Origin: Cochliopodium minus | Taxonomy: Eukaryota > Discosea > Himatismenida > Cochliopodiidae | DNA: 64,000 bases | Reading direction: 5' to 3' | NCBI GenBank assembly: GCA_024220525.1 | Contig: JAMYWO010000115.1 | Span: 24,099-88,098 of the forward strand | Shown here: positions 1-64,000 of the stretch, one piece after another | Position numbering within the stretch: position 1 is the first letter of the stretch | How the letters are laid out: each line of letters starts with the position of its first letter | Translations under genes and position numbers: made by a program | Notes under the pieces: generated by a model | What the model was told of the DNA's origin: nothing | Databases searched by the model: none | The model's input: only the letters and a program-made list of their open reading frames with translations

Positions 1-88
1 TATTTTTGAGAAACATGAAAATTGTATTTCCCTTTTAAATTGATTTCAAATGTGTCATTTATTATACTGATTATTTAATTTATATCAG

Positions 89-2526
89 ACAATAAAGATC
101 TCACTGATAATTTACAAGGTAAATAAATTTATTTATTTTTTATAATTGGGAATATTGATCAAATATATCAATATAGAGGTGGCAATATTGGAAAAGAACA
201 CAGGAAGTGTCCAGAAATATAAAGTTTATCTCAAAGCAATTTCCACATTGACAAATTACCACAAGAAGATAGAATCAGGTAAGATAAAATAGACTATCCT
301 GCAAATATTATAAATATCATAGGATTCATTTTCTGCTATTTATGATCAAATTTTAAATAATATTTTTTTTGTTGATTGATTAATTTTAACTAAATTACAT
401 ATCCAAAATCAATTCAACCTGAACATCAACATTGATTATTAATTTTGAGATATTTATTTCAAAATTCTTGTTGAAATTTCTTTGATTATATCAGATGATT
501 TCGGGAATATTGTTTAAATTAGATTACTCATATCACATTATTTTCTGATAATAGATTTGAATTGATTTAAAAAAACTGTTTTTGGGGATATATACTCTTT
601 GTGACCTAGATTAACATATCTTTATTAAAAAAGTGAGATTTAATAGACATGTCCAAATATTACAACTTTGTTAGCGGATATAAAATTTTTACTACAAAAT
701 TTTAAACTTTTTGTAATCTTTGGGATTAAAAAACATTTTAAATTTGAATGATAAATTTCTTTTTTTAAAATTTTTTTCAAATAATTTTGTTTGATATTTT
801 GTCACAAGAAAATTTGTTTTTAATTATTTAATTTTTTTATATTAAATGAAACCAGGTGCAGAAGCAAAAAAATTGTATGGTATCGGAGATAAAATATCTA
901 AAAAAATAGATGAGATTTTGAAAACAGGGAAATTGAAAAAAGTGGAGGACAGCAAAAACGATCCTAAAGTAAAAATAAGAAAAAAGAAATTTAAAAAAAA
1001 AATTTATGAAACATTTTTTATTAAGGTAGTTGCAATTAACAAATTATCTACCGTTACTGGATTTGGTCCTGTAATTTTTTTTGATTTTTTTTTTAGATTT
1101 TTATTTAAATTATTTTGTTTTTTAAATTGATAAACATTATCATAGGTAAATGCAAAAAAATTTGTGGATATTGGCATCACTTCTGTTGATGAGCTCCGAG
1201 TAGAGCCTTACTGGTCACAACTAACTAACCATCAAAAAATAGGCGTTAAATATTATGAAGATTTTGAAGAAAAAATACCTAGGTAATAATTTGTTTTTTT
1301 TTGAATATTTTTTTTTTAAATATTAATATTAATCAATTTGAAGATCTGAAATGGATATTTTGAGGGATATTGTAGAAAAAGCAATTCACAAAGTTGACAA
1401 CAGATTTGATACAAACTGTTGTGGGTCATATAGGTAAAATATATAAAATAAAATTAAAAATTCAATTAAAATTTAAAACCATTTAAAATAAATTAATGTG
1501 TAGAAGGGGAAAGCAGTTTTCTTCAGATATTGACTTTTTACTCCGTCATCCAGATTATGTAAGTAAAGACCAAAAGATAAATTTGATTGGTAAGATTGTA
1601 GACAAACTTAAAGAAAAAGGGTTTCTTTATGAAACAATAATATTGGGTCCACTTAAATACAGTAAAAATATTTTATTTTTTTATTTTTTTATTTTTTTTA
1701 TTTTTTTATTTTTTTTATTTTTTTTATTATTTTTATTTTTTTATTTTTTTATTTTTTTATTTTATTATTTTATTATTTTATTATTTTATTATTTTTTTTA
1801 TTTTATTATTATTATTTTTTATTTTTTTATTTTTTTATTTTTTTTATTTTATTATTTTTATTTTTTATTTTCATTTCATTTTATTATTTTTATTTTTTTT
1901 ATTTTTTTTAACTTTTATTTTTTATTTTTTTTATTTTTTATTTTTTTTATTTTATTATTTTATTTCAATTTATTGTTATTATTTTTTTTCTATTAGATGG
2001 TGTTATAAAGTTGAAAGATGAAGGCAATGTAAAAAATGTTTACAGGAGAATAGATATTATGATTATACCAGTAGCATCTTATCCATTCGCCTTGCTTCAT
2101 TACACGGGCAGTGCTTTTTTCAAGTAAAAAATTTTTACTTTTTCAAAAATTTTAAAATTTATGTTTAAAAGTGCTCAAATGAGAACGATAGGTAATTCAA
2201 GGTTTTTTTATTTTAAATAGTGTATTGAATTTAAATTTGTTTTTTTCCAGCGTTAGAAAGAGGATTTACAATAAGTGAATTTTGTAATAATTTTTTTTAA
2301 ATTATTTAATTTTTTTTAAAAAAAAAATCTTCTTATTGAACTCATTTAGCAATATGTCCTGTTGTAAAAAATTTTGAATTAAAAAAAAGTTTTAATTTTA
2401 AATTATTTTAATTACAAGGGTGAGACGGATGTCAAAGGTCCGCCTATTGAAGGAATAGAAACTGAACAAGATATTTTTGAGTATATAAACATGGAGTATA
2501 AAGAACCACATGAAAGGGATTTATAA
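89..2526 (+). CDS. POLB: DNA polymerase beta (family X), 5' end missing
   Basis: This is a gap-filling base-excision-repair polymerase and 5'-dRP lyase acting in the nucleus. I read exons at 89-118, 177-278, 856-968, 1026-1070, 1146-1282, 1344-1433, 1504-1661, 1997-2123, 2172-2191, about 2251-2285, and a last one from about 2419 to TAA at 2524-2526. The phases agree throughout. The 8-kDa lyase domain is recognisable (GAEAKKLYGIGDKISKKIDE), as is the helix-hairpin-helix VTGFGPVNAKKF. The nucleotide-binding motif CGSYRRGKQFSSDID matches the GS-RRG-DID signature of the family, and RRIDIMIIP carries the third catalytic Asp. The C-terminus follows the short animal-type polymerase with no extra domain visible. 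The apparent ATG at 846 lies inside an intron. The true start is left of base 1 or in an unread exon. The stop codon lies 14 bp from the convergent NTAQ1 stop. Family identity is firm; exact splice sites are inferred. Confidence 0.88.
279..855 (+). other. Long intron of POLB
   Basis: A 577-bp intron separates the codons for IES and GAEA (phase 1 on both sides), whereas other introns of this gene are mostly about 50-80 bp. It begins GTAAG and ends CCAG. I see no gene or repeat in it, only AT-rich sequence with scattered stops in all forward frames. Confidence 0.6.
1662..1996 (+). repeat. T-rich low-complexity intron of POLB
   Basis: About 300 bp of this intron is a degenerate run of T6-8 blocks separated by single A or TTA, almost free of G and C. 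It opens with GTAAAA and ends TATTAG, and removing it joins codons for Y and N in frame. It probably arose by slippage expansion of a polypyrimidine tract. Confidence 0.75.
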
Positions 2527-2540
2527 TTAAATATTTTCTT

Positions 2541-3148
2541 TTAATTTTGGAAAAATAATTTAAATTCGTTGATGTTCAAAACTTTTCCATAGCCTTGTTT
2601 TTCCATATCTACAAAATCACTGAATAATTTGTTTCCTAATTCTTTTTTGAATAGGATATCATATTTGGGAGGTGGAGACATGTATTCCTTTTTCTCGTTG
2701 AGCATATGTGATCTGTCTGAGCTGAAATAATTTAGATATTCATCTCTTTTGATCATCCTGAAGGATGGGATGTATTTTTCTTTGATGTTTGTTTTGAATG
2801 TATACAAGAAATAATCCTCTAATTTGCTTGGGAATGAATTCATTGTCGAATCAAAATCATATACAGTTATATCCTTGCCTTCTTTTTTAATAGCTATCAC
2901 ATGATAATCCCATATAATTGGATGTTCTGGGGATTCTTTTTGATGTCCCCATAATGCTATTTAAAAAAATGTATTTGACGGAATATGTTTTGATATTCTA
3001 TTTGATTGCCTATTGTTTTGTTTGTATTTGACAAAACTACTGCATAATATTCTTGATTTTCATTAGGAATTAGTTTTTGGAGTAGTAAATAAATATTTTC
3101 TTCGCAATAACATGATGTATAAGTGAATTCTTTTTTATCAATTTCCAT
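2541..3148 (-). CDS. NTAQ1: Protein N-terminal glutamine amidohydrolase
   Basis: This enzyme deamidates N-terminal Gln of proteins to Glu, the first step of the Gln branch of the N-degron pathway; it is cytosolic or nuclear. The family signature is complete: CYCEEN near residue 14 (catalytic Cys), WDYHV (catalytic His), YDFDST (catalytic Asp), and the downstream blocks SDRSHM and PPPKYD. The start ATG at 3148 immediately precedes the conserved block, and the product is about 190 residues, close to the usual 200. Two exons are joined by an intron of only 23 bp (2957-2979), needed to run IF into PLWGHQK in frame. The upstream neighbour on the same strand ends 23 bp before this start, and POLB ends 14 bp beyond this stop. 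Assignment is firm. Confidence 0.92.
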
Positions 3149-3171
3149 TTTTTTTTTAATTTTTTATTTTT

Positions 3172-5669
<2,498 letters not shown>

Positions 5670-6068
5670 TTTTTATTTTAATTTGAGAAATGAATACTAT
5701 TCAACCATCCTGATTCAAATTATTTGATATATGCAAAAATATCATTAGCAAAGAAATCCCATCATTAAATTATTTGGACAATATTGCAAGAGATTTGATT
5801 GTATCTGTAGCTTATCCATTCGTTGAAATACAAGTCAAATAAAAATACATGAAAGATATGATCAAAATACCAGTACCAAAAAACAACAATATATTTTCAA
5901 CCATAATGCACATCAATTTGTTTTTTTTTGAAAAAGTTGATGCAAAAACAAATTATCAAATGAGTAAGAGGGAGTATGCTTGTTTTTTTTTGAAAAGGTA
6001 TTTTTAAAAAATTATTCGAATAATTATAAAAAAAAATAAAAAATAAAAAATAAATAAAAAATAAAAAA
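5670..6068. other. Intergenic stretch with no recognisable gene
   Basis: This 400-bp stretch separates the aminotransferase start from the ambiguous base at 6069. The forward strand has two short open stretches (about 5745-5840 and 5850-5998) interrupted by stops, with codon use that looks protein-like, for example NYLDNIARDLIVSVAYPFVE. They could be a fragment of a decayed gene or of a gene cut at the junction. I do not recognise the family. Confidence 0.3.
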
Positions 6069-6069
6069 N
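6069..6069. other. Ambiguous base / possible assembly junction
   Basis: A single N sits where a glutamate/lysine repeat frame abruptly meets an unrelated A-rich sequence. This suggests an unresolved or collapsed repeat rather than a simple miscall. A second N occurs at 48194 in a similar A/T-homopolymer setting. Confidence 0.6.
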
Positions 6070-6520
6070 TTCTTTCTCAAGACGTTCTTTCTCTAATCTT
6101 TCCTTCTCAAGTCTTTCTTTCTCTTGCTTTTCCTTTATTTCTTTTTCCAATTTTTCTTTCTCTTTTTTCTCCTTTTCAATACGTTCTTTCTCTAATCTTT
6201 CCTTCTCAAGGCGTTCCTTCTCAAGTCTTTCTTTCTCTTGCTTTTCCTTCTCAAGTTTTTCTTTTTCCAATCTTTCTTTTTCAAGTCTTTCTTTCTCAAG
6301 ACGTTCTTTCTCAAATCTTTCCTTCTCTTGCTTTTCCTTTATTTCTTTTTCTAATCTTTCTTTCTCTTTTTTCTCCTTTTCAATACGTTCTTTCTCAAGT
6401 CTTTCCTTTTCTCTTTCTTTCTCTTGCTTTTCCTTCTCAAGATGTTCTTTCTCTTGTTTCTCCTTTTCTAATCTTTCTTTCTCTTGTTTTTCTTTTTCAG
6501 ATTTTTCTTTTTCATTTCTT
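6070..6520 (-). repeat. Imperfect repeat encoding KERLEKE units
   Basis: A degenerate minus-strand repeat with units of about 15-21 bp encodes runs of K-E-[KR]-[LI]-E and ends exactly at the N at 6069. Because units are near-identical, copy number may be wrong in the assembly. Confidence 0.8.
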
Positions 6521-6954
6521 TTATTCAACTTTAATTGTATATTTTTTAAAAAGGTTATCAAAAATGAATAATTTGAAATATAATCACCCCTCCAAAGAAT
6601 TCTCCAAAATTGATCTTATCAATTTCTTTGATATCATTCAAATGTTTATTTTCTCCTAAATATTGAGTCAATTCTTTAGAATATCCATTCTTATTGAAGA
6701 TATCGAAGGCCATATTAAAATTCTCCAATATATCGCTATTATTCTTTAATAATAGTTTAATTGCCCATTATAATCAGTTAAATAGGAAATATTACCTTTA
6801 TTTCTTGATGATAATTAAATTCCTCCTTTACATTGCATAATCTCTTTGCAACATTCACCATTATGATACCATTCTTCAAATCTTCATTGAGATTAGTGAT
6901 TTTAAGATTATCATCCTTCAAAATAGTATTTATAAACTTAATTGTTTCTTCCAT
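6070..6954 (-). CDS. Calponin-homology domain plus KEKERLEKE coiled-coil protein, 3' truncated
   Basis: The start ATG at 6954 opens MEETIKFINTILKDDNLKI, followed by a CH-domain-like segment with LNEDLKNGIIMVNVAKRLC. An intron (about 6720-6795) leads to NSDILENFNMAFDIFNKNGY and INFGEFFGG, covering roughly residues 1-100. A second intron (about 6516-6572) then joins to a highly charged repeat of [12 protein letters not shown]-type units (about 150 residues before the N at 6069). CH domains of this type bind actin or serve as adaptors; the charged repeat should form a long single helix or coiled coil. The C-terminus is missing at the ambiguous base. The same repeat type forms the gene at the right end of the window (62831-64000), so the two may be paralogues. 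Function beyond a cytoskeletal guess is unknown. Confidence 0.6.
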
Positions 6955-7073
6955 TTTTTTTTTATTTTATTTGAATCATTCCATGATGATAAGAATACAT
7001 TGATACATTTTTGAAAATGATTGTTTTGAAGCAAATAAGATGAATTATTAACAAATAATTTTAATGAAACCAA

Positions 7074-10000
7074 TTAATTTTTACAAGAATATTTTGACAA
7101 AGAAGAAATGAACAAAGATTCTTGCTCAAAGTTTTCACACTTTAGAATAAAAGGCTTTTGGTTGGAAGGAGTGATCTTCACACCACTAATACCACCAGAA
7201 TTGTTGGATCTTTGTACTTTCTGGAAGGAAATAGAAGCAAGGGGTATCACATTAACCTTGGGGAAAAAGAGGACAAGGTTTTTCTTGGTAATAAACAAAG
7301 AACATCTTTCATTGTGGTCATCGTAGTAAATATCAATGAATCTATTTTTTTAAAAAAAATTTTAAAAAAATAAAAATTGAATTTTCTAATTTACCTCGCA
7401 TAGAAACAAAAGATAGGATAAGTGGTCGTTAAAGGTTCTATTTCTTTAATTCTTTGGATCTCTTCTTGGGTTGGCTGAATCAACTTGATATAGGTGGAGA
7501 CGTAAGGGGCTTCAAGGATCTCAATGGGAACGTTATCGTTGATGAAATCGAACATGTACTTGAATACATTCGAAGTTATTTCAAGAGTGTTTCTAGCAGG
7601 TGATGTAAGTCCAATACCAGTTGTCTTCAATCTAACAAATAAATAAAAATAAAAAATAAAAAAGTTCAAATGATAAACAAAAAAAAAAATTTACCCAGAC
7701 AAAAACCCAAATAATCCAAACTTTCTTGCTTTTTCAAATGGAGCTAAGAGTGAATAGAAAGGATCTTTGATGGAATCAAAAGTTTTCTGCAAGACAGTCC
7801 CACTTTCCAAAATGATTTCTCTTTCAATGGAACTCTTGTTGAGAAGCTTGCAATGGCTCTTCAAATCATTGAGTTTTAAGATCCTCAAAAGTCTAGAGGA
7901 AGATTCGGTGAATCCAATCAAACTGATCAAAGCAGCATTGGTCAATCCTTTGAAAAGAGAGAAAAAAGCGTTGGAGATCTCTTTTATTTTCACTTTTTTG
8001 CTTTTGTTTTTTCCAATACTTTTCAACATCTTTTGTTTAAACTCCTTCAAAGATTTTATCAAAGAAGATACCACACCAGAGATGTTTCCTGTCAAATCCA
8101 AACTTCCTAAAATAGCAGGTATTTGACTAAGAAATTGTTTGGCCAAGTATTCAGTCAGTAATTCCCACAATAGATCTGGCAGAGTCAATGAACATTCTTC
8201 ATGTGACCAATTTCCCATTTTGAGATGTAGATCTTTGATGCTGAGGAATGCATCCCAGGGGATAGTGTTGTCTGGAAAGATATCTTTGATGAAACTCAAT
8301 TTGGGAAGGAAATCTTTTGGATTCATCCAAGAGATGTACAATGAAAACTCCTCGATTTCGAATCTATCAACAAAGATGGGCGAATCATCTTTGGATTTTT
8401 TCTTTTCGATTTCATTATCATTTTTAAAGAGATTCGAGAAAGAATCTCCTATTTTTTGGAGAGAATCATAATCCAGGTTAATGTATAAAGGCAAAGAAAA
8501 GAGGGTGATGTTGGAAAAATGATTGATCGACTCTTCCTCCCTTGTTTTGGTTGTAATCACAAAGCACTTGATTCCATCATTAGAAGATCTGCTTGTTGAT
8601 AAAATAGGATACTTGGCACCTTCTATTTTATTATCGACTTGGTAATCAGCAATAGAAAACTGATTGATCTTTTGTCTCGACAAAGATTCGTTTTTGGAGA
8701 TGAACTTGGAATCCTTCAACAAAATCTTCATAAAAGTTGATTCACAAGCAAAACTTATGGCGAGAAAAGGAAGTTGAAACTCAAAGTGAACTTCTTCTAA
8801 GAATGCAAGATCGTTGGGAAGACTCTTTTGTGTTTTTGGTTTCAAGAAAACGTTTGATTTCCTTTTATTGTTCTTGAAAGGAGAGGATTTGACAACATCA
8901 CTGTTTTTCTTTTCAGTTAAACTCTCAAATTGTTTATTGAAAGCCCCAAAATAAGATTTTGAGAGGATCTTTTTAGGAAGAGGTCTTATTTCCAAGTTTC
9001 TGCAGTCTCTATGATAATACAAGGTTAATTTGAGTACGTAGGATTTCTTTGGAGAATACAAAGTTATGAGCATGTGTTTGGGTCTCACAAACTTTACTTT
9101 TTCACTCCAGTTACTTTTATGTCCTACTCTCACTCTCATTGAAAGCTTTTTCTTTCTGATGTTAACAGGAAACCAATTTTGGAGCTCTTCAAAACTTGTT
9201 TTCTCTTCATCTTCATCGTTGTTTGAGTTGTCCGAGGCCAAATACTCATTAAAATGATGAGGAAAGAAAGAATAGCTTGAACCACCTTCTATCTCGTGCT
9301 CACATCCCTTTTCTTTGGTTTCTTCTTTGAAAAACATTTTGTGTTTCGTATAGTTGTAAATATTGAAAGGAGCTATTGTATCCATGAACGTGATGGTGAC
9401 GGGACATGGAAAACTTCTAAAATTGTTTTTTTCATCATAGTCCACAGTGATTCTCCCAATCAACCAAAACTTTTCTAATGTTGACTTATGTTTGAATCCA
9501 ATCACAAAATTTTTGTTGAGCTGAATCAAAAAGGGATCAGACCATTCTAAATCGTTTAACTTCCCACACATGATCTGAAAGAATATCTGTTTATCATTGT
9601 TAACAATCCATTTGCACAAATCGAAATCACTTCCTCTCTTCAAAACAAATACATCATCACTTCCGTCCTGCCTGATGCTAAGATCCAAGCTCGATTTGTT
9701 TTTGAAGATGTATCTGGGCTCAAATGTAACTTTGCTAAGATGTGTAGCCTTTTCTCTTATCACCTCCACAATGTATTGACTTTGCACGTAATGATCCTTT
9801 ATCTTGTTTTGATTTTTATTTGAAATCAAGTTTACATTGGAGATGATGAATCTGATGGGATTATCATTATCACTCCTATCGAAAATTTCTTGAGTGATCT
9901 TGGCTTCCGAAATTGAAATACCTCTTTCGTGCTTTCCAATTAGAGCCAAACTGTTTTCTTGGATCTCCTGTGTTTTCCCCCAAAAGAATCCCATCGACTT

Positions 10001-13000
10001 ATTCGCTTTCACCAAAATTGTTTCCACGTTTTTTTCTTTAACAAAATTGTACTTGGAGATGTTTAGATCAGAGGAGGTCTTGTTCACTATGAGGTATTCA
10101 TTCATGAATTTGATCACATTTGTTTTCTGATTCTTCGTGTGGAACACCAAGATCTTCATCCTTGTGTCTTTATTGTTCTCGTTGGTGTGGAAGAGATTTA
10201 GGTTGTAAAGATTATCATTGCTCTCATCAAATTGGATTTCTCTGGACCAATTCGAATTAGATCTTATTTTTATGAAGATCTTCTCTTTAGGATCGATCAT
10301 GTAACCCATCTTCTCCTTTTTGTCAATGATCTGTTGCAGATTCAATCTTTGAGAGTTCAAAAAAATCTCGATGGGGATACATGTCTCATTCTCAAACTGA
10401 TATGTAGGCTGGATATGTATGTTGGTCGAATCATCTTGCAAAGATAGGGAGATGTAGAAATAGAAGGAATGAAAATCGTTGTGGAGTTTGATGAGGTTGG
10501 GATCTTTGCCTACTTTCTCCAACGGGAAGCTGTTGGTCCAACATTCAATCTCATTCGAAGCTTTTTCATTCTTTTCATCGATACCTATTTTGATGTAGGT
10601 ATTCTCTGATCCAATCAATTTGAGAGTAGAGTTTTTATCTACGGATATCTCCCGTTGATTATAATCACCACTCTTATTCATATAACTCTGTATTATGATA
10701 AGACTTTGAGGAATGGAATTGAATAGAGTATACTTATTTGAAAAAGTAATATTAAAGAATCCATTATCTTTTGATTTGGAAACAGAATAATAGATCTGAA
10801 TGCTCTTATCATTCCATTTTTGTTGTTTGATCTCATTGATGTTGAAAATATCTTCTTGTGAAGGAACGAGTAGAAGAGGTGTTCCCTTTATTTCGTTTTG
10901 AAAGGAGATGGTGGTCACAGATTTCATTTGATACTTCCCGCCATAAAATATGAAAAGATCAGGAAGGAGATTGTTCTCAAAGTTGAATTGAGAAACTTTT
11001 TTGGAAGAGATAGTAACAATCTGATTGTTTTCAACATCTTCACCCAAAAAAGAAAGGGTTATCCTCTTTTCGGTATTATTTACAAATTGAAAGTTATAAT
11101 AAGGTTTGAGATCTTCTTTGCTTATTTTGTTGTTTGGTGATTCCAAAAGATTCAAAGTGGATTGAAGCTTGTTCAAAAGGAGATTTACCGGAGGAGATAT
11201 TCTTATTTCGATAGGTTCTTTAGAAAGGATAGCTTTCATATTTTTCAAAACTTTTCCTTCAATATTCTTCTCACTGAACTTTAAATTGAATTTTTCAAGT
11301 GATAGAAGTTCTTGCAAACTGTTTGAAAGATAATCTTTGTAAAGAAAATGAAGATTTCCTTCCGAGAAAACAAACAATTCTGAATTTTCTTTGGATTTGA
11401 GGAGATTCACAACATTATTTACTTGATTGAATTCTATTCTCATGATTCCATCATTTTCAAAAGAAGTAGAATCGTTCAAAGAAGGAACTGAAATCAATGA
11501 GAAATGGTTAAGATAGAGAGAAATGGACAGGTTTGAATTAGTTTGGAGATTAGATTCTGACTCTACACTTTCACTCAAAGGGATCAAATAAATTTTGAGA
11601 CAAGATATTGTTGGCCATTCCAAATGAGATTCTCCCTTCTTGTAAAAAGATAATCTCCACTCTTTACTGAAGAAATTGGAAAGATCTTCTTCGTTAAAGT
11701 TTTTGTTGTGTTTGTCATTAGATTTCTGGATTGAAATGGAAACGTTCTTGTTTCTAGTGTTTGTTTCCAATATACAAAGATCCTTGTATTGTTGTTCCAT
11801 TTCATCAAAATATTGAAGGATGACATAATCTGGAGAGGAAAGAACATTGTCGTTGATCCATTCTATCCTTGAAATTTTGTGGTTTTCTTTGTTTCTCCAA
11901 AACAAATATCTTACATTGTTGCGTTGCTTTTCTTCGTTTGGGACAGTCCAAGTGTAACCTTTCTTGTCATCGAACCAGTATTCAGAAGAACTTGGCCAAA
12001 ATTGTATTTTATTTGAAGATTGGTTGGATAGGAGTATTTCTCTTTCTTTTAATGAATCATAAATTTGGATGTTAGAGGAAGAATTATTGCTCAAGAGAAC
12101 GGAGACCAGTTTATTTATGTTCATTGACATTTTCATAAGAAAAGAGTATTGTTTAATTGGAAGATTTGAGATGAAAGAAGAAACGGAAATTTGAGATCTT
12201 GTGTTATTTTCTGTAAGATTATTGAAGCAGGTTGTCTTTGATTCAATTCCAAAAATCTGAACTAGATTGTTGTTTCCTATTCTTTCTCTTAATTTCCTCT
12301 TTTTCAAAGACTTTTGATGAAGTTTAAGTTGAATACTCTTCGCTTTGATCTTCCATTCTTCCTTGGGTGTGTTAGTAACATTATTGTTGTTATATTCAAT
12401 GTTTGAAAGCACAAGAGCAATGGTCTTGCTGTATTCACTCAACAAAACTTCCAAGTCAAAACTATTCAAAGAAGCAAAGATCGTGTTATTGATTGATTCT
12501 TTATTCTCATTCTTCTTTCCATCTGAAAATAACAAAATTTGTTCAACAAATTCAATAAGAGAAGGTTTGATTATTTCGAGCTGATCATACAATGGAGATG
12601 TGATTACTTTTGACGATATCTTATTCAGAAAGAAGTTTAAGTTTTTCATTTTCTTGTTTGATTCTTGTTTTGTTTCAATCTTATCAATTTCGAAATTAAA
12701 GTAGACATCTTTTTCCTCTTCAATCAATTTGATTGTAAAATTTTTGAGAGTATTAGTTTGAAGATCATTTTCATTTTCTACACAAGATATGTGAGTGAAC
12801 CTTTCTAGATCAAACGCAAATCTCACTTTCTTTTCGATGTTTTGAGGACCAGGAATAGTAAAGTTGAAATCTAACAAAGAAAATTGAAAATTTACGATAT
12901 TCTTGGGTTGAGGAGAAGAATCATTTTTCTTGTTGATGTTATTCACAAATTTTAAAATGTTGGAGAAGAACTTGTTGTTGGAGATATCTTCAAAAGATGT

Positions 13001-16000
13001 TAATTGATATCCTTCAACATTTAGAACTATGGTGTTTTCAACAACATTATCCCTTAATTTTTGATCACTCTTTAAAAAGATTGCTGATTCATTCGATTTA
13101 GGAATAAATAAGGGTATTAGGGAAGAAGTGGAACAATCAAATATTCTTATCATTTCAACACTTGTAAAGAAATTTGAAAGATTAGAATTTTGGAGAATAA
13201 AACTATTGACGTTTATCTCGTTTATTTCAATTCTTGAGAGAGGAGAAGAAGATTCTTCGAAAGAAAAGACAGATCCACTTACTCTTTTGATGATAAATTT
13301 TGTACTTTGTTTTGTTTCGGGAGGAAAAAACTTTTTGGAGTTCTTCTTGGTTTTTAGATTTGAAATATTTCTGATGAGATCTTCTTTCTTTTCGTGAGTT
13401 CTATTATTTTCGCTTTTTCCAATTGAATCAACAATATAAAGTATCTTTTCCACATCTTTGAGAGAAAGTTTGAGATCTAAACCTTCAATCACTGATGTGT
13501 TTTCTGAAACGAGAGGAAGATCGTTTGGCTTGAGATTGAAATTCTCTTTGTTTTTGAACTTGAAATTGTTGATAGTAGAGATCACAACAGAACCTTCTTT
13601 CAAAACATGTTGATCTTGCTTCTCATCCATATTTTGTTCAAATTCATCAAATAAGTTTCTCTTTGAGCTCATACTTCTAATCATATCTTTATCTGTCCCT
13701 TTGTTATCACTGTCAGAAAGACAAACAATTATCTTTGGAATAAGAGCGCTGGTGGTTTGGAGAAAGGAAAATGGAGATAGATTTACTTTCAAAATTTCAA
13801 GAGAAGGTATCAACACGGAAATAGAAAATCTTCCATCTTCGCTGGGAATGCTAACAGAGATTTGCTCGATTTTTGTTTTCAATTTTCCACACAAAGAATC
13901 CAAGTAATAACCTAATTCTCTTTCATTGACCCAATGGTTCTTCAAGTTTCTTTTGGAGAATATTCTGCAGAATTCCGTCCAAGAACGATACTTGATAGCG
14001 TTGATGCCTTTCTTTGCGATCTTGTTTTGTAGCTTTTCTTTTCTTTTTTGAGCTAATTTGTAAGAAAGATGTTTCCATCTTAACTGAGTAGAAGAAAGAT
14101 TAGAAAGCTTTTCTTCTTTTTGTTTCGCCAAACCATTTGTACCAAACTTTAACTGAGAAATGATCTTTTCAAATAAGATTTGATTGTATATCACATTCAA
14201 TCTGGAAATGTTTATCTCCGCTTCCAAAGGCGCAACACCTGTATCAATACATTTTATGTATCCTCCCTTCCAAGAAATAGAAGGATTCTTAATTTGTAGA
14301 TTGGAGGAAGTTTGGTTTTTAATTTGTTTGTAAATTGGGCTTTCTAGAGTAGAAGAAGGATTTGGTCTATAGGAGTTTACAGGATAAGAAAAAATAGGAG
14401 AAGCTGTATCGTTTATCATTCTTCTAATAGGTGTGATTTCGGTATCTAAACTTCTTTTTGGAGTGAACTGGCCTATTGATGTCCTTGGAGTGTTATACTC
14501 GCTTATGTCACCATTTTCCTCTAATGATTCGTACATCTTCTTTATTTCATTCAAGTTGGATATTTCCTTTGAAATGAGTTCTGTGTGGGCTCTGGAAAGT
14601 GTAGAAAATAAAACTGGAAATTTGTTATTTTGGGTGATTCTGTCTACCCCTATAACATTGTCAACAGAGAATTCCAATTCAACTTTTATATTTTTGTCAT
14701 CAACAGAAAATTGTTTATTTGTAAAAGAGATCTTTAAAATATTAAATATTAATTGTAAAATAAAAATGAAAAAAACTATTTTACATCTTCAAGAAGTATT
14801 TCACAAAACTCATTGTTTGATTCTTCCAAAATTACAGATGCTTGTGGAAGTGAAATGAATATTTGGAGATTGTTTTTCTCCTTGAATAATTGCTCTTTTT
14901 TCTTGTAGAAAATGGTTTTCCATTTGGTGATGTCGAACATCCTTGAAAGTGATTCCATCTTCTTGATTTCATAGATTTTAAAAAGACTATGAAATGATTT
15001 GTTCAGCAAAGATACATTTTTCAAGTCTTTTGGTGATAGATAAGAACAAATATCTATGAAATACTTTTCAATTGAGAAAACAGTAAAAAAATCAGATTCA
15101 TCATCTTTGTAATCCTTCCCGAATTTGATGATATCAATGTTGGTTGTATCAAAAATGTAACCATCTTCCATTTTGTCCATGGTGTTGAATACTATGTCTA
15201 GAATGTTTTGGAAATATTTGTTTTGAAAGTGGAGACAAACTTTTTCGATGTCGATGCAAAGTTTTAACTGACTCCTCGAAGATAAATCGTCTTGAAATTC
15301 CTCCAAAGACATTGTAAAAGAAAAAGGCTCGTTCAACAAGAATGCGTTTGTATTGGATTTGTATGAAGAATAGTTTAATTGGAGGACTTTCATTGAATAA
15401 AACTCTACGCTAGTGTTTTGGATGTTGTTCTCAGAGAAATAAAGATCTTGATTTGTATGGTTAGATACTTTGATTGAAGAAAATTCCAAAATGAGCATTT
15501 CTGTGTTCTCATCTGAAGGATAAAAAAAGAATTTTATTCTAAATTTTAAAACTGAAAAAAAATTGTTACCATTATGATCAAATGGAGCTATTAAATTTGG
15601 TGAATCCAATATGACAGACCACTTTGTACCACTGTAATCAACATCTTCGTTTTGTATTTTTGCTTTTTCTTGTATCTTTATTGCCTCAGACGTTTCGGGA
15701 GATACAGAGTTGATAAAAAGAGTGAGTTGTCTGATGAGATCTGGAGAAATACATAAATTCAAAGGAGACACTTTTAATTGGAAATTTTTTGGAGCCTTCT
15801 CATCTGCGGGAATAAACCCCTTTAACAACAAAACTGGTTTATTCTCGAAATTTGGTTCAAAATAAAGAGATTTTGAGAAAGGTTGAAGAATTTGTCCTTC
15901 ATTCCACAAATTTTTGATAGTAATGTCCCTTATTTCACATCCCAGCTTTATTGACTTTCCTGTTATGAAATTTGTTTCGATATGGGACAATCTGAGTTGC

Positions 16001-17545
16001 AATAGAGGCCTTGGAACTACATAAACCAAATCAACAGTGTTTACATCCAAAATTTCAAGAGATTGGATCAATATTACTTCAATACCAATGATCGAAATCT
16101 TAAATTTACAAGAAGATTCCTTCTCATCAACATCATCTTGTTCACCTGGAAAAAAAAATTAAATTTTTAAAAATTTTTAATTATTTATCTCGTTGTTTTT
16201 ACTTTGTTCAATCAGCAATTTGAGTTCTTCTTTGTCTTCTCTTTTCAAACTTAGTTCATCAGATGAAAAATTAAGCTTACTCTCCAATTTTAGCTGATCT
16301 ATCTTTTGAACATCTTCGTTTTTCATATCTTCCACAACTTGTTTTAATTTTTTCTCGAAATTGTCTTCAAACTCTTCGCCCAAAACTTTTTTCTTCTTAT
16401 CTTTAGAAGAACCCATCAACCAACTCCCACCATTAGCGACAAGAGAATAAGCCCAACCAAATCCATAAGTACTTTCTTTGAATAATTTTTAAAACGAGAA
16501 AATAAATTTTTTAAAAAAAATTTTTTACGATTGAGATTGTCATCTTTTAGAATGTCACTTTCGTTTAGACTCGTATTATTATCTTCAGACTTTTCCATAT
16601 CAAAAATGAACTGAAACTCTTTCATTAAGATTGAAAAAGAATAGAAATCTATGTCTCTCAATCTGATAGAAAGAGGAGAATCGCAAGAGATGTTACAGTC
16701 GATTAGATTTGAACTTGAGCCTTTGGAGTAGGTTAACTCGACGACCAAGTTGATTGGTTCAACAATGCTATGTATGTTCTTTAACAAAATTTAAAAAAGA
16801 GAATAAAAGTAAAAAGTTTTTACTTTCTTTTTCTTTTTAACTCCCGATGATTCTATTATAAATGGAGTGGAAAGCTCTCTTTTTATTTTTTTATTGGACT
16901 CTTCTTGTTTATTTTCTTCTATCATACATGTGAATGACTTTATTTCTACTTTCTTTTCCAAATTAGAAGAATTCATGTTTGGATCTTTTTTGAAAGGATA
17001 GATATATATCATTTCTGCATAGAAATGAGTGATAGAAGAGCTGAATAGTTTTTCATTTTCAGAATGGAAAGATATATTCAAATCTATCAGCTTTATTTTC
17101 AAATTATCTATCAATCTCTGAAAGATCAATGAGAAATATGAGGATGATGATTCTATCTTTTCCGATTTCTTTTCCATTTTTTTGGGTTCATAGGAATGAT
17201 TTGCTATTATTTCCAGCTAATGATTAAAATATATTAAAAATCAGTTAATATTCCCCATAATATGGTTATTTGAGAAAATATGATATTTACAGTTAATCCT
17301 GTCACTTCAATCTCCAAACTTGATGTCAATAATCCTGACCATGGTATCTTCATATCTAATTTATTGATGAAACCTCTGCTTATTTTTACAGGAAATTCCT
17401 CTTCCAATGTCTTGGTATTCAATTCAAGGTTCATCAATGTTATATTTCCATTCCACCAAGAGAGTTTTAATTCCTCCCTCTTTAATCCAACAACATATTT
17501 TCCAATATATCCAATCACAAAATTCCATGCGATATTCTCAAACAT
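7074..17545 (-). CDS. VPS13: VPS13-family bridge-type lipid transfer protein with inserted F-box-like motif
   Basis: This giant protein of about 3,200 residues is predicted to form a hydrophobic groove carrying phospholipids between organelles at contact sites. The N-terminus at ATG 17545 is a canonical chorein segment (MFENIAWNFVIGYIGKYVVG, then LKLSWWNGNI and KIPWSGL). Five early introns are followed by one intron-free exon of almost 7 kb (7691 to about 14700), then two small exons ending at TAA 7074. The middle of the large exon has six beta-modules each carrying a conserved Asn (FVNNTEKRI, FENETCIPI, IVNKTSSDL, FKNKSSLDL and others), matching the VAB adaptor-binding domain. The C-terminus has the ATG_C/DH-like region and a final PH-like segment (FILKCENFEQESLFISSLSKY). 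Between N-terminal groove strands, at about 14970-15085, lies an F-box-like motif. Family is certain; which VPS13 paralogue is not. Confidence 0.9.
14970..15085 (-). other. F-box-like motif inside VPS13
   Basis: The encoded peptide has the spacing of an F-box: an ICSYLSPKDLKNVSLLNKSF core followed by HSLF and, some 25 residues later, TKWKTIFYKK, as commonly seen just after F-boxes. It interrupts the VPS13 strand pattern, which resumes at LQIFISLPQASVIL. It is in frame in a continuous exon. No SKP1 binding is shown, only sequence resemblance. Confidence 0.55.
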
Positions 17546-17749
17546 AAAAAGGTTGAGATTATCGTTTATAAAAAGATTCTATTGTTTCTTTTTTTTATTT
17601 TGGTTTGATGTAACAATAAAATCCCAAAAAAAAAAATATATAACATCAATATATTTTATGATTGTTTGAATATGTGAGTGAATGGATAGTTTTATTTTAA
17701 AATTTTAATAAAGATATACAATTGAGAGGATGACAAATTCCTAGAAGAT

Positions 17750-18683
17750 TCAATACAAATCATCATAAAATATATGTTCTCTAATATCTACATGCGGAAT
17801 AGGCAATCTGCTGTTGATTCTTTGTATTTGATTCTCATCTATTTTCTTTTCATAGCGCATTTCCTTCTTCTCCTCAACCTCAACAGCCTGCCTTTTATCT
17901 TTCTTTTTTTTGGTTCTTGCCAAACTAACACGGATAACAGTCTCATCAATCTTGGTGCCATTGGTGCTTTCTATCGCTCTTTTTGCGTTTTCTAGTGTTT
18001 TGAATACAATAAAAGCAAAATTTTTTCCTTTAGGATAATACAGATCGAGGAAATCACCATATACTTGGAAGATCCTTCTCAAATCATTCTTTCTTATATA
18101 TGGAGGAAGATTTCCTATGAATATCGTATTTTGATCGAATTGATCACTATCCTCATTTATATGATTGTTATTTTCATTATTGATCAAACCCTTTTTGTTC
18201 AGATTGTAAATTATATCATCGATTGTTCTTTTTTTGGAATTTGGATCATTATTTTGTTGAGTAATTTGTTGATTTCTTTGATGTTGATTATTATTGGAAG
18301 GAGGTTCCACTATCTTTACACCTACCTCTTTTTTGGGTGCTATCATTTGTTTCACTGGCTTCAATGGTACTTTTTTTACATTGGTGTTGCTATTATCCAC
18401 CAACAATGATCTCTTTTTTTTTTTATTAATTTTGAGAGGATATATTAATTTTTAAAAAAACAATGTTGTTTATTGATGAAAATTTTACAATTGGAAATAT
18501 TTTCGCTGCTTTTTTGGTCTATATTTTCGTATAAATCAATGATATTTAAGCTTTATTTTTTGATATTAAAAAGAAATATACTTTTGATTTTTTTAATTTC
18601 TCATATTTTTTCAATAATTCTTGTTCAGGATCGACCTTATTTGTGGTGGGAGTTTTTATGATAATCTTTGGCTTCTTGATCAT
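17750..18683 (-). CDS. NELFE: Negative elongation factor E (RRM protein)
   Basis: This is the RNA-binding subunit of the NELF complex, which holds promoter-proximal RNA polymerase II. I place the start at ATG 18683, giving MIKKPKIIIKTPT and then DPEQELLKKYEKLKKSK, which resembles the leucine/lysine N-terminal segment of animal NELF-E. Introns at about 18530-18580 and 18420-18490 join this to the main exon. The C-terminal half is one RRM with RNP2 TIFIGNL and RNP1 KNFAFIVF. The segment IDETVIRVSLARTKKK and a terminal HIFYDDLY also parallel NELF-E (which ends its RRM in a V-x-I-A-R-K and has an SDDVY motif). The middle is a short N/Q-rich linker rather than an RD repeat. The stop is TGA at 17750. 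A generic RRM protein is the alternative. Confidence 0.72.
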
Positions 18684-18930
18684 ATCAAATTAATGGTATT
18701 TTGGTTTTTTTTTATTTTTTTATATAATATTTGCCCAATAAAATTATTTTTATTTTTTTTCATTCAGTGTTGTATGAAAAATTAATAAATATTGTAAAGT
18801 TGTGTATTTATTTTTTAATTTCAATGCTGATTTTTTTTTTTATATTTTTCAAATATATATTTTTTTTTTCAGTTTAATTAAACAGTATCTCAAAAATAAA
18901 AAAAGGGTAACATTTAACCTTCTTTGTTTA

Positions 18931-21900
18931 ATGCAATTGGATCTTCATAATTTTTGTTTATCTGTAATTGATTTGCCACTAATCAAACAAAGAATCGAAG
19001 ATGTCAAGGATGATAAAGAATTTATCAACGAATTCGGCCAAAGTCCTCTTCATTACATTTGTATGAATTCAAATGCAAAAATAGAGACAATAAATTACAT
19101 GATAGAAAAAGGATTCGATATAAATCAGTTGGATATTTATAATAAAACCCCATTTCTATATGCATCACCTATAATAGACAATTTGCAGTTATTCAATTAT
19201 CTTTTAACAAAGAAACCAAATTTATATCTTGATAGTATTGATTCGAGCTTGAAAATGATTTGCAGATATACCAAAAATATCGAGATATTGATTTCATTGC
19301 TAATTTATATAAATGCAAATGATAAAGATTATAATTTCAAATTGGATCAACCATTACAATGTCCATTAACCATCGCAAAAGATTATAATTCCAATATATC
19401 AAAAGTAAATTCTAATTTTCCCATTATAATCTGAAAATATGCTAAAATAAAATTAATATTCAAAGAACATAAAAGTAGATATAACTGGATTTACCATATA
19501 TTCAGGAAATCTGATAAATGGTAGAGGGATGATAATCACATGCAAACATGAACCACTTGGAATAGATGGGATGCATTTCAGCACCAAGATGTCTTTCGTG
19601 ATATCCAAAGTAAAACTACAAAAGAAGTTAAGTTCGGAAGGAGTTGCAAGTGGGACATTGGTAATACCTCCCCAAGCAGAATCTTTTTTATAATTTTTTT
19701 TTAATAATAAACAGAAAGAAGGAGGAAGGGAATACTTCGTTCAATTCAAGGATGGAGAAGAAATAGTAGGATCAAGGTATGTTTTTATTCTTAAAAGAAC
19801 ACAGAACATTAATACATTCATTATTCAGGAAGGATGCTTTTGTAACTTTGTTTAAATGTTAAAATATTTGTTTTAAACCAATCATTACTTATTTAGCAAG
19901 GAGTGAAACTGATGATAGTAGGAAATGAAAATGTTGGAAAAACAACGCTAAAAGAAAGGTAAAATAGAAAATCTACTGAAACATATTTTTTGAATTTTTT
20001 TTTTTTTGGTAATTTAAAGGTTAATTTCTTCAGGCGATGATGTAGATAAAGAAATGTTAGATAATATCAAGAAAAAAGAAAAGAAAATGACCCATGGGGT
20101 TGACATCAGATCATGGAAGGATAGTGATTTAAATACGGTATAAATATATTTGGATTATTAATAAAATGCAATATTATTTCTTTATTATTAATTTATTTTT
20201 TATTTTTATTTTTAGCTATTTTCAATTTGGGATTTCGCAGGTCATGAAGAGTAATAAATAAAAGTGAATTATTTAAACAATTAACTCCTTTTAAATAGGT
20301 ATCATATTGCACATTCTTTCTTCTTTAGTAGGTGAAATAATCTTATTTTATTTTTTTTTTTTTGATCATCATTAATTGTTTACTATTACTAGTAAGAGTA
20401 TCTACCTTTTATTGTTCAACTGCTCTTATGATGTCAACAAAATTGTTTCTGAGAATAAATTAATTTATTGGATGCATTTTTTAGGTAAAATTATTTATTC
20501 AAAATTGAATATGTAAATATTTTTTTTTAGAGAGTCAAGTGGGAAATACATGTCCTGTAATGTTGATTGGAACAAAAACAGATTTATTGAAGATGAGTGA
20601 AAGAAATTTAATTACAAGATTTTCTCAAATTAATACAGGTAAACATTTTTTAATTTTTAAGATTTTTTTGTTTCTTATTTTTTATAGAGATCAAGAATCT
20701 TGTTCAAAGAAACAATATCAAACTGGATATTTACCATGTGATTCTCGAAAATAAGAATTTGTCTGTTAAAGATGATTTTTATTTCTTCCCTTTGAGTTCT
20801 TATGAGGACAATCTTGAACTATCCGGAGTAAACAGTTTGAAAAAACACTTGGCACACAAATTCAAGTCAATTAAATCAAATTTTTCTGTAGGGCTCAAAC
20901 ACAATGTAGTCTATGATCTGATTAAAAATATCAATGAAATCGAGAAAAAACCTTTCATAAACGTTTCTTATTTGTGGGATAAACTTTTGGAGCAGTCTAA
21001 ATTCGATTTTCATACTTTCATTTTGTACTTGTGTTCCCAAAAAAAAAAGTTCGGAAAAAGATATGAATTGGAAAATATGGAGAATGGACTAAAGAGGTTT
21101 TCTGAAGATATTTTAGACTCTTTACACTATAAAGCTAGAAGAAAATTCGAGATTATTCTCAAAGATCTTAATGAATTGGGTGTTATTATCTATTTTAATA
21201 ATGATATTCTCAAAAATAATCTAATCCCAGGTAAATACTTGTAACTTATAAAAACCCTATTAAAAATTAAAAATTCTATTATTCAAATTGAAAGATCCTA
21301 AATGGTTCAATAAAGTCTTCAAAGAGGTATCAAAAAAAAAAATGTTCTTTTTCTTTTATTTAACAATCTGAATTAATTTTAATAGATTCTCAACATTGGG
21401 AAACTCAAAATTAAGGATATACTGGGAACTTTTTTGGAGATGTTTGAAAGTAAATCCCTTGTAAAAACGGAGATAGAAGAGCTCGTTTTGATTTTAGATG
21501 GGAAAGACAAAAACTTTTCTCCAATAAACATTAGTAATTTCAATATGACTGTCACCAAAATTAGTTTCAAGTATTTGTATAACAGATTCACCAACATTGT
21601 TGACAAAATGAAAAAAGATAACAAACTCAATCACATATTGTCTTTGATCAAAAAGAAATATTGGATAGAAGAGTATCAGGATGTGACACAACTAAGTAAT
21701 TCTCTTTTGAAACAAAAATTTTTTTTCCATTAATTTTTCAAATTTATATTTTTTAAAAAGTTTATTTTTTGACACAAAGGAACTTTGAAATATTCATTGA
21801 AAAAATTTTGATGGACAGTGGAATTAAAAGAAACAATCTACATAGTTTCCAGGAATACACTCAGAATTTGTTGATTGAATTTGGGTTAATTTTTTTAAAT

Positions 21901-23480
21901 TAAAAAAATTATTTTTTGTATTTATTTTTTTTTAAAAGTTTCATGTGTCCAAAAGAAAAGAGTGTAATGAAAGATGGAAAAAAGAAAAACACGTAATTTT
22001 TTTTTTTGTTTTAAAAAAAAGTTTTTAAATTTAAAATTAATTTAATATAGATACATCGTCCCTTTTTTGTTTCCAGAAACTAGGTTGACTGAAATAATTT
22101 TGAAAGGATTCAAAAAGATTCAAGGGACATACAACCACGAATGGACAACCATTTATTATCTCAAATTTAGGCCTTCTTCAATGTGGAAAATGTTGTTTTT
22201 GAGAATAAGAGGAGCCATTGAAGTAATAGAAATGGAGCAAGAAGTTTATTGGAAAGATGGTCAAAAAAAAAATTTTTTTTTTTTTTATTTTAATTAATTT
22301 TTTTTTTAGGGTTTGTAATTTGCTTCAAAATCGGGAAAAACTTGACAATAGTGGAACTCAACTTGTTGGAGAAAAATTTGGAGGGAGAAAACATTATTAA
22401 ATTGGATATCAAATCTACCACTAAAATAGACGGAATCTTCGAAGTTGTTCACAAACAAATCACCAATTTCATTCAAACATGGATTTTTCACTCTGCCAAA
22501 AACGAGATCAAGTTTATTATTACAAAAAAGTCAATGGAGAAAGAGAAACCCGTCAATTTGATGCAGGCATTGGTTCCTATTGAGAGAATCAAGATTCTAT
22601 GCTGTCATTGCTTATTTCCCATCATGATTAACTATTCTAGAGATTGCAACGCTCAGTGCACCAACTGTTTCAAAAATCCTGTCATTGAAAAATATGCGTT
22701 TTTAGATTTCAGTAACAAACATTTCCTTTCAAAAATAATTTTTAACTTTGAAATCTTCCAATTTCATTTTTTAGTTGAACAAGGAGGATTTGGTTGTGTA
22801 TTTAAGGCCCTAGATCTTGAAACCAAAAATTTGGTGGTCATCAAAGAAAGCACGCAAGAAAGAAAGTTTTTCGAGAAGGAGATCGAGATGCTCAAAATAG
22901 TTTCCGAGATTCCCAACTTTACTACTCCCAAATTTTTGGGATCTTTGGAGAACATCCTCCAAAGCAACATTTACATTGGTATCTTTTTCTTTGAAAAAAT
23001 AGACTTTTTTTTGTTTTTAATTTTTTTGAATTAATTTTTGTTTAAAATAGTAATGGAATACGTTGAAGAAGGAGGAAATTTGACAAATTTTCCAAAAGAC
23101 AAATTGAAATTTCTCAAATCAGAAAAAGAGTACATTAGGTAAACAAAGTTTTTATTTTTCATTTTTATTTTTATATTTTTTTAATACTTTTTTTAATATT
23201 TTTTATATTTTTATTTTTTAAAATTTTTTTTTTAGAATGCTGCTCATTTTGTTACACGAACTTCAAAAACTCCACAATTTCAATGTATTGCACAGAGACA
23301 TCAAACCTCAAAACATCCTTTGGTACAAAAAGAAAGACACTCTTCAGTTTATCTTCATCGACTTTGGATCCTCCTATTACCTCAACCAACAAACCACCGA
23401 AAAAATACCAACCAAAACGGAATTTTTCTCCCCCACAGAACAAAATCAAGAAAATGAAAGTTTTGGTATTTATTTTTGTC

Positions 23481-23513
<33 letters not shown>

Positions 23514-25631
23514 ATTTAAAATTTTTATTTTTATTTTATTTTTGTTTCTATTTTTATTTTATTTTTTATTTGTATTTTATTTTTTATTACTTACTTATTT
23601 GTTTCTATTTTTAAATAAGATAACTTTTTAAAATTTTATTTTTTTTTGATTTTTGATTTTATTTTTTTTGATTTTTTTTAATTGTCCAAATTTTATCAAT
23701 TTTTTTTTCAGGAAGTGATGTTTTCTCATTGGGAAAAACTATTTTCTTTTTCTTTGATACATACCTTCAAGTAAAAGTCGGAAACTTTCTCTCTAAAATT
23801 TTGGAGGATATGACCGAAAAGGAAATCGTAAAGAGACCCTCTATTCCCAAAGTTATCAACAAGCTTATTGAGTATTGCAGCAAAATGTACGACGGGGAGA
23901 TAGACATTGTCAAAATTTTGACCAGAAAGAAAGAATTTGTGCAGCCTCCCTTTTTTGATCCAAGCAGAGAGGAGAGTAAAAAATCAATTGGTATAAAAAA
24001 ATTTTTCTTTATTTAAATTTTAATTTTTAATTAATTTTTAATAATTTTTAATAATTTTTAAATTTAATTTTTATTTTGGTATTAAAATTTTTTGTCTTTA
24101 AATTTTTAACATTTAATATTCTAATTTCTTTTTTAGATCTATTATTATCATTTATTTACCATTTTTATTTTTTTAATTAGAACACAAAATACTGGGGAGC
24201 AGATCTTTTGGTGATATGAATGACGAATTCACCAAACCACTCAAAGAAATCGAAGCAATGCACAAGGAAATGAAAATCCAGAAAAGCGCGCTCAAAGAGA
24301 ACAAAATCTCAGAAAAGTCCATCTGCGGTCTAAAAAGGCTGAAAAACAACGATTACATGAACAGTCTCCTACAATGCCTGTTTCATTCACCCTTGTCAAA
24401 ATACCTCCTCCAAATAGAAATTCCTTATCAAAGTATTATGGAGAAAGAAAGGGATAAATACGAGAGAATCATTTTGGCAAATTTCGTTGGGTTGTGCAAA
24501 GAAAATTCCAGTAAGTGTGCGGGGGTCGTGGAATCTTCCAAATTGAACTATTTCGTTTCTAAACTCAAGAAAAACTCTCTCCAAAAAAAGTTGAATGGAT
24601 GTGATTATTTGTTGAACATTTTGGTAAACTCCATGCTTAATTGCTTCTCTTCGCACAAAAACTTGGAAGATTTCAAAGAAACTTTGGAGGAAATCATTTG
24701 TATTGAGGCTGAGAAAAAGTCCGAGTGTTTTTCTTGCAAAGAAACAGTCGTTAAGATCGAAAAGTTGTTTAGTTTGCCTTTGTCCATTCCTCAAGACAAA
24801 CCCAAGGTTTTTCTTGATGACTGTTTTCATTTACTTACCAATGGAGAAAACAAAGTTGAAGAGTTTTGTGATATTTGTAGAAAGAATACCACCAAAAAGA
24901 TGATCGTTTCAGTTACAAAGTTTCCAAAATTGATGGTTTTACAGTTTGAAAGATTTTCTCCCATCAAGTTTCTCCCTAAAATATTCAAAACCAAAGTCAA
25001 CTTTTCTTTTGGTGATATGATCCCTTCTTCTCTCACTTTACTCAAAGATGTTCCCAAGTATGATTTGATTGGAGTGATCAATCACAAAGGTTATTTTCCT
25101 GATAGTGGGTCTTTCTCTTCCTTTGTCCATGTAAAAGAAAAGTGGATCAAATTCACCAACGAACATTTTTCGTTGGTGGATGATACAGATCGAATAATAA
25201 GCAAAAAAGCTCTTTATTTATTTTACAAGGCATCTAATGTTACAACTAAAAATGAAACTGCATCTACATCTGTGGACAATAATATTGATCAACCAAAATT
25301 TTCTTACAACATTGAACCTCAATACGCTAATCTTACCCAGACTGTCTCCCCTTCATATCTAATTGATTTACTTGAAGAAAAGTGCAAGAATTTTTGGATT
25401 TCAAGTTTTGGGAAGAAATTTGCTGTGACATGGGAAACATTCACCACAAAACTAATCTCCTACAAGATTGATCTCTTTTTGGGAATGGAAAAAGAAGAAA
25501 ATGAAAGAATTTTGGACAAACTCAAATCTCTTCTTTCGGTTGAAGATAATATAATCACTCCCTTAAATATCTACCAAACAACCAACAATATCATTGATTT
25601 TGATCAGTTTATTGAGAATAATTTGTTTTAA
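18931..25631 (+). CDS. Ankyrin-Roc-COR-kinase protein fused to a USP-like (pseudo-deubiquitinase) domain
   Basis: This is a ROCO-family signalling protein of about 1,700-1,800 residues in roughly 18 exons. Domains in order: ankyrin repeats (18990-19404, e.g. NEFGQSPLHYICMN); an unknown beta-rich linker (19466-19850); a Roc GTPase (19900-20815) with P-loop GNENVGKTT, switch II WDFAGHEE and GTKTDL; COR (20830-22560), including TYIVPFLFPETRL; a four-Cys ribbon (22600-22680); a protein kinase (22770-23900) with VVIK lysine, alpha-C Glu, HRDIKPQN and DFG all present; and a USP-like domain (24310-25240). In the USP Cys box the sequence reads NNDYMNSLLQCL, so the nucleophilic Cys is Asp, and the His box reads SGSFSSFV instead of GHY. 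The two CxxC zinc pairs (CFSC, CDIC) are kept. The kinase's first glycine-loop Gly is Glu. It presumably acts as a GTP-regulated kinase with a ubiquitin-binding scaffold. The stop TAA lies 29 bp from the convergent CLU gene. Start choice is moderately certain. Confidence 0.85.
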
Positions 25632-25659
25632 TAAAAAAAAAATTAGAATTCTTGATTGT

Positions 25660-28216
25660 CTAAAAAGAAACAACAATCTTTGTTTTGATTTCTCCCAAAG
25701 AATTTTTGTTGTAGGAAAGGTATTTGATTCTAGGTTGAAAATCTCCAAAATCTTCAACTTTGAATTTGCCTTGAAAGAAAAGGGGAAGATTTGGGACGAT
25801 TCCAACAAGAGAAAAGAATCTGTTGAACATGGAAGAAAAATTAATAATACATTCTCCCAAATCAAAATGTTCTTGAAGTTCACATTGGCAAAGTGAACTT
25901 GGAAAAAAAGAAATGACTCTATCTTTGAAAATACTTGACTTGAAGAATAGAGGATGTTGAGTTTCGTTCAAGAAAGAAACAAGGTTTACCCTTAAAGACT
26001 CATTGTCAGTATTTTGGTGATTTCTCAAAGATTCATTAAAAAGCTTCTTGAGGGATCTCGCAATAATTTCCTCCAACAAAACATGTTTGTTGCGATAGTT
26101 TTTGGACAAAGATCTAACTAACCCAAGATAAAAAGCGTTGATTCCTACTTTGTGCAAAAATTCTGTGAGATTATCAGAAGTACTCAAGTCTAATGGATCC
26201 AAAGATTCTTTGACAAAGTTGGGAATGACTGTTTCTACGAGGTGTTTGGCTGCTTCTATCACTTCTTTCGCATTCTCTTTGTAATTATTTTCAATGTCCC
26301 ACCTCGCGAAAGTGTCGGAACAAAGTGGTTTTTCGTATTTCTGAGTAAACTCTGGTCTGAACAACTTTGTGTAGTTTTTTGTTTTGCATCCTTTTGGTTA
26401 AAGAAAAAAATAATAAATCAGTAAAATAATAAATTAGCAGAATTAAAAAAAATTATGGAAAAAGTTACTTGGAGGAGAAATTCTTGAAGGATCAATTGCA
26501 TCTTTAAAACAATATAATAAAAACATTGTCAAAATTTTTTAAGAAAAATTTTTCTTACAGATCCTTTTGTCATTTCCCAAATGGCCTTCAAAATCACCAG
26601 GTGTGTAACTATAAATTTGAACAAAGTTATTTGTCCCTTTGATAATGTGCTCCTTCAAGTTTGCCTTCATCCCCAACTCATCCATCATTTGATTAACTGG
26701 TTTTAAAGTATCGTAAACGGTTTTTCCACCATCACTCGATCCTAAGTACAATTAAATAAAAATAATTCAGTCACAAAAAAAGTAGATTTAAAGTAGATTA
26801 TTAAAAAGTCGGTAAAATAAAATTGAAAAAAAAATTTAAAGAATTTAAAAAAATATAGTTGATTGAAAAATCATCAGTAAAAATGATCGATAATTGGATC
26901 AATATTAATCATATAAAAATGATAATAATAAATATATTAATTTGAAATCTAATTGATCAATTATAATTGATACTTATGTTGATATAAAAAAATTGATCCA
27001 GATTAAATTCTCACAAAAAAATTTTCATTTAAATTAAATATTAATTATTCAAAAAAATTTTTCATTACCATAGACGAGGCTGTCGTTGGAGATGGGCAAT
27101 ATTGACTGGCACATGACCCTCTTTCCCTTGTATTCTACCAACACTACCATAGGGATCTTCAACCCAGAAATCCCGCTGTTGGAAATGAAATGGTATGACT
27201 TTAGTTCATCTGTAAAAATTTATTAAAAAATGAAAAAAATTATTTAATAAATAATCAAATTATATATATATATTTATATTTTTACGTCCTGCTATCTTCA
27301 TTGTGTCTTCGTAATTCTTAATATGATCATTTGTTTTTGCCAATTTGTAAAATGTATTTTGTCCCATAAATTTCTCACCTCCGAGCACACCTCCCAAATT
27401 CTTTTTGATGATATTGGTTGATGATACATTGTCAATTATGTCCTTTGCTATTTTTTTTTTTTTTTTCAAAATAGATGTTATGAAATTAATATGGGGAATA
27501 TAAAATGAAAAGGTTGATTGAATACAATAAGGAGAAATTATTTTATATATATGGTAAAAGTATATTTTTTTAAACTTATATAGATATATTGAATCATTAA
27601 TGTATATTTGAATCATTGAAATAATTTTTCTTCAAACAAAATAATTTGAATAATTATGCGAATCACCATACACTGTATGTAAATATGAATTGTATATTAG
27701 AAGATATATCTAATATAGATAAATGATTTTTTTTTATCGTATTAAAAATATGTGTGGATATTCAAAGAAAAAAAATTTCCCTTTATGAATATGATGAACT
27801 TATTAAAATAATTTTAATCTTATAAATATTTGGCTATTATCTTTATAAAGTATTTTACCTCCTTTTATTGATTCTTCCAAGAATTTTTTTTGGATTTCCT
27901 CTATCCCCTTTATATTTTTGTTTTCAAGATAGTACTGGAATGATCCATTCATACTTAAATCTTTGGTCTCATTCTCTTTGTTATTATTTCTGTTCAAGAC
28001 ACCCTTATCATAATACTCTTTGCAATCGAGAGATTCAGATTCTCCTATTAATAGGATATCATAGGAGCAAAAGTAATCTTCAGAATTTTGACATTCAGTT
28101 TTGATTGGAATTTCTTGATTTTCTTCTTCTTTTTCTCTGTTTTGGATTTCATGAATGAATTCATCTAATTTGATTTGAATATATGGATCTTCTGATTCTA
28201 ATTGATTGTTAATCAT
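25660..28216 (-). CDS. CLU-domain protein, paralogue A
   Basis: This is a stand-alone Clu central-domain protein of about 580 residues. The start ATG 28216 leads an acidic N-terminal segment of about 125 residues. Next comes the exon with LGGVLGGEKFMGQNTFYKLA and DTMKIAG, then the Clu core with YKGKRVMCQSILPIS, YGSSDGGKT and TPGDFEGHLG. The C-terminal half reads KPLCSDTFARWD, HKVGINAFYLGLVRSL and EIIARSLKKLF. These blocks match the amoeboid CLU-like family, where the equivalents are YGSSDGGKT, PGDIEGH and GIN-YLG-VR. The CLU-N, TIF31 and TPR parts of true CluA/CLUH are absent. Introns at about 26750-27068 and 27449-27843 are long; the second holds a dispersed repeat. The stop is TAG at 25660. 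Paralogue B follows directly upstream in the same orientation. Role unknown; CLUH binds mRNAs for mitochondrial proteins, but that need not apply here. Confidence 0.8.
27665..27790 (+). repeat. Dispersed intronic repeat, copy B
   Basis: This second copy of the roughly 110-bp element at 5192-5300 sits inside the first intron of CLU paralogue A. It shares TATGTAAATAT, AATTGTATAT, AGAAGATAT, ATATAGAT, AAATGATTTTTTTT and ATATGTG, in order and similarly spaced. Confidence 0.6.
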
Positions 28217-28447
28217 TGCGTAATGTAATTGCTTGTTTTTGTAAGAATTTTTTTTTTATTTCAGACAGAAAAATTTTTTATTCAATGAAAATAAAGATTT
28301 TTTCTCAATTTCAATGATTTTCTCTTATTTCAAAATGTGGATTGAAGAACTCAATTGAATATCATAATTAGATTTTTCAGAGAAAATAAAACATTTTTTT
28401 TTTTTTTATTGAACAAAATAATATTACAAAAACCAGTCTCGTGTGCT

Positions 28448-30032
28448 AGTTATTTACATACAATCTTTGGAGCAATGAATTTATTGATGGTTATGTCAAA
28501 AATAAATGGAAAATACTTTGCTTTTGGTTCAAAATCATCGAAATCTCCAACTTTTAAATCAAAATAGCTTTTGGTTGTAGAATTGGCACCAACAAGGGAA
28601 AAAAATCTTTGGAACAATAAAGGAAGAGACAAAAGAGAGTCCTTGATGTCACCATTTGTCTCATTCGAGTAAAGAGAGTTTGGAAAATACTTTAAGATGG
28701 ATTTCTTTAAATCGTAGTTCCAGAAAGAAGAGTTTACTTGGAGTTTGTTCACAAAAGAAACAAGAATTTGCTTGGTAGGAATGTTAGAGTTACTCCTGAT
28801 TTCGTTGTAAAACATTTTTTTGAGGCTCCTTGCAACGATTTCGTTGAAAAAGAGTTTTGAATTTTCGCAATAATAATCTCCAAATGAGGTTCTTATTGAT
28901 CCAAGATAGTTCGAATTGATACCATGTTTGTGCAATACCTTTGTAACGTTATCTCTATCGAATTTATAGTCTTTATAAAACTTTGCAAAATTTGGGACAA
29001 TGTTTTCTTCTAAGTGTTTGACTGCTTCATCAATTTCTATGGAATTCTCTTTGAATGTTTCTTCTTCAAATGAATCCCACTTGGTATTTGCATCAGAACA
29101 AAGAGGCTTTGTATAAGAAGCCACAAATTCCATTCTGAAAAGATCAGAAAAAACATTTGTTTTGCTTTCTGAAGAAAAAAAAAAGAAAGAGATTGAATAA
29201 AATTCTTTTAAAAAATAAAAGAATAGAAACTTACTTGTAGGAGAAAGTCTTGAAGTATCTAAACAATATACTTTTCCATCTTCTCCCAAGTGTCCTTCAA
29301 GATCACCAGGAGTGTGAATATCTATTGATCCTCTGTACTTTCCTTCGATTGTATGCTTTTTCAAGTTTGCTTTTTCTCCAAGTTTATTCATCAAATCGCC
29401 AATCTTTTTATCGTCGTAGTGCATTGTCTTTCCTCCATCAGATGATCCATATTTCAAGGTATCCTCAGATATTGGCACCAATGATTGGCAAATCACTCTG
29501 TATCCTTTGTATTCTATCAATGCTATTAATGGCATGTTTAATCCATCGATCCCACAATTGAAAATGTATTGACTAGATTTCAATTCATCTGAAAAAAACA
29601 AGTATTATTAAAGAATATAAATTTTTCATTCAATACTATTTCTTACTTCCTGCTATTTTCATCGTCATCTCAATATCATACCCATCAACCTTTGCCAATT
29701 TCAACAGCATATCTCCCACAATGTACTTTTTCCCTCCCAAGTATCCACCCATCGATATTGGCATCATTTCTTTGCCATCAATCAAATTCTTGGCTAAAAT
29801 CAAAAATATAGTAAGTTATTTTTTTATTTTATCCTAGAAAATATGTACCATTTTGTTTTGCTTTTTCAATGAATAGCAATTGAATCTTTTCTACTTTTTT
29901 AAAGTCTTTCCTTTCGATTGACTTTTGAAGTTTCTTGGTTGTATTAGTTTCAAATTTTAGATCATTCAGTTTAATCCTTTTATTACAAGGTACTCCAATG
30001 TAGTTTGTTTCTTCACTCTCATAATCAGACAT
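28448..30032 (-). CDS. CLU-domain protein, paralogue B
   Basis: This tandem paralogue of the preceding gene has about 475 residues. The start ATG at 30032 (MSDYESEETNYIGV) is followed by an intron and the exon GGYLGGKKYIVGDMLLKLAK. The Clu core is intact: LIALIEYKGYRVICQSLVPI, LKYGSSDGGKT, HTPGDLEGHLGEDGKVYCLD and TSRLSP. The C-terminal part carries KPLCSDANTKWD, HKHGINSNYLGSIR and NEIVARSLKKMF. Intron positions around the core match paralogue A, which argues for local duplication. A and B differ clearly in their N-terminal acidic segment and in intron length, so the duplication is not recent. The stop is TAA at about 28448. Function unknown. Confidence 0.8.
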
Positions 30033-30671
30033 TAAATAATTCAACAAAATTCACTCACAAACAGATTTTATTTTTTTATTTATTTGTTATTATGTTTATA
30101 AAATATGTAATTTTTCGAAGATTTTTCGAAATCATTTTCATAATTTACTCAATATTATTTTTAAAAAAGTGAATTTACTGCAGAATATTCACAAAAATGA
30201 TAAAGATATTTTTCAAATCAATTCTTATTTGTGAATTAAAGTATTCAAATTTCAAAATTAATTATATTTTTCTAAAGGAAGTCAAAAAACTAATTAATGA
30301 CTTGTGAAAAAAAATAAAAAAATATTTATTTTGTTTAAACAAATGTCTATCTTCAAAAAATGATTTAAACTTAATTTTTAATTGATAATTGTTAAAATTG
30401 AAAAACTAATTGGGAGAGTTTAATATAAATCAAGTTTTAAAACAAAATTCACCAATCAATTTTTGTCTTGAAAAGTAATAGTTTCCTCTTATGTAAAATA
30501 TAACAAAGAGGAATATATTTAAAATTAACTTAAAATTAATCTTTTTCATTTATTTTTCATTTTATGATTAAAAACTTTGAGTTTTCCATTACAAACATTT
30601 CCCTTACACTGATATTCAAATGATTTAAAGAATTTTGGAAAATAAAAAAAAATTGATTAGATAAAAAGGCA
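30033..30671. other. Intergenic region between divergent genes
   Basis: Very AT-rich sequence lies between the starts of CLU paralogue B (-) and CWC25 (+). No open frame, repeat or RNA gene is recognised. It presumably holds both promoters. Confidence 0.5.
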
Positions 30672-32347
30672 ATGAACAAAAATTTTTTATCGAAAAAATC
30701 TTTCCACACCAAAACTAAAAAGAATCTCGAACAAGTATGGAAAAAGGAGGAAGAGAAAAAGGCAGAGGAGAAAAAAATCTCAGAATTGAGAAAACAGATA
30801 GAAGAGGAAAGAAATATGGAAGATCTCAAAAAATTGCAAAGAGAATATGGTGGTGCATCAAAAGAAGAGAAGGTGGAATGGGTTTATCAGGCACCTTTGA
30901 GTTCTGCAACGAATAGTTCGGATGATTATTTGTTGGGAAAGCCTATAAAAGCATTGGGTGGTGATGGTAAATAATTGAACTTTCAAAATAACCCTGATAT
31001 ATACTTGATTTATAAATTGAACCTAAAATATTTTCGAAAATTGTATAAATCTATTATGAATGAATATTTAGAACATCTACCAATCAAACAATATATTTAT
31101 CAACATTAATTTTTTTCTTTCATAACTAATTAGTTATTTTTCTTTTTTAAATAGGCAATCAAGAAACAGATAAACAACAAATGTCGAAATTGGGAATGGA
31201 TTATTCCAAGACAATATCAGTGCAACAAGATCTCTGGCAAAAATTGCAAGAGGATCCCTTATTCGAAATAAAGAGACGCCAAAAAGAGGCGTTGGATAGC
31301 TTAAAGAAGAATCCTCTCAAAATGAAGAGATTGAAAGAGGAGAAGGAGAAAAAAAGCAAAAAATCAAAGAAAGAGAAGAAGGAGAAGAGAAAGAAGAAAA
31401 ATAAAAAGGATCAAAGTGAAGAATATGAAGAGAAAAACATAGATGGCAGAAAAGATGAGAGGAATAGAGAGGAGAATAATATTCGTCGTGATAATAATCA
31501 TCGTGATAATCCTAATCAAAAAAGAAGAAATGATAGAGATAGAAGTCGGGAGGATAGGAAATCTGATAGGAGTGATAGATATAGAAGTAGGGAGAGAAAT
31601 GGAAATAGGGAGGAGAGAAAACGTGAAAAAGATAGAAAAGAAAGAAGCGAGGAAAGAGATGGGAGAAGAGAGGAAAGGAGTGATGAAGAACTTATAAGAA
31701 AAAACAAAAGGTCAACCAGTTCTGAAAGAAGAGAAAAAAGGAAAAGCAAAAGTCGCGAAAGAGAAAGAAGAGAAGAAAAAAGAAGAGAAGAAAATAGAAG
31801 AGAAAGAAGAGAAGATAGAGAAGAAAACCCTAAAGAAAGAAGAGAAGAAAACAGAAGAGAAGATAGAGATAGAGATAGAGAAGAAAACAGAAGAGAAGAT
31901 AAAAAGGAGAGAAGGGACAGAGATCCACATAAATACAAAGAATCTATGGAGAACAATTCCGGTTTGTCCTATGGTCTAAGTTTTCCCAATGGTGCTCCTC
32001 CCAAGAAAGAAAACACTCAAGTCAGGAGATCTCCTTCTCCTGAAGAAGAAAAAGAAACCAACAAAAACCTTTCTCACCAAAGAACTCGCAAAAGAAAATT
32101 AACGGAGGAGGAGATGGAGGAGAAGAGGAGAATGATGGAACAAGATGCTCAAGATCTCAACTCTCTTCGTGACAAACGTATTAAACAATCTCTCATTAAA
32201 GAGAAGCTTGAAGAAGAGGATCACCACCAGATTAAGAGTGACACCCCTAAATTTATACAGGACACCAACAAGAGTGCTTATCTCGGAAGTGAAGAGTCTA
32301 TGGCTGAAAGACTGAAGAGAAATGCTTTTTTCAGAGAAAAGAATTAA
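30672..32347 (+). CDS. CWC25: Pre-mRNA-splicing factor CWC25 homologue
   Basis: CWC25 joins the spliceosome at Prp2-dependent activation and promotes the first step. The N-terminus, MNKNFLSKKSFHTKTKKNLE then VWKKEEEKKAEEKKI, is the CIR_N/CWC25 motif (normally NLKKSWHP-NVEKVWKAE). It is followed by EKVEWVYQAPL, YLLGKPI and, after one intron (30967-31154), EDPLFEIKRRQKE and NPLKMKRLKEE, all standard CWC25 blocks in the standard order. A long RE/RD/KR-rich low-complexity stretch (31330-31930) precedes the C-terminal LTEEEMEEKRRMMEQDAQ and YLGSEESMAERLKRN, again as in the human protein. The product is about 495 residues. It is convergent with CWC15, another protein of the same complex, 155 bp apart stop to stop. 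Strongly supported. Confidence 0.93.
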
Positions 32348-32502
32348 TTTTTATTTTTTTTCAATTTTTTTATATTTGTAAAAACACAATAAAACAACCA
32401 TTTTTTTTTTTTGAAATTTAAACAAGAACCATTTATTAACTAAAAAACGAAGGGAAAAAGTATCTCTTTTTTTTTTAACTTTTTATTACAATCCCATACT
32501 TA

Positions 32503-33474
32503 TTACTTGATATATCTGTTCAAAAAACTTCTGTGAAAATCACTTCTGATAGTATCGTTGACAAATCTCTTGTTCGTCTTCTCCACCTTTCTAGCCTGGT
32601 TTTTGAAGACAGTCTCATCATACCACTTTCTCTTCACACTTTGGTTTCCTTCTTGGAACATGAGAGGGTTGTTTCTGAGAATGGAATCAGTCTTCTCATC
32701 ATCTTCTTGCTCCTGCTTCTCTTTTTGCTTTTCTATTCTTTCTAAGAAATAAAAAAAAAGAAATTTCTTTTAAACAGAAAAACTTTTTAAGAGTGAAAAA
32801 TAAATTACCTTGTTCTCTTTCTTGTTTGATCTTTTCCAATTCTTTCAACAATGCTGCTTCCTCATCTTCTTCATCACTATCTCCACTTCCACTTTCTTCG
32901 TTGCTGTCGCTGTCACTATCGCTATCATCTTCATCATCGCTATCATTGAATTTGTTGAGGGTTTCTTCGTTCCATGACATTGTTGCTCCCAATCTTTCTG
33001 TATCTTTTTTATATTCCAGCATTTTGACAGTACTCTCATCTTAATATCAAAGAGAAATATGTTAATATTAGGTTATATGATGTTTAATATCTTTGGATCA
33101 TTGTGATTAAATAAATATATTTACTAAATGAAGCCCAAAAAAAGATATATTCGTTATAGAAAAGTAATTAATTTTTCTGGAAAGAAAAATTTCATTGATA
33201 TTACAATGATTTGACGATATCATTATGATAAATGTATATCCTTTTTCTTTATATTTTTACCTTTTTCTCTATTCTCTGTTGATTTTACTTCCTTTTCTAT
33301 CAATTCTTGTTTTAAATCTCTTTGTTTGATCTCATCTTCAGTATTTTGTCCATGTTGTCTATATTTCAGCTTTGTATGTGCTGGCAATTGTTTAGAGGAG
33401 ATTTGTTTGGAAGGTGCTTCTTTATTCTTTGATCCTAATGAATTTACAAATGTTGGTCTATGTGCTGTGGTCAT
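32503..33474 (-). CDS. CWC15: Spliceosome-associated protein CWC15 homologue
   Basis: This is an NTC/Prp19-related spliceosome component. The start ATG at 33474 gives MTTAHRPTFVNSLGSKNKEA, then SKQLPAHTKLKYRQHGQ and IKQRDLKQELIEKE, the defining CWC15 N-terminus (MTTA-RPTF; LPSHTKLKYR). A long intron (about 33040-33262) leads to an acidic D/S/E stretch, AALLKELEKIKQERE and, after another short intron, ILRNNPLMF and VKRKWYDETVFKNQAR. The C-terminus is KRFVNDTIRSDFHRSFLNRY-IK, ending TAA at 32503. All blocks are in the family order; the product is about 220 residues, typical length. Only the central intron borders are approximate. Confidence 0.93.
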
Positions 33475-33884
33475 TTATTAAAGAATATTCTATATTTTAA
33501 AATTTTTCCTTTTTTTTTTATTTATATTTCAAGAGGAAGGGATTTTATTTCAAAGTGAATTGATTACAATATTAAAGAATTGAACAATGATCTATAATAT
33601 TCATTGATTAATGAATATCAATTTATTTGAGAACAGAAAATATTTTATTTTTATTTTTTCTTTCTCTAAAGATTGATTTTTTGGAAATTAGATCTAAAAT
33701 ATAGGTTATTTGAGTACAATGTTGAATATTTGGGTTTGTTTATTAAAATAACTGTTTTTTTTTTTAAAATATATTGTGAATGAAAAAAAAAAATAAAAAA
33801 AATTGAAAGAAAATTGACAGTATTTTTTTTTTTTTTGAACAATAAAAAGTATCAAAGGAGAGATTTTCTTTTAATTATTTCGAA
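33475..33884. other. Intergenic region between CWC15 and the bromodomain gene
   Basis: A 410-bp AT-rich divergent promoter region with A and T homopolymers. Nothing further is recognised. Confidence 0.5.
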
Positions 33885-35892
33885 ATGGACAACAATACAA
33901 TCATAGAAAACGAAAATATATTAAATAATAATGATGAACAAATGAACATGAATTTGAATATGGAAAATGTAGAAGAGAACATAAACCTGAATAATATAAC
34001 AGGAGATGATGAGAATAGAGAAGAAGATGGAGATATGAAGGATGATTTGTTGGATAGCACGATGGAAAACGATAATTTGGGGAATGCGTTGGATGGAGAC
34101 AATGAACTGAATGATTTGAATGATGATATGATCGAACAAAATAACATGTTAAAAGAAGATAATTATAATAACAATAATAATGAGATGAATAACCTGAATA
34201 ATAATCACAACAATGATGAATATCTCAATGAAAATAAAACGATAGTAGAAGATGATCATAACAAAAAAAAAGAAAATATAAAGAATAATCATTCCAATGA
34301 AAATACCACTCTTATCCATGGATCCCTCTTATCTCCCATTACCAATAATACTGATGGAAACAACAATGATGTCAAGAATGAATTCAACAAGAGGAACATA
34401 GAGTTGGAGGTCGAGCAGCTCACCAAGCAGAGACGCCTCTTGGAGGAGGAGAGGAGAAAAATCAGTGAGCAGATCGTTTACTTGGAGAAAGATGATGATG
34501 AACCTCCTGTATCTTTCCCCTTTCCTTTTTTTTTTTTATTTAAATTTTTAATTTTAAAAATTATTTATTTTCTTACAAAACTATAATTTGATTTTTGATA
34601 GATTTTATTTTCACCCATAATTTGGTTTTCATAGATTATATTTATATTTTCTCACATAAATTTAATCTCTTTCTTTTCTCATTCCATCTATTCTTTGATT
34701 TTATTTCCGATTTGCATTATAATTATGATTATCTCTTCAAAGTCTTTTGATTTTATTTTCAAAATCATTTTACCACATTTTGAATTAATTTTCAAAAATA
34801 TAATTTCTTTAATCTAAACTTTAAACTTTGAAGTTTTTTTTTTTTTATGGAAATAATCAATTGACAAAATATCCAATCCAAACATTATTTTTTTCTCACA
34901 TCTTTTCTTTTTATTTCCATTCAAATTAATCTTTGGAGCAATCAAAATTTATATATATCATGATAATATATTCTTTACATTTTTTCTTTTTCTTTTTTCT
35001 TTTTTGGAAATTGACAAAATATCTGAACCAAACATTACTTTATTTAAAAATGATCATTTTTCACACATCTTTTTTTTTTTTCTTTGTAGGAACTGTCTCT
35101 CTCACAATGCAACACCATCCTCAACAAATTAAAAAAAAATCACGAGCAGATCATCTGGCCATTCCTCGAACCAGTTGACCACGTGAAGCATCGCCTCACC
35201 GACTACCTCGAAATAGTCAAGACCCCCATGGATTTGGGCACCATAGCCTTCAAGATCAAGAAGAAGGAGTACGCCAGCTATTATGGCTTTGTTGCTGATC
35301 TCAATTTGGTTTGGGACAACTGTATCTTGTATAACACCGAGCACACTGACATTGGTCGTTGGGCTGTCGATTTGAAGGAATCTTCCGATACTATGATCAA
35401 TGGTACTTTTAAACTGTTTAAAAATTTAAATTTTTTTTATTTTTTATTTTTTTGATTTTTATTTTTTATTTTATTTTTTTATTTTTTTATTTTTACTTTA
35501 TTTTTATTTTTTATTCTAATAAAGTTAGTTATTCTTTATTTTCACTTTTTTTTCTTTTTTTTTTTAAAATTTTTAGTATTCCCTTTTTTTTCGTTTTTAA
35601 ATATTTGATCTTTTTTTTTTTGTTTTTTTAGATGCCCTAAAGAAAAAGGCTGATGATAAAAAAAAAAATTTTGGTGTGAAAGGAAAAGCTGTAGTAAAAA
35701 CATTTTTTTTTGAGAAAACAAAATTTTTCTTTTAAAAATTTGGAATAATTTTATTCTTTTTCCGTTTAGTCTCAAGTGGATGAAGTGAAAGCATTTATTG
35801 AAAGAATTCGCCTTGATCCTACCACTCTCAAACAACCTAAATTCCAATTCTTCAAGGATTTCCTCTCATCTTTTGACGTGAACAAAATTTAA
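33885..35892 (+). CDS. Bromodomain protein
   Basis: This is a predicted acetyl-lysine reader. Residues 1-170 are N/D/E-rich low complexity. Next is a short coiled coil (LEVEQLTKQRRLLEEERRKI), then a 581-bp intron (34509-35089). The bromodomain spans about 35100-35400: QCNTILNKLKKNHEQIIWPF, VKTPMDLGTIAFKIKKKEYA, and DLNLVWDNCILYN, in which the final Asn is the acetyl-lysine anchor. Two further introns lead to a lysine-rich stretch, QVDEVKAFIERIRLDP and the end DVNKI, TAA 35890-35892. The phrase DLNL-W-NC-YN recalls SPT7-type bromodomains of SAGA, but the rest of SPT7 is not seen, so I do not assign it. Exon junctions in the last part are approximate. Confidence 0.8.
34509..35089 (+). other. 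Long intron with an internal duplication
   Basis: This 581-bp intron splits the bromodomain gene between PP and ELSLSQ. It contains two diverged copies of one segment, 34861-34912 and 35011-35072 (TTGACAAAATATC, AACCAAACATTA, CACATCTTTT), about 150 bp apart. No open frame is seen. Confidence 0.6.
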
Positions 35893-35992
35893 AATTATAT
35901 TAAATAAAAAAAACGGGAAAATGGAAATAAATCTTTTAAAAAAAATTAAATTTGGATTTGTTTCTATTTTTTGTTTATTTATACAATGAAAA

Positions 35993-36529
35993 TTAATTTG
36001 TCTCCATGTCTTGTTTCCCTATCTCCTCATTTTCGCTTTTTTTTATTTCCATATTTGTATTTGTTGTATTTGGAGTGATGATAGGTGTTTCTTTACTATC
36101 CAATTCGATTATCTGATTATCTGGTCTTTCTTTTTTCTTTTTGGATTCTTTTTTGTGTATGAATCTCTTCCTTTTCCCACATTTGCTGCATGTATGCACC
36201 ATCCGCTCATTATTCGATCTCACCTTGACATCATCACCAGATATAAGCATACTATTGCATTTTTTACAGAAGGTATGTTTTATTTCAGTTGCTCTATTCA
36301 AAGGTATAAAAATAATTAACTATAAATAATCTATTGATTACTTGATGATTTACAATCTCAATACTCTCCTGTTAGAAATCGATCTCATTTTCTTTATATA
36401 TTCTCTGGATAGATTTTTATCGATATCATAAAGAAGCATGGAAGCTTGATATAGATAAGAAGATCTTTTGGTGCCTTCATCTACATTATTTGGGTTATTT
36501 TTGTTTTTATTGAATTTTCTCTTTGGCAT
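35993..36529 (-). CDS. RPP21: RNase P/MRP protein subunit RPP21 (Rpr2/Snm1 family)
   Basis: This is a zinc-ribbon subunit of ribonuclease P, which trims the 5' leader of pre-tRNAs in the nucleus. The ATG at 36529 opens MPKRKFNKNKNN; the helical N-terminal motif RSSYLYQASMLLYDIDKNLS and ISNRRVLRL match the family. An intron of about 75 bp leads to ATEIKHTFCKKCNSMLISGD and VHTCSKCGKRKRFIH, giving the four zinc-binding cysteines as two CxxC pairs. The C-terminal tail of about 45 residues is lysine-rich then acidic. The stop TAA at 35993 lies 100 bp beyond the bromodomain gene stop. Length is about 155 residues, as in the human subunit. Confidence 0.87.
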
Positions 36530-36603
36530 TTTTGTGATTAAACAATTTTTTTTTTTTTATTTTTTATTTATAAAATTGAAAATAGTTATTTAATCATTTT
36601 TTC

Positions 36604-39600
36604 TTAATCAGTGTCAAATTTATTTGTATTGAAATAAAGCTTAATAGCGTTCTTCCTAAACATAGTAGCCTCATTATAAGGCAAATGGCTAAGAGAATAC
36701 ATTATCTTTCTAAACAAAGAGTTCCAAAAGCCATCATAAATGGTCTTAAAAGATTTGTTGTACTCCTCGGTATATCTCATAGAAATTTTTTTCAGCATTT
36801 TTTTTTCTAGGACGACGAAAATGGGTATGAGATCGCTTTCCCAGTAAAGAGACTCTGTGATTTGTTTAAGGCGTCTCGTGTAAAAGAGAATGGGATCCAA
36901 AATTCCGTAGATTAGAAATTTGTAGAATGTGTGGTTCGAAGATTTTCCTACTTCCTTTATAAATGAGGTTCCTAACAAAAAAAATTTAATGTTTTTTTTA
37001 ATTAAAAGTTTCTTTTTTTATCATTTAAAACTTAATCTAATTATTTTTCAGTTTAAAATATCAGTTTTTAATTGCCTGATATTTTCAATTTTTTTAAATT
37101 GTAATTTATTTAACAAATTAATATGTAATTTTTTAATTTTTTAAATTATAATATTTTTTTTTTAATATTAGTTTTTAAATTGCAATGTTTTTTTATTTTT
37201 TTAATTTTATTTGTATTTATATTTTACATTAAAATTTTAAATTATAAAATTGTTTTTTATTTATGAAAATATGTCATTACCAACTCTAAAAGAAAAATTC
37301 TCCAATAAACGGCGAAGGTGAGGAGTAGAACGATGACAAACAACATAACACCAATCTCCAAACGCAAAGTTGTTTCGGTACCCCTCTATGAGCTTTTCAA
37401 GATCGGGTTTGAGTTGTTCATTGCATACTTCCTTCAAATTTTCTTTCTCTGTTTTGATGTAACATTGAATTAATTTTGAGACTGCCTCCATTTCCTTTCC
37501 TCCCTAAAAACAACATTATTAATTATTTTTATTTTATTTTATTTTATTTTTTATTTTTTTATTTTTTTATTTTTTATTTTTTATTTTTATTTTATTTTTA
37601 TTTTTTATTCCTTTGTTTTATTTTTTAAATTTTTATTTTTTTTTAATAATATTTTTTAATTTTTATTTTTACCTTTTTGAAGATTTTGTTTTTGATTTTT
37701 TTTGTTGTTTTTTTTGTTTTTTTCTTTCTTACCCAATTCTCGAACTTTATTCCGTCAAACTCTCTTCTTTCCATAGAAAAAAAAATTTCCAAAAATCTAA
37801 GGATAATAAATTAAAATTAAGTAATTTCATTTATCATTTATCATTTTTTTTTTTTTTAATTTGATTAGTTTTATATTTATTTTTTATTTATTCATTTATT
37901 TTTAATTATTTTTATTTTCATTTTTTTTATTTTTATTTTTATTTATTTTTATTTTTTATTTTATTTCTAATTTTTATTTTTATTTATTTTTTTTTACCTC
38001 ATCGATTTTTTGTGAGCAGAGAATTCAGTGTAAAGCAATTTCTGTCTCATGTGTTTCTTTTCTTCCAAGAGAAGGAGAAGCATATGTTTGGCGTGCTTGT
38101 TTATTTTGAAGTCTTCTATACTTTTACTCAACTCCTTGTTTTGCTTGATTTTGTATTTGTTGATAAGTATTTGGAGGTACCTTTAATAATAAAAAATAAA
38201 TTAAAAAATAAAATGAAAAAATAAATATTAAAATTAAAAAATAAAAATAAATTAAAAAATATTAAATAAAATGAAAAATCTTTTAAAGTATTTTCATATA
38301 ATAATCTAGATTAAGAACTTTATAAAAATTTTTTTATTTAAAAAAAAATAATGTTTCACAAAATTAATATTTCAAATAAATATTTAAAAAATATTTAAAT
38401 TGAAAAATAAAAAATATAAACTAAAAAATAATATTTAAAATGAAGAAATATTTTTTACCAGTTAGGTCTTTTTGTTATGATGGAGATGATGGGTTCGATC
38501 ATGTTTGTTTCCACTGCGTCGGTTATTTCAAGAAGATCTTTGTTCATGTTCAAGTTGGAGACAGTAACTCCACTAGGGATTGCTTTTATTAAGAATTAAA
38601 AAATATTATGATAATTAAAAAATTAAAAAATAAAAAATATTACAAAAATAAAAAATAATAATAAAATAATAAAAAAATAATAATAAAAAAAAAATAATAA
38701 AAAATAATAATAAATAATGATAAATAAGTATGAAAACAAAAAAACAAAAACATTTAAATAAAAACAAATTTTAAAGAAAAAAATTTAAATGAAATAAAAA
38801 AATGATAAAAAATAAAAAAGTAAAATACAATGTTAAAAAAAGTAAATATTTATGTAAGAAATTAAATGATAAAAAAAAGAAGTAAAAATAAATAAAAATA
38901 AAAAATTAAATAAAAAATATATAAAAAAATTAAAAAAAATGTATAAAAAAATAATAATTAAAATTAAATAATTCAACCTGTTGTCCCTTCTAATGAATAG
39001 TCAAGCACTTTAGCAAAAGCTTTGGTGTACTTCATGGGAAAGTGGTTATACCACATGTTTTTGTCAATGACGATCCAAGTGAAGCAGTGAGGGTAACTTT
39101 CTTCCGCTGTAATTTTTTTGTCAGACTGCTTGTAAATGAAAATCAATCTTCCTGGAGGTCTAATTAAAAAGTTTTTTTTTTAAAAAAAAATGATAAATTT
39201 TATTTTAATTTTTTGTTTCTTTATTTTTTGTTTCTTTATTTTTATTTATTTCTTTATTTTTATTTATTTTTTTATTTAAATATATTTTTTATTTAAATTT
39301 TATTTTTTAATTTTTTTTATTTTTTATTTAATTTTTTTGTTTTTATTTTATTTTGTTTTATATTTTAAGAAATTTTCACTTTAAGTTATTGAGCAATCTG
39401 CTCTCTGGTCTTTCTGACAATTTGATGTGCTCAATTGGAGTAAAAGTATTCCCCTTTGTATGTTGAACTGAAAAATGGTGATTTTAAATTTTTTTTAATT
39501 AAAGAATCAAAAAAAAAAAAAAAATAAGATTAAAAAACAAAAATTAAGTTTAACATTACGAACAAAAATAAAAATGAATTTTAAAAATGAAAAAATCAAA

Positions 39601-41194
39601 AAAAAAAAATTTTTTAAAAATTTAACAATAAAATAAAAAAAATTAAATTAAATTAACAATAATTAAAAAAGAATTAAAAATGAAAAATAATAAAAAAAAA
39701 AAATTTAAATTAATTTAACAATAAAATAAATATTTAAAATATATTTTAAACAGAATTTTAAAAATTTTTTTTACCAACAATTCTGATGTCCTCTTTCAAA
39801 TCTTCAATGGAATCAATGGAAAGTCTTGGAATGACATCGTTGTTGTAGACGAAAGACAAGAGTTTGTCGTGATATTTGAGTGACAAATTTTCAGAAACGA
39901 TGGCAGGGGGAGCGAAAGCGTATCCTTTGATGTCCACCTCTGGGTGTTTTTCTGTGAAGTACATCAGAAACATGGCTGCTGTTCCAGCTCCTAATGAATG
40001 TCTTTCAGAAAAAAGATAAAAGAAATAATTTAAAAATAATTAAAAAAATAATTAAAAAATAATTAAAAAATTAAAAAAAATGATTAAAAAATTAATTAAA
40101 AATTAAAACAACTAAAATTTAAAAAACTTCAAAAACTTTTTAATTGCAAAAAATATTAACAACAAAAAAACACATAAAAAAAAAAGTTAATAATTAAATT
40201 TTATTGATAAATAAATCTTGAAACAAAATAAATAAAACTAAAAACTTGTCAACAAAAATTGAACATTTTCTTTATTTACCCGGTAACTACAAAGTTGTAT
40301 CCTTCGTGTTTCTTGAGAAGTTCAAAGATGATTTTGGAAACAGAGTCGTACAAGTTATGGACGGCAGTGATCATTCCCTTGTGGGCTTCTCCTGACAAAA
40401 ATTTTGCTCTTTCAGCAGCAAAATCAGTTGCAACATCCTAACAATAAATTGAATTAATTTTTGATTAGATTTGTTTATTTTTAGTTTTAATTAGAATTTA
40501 AATTTTAGTTTTATTTTTTTATTTTTTTATTTTTTAAATATTTTAGTTTAAATTTTACTTTTAGAGACATTGTTCCTCTAATGGCCAAGACGATACACTT
40601 TTTTTCTCTGTTGACGCACAAGAAGTGTGCAGGCACATGGAATTTTGCTTTGAAAGAATAATGAATGATGTCTTCTCTTGCAACTCCAGTTCTCTTTGTC
40701 ACCAAATTCAAGCTAAAAAAGTTTTAATATTAAAAATAAATAATCAAACAAATTAAAAGATAAATTACCTTTGACTTTCCCCAGGAAAAGGAGAAAGTAA
40801 TAATCCTATAAATTTAAATAAATTAAAATTTTTAAAAATGAATAAAATTTCCGATAAAATTTCCTCTAACATAAAAATTATCTTGGGCAAAGATACCTTT
40901 TATCAGTATTCCCAACTCTTCAAACCTACTTTCCCCTTCGTGGTGAAGACTACCCAACATCCAGCCATATGCAGCAGAAGCGAATCTCATCCAATACCTC
41001 CCAAGTTCAAGATCATCCCTTGATTTTAGTTCTTTGCCTGTTCTCGTCTGTTTGTATTTTTCCTTTTCTTTTTTTTTTAAATTATTTTTTTTTTTAGCCG
41101 AAAAACTTTTTTTTTTACTTTTTAGATGAGAAAGTGTCCCTATTATTGTTGGCAATCTTACTTTTTCTAATCCTTTGTTTGCATCTCTCAACAT
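36604..41194 (-). CDS. Class 3 lipase, diacylglycerol-lipase-like, with long C-terminal helical extension
   Basis: This is an alpha/beta-hydrolase of the sn1-DAG-lipase type, probably cleaving diacylglycerol or related lipids. From the 5' side: MLRDANKGLEKVRLPTIIGT; YWMRFASAAYGWML; a strand with CIVLAIRGTMS; the nucleophile elbow GHSLGAGTAAMF, formed across an intron (GG|A); YAFAPPAIVSENL; YNNDVIPRLS with the catalytic Asp; PPGRLIFIYKQ; and NMWYNHFPMKYTKAF with the expected final His. All splice phases chain onward without a stop into five more exons (about 38580 down to 36604) giving roughly 300 extra residues. These include FAFGDWCYVVCHRSTPHLRR, and all are helical with no family I know. 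Introns are long and T- or A-rich. No transmembrane segments are visible, unlike animal DAGLs. The true N-terminus may lie in an upstream exon. Confidence 0.78.
38600..38976 (-). repeat. Low-complexity A/T-rich intron of the lipase gene
   Basis: The plus strand here is nearly pure A with T interspersed (AAAAATAATAA-type) over about 370 bp. It is an intron between codons for GTT and AIPSG, phase 1 on both sides. Confidence 0.6.
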
Positions 41195-41537
41195 GTTTGC
41201 TATTTGGGTCCATGCTCTATTTTTTGGGAAGAATGAAAATTATTGTTCGTAAATGTCTTTTATCTTTTTTATACTTTAGTTTTGTTATTAAATTCGGATC
41301 CAAATTTAATTTATATTCATTTGATAATTTTTTTTGTTAGGTGAATCAAGTTTCTTTAAAAGCAATATTATATTTTTTTTTAGGTTTATTTTTTTGCTTC
41401 TTTAAACTTTTAAAAACTAATATTCATTATCAGAACGATCATTTATAGATTATTGGAACTCTCTATAACAATGTTAATGATCAAAAAGAGTATCTTTTTT
41501 GAAATAAAATCTCATCTTTTGTAATTTTCATTTAAAA

Positions 41538-41876
41538 CTAAAATATAAAGGTGAATCGGAAGTTTTTATGAAAAATTCCATACCCTACAGTCACGCTAAT
41601 TTTTTGATCAACATCCTTATTCTTATCTTCCTCTTCTTCTACATTCAATATATTTGTCTCCACCTCAAATACTTTTTCCTTATCAATTACTACCTTTTCC
41701 TTCTCATCATTTTGTTCATCCTTTTCACTAATGACAATCTCTTCTTCAGTATTATCTTGTATATCAAACGTTATTTCTTTTTCTATTCTATCCTCTTTAT
41801 TATTAATATTATTCTCACTTGATTTCTCTTGTATATCTAATGTTATTTTATCCATTATTTCGATTTCTTCTTTCAT
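41538..41876 (-). CDS. Small acidic open frame, possibly first exon of the lipase gene
   Basis: This encodes about 110 residues rich in E, D, K and I (MKEEIEIMDKITLDIQEKSS, later ILNVEEEEDKNKDVDQK). It includes a loose internal repeat: ITLDIQEKSSE and ITFDIQDNTEE. A splice donor GTAGGG after ...ISVT could instead link it over about 300 bp to the lipase exon, which has no convincing upstream start of its own. No domain is recognised. Without transcripts I cannot decide between a separate small gene and a 5' exon. Confidence 0.4.
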   Translation of the reverse strand: MKEEIEIMDKITLDIQEKSSENNINNKEDRIEKEITFDIQDNTEEEIVISEKDEQNDEKEKVVIDKEKVFEVETNILNVEEEEDKNKDVDQKISVTVGYGIFHKNFRFTFIF

Positions 41877-42270
41877 TTTTGTTGTAATAAAAAATAATCA
41901 AATTTTTTTTAATTTTTTTAAAAATCATAAAACACAAAATTTCATGAATACTCTCAATTCAATTAACCATTCATAAAACTTTCCTTGCTTCCCATTCCTT
42001 TAAAATGAAATGTTAAAAAATTTAAAATTCACTTTTCAAATTTTTCAGAAAAAAATAAAAAATAAAAAATATTCTCAAGTTAAAATTTTCGTTTTACTCT
42101 TTAATTTTAAAATAGAAAATGTCATCTTATATTGTTAAATGAGTTAATCATGTGAGAAATATGGTAGAAAAATTGAAATTAAGTGAAAAATATTTAAATA
42201 ATATAAAAAAATAAAAAAAAATTGAGAAAAAGATCCAATAAAAACAACCAAATATCTCATTTAAAAGAAA
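41877..42270. other. Intergenic region upstream of SBDS
   Basis: About 390 bp of AT-rich sequence lies between divergently oriented coding regions. No open frame or recognisable element is seen. Confidence 0.45.
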
Positions 42271-44414
42271 ATGTAATCCAAAATCAAATATCTAATTTGC
42301 AAGTTTATATTATTTTTTTAGGTCTATTTTTACACCAGTAAATCAAATTAGATTAACAAATGTTGCTCTTGTAAGACTCAAAAGAGGAGGAAAAAGATTT
42401 GAGTTAGCATGTTATCCAAACACAGTGTTAACTTACAGAGAAAAAATGTAAATTAAAAGATAACCATCAAAATATTTAAAATATTTTGTTGTACCATAAT
42501 AATATCAAATCAATTTTTTAAAAAGTGAAAAGAATTTGGATGAAGTTCTTCAATCCAAAACTATATTTATGAATGTATCCAAGGGAGAAGTAGCAAAGAA
42601 AGATCTCATCAAGAAATGTTTTGGAGAGATGACAGATGAAGAGGTGATAAAGATGATTCTAGAGAAGGGAGATTTGCAAGAAGGAGGAAAGGAAAGAGAT
42701 TCAAAGATTGAGAATAGAATGAAGGATATTGCAACATTCGTGGCCAAAAAGACAGTGAATCCAAAAACTAATCTTCCATATACCATCAAGATGATAGAGA
42801 AAGCTATGAAAGAGATTCATTACTCTTGTAATGTCAAAAAAACAACCAAAAAAGAAGCACTTGATGTTATAAAGCTTTTGGAGGACCATATTCCCATCCA
42901 AAGGGCTAAGATGAGAATAAAAATCATCAGCGAACACAAAGATGGTTTGGCCATCATGAATAATATCAGAACTTTGTTATCCATTGAGAAAGAAACTTGG
43001 GAAGATGATGTTTTTGATTGTGTAAAAAAAAATATATATTTCGACTTTATAAATAGTCTTTATAATGCTATATAACTTTATAATAAATTTTATATGATGA
43101 TTAACAAGATCTTAAGTCATTTAACGATATTTTTCACAATTTTTCTCCTTATTAAATTATTTTTTGGATATCTTTTCACAATATAGTTAATTATCGATAA
43201 TTTTAACCAAACAATTATTATAATAGATTTGCTTGATTGAACCAGGTGATTATAGAAAAATTGATGAAGATGTCAAAAAAATCTCAAAGGGAAAGGGTAC
43301 TCTCGAAATCATTAACTTAAGTGCAACTGAAGAAGGAAAAACTGAGGGAAGCAAAAAAGATAATGAAGAAAATATAAATGAAGATGAAGAAAAACAAACC
43401 GAAGGTGGAGATGAAGAGGGAGAAGACAACGAAGATCAAGAAGAAAAGCCACAAAAGGGAAAGAAAACTGCCACAAAAAAGAAAACAACGAAAAAGAATC
43501 AAACCAACAATGAAGATAGAAATCTTGCTTACAAATCAAAGAGAAAACAAAAACAAGGAGATGATCTTTCTGATCTTATGGGGAATGTTGAAGAAGAAGA
43601 AGAACCTCAAGTACAATCTCAACCTCAAAAGGGGAGAAAGGGAAGAAGAGGTGGAAATAAGAAGAAAGCTCAAGTTGGGGAGAATGAAGAAGAAGAACCT
43701 GAAGAAGAGGAAGAGGAGAAGCCACAAACTAAGGGAAAGAAGCCTACAAGAGGCGGAAATAAGAAACAACAAGCAGTAGAATCTGATGAGGAACCTGAAG
43801 AGGAAGAAGAACAACCTCAAAAAGGTAAGAAAGGAAAGAGACCTGCCAAGGGAAAGAAAGTTCAAGTTATTGAAGAAGAAGAAGAACAATCAGAAGAGGA
43901 AGAAGAACAACCTCAAAAAGGAAGAAAGGGAAAAAGAGCAGGTATCAAGGGAAAGAAAGTACAAAATGAAGAAGAAGCTGAAGAAGATGAAGAGGAGAAA
44001 CCTCAAACTAAGGGAAAGAAGCCTACAAGAGGTGCAAATAAGAAACAACAAACAGTAGAATCTGAAGAAGAGCCTGAAGAAAAAACTCAACCTAAAGGAA
44101 AGAGACCTGCCAAGGGAAAGAAAGTTCAAGTTGTTGAAGAAGAAGTAGAACCAGAAGAGGAAGAAGAACAACCTCAAAAAGGAAGAAAGGGAAAAAGAGC
44201 AGGTATCAAGGGAAAGAAAGTACAAGAAGAAGCTGAAGAAGAGGAAGAGGAGAAACCTCAAACTAAGGGAAAGAAGCCTACAAGAGGCGGAAATAAGAAA
44301 CAACAAGCAATAGAATCAGATGAGGAACCTGAAGAAGATGAAAAGCCTAAGAGACCTGTCAAGGAGAACAAACCTCAACCTAAGCCAAAATCCAAGCAAA
44401 ACAAAAAGAATTGA
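42271..44414 (+). CDS. SBDS: SBDS ribosome maturation factor with long charged repeat tail
   Basis: SBDS acts with the EFL1 GTPase to evict eIF6 from nascent 60S subunits in the cytoplasm. The initiator codon appears split by an intron: AT at 42271-42272, intron 42273-42321, then G-TCT-ATT giving [20 protein letters not shown], identical in register to animal and yeast SBDS. Later exons give [60 protein letters not shown] and, after an intron (about 43021-43205), [14 protein letters not shown] and [11 protein letters not shown]. The normal protein would end there. Here about 360 more residues follow, alternating acidic (EEEEEQ) and basic ([30 protein letters not shown]) blocks to TGA 44412. 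The tail is in the same open frame as the core. Confidence 0.92.
43690..44345 (+). repeat. Tandem repeats in the SBDS C-terminal tail
   Basis: The coding repeat has a long period of about 270 bp. Each unit encodes [17 protein letters not shown], an acidic stretch, [13 protein letters not shown], another acidic stretch and [16 protein letters not shown]. Two full units and a partial third are present, with only a few substitutions, which suggests recent expansion. Confidence 0.75.
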
Positions 44415-44711
44415 TCAAATTCTTTTCAATTTGAGTTTTTTTGTTTATCTTTTTCATTCATTTTATTTTTTGTTTAATTAAATTTATTATCCTTCTATTT
44501 TGATTTTCTTTTTTTTTCACCTTTAAATTGATCACTTGTCATTAAGTCCTTATTTGTTAAGAGGTCTTCAAACTCCTTTTTTTTTATCACCAACATTTTT
44601 TTTTTAAGTGAAATTTTTTTTTTTATTTCAATTTAAAAAAAATTATAAAAAAAAAAAAAAAAAGAAAAAAAAATTTGTTATTAATTTATAAACTCAAAAT
44701 ATTAATTTAGA

Positions 44712-47700
44712 ATGAGTGGGGATGATGAGGATATCGATCAATTATGGAAGAGAGAATTCGAAAAAATGAAAAGTTCAAGCCAACAAACCAACAATAACAA
44801 TAATATCAACAATAATAACAATTTTGTCAATAATTTAAACAATATGTCGATAGATAATAATTCAAATGACAATAATAAAGAAGATAAGGAAGAGGATTTC
44901 AAATTACCTGATAATTTGACAATAGGAGGATTGAATTTGAACGATCCCAAAATCCCTCCTTTCATCAAGAAATATCTCTTGGAACAATTGAAATCAAAAA
45001 TGAAAAAATCGAATGGAAATGGAGATCAAGAGGAAATCGAAGATAGAAGAGATGGAGCACATTCAAAAACTAAAGGTTTTAAAAAATATTCAAAAGTATA
45101 CGTCATATAATTTATCACCAAAAAAAAATATTGAATCGATACAAATGAAACATCATTATTATGATCATATCACTATTATACTGACAAAAAATTTTTCAAT
45201 TTTATACAGGAGCAGCTCCATGTGGAAAGAAACATTGGTTCAAAGGAAGAGAAGTGGATTTTGTTGCAAATATAAGAGGACATTTCATAGGGTGGGATAA
45301 AGAAGGTATAAATCACATAAATAGAAAATAAAAATTTTCACCGAAATTTTTTTAAATAATTTTTTTTTATTATTTTCATCCCTCACAATAGAGAATACCA
45401 TCACAGTTGCAGAGAAATTCATAGATGATAACAAATTGAATGAGGGATTGATTGATGATACCCCTTTGGTTAATCAGATATCGGAGGCATTGTTGAAGAC
45501 TATCAATCATGATGATGGGTTGAATAAGAAAAAGAAAGAGCCAGAATCTACTTTCGATCCTTATAAAACTATGATCCATGGACCAAAGGGAGGAATAGTG
45601 AAACAAAAGGGTAATAATAATAAATTTTGAATTTATTTATCATCAATGAAGAAAAGGATGAATTCTTGATCTATTCATTCAATTTCTTTTCTTTATAATT
45701 TTTTCAATTCAAAAGATTTCTTTATAAAGTTTTTTTTTCAAAGTATAATGTTAAAATTTAATATGATGAAATTGATGATATGCAGAGAGAGATCATTCTC
45801 CTCCATTCTGTTCAATAAATTTGAGAATAAATCAACATTACTTTTTAATATAAAATTTTTATAACTTATTTGAAAATTAATTCAATAAAAACATGAACTC
45901 AAAAGAATAAAAAAATTGGATTTACTTTTAATCCATTAATTATTTATTCACAAAAAAAAAATTTTGTTCAAACAAAAATATTTTAAATTAAACTAACTTT
46001 TAATATAAATTTAACAACTTTTAAATTACCTTTTATAGATCCTAAAACAGGTGAAATGAAATTTGTATCAGTTGTTACTCCTGAATCGTTTGGGACTGAT
46101 TACAAGGGCTTCGATGAAAAGTTTCTTCAACAAGTCGAGCAAAAGAAGAAAAGAGTTGAAGAGGAGAACGAGAGGAAGTACAAAGAGTTTAGGAGGCTTC
46201 AAGAAGGAGAATACACGAAGAAAAAGGAGATAGAAGAGAGAATCAAAATGAATCAGTTAGAAAGGAACCAAGATGATGAAATTTATGTAAAAATATTTTA
46301 AATTATATAAAATTTTATATAAAAAACTATTTAACTGAAACCAAAATTTAGTTTTTTTGTTTTATATTTATTTTTTTTAAAGTTATTCTGAAACAAAATA
46401 AAATTAATTGTAATTTTTTATTATGAAAATTTTCAAATTATTTTAAATTCTTTTTTTTTCATTTAAAAATTCTTTTACAAATTGTTTATTTTATTTTGTA
46501 TCATTTTAAAAATTAACTTTTTTTATATCATTTAGAGCCAAGTTTACGAGAAAAAACCAAGCAACACCAAGAAAATAATCAAGGACGGAAATGTGGAGTA
46601 TGTAGAAGACGATGGCTCTTCATCTCACCAACTGCAGGACAGCCCCAAAAAAACCAAGTTTGCCAACTTATCGGACCTCTCCGAGATGGAAGAAGAAAGT
46701 AAGCCTTTACAACAAACTGATCCTTTCAAAAAAGACAGGAAAGAATGGCAAATGAGTAACTTTGTTTTTTTTTGATATTTTTTTTTTTTTTTTTTTGATA
46801 TTTTTATTTTATTTTATTACTTATTTTATAATTTTATTTTTTATTTTTTAGTTTTTTATTCATTTTTTTCATTTTTATTTTTTTTATTACTTTATTTTAT
46901 AATTTTTATTTTTTATTTTTTTTAATATTTTAACAATTTTATTTCTTTATTTCATAATTTCATTTTTATTTTTCATTCATTATTCTTTATTTTAACAATT
47001 TTTTTTTTTAAAAGTTGATGTATTTTACGTGATTGAAAAGTACGGAGCATCTGATGCAAGGGACATGATGTTCGAGTACGGTTTTTCAGAAGAAGAAGTT
47101 TTGAAGGGTCTTTATTTCTATGTGATGTCCAGGCAGAAGCCAATAAACTTGGGAATTGATGATAGTGATGATGATGATGATGAAGAACAGAAAGAAAAGG
47201 AAAAAAAATCTTCTTTTTCTGGTTCTGGGTTTAGTTTGTAAATATTAAATATTTTTACTTTTTTTTAAATCAATTATAATTTCTTATTATTATTTTTATT
47301 TTTTAATTAATTTTCTTTTTCTTTTCATTTCTTTAATTTCTTTTATTTACTCTTTTTAATTTAATTTTTATTTGATTTTCTTTTTAATCATCTTTGGAGA
47401 AAAAATCTGCTTTTTTTTTTTTTATTTATTTTTCAAAAAACATTATTTTCGAATAATGAACTTAATTTTCATCATTTTTGTTTTAACATAGGAAATCAAC
47501 TTCTGTTGACAATGAAGATGAAAATGAAGAAATAATTTTGGAGAATATTAACTTTGATGAAATACCCGAATTAGTAGTTGATCAAAACAGTCCAACCACC
47601 AAACTTCGCATAAGATATTCTACTGGTTCTACTGAAACAGTAACTTTCAATTTAAAGCATACTGTGGGAGAGATTAGAAGCTTTGTCGTTAAGAAATCAA

Positions 47701-47822
47701 GCACGGATCCGAATAAGTTCAATCTTATGGTAAACAACCAGGTTTTGGGGTTTGAAAAGGATTCTAGGACTTTGGAGGAAGAAAAATTAAAGAGTTGTGT
47801 TATCGTTCAGATCAATAAATAA
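44712..47822 (+). CDS. UBX-domain protein, p47/Shp1-like C-terminus
   Basis: This is a putative cofactor of the AAA ATPase p97/Cdc48. Exons chain in phase from ATG 44712 (MSGDDEDIDQLWKREFEKMK) through an N-rich segment and an unrecognised block (CGKKHWFKGREVDFVANI, RGHFIGWDKE). A 428-bp intron (45611-46038) follows, then FGTDYKGFDEKFLQQVE, a coiled coil, and VIEKYGASDARDMMFEYGFS. The last exon (from about 47491) is a UBX fold: TKLRIRYSTGSTETVTFNLK, TVGEIRSFV, KFNLMVNNQ and RTLEEEKLKSCVIVQINK. It aligns best with p47-type UBX domains, where LKEANLLNAVIVQ is the end. The usual FPR/FPN p97-contact loop is replaced by NNQVLGFEK, and no SEP or UBA domain is evident. About 560 residues. p97 binding is therefore uncertain. 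Confidence 0.68.
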
Positions 47823-48227
47823 AAATAATTTTTTTTCTCAAATTTATTAATTTCGTTGATTTATGAATTCTTATGATTGGATTATTAAATGTATAGATCC
47901 AGTTGGGGATTCCCTCTTCCTCCACCAATGAAATATCTTCTCAATATTCTATCTATATTTAAAAGAAATACTTTAATCAGCTTAATTAGATTTACATTGA
48001 AAGGTGAATATTATTAAAAGGTAAATGAGAATAATCTTGGAAGGTTTGCACATTTGTTTCCATATTAATTTTTTATTTAATTAATTTCAAAAATAAGATT
48101 TTTTTAACTATCTCTTTTCCAATTGTAGAGATGTAATGTATTGTTTTTAGATTATGTTTCAATTATTTTATATTTTAAAACGAGAAAAATAATNAAAAAA
48201 ATTTATTCAAAAAAAAAAAAAAAAAGA
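47823..48227. other. Intergenic/unresolved region with ambiguous base at 48194
   Basis: AT-rich sequence between the UBX gene and the first readable exon of the E2 gene. An N at 48194 followed by a 17-A run suggests the 5' end of the E2 gene may be incompletely assembled. No open frame of note is seen. Confidence 0.45.
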
Positions 48228-49537
48228 GATCATGTGAAATCATCATTGTCGACAAGTGTATGCGTATCATGTCCAATCAAAGACTGCAAGAAGATGATTA
48301 GTGTGAGAGACATCCAACAACTGATGCCCAAACAGATCGAAAGAAACTTCTCTTCTAAATCTGCCACTGAAAGGCTTGTTTCAGAGTTGAAGCACATCAC
48401 AGAGTCTGACCCCAAAAAAAATGTAAAAAAAAAATTTTTGACGATAAAATTTTCTTTTACTTTTTTTTTTTGTTTGATTGTAGGGTTACAGTGTTGCTCC
48501 TATTAAAAGAAATATGTATCATTGGGAAGTAAAAAAAAAAATTTGTATTCATTATACAATTTATTTTTTTTGTGAATTTTTTCATTATTCAATTTTTCTA
48601 ACATTTTTTTTATTTATTCTTTCATTTTAAACTTTTTTCACACTTTTTATTAAAAAAAAAATTTTTAATAAAAAAAAAAAGTTGAAAATGTTTGGTTTTG
48701 ACGAAAAAGATCCAATAACTAAAGACATGAAATCGAGAAAAGTGGAGGACATTTTATTTCACGTATTGATTTTAATAAACATCTTTTTTTAAAAAACCAA
48801 TAATTCCTTTTTTTTTTACAGATAACTTTCCCTCAAGATTTTCCTTTCTCTCCTCCTTTCATCCGTGTAAAAATTTTTAAAAAAATAAAAAAATTTTAAT
48901 AATCAAGAAATATAAAAAAAATAAAAATAAAACCAAAATTTTTTGTTTTTCAAAGGTTATTCGACCAAGGTAAAATTTTTTAGTGTTGAATACTTTTTTG
49001 TTTCAATTTTTTATTTTTATTTTTTTGAAAAAAAAAGATTTCAATACATGACAGGACACATGTAATTCAAATTCCAAAGAAAAATTAAATTTTTTCACAA
49101 AAAAAAAATATATAAACTTTTTTTCTTATAGAACAATAGGAGGTTCCGTTTGTATGGAGTTACTAACTAAATCTGGTTGGTCTCCGATCATGACTCGTAA
49201 CAAAACAATCAATTAAATTCGTTTAATCATTTCTTATTTTTTTGTTTAGTCGAGTCTGTAATCATCACTATTCGTGCTCAACTTGATAGGTCAAAAAAAA
49301 AAAAAAAGAAATAAAAAATTATTCTTTGAACTTACAAATTTTTAATTATATTTTTTATAGTGGAAATGCAAGGTAGTTTTTTTTCCAAAAAAAAAATTAA
49401 TTTTAATTTTAATTTTAATTTACTCTCTTTTTTTTTTTTGTTAACACTTTAGGTTGGATATGAATAACAAATCGGATTATACAGAATCAGAAGCTAAAGA
49501 AGCTTTCGAGAGAATGAGAAGGAACCATGGTTGGTGA
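48228..49537 (+). CDS. UBE2Q: Ubiquitin-conjugating enzyme E2, UBE2Q family, 5' end uncertain
   Basis: This E2 transfers ubiquitin from E1 via its active-site Cys. From 48330 onward the order of blocks is that of UBE2Q1/2: ATERLVSELKHI, YSVAPIKRNMYHWEVK (the equivalent of YDWHVK), ILFHITFPQDFPFSPPFIRV, IGGSVCMELLTKSGW with the catalytic Cys, SVIITIRAQLDSGNARLDM and the C-terminus ERMRRNHGW, TGA 49535-49537. Several exons are tiny: 48956-48969 (14 nt), 49038-49061 (24 nt) and 49361-49372 (12 nt). The readable N-terminus contains SVCVSCPIKDCKKMISVRDI, which looks like the end of an RBR-type RING1 rather than the RWD of animal UBE2Q. The start is not visible; the upstream sequence contains an ambiguous base. 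Confidence 0.85.
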
Positions 49538-49613
49538 TCTCCATTCTCATCAAAAAATAAAAAAAAATTGGAAAATCTAACTTTTGTCAATAAACATCAT
49601 TTAAAACAAATTT

Positions 49614-50341
49614 TTAATAATCAACTTGATATTCTATTTTAACAAGCAAATTGTGTTTGTTTGGTGAAAAGACAGCTTGTATTATGAGAAAGAGGATTGG
49701 TTTGTTTATAACTAACCTTATTTTCTTTGACAAAAATTTTGAACAAAGAAAGATAAGCAAAATTTTGTTCTGAACATCAATGGAGAAGAATTTATTTCTT
49801 TTAGTTGTCCATAACTTTCCTTCATTATAATCTTGGAATATTTTGAGCACTTTCTCATTAAAATCTACTTCTTTATTTAAAAAGTATATTCTTGTTGTGC
49901 CAACAAAATTGTTATTGCTTCTTTTGAAATTAGTTTTTTATTAATCTTGTTGATAAGCAAATATTCTTCCCTCTTTCCTTCATCTATTTTCATTTTCTTT
50001 TCAAACAAATAGTGAATGATGTTTGGATCAATAGATGAATTATTCACCAACAACTCGAAGTTATTGTTAGTCATAATTTTGGTTCCTAAGTTCACCTCAC
50101 TTTTCATTTCCACTAAATATTTGATCATTTCCAAATTTACGCTCTCATTGGTACAAAGATAGTTTAATGCATTATAAGAACATATCCTTTCATTTATATC
50201 AACTTTATTCTCAACGAAATATTTCAATATTTCAACTGTTATATACCTATTTTTGTATATTCTATGAAAAAAGATCCATTTATTTTTTGGCCCTCTTTTC
50301 AAATCTTTTACAAAATTTTCCAAATCGCCAAATTCCATCAT
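49614..50341 (-). pseudogene. Ankyrin-repeat protein gene with an apparent frameshift
   Basis: The start ATG 50341 (MMEFGDLENFVKDLKRGPKN) leads ankyrin-like repeats: ILKYFVENKVDINERICSYN, ALNYLCTNESVNLEMIKYLV, IHYLFEKKMKID. The frame stops at TAA (about 49875) inside ACTTTTTAAA. One base away, the other frame continues as NKEVDFNEKVLKIFQDYNEG, KLWTTKRNKFF and KILLIFLCSKF to TAA 49614, which reads as the natural C-terminus. A single T lost in the five-T run would restore continuity, so this is either a sequencing indel or a genuine break. Similar ankyrin units occur at the N-terminus of the ROCO gene. Function unknown. The start is 131 bp from the divergent gene at 50473. Confidence 0.55.
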
Positions 50342-50472
50342 ATCTGTGAAATTTAAATCTAATAGTTAATATTGATCAATTCCTGACAAAGAATTATCTT
50401 TAAAGCTCCTTGATTCCTCTTTTTTTTTTTTTTTTTTTTGTAATTTTTTATTTATTTTAAAAAAAAATTTTG

Positions 50473-51005
50473 ATGATTTTGGAAGAGAATTTAGAAGAAT
50501 TCACAATATTGCTCAATAATATTGAATGGAAAGAAATAAAAGATTGTCCTGGAAGATATCTTCTGGATAGAAAGCATCAAGAAGAGAATCATCAGCTCGC
50601 TCCAATTGAATTCTTGAGAAAATTCTTGGAAGATCAAAATCTTAAAGAAAGGAAACAATATAATTTCAAAAGTGAAGTATGCAAAGATGAATTCATTCTA
50701 ATATGTAAAAAAAAGAGAATAAATGCCTATTTATCCTATTATATTTGAAATTTGTTTGAAATTTTTTTTTAAAAAAAAAAAAAATAAATCTTTAAAAAAA
50801 AAGGTTTTAAAGGTACTAACTTAAAAAAATTGTTTTTGATTGGTTTTGTTGTAAATTTTTTTCAAAAAAAAAAAAAGGAGGTGGAGGATTATTGTCGTAC
50901 ATAAAAGAAGAGAAAGGAAACAAGAAATACGTACACACTCTAAACAACGTCTCAGGGAAAAAAAGAAAGCTCGCACATCTAAAAGTGGAAGAGAAATTTT
51001 ATTGA
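50473..51005 (+). CDS. Small conserved-looking protein of unknown function
   Basis: About 125 residues in three exons. Exon 1 (50473 to about 50706) begins MILEENLEEFTILLNNIEWK and includes CPGRYLLDRK, PIEFLRKFL and DEFILIC. A direct splice to the last exon would create a stop. Inserting a 9-nt exon (50804-50812, GT-TTT-AAA-G) restores the frame as CFKGGGGLLSYIKEEKGNKK, followed by YVHTLNNVSGKKRKLAHL, TGA 51003-51005. The glycine run and HTLN motif look conserved, but I cannot name the family. No signal peptide or membrane segment. Splice junctions are inferred from frame. Confidence 0.55.
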
Positions 51006-51106
51006 AAATATAAAAAAATTTTTGTATAAAAATAATTTATAAAAATTCAAAAAAAATTAAAAAAATTTTATTGGTTTTTTGTTCATTATTTATCAATAAT
51101 AATTTT

Positions 51107-53405
51107 TTTTATCCACGTGAAGAACTGTCTTCATCCACCCAGTCAGTTTCACCTTCACCATCTTCGCCTTCCTCTTCTTCTTCGAAGGTGTATTCGTACT
51201 CATCCTCGTCTCCCTCTCCAAAAAACTGGCGGTCTTCGTCTTCGTCAAGATCCTCCCACTCATAACGTTCTTCATCCTAAAAATGGAGAGTAAAATAAAA
51301 TGAAATAAAATAAAATAAAAAAATCAAAAATAAAAAATTAATTCAAAAATAATTTAAAATAAATTAAAAAAATAATTTAAAAATAAAAAACTTTAATTAA
51401 TTTAAAATAAAATTGTTTGATAAAAAATCATTGTTTACTTCATCTTCATCCTCTTCGTATTCGTACAAGAACTCTTCTTCGTCCTCATTTTCATATTCCT
51501 CTTGATCAACAGAATCAGTGGTAGTGAGAGAATAGTCCTGAAATTTTTTCTTTGGTTTCAAGCCCACTTGTCCCTTATTTTCATCAGAGTTTTCTTTAAC
51601 ATCTTGTGGTGGTTCTATTACCAACAAAAAATTAATTAAATTAAAAAAGTTTTTTTTTTTTTGAAATATTTTTATTTAAATGAAGTTGACGAAAATTTGA
51701 AGTTTTTTTAATTTAATTTCTTGATTATTTTAAATTTTTAAATTTTTTTTATGAAAATATGTAAATTCATAAATCAAAGAAAAAAAATATTACCGTCAAC
51801 AAAAGCAACGGAACGTATTTGAGGTCTGAAAAATTCTTCCAATTCGGTGTGAGGGGTTCCCTTAATGGTGGGGTCGAGGTGGAACCTCTTCTTAGAGACG
51901 AGAGGATAGTAATTGTCATCCTTGTGTTCCACGTGTACTACTGCGAACCATATCAAGAGTACGATGAACAAGAAAAAGATGGGAACCAACATCACCAACA
52001 TGAAACGAACCTTTTAAAAAGAAAAAAAATTTAAAATTGTAAATTATTGAGAGTGAATAATTAATTGTGAAAGTATCTTTTGTTTTTATAAATTTATATT
52101 AAAAAAAAAAAAATTATTAAAAAGAAAAAAATTCCGCTTATATATTTTATTGGAGGATATTTTTATTTTTGAAATTCGATTTATTATATCATCCCCTATC
52201 TATATGTCGGAAAAAGATGATAGAGGAGATGTTGAATATTATCAAAAAAGATCGTGTCGAAGATAAATAAAAGAATAAGGAATTTAATTCGACTAATATA
52301 TGAAAGGAATATTTATTATCCCTTATTTGAAAGTATAATCTTGAATATTCTCTTTTTTAAAGATTAATTTTTCTTACATTCTTATTTGGCTCCAATATCA
52401 AAGAATCTTTGGGACAAGTATGTCTATAACCACTGATATTATAAAGAGACAAAGATTTATAGGTGGGCATATCGACGACACCAGTTTCCGGAATCGAATT
52501 CATGTCGTTATCAAGGTTCCAATGTCTCTGGAACAAAAGTATGGAGAGATATCTGATATCTTTAACTTGCCCAAGAATATTATAGATTGCAATTGTGGTA
52601 TCATTCTCTCCCTCTTGAATAGTCCATCCTTCATCGATGAAATATGGTGTGATAAGTGGATCAGTTACAAATTTCAATCCCAATCCTGAATCAAAGCCAG
52701 TGGTGGATGCTCTATCGAAATATGGGGCTTCTCCATCACATATTCCTTTATATTTCAAAATATTTCAATTTTATGATTAAAAATAAAAAGGAGACAAATT
52801 GATTCAATCATAAAGATCATTTTGTTCAAATTCGATATATTAAATCTTTATATATATTTAAACTTACCATGTTTCCTTTGTTCAATCCTCAAAAATGCAA
52901 GTGATAATGATCTATATGCATCTAACACAGTAACTGTCCTGAGACTATTATTTATTATCCTCAAAAGAGAAGTTCTTGCAGATTGTTGCTAAGGTATGAA
53001 AAAATAAAAATAAACTAAAGAGATCAAGTTCTATCAGATTTACCAAAAATGGCAATATGATTGTATTACTTTCTTCTAGGAATCTAACACCATTTATATC
53101 TGCAATTGATTGTAAAAGGGTTCCATTACAATTTATTTCAGCCACTTCATTCAATGAAAATTGTCTGACATATTCTTCACTACATTCTCCAAATCTAGAT
53201 ACTTGTTTATTTTAATCAATAAATCCTTCAACATCTTTAAAAAATTAATTTATTTTTATTTTTTTTTACTTGAATCCAATGATATTAATCTATTTTGAGA
53301 GTATATCGGTACTGTTGAAAACAATAACAATAAGACAACAAAAAAAATCAAATTTCTCCCTATCATCCAATTTTTTTTAATTTTTTTTATAAATAATTTT
53401 GACAC
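51107..53405 (-). CDS. Type I membrane protein with acidic cytoplasmic tail, orphan family
   Basis: The start at 53405 gives MVSKLFIKKIKKNWMIGRNL followed by FFVVLLLLFSTVPIYSQ, a signal peptide or anchor. An ectodomain of about 230 residues in four exons follows (RFGECSEEYVRQ, CNGTLLQSIADINGVRF, ICDGEAPYFDRAS, PLITPYFIDEGWTIQEGEND, LLFQRHWNLDNDMNSIPETG). A 350-bp intron (about 52020-52372) separates this from the transmembrane exon FMLVMLVPIFFLFIVLLIWF. The cytoplasmic part begins YYPLVSKKRFHLDPTIKGTP and ends in two strongly acidic exons (EYENEDEEEFLYEYEEDEDE; EEEEEGEDGEGETDWVDEDS), TAA 51107. Exon phases agree across all joins I checked. It could be a receptor or trafficking protein; no known domain is recognised. 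Confidence 0.6.
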
Positions 53406-54073
53406 CATCTTGTTAAAAAAAAAAAAAATTGCAACAAACATCATGAAAGAAAACATTTCTCAGCTTTCAAAATCAAAAGAAAAACTCTATTTTCCAATCA
53501 AACAAAACTTACATTAATTTTCATCTTTTCAAAATAATAAAAACCTTCATTTCAATTCTCTAATGATATTGATTCTTGCAAGAAAAAAAAATAATCCTTA
53601 TGAGTTAGGTGTTCTTTTGCTAGTGGATAGAATAATAGAATTATTGGGAATGAAAATAACGTTTTGAAATTGAGAGAGAATAAGAATAGATTTGATTCTC
53701 TTTTGGAAGATTTAAAATATATCAATTTGAGAAATATTCTGGAATATTCCGATTATATAATAAAGATTTGGTGTAATTTAGGTCGTCATAATTTCCAATA
53801 TTTCATAAGAATAAAAATCCTTTAACATTGGAACTCAACGAGACCGTCAAATATAAAAAAGCAAGTATTTGAAAAATGATGTCATTGCCATATGTCCATT
53901 GCACCCTTTCGAGTACAATTATATAACATAGTTCATTTAATATTGATTTGCTTTTTATTTATTTAAAAATAAACTGAAATAAAAAATTAAAAAAAAATAA
54001 ATATTGGTATCTGTTTTGATATAGGATACATTTATATCAAAAATAATTTTGAGAATTGAGAATAAGGAGATTG
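53406..54073. other. Intergenic region with one unexplained open stretch
   Basis: Between two divergent genes, the plus strand has a stop-free stretch at about 53629-53823 that lacks an ATG (ENKNRFDSLLEDLKYINLRN, then YSDYIIKIWCNLGRHNFQYF). Composition looks protein-like, so it may be a gene remnant. Nothing else is recognised. Confidence 0.3.
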
Positions 54074-55182
54074 ATGTTCAAGAAGATATTCATCAAAAAC
54101 ATACCAAAATTTAAAGCCAATAAATTAAATATTAAAAAAAAATCGATTGATTCAAATTTCTTAAACACATACTTCACCATGGAAAATAAAGAGAACAAAA
54201 GAGAGGAAATCAAAGAGGAGGAGACAGTAAATGAGCCAACATTGAAGAAACAGAAATCAGAATTGAAGAAATTATCATTGAATACATCAAATAAGGGGAA
54301 ATATAGCGAATTTAAAAGAATGTTTGAAGGATTTGGATATTCTCTTGTAAAAAAAAGAATTTTAATCTTAAAATTTTTATTTATAAATTTGAATTGTATC
54401 ATTGCATACCATCAAAGAATGAATAGATGTGAAATCTTGAATATAAAGATATACATGAATATAAATATTCATTACTTAACGGACAATTTTATTAATAATA
54501 AATAAAAATTTTATCAAAAAAAAAATGTTAGTAACCATCCTTATAAAATCCTCACCAATTTTTTTAAAACAGGATTCAACAAGTATTGATCTTAAAGAAA
54601 TTATTGCATCGCACGAAGAAGTAGTAGCACACAAAGCTTCCAGTTTGGAAGAGAACGTAATCGTAGAAGACACCTCATTGGAGATTGAGGGAAACGAAGG
54701 AGAAGGTATCAATATCAAATGGATTTTGAGTAATATGAGTCAATTTGTAGGAAAAAAGGCTACTTGGACTGTTCTTTTGGCAGTACAACAAAATGAAAAG
54801 GTATTTCATCCTTAATTTTTTTTTTTTAATTGCAATTTTCAATTTGGAAAATTTTTCAATTTATTTTTTTCTTTTCAGTTTTAATCAACAATTTTTGTTT
54901 ATTTTTTATTTTTTATTCTTCATTTTTCAATATTTTTATCTTTAGGTCAATATTTACAAAGGAGAAACAATAGGTGAAATAGTGGAGCCTCAAGGAGAGG
55001 GAGGTTTTGGTTTCGACCCAATCTTCAGACCAGTAGGCAAAGAAAAGACTTTGGCTCAAGATAAGGACGACGAAGTCTCCGCGAGATATAAGGCCGTCAA
55101 GAACCTCTGTGACTCAGTTATTTATAAGACTTTGGATCCCATTAAAGATTGGAACGGAAAATGGCAAAATGATGAGAATTAA
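54074..55182 (+). CDS. ITPA: Non-canonical purine NTP pyrophosphatase (HAM1/ITPA family)
   Basis: This enzyme hydrolyses ITP, dITP and XTP to monophosphates, cleaning nucleotide pools. Three exons (54074-54346, 54573-54800, 54946-55182) give LSLNTSNKGKYSEFKRMFEG (substrate loop at the N-terminus), HEEVVAHKASSLEENVIVED, INIKWILSNM, TWTVLLAVQQN, YKGETIGEIVEPQGEGGFGF, DPIFRPVGKEKTLAQ and SARYKAVKNL. These match ITPA in order (LVEDT, IKWFLE, GFG-DP-F-P, S-R--AL). An in-frame ATG at 54179 (MENKENKREEI) would give about 212 residues, the usual length. The longer start at 54074 adds a lysine-rich segment (MFKKIFIKNIPKFKANKLNI) that could be a mitochondrial presequence. The family is clear; which start is used is open. 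Confidence 0.85.
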
Positions 55183-55307
55183 ATTTTTTTGAATATGAAA
55201 TAATTTAATTTATGAAGGAAACAAAAATATTTTTTTAATTTTTTACTTTATTTTTTTATTTTTATTTATAAATATTTTTTTCAGAACCGAAAAAAGAAAT
55301 TTTCTTT

Positions 55308-56273
55308 CTTAATCCTTTTTTGAGGCTTGAGAATAAATGTAGTTGGTGAAACCATCTTCAAAGATAAGAGCGATCTGATACACGAAATAAACAACAACTG
55401 ACAAGACAATACCAGAAGGAGAGCATTGATAAATAGCAGTGCCCATAAACAATAAAGTGGATCCATTATACTTTTTTAATAAAAAATTTCAATTTTAAAT
55501 TTCAATTTTAAATTTTTTTTTTACCATTGGTGATGTTACTACGTTGAAAGGAAACCCTTCTATCTTTTCTTCGAACAAGATTCCAAAGTAATCTCCGAGA
55601 TATGTTCCCTTGATTCCCAGTTTCCACATTGATGTCGCTACCAATACTCCACCAACTGCATTAATGATCATGGCGAGTATTTTGAATTCAATTCTATCCA
55701 TTTCAATCAATTTTGGTTGATATTTTAATGATTCACTGAATCTATTTTTCGCATAAATGAAAATTAATTGTAAATTGTTGATGATCTTTTATTTTTATTG
55801 AGAATTGAAGGTATATTTATCATCCCATCATATATAAATCAATAATTCTTGACATTATTTTTTGATCATAAAATATATTTTGTGATTTTTTTTAGTTTTA
55901 CATAAAATCTCTGTACAATCCCAAGGTCATTATCATAAATGCGAGAAAATAGCATCCATTCACTTTAGATCCTAATACATCTGACAAAAATTTTGTCTTA
56001 TATTCTTTTCAGTGTTCGAAAAGAAAAAATTGAGAAAAAAAAGAAAATTTTTTAATATATTTTTTATCATTGAAAGAGTTTAATCATTAAAGATCTTGAA
56101 TCAATTGTATCAATTAGGATATTTAAATTCCAGATCAAATTTTAATGTTATATACCTATTCTTGCAACGATGTTCCACCATAATGGATTGAATATAATAC
56201 CAAGAACACTTATTATGAAATGAGGCTCAGTGATATTGATCACTCTTGACAAATCATTGAGATTGATTTCCAT
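55308..56273 (-). CDS. PEMT: Phosphatidylethanolamine N-methyltransferase
   Basis: This ER or mitochondrial-membrane enzyme converts phosphatidylethanolamine to phosphatidylcholine with S-adenosylmethionine. Four exons give about 205 residues, the family's length. Start ATG 56273: MEINLNDLSRVINITEPHFI, then IIFNPLWWNIVARI (human: FNPLYWNVVARWE). Exon 2 is EYKTKFLSDVLGSKVNGCYF. Exon 3 begins in the next membrane helix and includes WKLGIKGTYLGDYFGILFEE and FPFNVVTSPMYNGST, the diagnostic GTFLGDYFGIL and NPMYWGST-type motifs for SAM binding. Exon 4 has AIYQCSPSGIVLSVVVYFVY and FEDGFTNYIYSQASKKD, TAA 55308. It lies 125 bp from the convergent ITPA stop. Introns reach about 200-300 bp. Very well supported. 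Confidence 0.93.
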
Positions 56274-56369
56274 TTTTTTTTTTTTTCTAAAAGGAAACAT
56301 CCTTGCTGATCTCAATATAAAACAAAAAAAAAAAAAAGATAAAAACTTGATAAAACAAAGGGTTTTTTA

Positions 56370-59300
56370 TTATTTGTTGAGCTTTCTTTTTCGATGATCA
56401 AAACTGATATCTTTATCTAAATTTCCAAAATCATATACTTTGGTCACCTCTTCAGATGAAGAACTCATAGAATCACTGATATCTTTTTTACCATCATCTT
56501 CCTCATCCTCATCCTCATCATCGTCATTGTCATCATCTTTAACAACAAAATCATCATCGTCTTTTTTCTTGCTCTTGTTATCAATGAAAAACTTTTCAAT
56601 GTATTCTCCTTCACTCATCTCGTCCTCGTTGACTGACAAAGAGATCTGATAATCCAATTCATCCAAGATATCACTTTTCCCAGCAACAAACTCCTTGTTG
56701 GGATGGGAAGATTCAAACTTGGCTGTCAAATCCTTAAGAACAAAAGTATTGGAAGAAGGAGGAATGTTATTCGCTCTAATAATCTCTCCCATATTCAAAA
56801 TGAAAGCTCTTGTTTGAAAAGTCATCTTGGGGAAAAGTTTAACGGTGGAGATGTTCTTCGAGTTGTTTTGTTTGAACTTTTCGATGGTCGAGAGAAAGTT
56901 TTGGGAGAGGGATCTTAGATATTGGATGATGGGGGAGACAGCTTCGATGGAATAACTTTTTTCGGGGCAATCTTTTTTGGTGATGGATCGCCATTCTAAC
57001 AAAGTATTGATCTGCGTTTTGAAGTGTTTGAAACAGTTGATGACGAAACCACAGAAAAGTAAAATGTGTCTTTCAAAGTTGTCGAAGAGAACATCAATGT
57101 AGTTTCGTTTCATAAGATCACACATGCAGTTGATGAGATTGATCTTCTCCAATAAAGGATCATAAACATAACTCTTTTCCTCTTCAAACTTTTCGTTGAA
57201 AGGAGCCAAGAGAGGAAAGGACTCTGTGCATATTTGCATGATCGTTCTGAAAATGTGAGTGAAGCTGCTCAAAGTGATAAACTTGTATTGGTGATGTTTG
57301 GAAAGCATGTCTATCTCTCTTTTTTCGATGTGAGTGTTCACAAGTTCCTTGATGATGTTGAAAAAATTTAAAGAGATTAGAGTGGTTGAACTGATAGGAG
57401 ACAAAGCCAAATTGACGAAAAACATGTAATTTACAATGAAAATGTCGTCTCTTTTGGAGTTGGAGAACAACTTTAGATTGTTTACAATATCCCAATTCTT
57501 TTTCTCTTGTTTGCTGCTTCTTGAGAGATTGAATGATGAAACCGTCTTTGAAAATTTTACACAATTTATGCATTCTTTGTAGTAGGAGAAATATTCTTGA
57601 GTGAAACATGTTTTGAATATTTCGTCCATTCCTTCTATTTCTTTTGAAGAAATGTTTCTCAATACTATGATTATTTCCAACAATAAAATATGAATCTAAA
57701 AATAAAAAGATTAATAAAAAAAAAATTTTTTTTTTTATTTTTTTTTTTACATAAATGTCTGTAGTTTCTTTCAGAAGGACTTTGAAGAATTCAAAAAATT
57801 GTTTGCTTGCAGAGTTTACACTATCAAATTTCTCCTCTTGTCCAAAAAAAAGGTGACTTATCTCCAAAAAAGTGGAGAAATTTCTGGAACAATAAATCAA
57901 AGTAGATCTCATAACAGACAACAACAAACCGAGTGTTTGTATGGAAACGGTCCAGAGTTTCATGAATCCTTTGTGCTCTTCTGTTTCTCCAATGGTGTAC
58001 TCTTGGATCATGAAAGTGAAATTGTTAGAATGCTCCGTTCTGATTTTTAATGAGGAAAAAAATTTGTTTTTCAATAAAATTTTGAAGAGTTTTTTAGGAT
58101 TGTTTTGGAGCTCGAGGGTAGAATAGAACATCCTTTCTACTTCAAGTAGAGGAACAAATGGGCCGTATGTACCTTTCTTTGGAGATGAACTTGGTAAAAA
58201 CGAGTTGGCGATTTCTGCATGGATCGTTTCGAGGAAATTTTTGTAGACTGTGGATTTCTCGAGAAATTGACCGAGAATCTTCATGTCTATTTTCTCTATT
58301 TCCTCCACTTGATCTAACTCAAAGGAAGAAAAAAGATCCAATATTAGTTCAAAGTCAATGGTGGGCAAAAGCGACATCTTGTCCTCACACTTGAACTTTT
58401 TCTTCAAGATGTGATTGGTGGACAAAATGTTTATTACTTTGTTGCAAATATCTTGTTTAAGGTCTTTGTTCATCAATTTTGGATCGGACTTTATTATGGA
58501 ATGAATGGTGTTAGAAATTAATGTGGATTCGATTGAAGAAACGATGTGACAATATTGAGAATAGTTCATTTGTTTTTCGGGTATTTCGATGCTGTAGTAG
58601 AGAAATTTGGTCAGAAACTCTGGTCCTTTATCCCACTTTATTTTCAAAAGCATCAAGATCAACATGGGCAAGTACCACGGGTGTCCATCTAGTAATTGTT
58701 TGTTCTTGTTCAAATATTCTACAATCATTAGAACTTTGTTTTTGTCTTCAGTTTCAGTGATTTCAATTTTGGAAAGATCTTCTTCTACGTATTGAGTGAT
58801 CGACTTTGTAATCTCCACATTTTTAGATACCAACTCGAAATTAGAGTAGAAAAGATCAAGGATGTAGGTTTTTAAATGGAGACTACTTGTTGTATTGAGA
58901 ATTTTGATGAGCCATTGAAGAATGTTGTCGAAATCATTTATAATTTCACTATTCAAAAGTAAGTGAGAAGCAACAATTACACCACAAATTTGGTTGTCTG
59001 GCAAATTGGCGTAGCAAAGTTGTTTTTGAACGAAAATAAGCAGTGAGTTTCTCAAACTGGGCTTCTTTTTAGAAACAAGCGATAAGGTAACTGCAACATG
59101 AGAAAACAGAACAGGAGATAAATTGTTGTGGAATAAATACATAAATTCTTCGATGAAAGTAGAGTGTGTTTCGAGAATATCCGCATTTTTCTTTGATATT
59201 TTCAATAAAATTTGAAAAGGAACCAAAGAGTTTACGGAAAAATGTTTAGAAGCAGATATTTCTTGTTTGTATCTTTGAGGTATATACTCCAAACTCGTTT

Positions 59301-60438
59301 TAACTTTCTTGTTGGACATTTGAAGGTTCTGAGATTGAGACTCCTCTGTCTGGTTTTCTATACATGACATGATCAACGAGCGAACTACTTGTCCACACAA
59401 ATTAGGGTAGTTTTCAAAGATGAGAAGAAAAAATTTGGTCAAAGAATTAATGTCGTACCTTTCTATAAACCTCCCAGAAAGCATAATGTTTGCAAACATC
59501 AACAAAGACTCACTGTAATTGTATAGAACATCTTTACAAAGCAAAACGTTTTCGATCTGATCAGCCATGATATCTCCGTCGGATATTTTTGTCAACAAAG
59601 CTTCTTTGATGAACTCTTTGTATTGTGTACAACAAGACAGAGCAAGCAAAATGAAAATGTCCGTTACTGTGATCTCGCTTTTTATAATGTCTTTGATGAA
59701 AAGAACTGTGAATTCTGTTGGGGAGAGCTTGAGAGATGATATCAACACTTCCAACAGTAGTGGCAACGATTCTCTCAGGTTCTTTTGAGAGATACTTTTT
59801 CTCACTGAGTTTATCACTTTTAGATAGATTTTCTTTGTTGCTGTTCTTATCAATGTTCTCAATATCGTTGGTAAATCTTCTTTATCTGCCACATTTAATG
59901 CAGAAACGATCAAATTGAATGCCTCTAACTTAAATATGTTAAAAAATTGCAAATAATTTTAATGATATAACGATATAATTGGTATGTGATGGTATATATT
60001 TCATTCATTCCCTTTTACCTTTAATTTATCATTCAATTTTATCTCTGCCATTGCCCCAATCAATGCCACTTGATAATCAATATTCAAATTAAAGAGTTCT
60101 TTCATTGTCTCAAAGATTATATTGATTTGTTCTTCATCTTCTCCCACAATGCAAGGGATATATTCGATCAATAATTTCGCTTCACCATGCCAACCAAGCA
60201 TATTTGAATAAAATTGTATCAATGAAATGGATGGAGTGATTCTATTTGATAAAAATTGAAGAATGAGCTTTATTTCTTTGTTTGATTCTGAAGTTTCGAT
60301 TTTTTTCAACAATTTATGGCAGGTTTGAAGATGTTTATCTCCATCATTCAATAATTCCTCACATATATTCAACATTTGAACTATATCTGTTGTTTTCTCG
60401 AGAAAATCATATATTTCCTTCTCTTTATTTGCCTCCAT
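56370..60438 (-). CDS. FANCI: FANCI homologue (Fanconi anaemia ID2 complex)
   Basis: An all-helical solenoid protein of about 1,290 residues (human FANCI 1,328) in three long exons. FANCI pairs with FANCD2 and is monoubiquitinated during inter-strand crosslink repair. Recognisable stretches: LRTLIRTATKKIYLKVINSV (the equivalent of QLLVLSSKGSRKSVLEGII), KKKPSLRNSLLIFVQKQLCY then ANLPDNQICGVIVASHLLLN (human: [32 protein letters not shown]), and WYLPMLILMLLKIKWDKGPE at the position of the human ubiquitinated-lysine segment. The C-terminus is acidic then basic (ENDEMSEGEY-type region, DDDEDEDEEDD, HRKRKLNK), like the human EDGL/KKKRKK tail. Introns: about 59955-60018 and 57696-57750. FANCD2 is the main alternative; the match pattern favours FANCI. 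Confidence 0.72.
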
Positions 60439-60832
60439 TTTTTTTTTTTTTTTTTATTCAAAACTTTTAAAATTTAAAAATTTAATCTTACCATCAGATC
60501 TAAACAATAAATATACTTCATAGGGTAGGAAATCACAATTTTTCATTTAATTATAACATTTCAGCATTGTTTCCAGTTTAAAATAAGTTGTGAGAACAAC
60601 AAACTTTTGAAAACGGAAGAAATAAAACTTTGAACCAAAAAAAAAATAAAGATTTTCTGTTAAATTTATAAAATATCTATAAAGTCACTGGTGAAATATA
60701 TGTTAATTTGTAATTCTTTTTTGATTTTTTGAATTTTTTTTTGAATCACTGAAAATTTTTTTTTTTGACACATTTGAAAAAAAAAGTGTCATTTTAATAT
60801 ATAAATAAAAAAAAAATTTGACTTTGAAAATA
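60439..60832. other. Intergenic region between FANCI and the secreted-protein gene
   Basis: A 394-bp AT-rich divergent promoter region. No open frame, repeat or RNA gene is recognised. Confidence 0.45.
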
Positions 60833-62037
60833 ATGAGATACCTTACAAATTGTATTCTATTCTTCATCTTATTTGTAAATTTGGGTAATAAATTAAATAG
60901 ATCTTTCTATATTCTCACATAAAATAATTCGAAAAGCATTCACCAATCAGATATTTATAAATACAAGAGATGGAGAAGTGATCTTCCCAGATGAATTAAA
61001 TGATCAAAATCATCAAATTTTGAAATCAGCATATTTCTCAGAGAAGTTTTTCAGAGATGGATATTGTTTACCGTAAAAAAAAAAAAAAGAAAAATTCCCA
61101 TTCAAATTTATAAGGAGGAATAACTCTCTTATATCTTTATTAGAATCCAATTGAAAGATGTTAAAGAAGTGATAGTGAATAATGAATGTATTTATAACCA
61201 AACAAGGGTTGAATTCGAAAGCGTAGATCCAAGTGATTCACTCAAATATTTTCTCTGCAGAAGAGGGGAGAACAATTCTAGCTTTACCATTGAGATTGAT
61301 AATAATACTTTTACCTTCCCAACTACTAATACTGAAGTTTTGGATTGCACTGCAAGTTGTTCATTGGTGATCAATGATTGGGGATTGAATTATAATTTCA
61401 TCAAGACCAAACCCGGTGCAACAATCACATTTGTATACAATTTTACAAGCATCCCAGTTCCAGAAGTGGGTAAATTAATCAAAAAAAATATATTTTCCGT
61501 TTATTATACTGTCAAAATGTCATTAGAGAATTATTGGAGTGATGTTATTGAATAAAGATTTATAAATCAAAAATATACTTCAAATTATTCAGTCTAAAAT
61601 GAATATCATAATCAGAAGAATCACAATCGATTTACTTAATTTATTACTTTATGATTTTATTTAATAAAACGAAATCAATTTTTCTTGGAAATTAGAAAAA
61701 CATTTTTTTTTTACTAATCAAAACAACTTTACCAAATTTTGTCGATTCTTCTTACAATCAATCTTTTTTAAAAGGAATCTTTGAATTAGATTTGAGTTCA
61801 GGAAATTGCACCAAGAAAGCAGATAGCCTCTTTAACTTTGATGGAATCTCTTCTCAAAACAGCTTCAAAATGATCGTCCCAAGAAGTTTGGCAGGACAAA
61901 CCATTGATTTCTCTGTATTTCCATTCTGTGGCATTTCTGATCTTTGGAACGGAAAGTTGGTTGTAGGAAAAGTAAAAAGCCAAGTTTATACCTTATACTA
62001 TCCTCAATACTTTTATGGAAGTCAATGTTTGAATTAA
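60833..62037 (+). CDS. Secreted or lumenal protein of unknown family
   Basis: ATG 60833 gives MRYLTNCILFFILFVNLG, a clear signal peptide, ending at a short intron. The next exons read FINTRDGEVIFPDELNDQNH, then QLKDVKEVIVNNECIYNQTR (from about 61143), FLCRRGENNSSFTIEI, CTASCSLVINDWGLNYN and TITFVYNFTSIPVPEV. After an intron of about 300 bp (61470-61774) comes IFELDLSSGNCTKKADSLFN, FCGISDLWNGKL and YYPQYFYGSQCLN, TAA 62035. Several N-x-S/T sequons (NQT, NNSS, NFT, NCT) and paired cysteines fit an extracellular beta-rich protein. No GPI or membrane anchor is visible at the C-terminus. About 280 residues. I do not recognise the family. Confidence 0.65.
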
Positions 62038-62133
62038 AAATTAAATTTATTTAATTTTTTTTTATACATTTTTTTTTTATTTAATTTTATTTTTTAAATG
62101 ATTTACAAAATGGAATTGAAAAAAAAGAGAATG

Positions 62134-62763
62134 TCATTTGTTTATTATCCTTGAATATGGCAATCCTGAAATCACAAGCATTATTATCCACATAGCTACC
62201 AAAAATAGAAGGAAAGAATCCAAAATCCCTCCAAAATCCAAGAATTTTAGTGAATGAATTTTCATTAACCAACTGCAATACTCTTTAGGAAGTTTTATCC
62301 AATTCCTAAGGAACCTAAAGTTGGATTGATTAACATAATGAGTTAATTTTGATTGAAAAAAAAGAAATATTTACCTGTATAAAAATCCAGTGAAACAAAC
62401 AATAAATATAGGGATGGCAGCAATAAATGATAAATTATAATGTGTTTTCCTTGTATTCAATTCACAATTCAATAGCTTATTTATCTCTATTTTCTTCTCT
62501 TTCTTAAAAAAGCTCATCTTCATACCTGTCAATACAATTAGGCACATCAAAAAACCCAATACGATGGGATAATAAGATTGGATGTTGATAATGCTCATCT
62601 GATGGAGTCGCATCAAAATTTTGAAATTATGTTTGTCTAATCCCAAATCCTTCAAGAAAGCATAAGCGAATCCAGTAATGGCAGTCAAAACAATAAAAGG
62701 AGCTAAAATACTAGCAATTATATTGTGAAAGGATCTATTATTTTGATTGATAAATGCTTTCAT
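62134..62763 (-). CDS. Four-helix membrane protein, PepSY-associated-TM-like
   Basis: Two exons, about 185 residues. MKAFINQNNRSFHNIIASIL is followed by hydrophobic helix 1 (LAPFIVLTAITGFAYAFL). Next is LMRLHQMSIINIQSYYPIVL with helix 2 (GFLMCLIVLTGMKM), THYNLSFIAAIPIFIVCFTG as helix 3, an intron (about 62277-62372), and HSLKFLDFGGILDSFLLFLV with helix 4 ending MLVISGLPYSRIINK, TGA 62134. The pattern of a His before each helix pair and T-G/S-G at helix ends resembles bacterial PepSY-associated TM proteins. This is a weak fold-level resemblance, not a firm family call. If correct, it would be unusual in a eukaryote and may be a bacterial acquisition that has gained an intron. Confidence 0.45.
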
Positions 62764-62830
62764 TTTTATTTTATTTTATTTTAATAATTTATTTTGATGA
62801 TATTTTGAAGTTTTTCAAAATTTTTTTGTT

Positions 62831-64000
62831 TTAGTTTCCTGTTGCAAATAATAAGACAGCAGAAACTAAATTTCTTGGTTTCAAAACAAGGGGAATAGAC
62901 AAATTCTTCCAAAATCTGACGAGCATATACTTGCTTGGCGGAGAAGAAGGACCATTAGTAGTGGTATCGACACTAGGAGGAGGAGTGCTAGAGTTAGGTT
63001 GGGATTCTGTCTTTTTGTTCAATTCAGATTGCAACTTCTCAAGATCTTCTTTGTGCTTCTGTATATTCTTGGTAGATTCCTTAAGAGCATTCTCCTTGAT
63101 CTTGGATTCGTTCTCTTGTAACTTTTTGATTTGGGTCTTGAGATCGTTGATTTTGTTGGTATACTCCTTTTCGATGATATCATTCTTTGAAATCTCTTGT
63201 TGCAAGTACTGAATTCTTTGGTAGAGAAGACTGGTAGACTCGTCCTTTTCGTTGTTTATTCTGCTGATTGTCCTTTCTTTGAACGTGATATCTTCGTTGA
63301 GCTTTTTGACTTTGGTGTTGAGGTTTTTCTCTTCTTCAAGAGCTTTGTTGAGATTGATTTCAGTTTGTGATGCTTTGTTCTTTTCTTCTTCATAGAGTTT
63401 TTTGTACATTTCTACTTGTTCTTCGAGAGTCTTTGGTTTACTATTTTCTTTCTCTAATCTTTCCTTTTCGAGGCGTTCTTTCTCTAATCTTTCATTTTCA
63501 AGTCTTTCTTTCTCTAATCTTTCCTTTTCAGTTCTTTCTTTCTGTTCTTTTTCTAACCTTTCCTTCTCAAGACGTTCCTTCTCTAACCTTTCCTTCTCAA
63601 GGCGTTCTTTCTCTAATCTTTCTTTCTCAAGACGTTCCTTCTCTAACCTTTCCTTCTCAAGGCGTTCTTTCTCAAGTTTTTCCTTCTCAATACGTTCCTT
63701 CTCTAACCTTTCCTTCTCAAGGCGTTCTTTCTCTAATCTTTCCTTCTCAAGGCGTTCCTTCTCTAATCTTTCTTTTTCAAGTATTTCTTTCTCAATACGT
63801 TCTTTCTCTAATCTTTCCTTCTCAAGGCGTTCTTTCTCTAATCTTTCTTTCTCAAGACGTTCCTTCTCTAACCTTTCCTTCTCAAGGCGTTCTTTCTCAA
63901 GTATTTCCTTCTCAAGGCGTTCCTTCTCAAGTTTTTCCTTCTCAATACGTTCCTTCTCTAACCTTTCCTTCTCAAGGCGTTCTTTCTCGAGTCTTTCCTT
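62831..64000 (-). CDS. Long coiled-coil protein with KERLEKE repeats, N-terminal part outside window
   Basis: From the right edge to about 63425 the minus strand encodes near-perfect KERLEKE units. This continues into a non-repeated coiled coil ([60 protein letters not shown]), a proline/serine linker ([15 protein letters not shown]) and a C-terminus with [20 protein letters not shown] and LFATGN, TAA 62831. The last 25 residues are hydrophobic enough to be a tail anchor. The CH-domain gene at 6070-6954 has the same repeat type but lacks a C-terminus, so this may show what that paralogue looks like. Truncated by the window, not by mutation as far as seen. Confidence 0.7.
63430..64000 (-). repeat. 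Tandem repeat encoding KERLEKE units
   Basis: Over 570 bp built of 21-bp units (AAGGCGTTCTTTCTCTAATCT-like on the plus strand) with higher-order groups. It runs off the window end. Unit-to-unit identity is high, so copy number is prone to assembly error. Confidence 0.9.

Follow-up and report, generated by a model that had tools for sequence, protein, structure and literature searches.

In the genome of Cochliopodium minus, a single ROCO-type GTPase-kinase gene has probably acquired at its C-terminus a ubiquitin-specific protease (USP) domain that is catalytically dead and would have a docking or regulatory role. The gene lies on the forward strand of the window, the stretch of 64,000 nucleotides analysed here, to which all coordinates refer. 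The order of the domains, the intact motifs of Roc and kinase and the loss of the catalytic residues in the USP can be read directly from the sequence. The initial annotation had named ankyrin repeats, a Roc GTPase, COR, a kinase and a USP-like domain, and profile matches to Ank_2, Roc, Pkinase and UCH are observed where it had placed them, with COR-A below its cut-off.

Gene model and ROCO core

The model is hand-built; a single reading frame runs across its 22 exons, all introns (21/21) are of the GT-AG type, and the protein comprises, in this order, ankyrin repeats, Roc, a probable COR, a CxxC pair, the kinase and a full-length USP. Its features are as follows.

18931..25631, + strand: whole gene model, 22 exons, 1705 aa, hand-curated, start codon uncertain
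18931-19404, 19466-19660, 19715-19776, 19829-19841, 19897-19958, 20020-20137, 20216-20250, 20299-20331, + strand: exons 1-8
20393-20484, 20531-20638, 20688-21230, 21295-21326, 21386-21695, 21761-21884, 21939-21992, + strand: exons 9-15
22051-22259, 22310-22711, 22775-22978, 23051-23138, 23236-23465, 23712-23990, 24181-25631, + strand: exons 16-22
18982..19215, + strand: ankyrin repeats, aa 18-95 (Pfam Ank_2, 7.4e-7)
19906..20583, + strand: Roc GTPase domain, aa 252-379, with GNENVGKT, WDFAGH and TKTD (Pfam Roc, 1.3e-18)
21128..21418, + strand: COR-A match, aa 545-600 (Pfam, 5.1e-5); the whole COR region is probably longer
22600..22668, + strand: CxxC...CxxC pair before the kinase, aa 919-941, zinc-ribbon-like, putatively zinc-binding
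22705..23990, + strand: protein kinase domain, from the end of exon 22310-22711 to exon 23712-23990, catalytic motifs intact
23991..24180, + strand: kinase-USP intron, 190 nt, 8% GC, phase 1, splice sites in phase
24181..25226, + strand: linker and pseudo-USP (UCH aa 1271-1571; Pfam UCH, 1.2e-24, profile positions 1-254 of 254)
25371..25463, + strand: Cbl EF-hand-like match, aa 1620-1650, FWISSFGKKFAVTW (Pfam Cbl_N2, 8.4e-4, tail alone)
25630..25635, + strand: AATAAA overlapping the stop codon, putatively functional

The gene finder behind the model was trained on hand-picked introns and on the introns of a VPS13-like neighbour. It skipped the small exon 20299-20331, which I added by hand, and it proposed an upstream exon (18693-18703) and a downstream one (25647-25896, opposite a CLU-like gene), both of which I discarded. 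An antisense call at the locus, made by the second version of a self-trained finder, was set aside for the finder based on hand-picked introns. With respect to the start at 18931, the preceding 36 nt have 22% GC, exceeding the maximum of 19% in a calibration on small-GTPase starts (20 loci of the own genome, three of them without a start, leaving 17, many of which are mutual paralogues), and the open frame extends upstream as far as 18778.

The Roc domain has an intact P-loop and TKTD, and its PDB matches include bacterial Roc-COR and LRRK2 chains. The COR-A match scores 23.6 bits, under the Pfam cut-off of 35.3, and a second stretch of the bacterial Roc-COR structure 4wnr is matched weakly (i-E 1.4); in the paralogue C4, COR-A reaches 39.2 bits, above the cut-off, within a stretch 37% identical to the ROCO-USP protein. 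Roc, a probable COR and kinase in one chain, preceded by N-terminal accessory repeats, is the arrangement also seen in the Dictyostelium Roco proteins, LRRK1 and LRRK2. However, the repeats here are ankyrin only, as no LRR family is among the 18 Pfam families listed up to E=1, and the CxxC pair and the C-terminal pseudo-USP set the protein further apart. Pairs of CxxC, with 12 or 15 residues between them, are observed in the paralogues C523, C19, C387, C4 and C193.

The kinase, C-terminal to the COR-A match (Pfam Pkinase aa 954-1151, 3.3e-24) and interrupted by an intron of 246 nt, has the motifs GGFGCV, VVIK, HRDIKPQN and DFG, in agreement with the earlier description of it as apparently active. 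A TKL-type kinase is typical of the LRRK/Roco kinase group. The best 60 of 472 PDB matches are to CaMK, CDPK, GSK3, STK25, NEK, CDK7 and similar kinases, and neither LRRK2 nor Roco4 is among these 60.

The junction between kinase and USP

That the kinase and the USP belong to one gene, and presumably to one transcript, is well supported by the sequence around the junction. The donor (5.2) and the acceptor (7.6) of the junction intron lie inside the spread of the other 20 introns of the gene, as scored with matrices made from 11 other introns of the same gene and 8 of a neighbour, the junction intron being left out. The in-phase acceptor coincides with a change of composition, and the 36 nt after it have 39% GC, within the range of 22-42% found after all 21 acceptors. 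The one-gene model scores 422.9 versus 372.9, although this advantage is inflated because intergenic DNA was modelled as average composition. The initial claim of one continuous gene is thus partly confirmed, with support from the gene model, from the composition at the junction and from the lack of an ATG in the intron; a shared transcript is predicted. TTG codons are present within the intron, at 24076 and 24092.

Alternatively, two genes could lie side by side, one for a ROCO kinase that stops at 24016, the other a single-exon pseudo-USP gene starting from the ATG at 24216. An in-frame stop between about 23990 and 24215, which the initial annotation had regarded as a sign of two separate genes, does exist at 24014-24016, 26 nt from the donor, and would yield a product of about 1230 aa, but only if the intron is retained; the spliced frame is open. 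At least two paralogues (C217 and C108, of 13 tails fetched) end just past the kinase, at the homologous point. No good donor is present at the end of C217, and C108 has a single one (4.3), located before the shared motif; these ends therefore appear genuine, and the ROCO kinase could plausibly end by itself at 24016. Genes also appear closely spaced, as the frame of the convergent neighbour ends 28 nt from the stop of the ROCO-USP gene. However, the 36 nt preceding the ATG at 24216 are coding-like, with 42% GC as compared to a mean of 14% and at most 19% before the 17 calibrated starts, and the region 23991-24180 contains neither an ATG nor an AATAAA. Together with the acceptor positioned at the change of composition, this makes two adjacent genes unlikely.

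Both ends could also be used. Alternative splicing would then give a short ROCO kinase through retention of the intron, ending as C217 and C108 do, next to the long ROCO-pseudo-USP protein, for which the splice sites at the junction are good. This is compatible with the preferred reading of one gene, but nothing in the sequence requires it, and I regard it as possible, if somewhat doubtful.

A second ROCO-USP gene was not found among the matches listed for the 44.65 Mb genome. Besides itself, the USP exon matches only C33 and C584 in a search of the genome; the Cys box is intact in C584, with its His box not seen, and the His box is intact in C33, with its Cys box not seen. Comparing by eye the places of UCH with those of Roc, COR and the ROCO core among the matches listed, I observed no further pair lying within 10 kb on one strand. 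C18 carries a fragment of Roc and one of USP, separated by about 4 kb and located on opposite strands. A close relative of the USP exon was found neither in the own genome nor in the scanned viral contigs, so that neither another gene nor another species confirms the fusion.

The pseudo-USP and its relatives

The positions that matter for catalysis, with Cys to Asp and His to Ser read against USP15 and USP4, and the cysteine pairs of the domain are these (+ strand, protein positions).

aa 1277-1284: Cys box KNNDYMNS, catalytic Cys replaced by Asp
aa 1531-1537: His box SGSFSSF, catalytic His replaced by Ser
aa 1543-1549: KWIKFTN, third catalytic residue replaced by Thr
aa 1405-1408 and 1452-1455: CFSC and CDIC, zinc-finger cysteine pairs kept

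Judged by these residues the domain is a pseudo-USP, from which cleavage of ubiquitin is not expected. The QxDxxE motif is apparently lost as well, in a gapped alignment. From the 45 columns that are invariant in four USPs of the own genome, 21 are kept, including P, RF, K..N, Y-L-G-H-G-G, W and F, and 24 are lost, not just the catalytic ones. The earlier proposal of a ROCO kinase with a USP thus retains its C-terminal USP-fold domain, but its view that the chain links a GTP-gated kinase with ubiquitin recognition loses support, since the catalytic Cys, the His, the third residue and apparently QxDxxE are gone. An active deubiquitinase working through other cysteines is very improbable: Asp stands for Cys in USP39 too, and claims of activity, proposed for USP39 and reported for USP52, are reviewed in PMC10919355, but here all three catalytic positions are altered and QxDxxE appears to be missing.

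Other USP loci of the genome served as controls. I scanned 25 loci, including the ROCO-USP locus (L079 and L080 were taken in, L078 left out), with box patterns open at the catalytic position. The Cys box was found at six other loci, all of them with Cys (6/6), and not found in 18; the His box, not found in 9, is readable in 14 other genes and has His in 13 of them, the exception being C277. Two further Cys-bearing loci came from a pattern requiring Cys. C185 has an ordinary Cys box. A scan with NCBIfam gave nothing for the USP domain, and neither did the viral contig scan.

Among PDB sequences the domain matches USP15, USP4 and USP11 best and shares the zinc-finger cysteine pairs with them, whereas these enzymes are active and the pseudo-USP has other residues in place of the catalytic Cys, the His and the third residue. 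USP39, in which the catalytic Cys is replaced by Asp and the His is lost, as described in PMC10919355, is matched more weakly than USP15 (3e-4 vs. 1e-17). The Asp is common to USP39/Sad1 and the pseudo-USP, but a Pfam scan shows the latter to be without zf-UBP. A separate Sad1-like pseudo-USP is present in the own genome on C277, in which Asp takes the place of Cys and Phe that of His; its box KEND resembles the KNND of the ROCO-fused domain (KxND), but it has a zf-UBP upstream and is not fused to a ROCO kinase. Trees of 10 sequences disagree, placing the pseudo-USP with L004 in FastTree (0.58) and beside C277 in IQ-TREE (46). I had considered convergence as the cause of the Asp shared with USP39, and withdrew this because of the Sad1-like gene on C277 and because the trees do not settle descent.

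Proposed role and ROCO paralogues

As the active site is lost, the C-terminal part is probably a docking or sensing part and not an enzyme, and the pseudo-USP itself most likely serves as a module for docking or regulation. Binding and hydrolysis of GTP by Roc-COR would set the state of the kinase, as they do in other ROCO proteins. The pseudo-USP would keep its fold and, as a module of this kind, recruit the kinase to a partner that may be linked to ubiquitin, while ubiquitin itself would be left uncut. The initial annotation knew of no described ROCO-USP combination, and none is among the matches listed in full-text literature searches aimed at it. If kinase and USP share one transcript, a ROCO domain combination absent from those matches would place a pseudo-deubiquitinase in the same chain as an LRRK2-like GTPase-kinase. 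Such a protein would be a small, naturally occurring system in which to ask whether a kinase can be regulated by a deubiquitinase fold that is catalytically dead, and also how ROCO proteins come by additional C-terminal modules and perhaps by new types of kinase.

In the paralogues C19 and C387, too, the ROCO kinase core is followed by an extra C-terminal module, but this is a cysteine-rich tail and not a USP. The tail of C19 is RING-like at best (E=0.03, 14.6 bits vs. a cut-off of 35), and a RING-like match was not found for that of C387. It is conceivable, though rather improbable, that the ROCO kinases of this lineage are a platform for the repeated grafting of ubiquitin-system modules, namely the pseudo-USP, perhaps derived from a Sad1-like gene, and the cysteine-rich, possibly RING-like tails of C19 and C387. 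The pseudo-USP would then sense a partner, either ubiquitin-like or a ubiquitin ligase, and act allosterically to set a GTP-gated non-TKL kinase, with the retained intron giving a form that lacks the sensor. In the paralogue C523, the frame is open for 85 codons from QPPF up to the end of the contig, the final part being of low complexity; its linker is coil-like, as in the ROCO-USP gene, a likeness too weak to use.

Beyond the pseudo-USP, the Cbl_N2 match in the tail has 20.4 bits, under the cut-off of 22, and covers 31/84 positions. Weak matches are also seen at four further places in the genome.

The junction between the kinase and USP exons

The gene model, built by hand with the help of a small model of splice sites and codons, has 22 exons from 18931 to 25631, and its start codon is uncertain. 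The surrounding assembly comprises 44.65 Mb in 598 contigs, the window corresponding to C115:24099-88098, and the GC content of the window is 20-35% in 2-kb steps; that it is eukaryotic is evident from its many short GT-AG introns. Neither a tRNA nor any Rfam match reaching the gathering score was found in the window. All 21 introns of the gene are GT-AG, 19 of them 46-97 nt long and the final two 246 and 190 nt; as the 246-nt intron lies within the kinase, a long intron is not unusual for this gene.

The kinase exon ending at 23990 is joined in phase 1 to the USP exon, which starts at 24181. With matrices trained without this intron, donor (5.2) and acceptor (7.6) score inside the range of the other 20 introns, and the intron itself has 8% GC and contains neither ATG nor AATAAA. 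Alternatively, these could be two genes, the ROCO kinase ending after its kinase domain. The paralogues on contigs C217 and C108 have a stop codon at the homologous point and no usable donor there, and intron retention would end the window gene at 24016, at much the same place. However, this reading has to contend with the in-phase splice sites flanking so GC-poor an intron, and a stand-alone USP gene with an ATG start would have to begin at 24216, where the 36 nt upstream have 42% GC. The same measure, taken upstream of 17 small-GTPase genes in this genome, many of them paralogues, has a mean of 14% and a maximum of 19% (of 20 loci considered, 3 had no readable start codon); the window gene's own start, at 22%, slightly exceeds this maximum. 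Downstream of the USP-exon acceptor, 36 nt have 39% GC, the gene's other acceptors showing 22-42%; the onset of coding composition therefore coincides with the acceptor rather than with the ATG. Kinase and USP thus likely belong to a single gene, at any rate in one of its isoforms. The single continuous gene of the initial annotation would hold for the spliced form, which is open in one frame for 1705 codons, while the in-frame stop it had named as counter-evidence is present at 24016 if the intron is kept.

Catalytic residues of the USP domain

The USP domain, judged by its sequence, is catalytically dead. Aligned to USP15, it reads KNNDYMNS for GNTCFMNS in the Cys box, SGSFSSF for GGHYTAF in the His box and FTN for FDD at the third catalytic place. 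A scan of 25 loci in the same genome, using patterns that allowed any residue at the catalytic position, gave Cys in all six other loci where a Cys box was found. The His box could be read in 14 other genes, 13 of which have His; L055 was set aside from this count, as its match extends into an intron. In an alignment of four USPs from this genome, the window protein keeps 21 of 45 invariant columns, having lost the catalytic residues, the QxDxxE motif and others, and retains the zinc-finger cysteine pairs. The exception in the His box is the following gene:

C277:5375-9697 (L008), presumed Sad1/USP39-like gene, zf-UBP upstream of the USP domain

Here Asp replaces Cys in the box KENDSMN, and Phe replaces His; I take it to be Sad1/USP39-like from its zf-UBP and these losses. 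The window KNND and the C277 KEND have Lys, Asn and Asp in common, at positions that Gly, Thr and Cys occupy in ordinary USPs. According to PMC10919355, USP39 likewise has Asp at the place of the catalytic Cys and is missing the His. Overall identity does not favour C277 (59/288 aligned places, vs. 71/299 for C57), and in the PDB, USP15 is nearer to the window domain than USP39 (1e-17 vs. 3e-4). Trees of ten sequences disagree, both with low support: FastTree groups the domain with L004 (0.58), whereas in IQ-TREE it stays beside C277 (46). The resemblance may come from Sad1-like descent or from convergence.

ROCO domains, paralogues and proposed function

The ankyrin, Roc, kinase and USP-fold domains initially annotated all exceed the Pfam cut-off (Ank_2, Roc, Pkinase, UCH), the last without the catalytic residues. 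The COR domain is less firm: its COR-A match is under the cut-off, but a weak second matching stretch falls in the COR of 4wnr, and paralogue C4, which has an accepted COR-A hit, shares 37% identity from ahead of COR as far as the kinase. PDB matches of Roc are bacterial Roc-COR proteins and LRRK2. The kinase carries its catalytic motifs; its nearest solved relatives are CDPK, CaMK1, STK25, GSK3 and similar, with neither LRRK2 nor Roco4 among the best 60 of 472 matches. Just N-terminal of it lies a cysteine motif:

22600-22668 of the window, CxxC...CxxC pair

It is common to five other ROCO kinases (C523, C19, C387, C4 and C193; loci L064, L081, L082, L038 and L050), the pairs lying 12 or 15 residues apart; L031 has a comparable pair with longer spacing, and at this position L028 and L032 showed none. 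A Cbl_N2 trace at the C-terminal end is under the cut-off. Its FW...(V/A)(S/P)W motif recurs, as weak matches, in otherwise unlike proteins of this genome (L060 on C5, L061 on C416, L062 on C181, L063 on C11).

Genome-wide, Roc/Ras-type and ROCO genes are greatly expanded, with 155 Roc-profile matches, small GTPases among them, and 60 for COR-A; these are per-exon counts, partly under the cut-off. Of 78 exon-level matches to the ROCO core, 10 lie in the window gene and the others on 32 further contigs, part of them covering Roc or kinase only. Compared by eye with the 76 exon-level UCH matches, the Roc, COR and ROCO-core matches listed place no other ROCO and USP on the same strand within 10 kb of each other; a search with the USP exon matched, besides itself, C33 and C584. 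In two paralogues a single reading frame stays open from ahead of Roc, across the kinase, into a cysteine-rich tail:

C19:202600-207900 (L068, L081), ROCO paralogue, open frame of more than 1250 codons, tail at best weakly RING-like
C387:5700-10950 (L069, L082), ROCO paralogue, open frame of more than 1250 codons, tail without RING likeness

ROCO kinases thus vary in their C-termini in this genome, and a grafted USP is the more credible for it.

Described ROCO partners include LRR, ankyrin, armadillo, WD40, DEP, RasGEF, myotubularin, PTP, cyclic-nucleotide-binding and GRAM domains (PMC6337361), and TPR, TIR, CARD, death, RhoGEF and PH domains (PMC11378527); the word ubiquitin does not occur in the main text of either review. 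The initial annotation knew of no described case of the combination, and full-text searches of a library of mainly open papers, without bioRxiv preprints, showed no ROCO-USP protein among the hits listed, as judged from titles and the opening of the abstracts. Most likely, the protein would be a GTPase-gated kinase, Roc gating the kinase by analogy with ROCO biology, and the pseudo-USP would act as a docking or regulatory module. Docking is suggested because the domain has lost catalysis and yet matches the USP profile over its full length; its partner may be ubiquitin or a ubiquitin-like protein.

Neighbouring genes

A very long minus-strand gene at about 5956-17578 looks VPS13-like by its motifs; its longest exon (7696-14788) has no Pfam match at E 0.01. 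On the other side, the minus strand at 25660-30589 holds what appear to be two CLU/eIF3_p135-type coding sequences in tandem; the one closer to the ROCO gene is convergent with it, 28 nt separating their stops.
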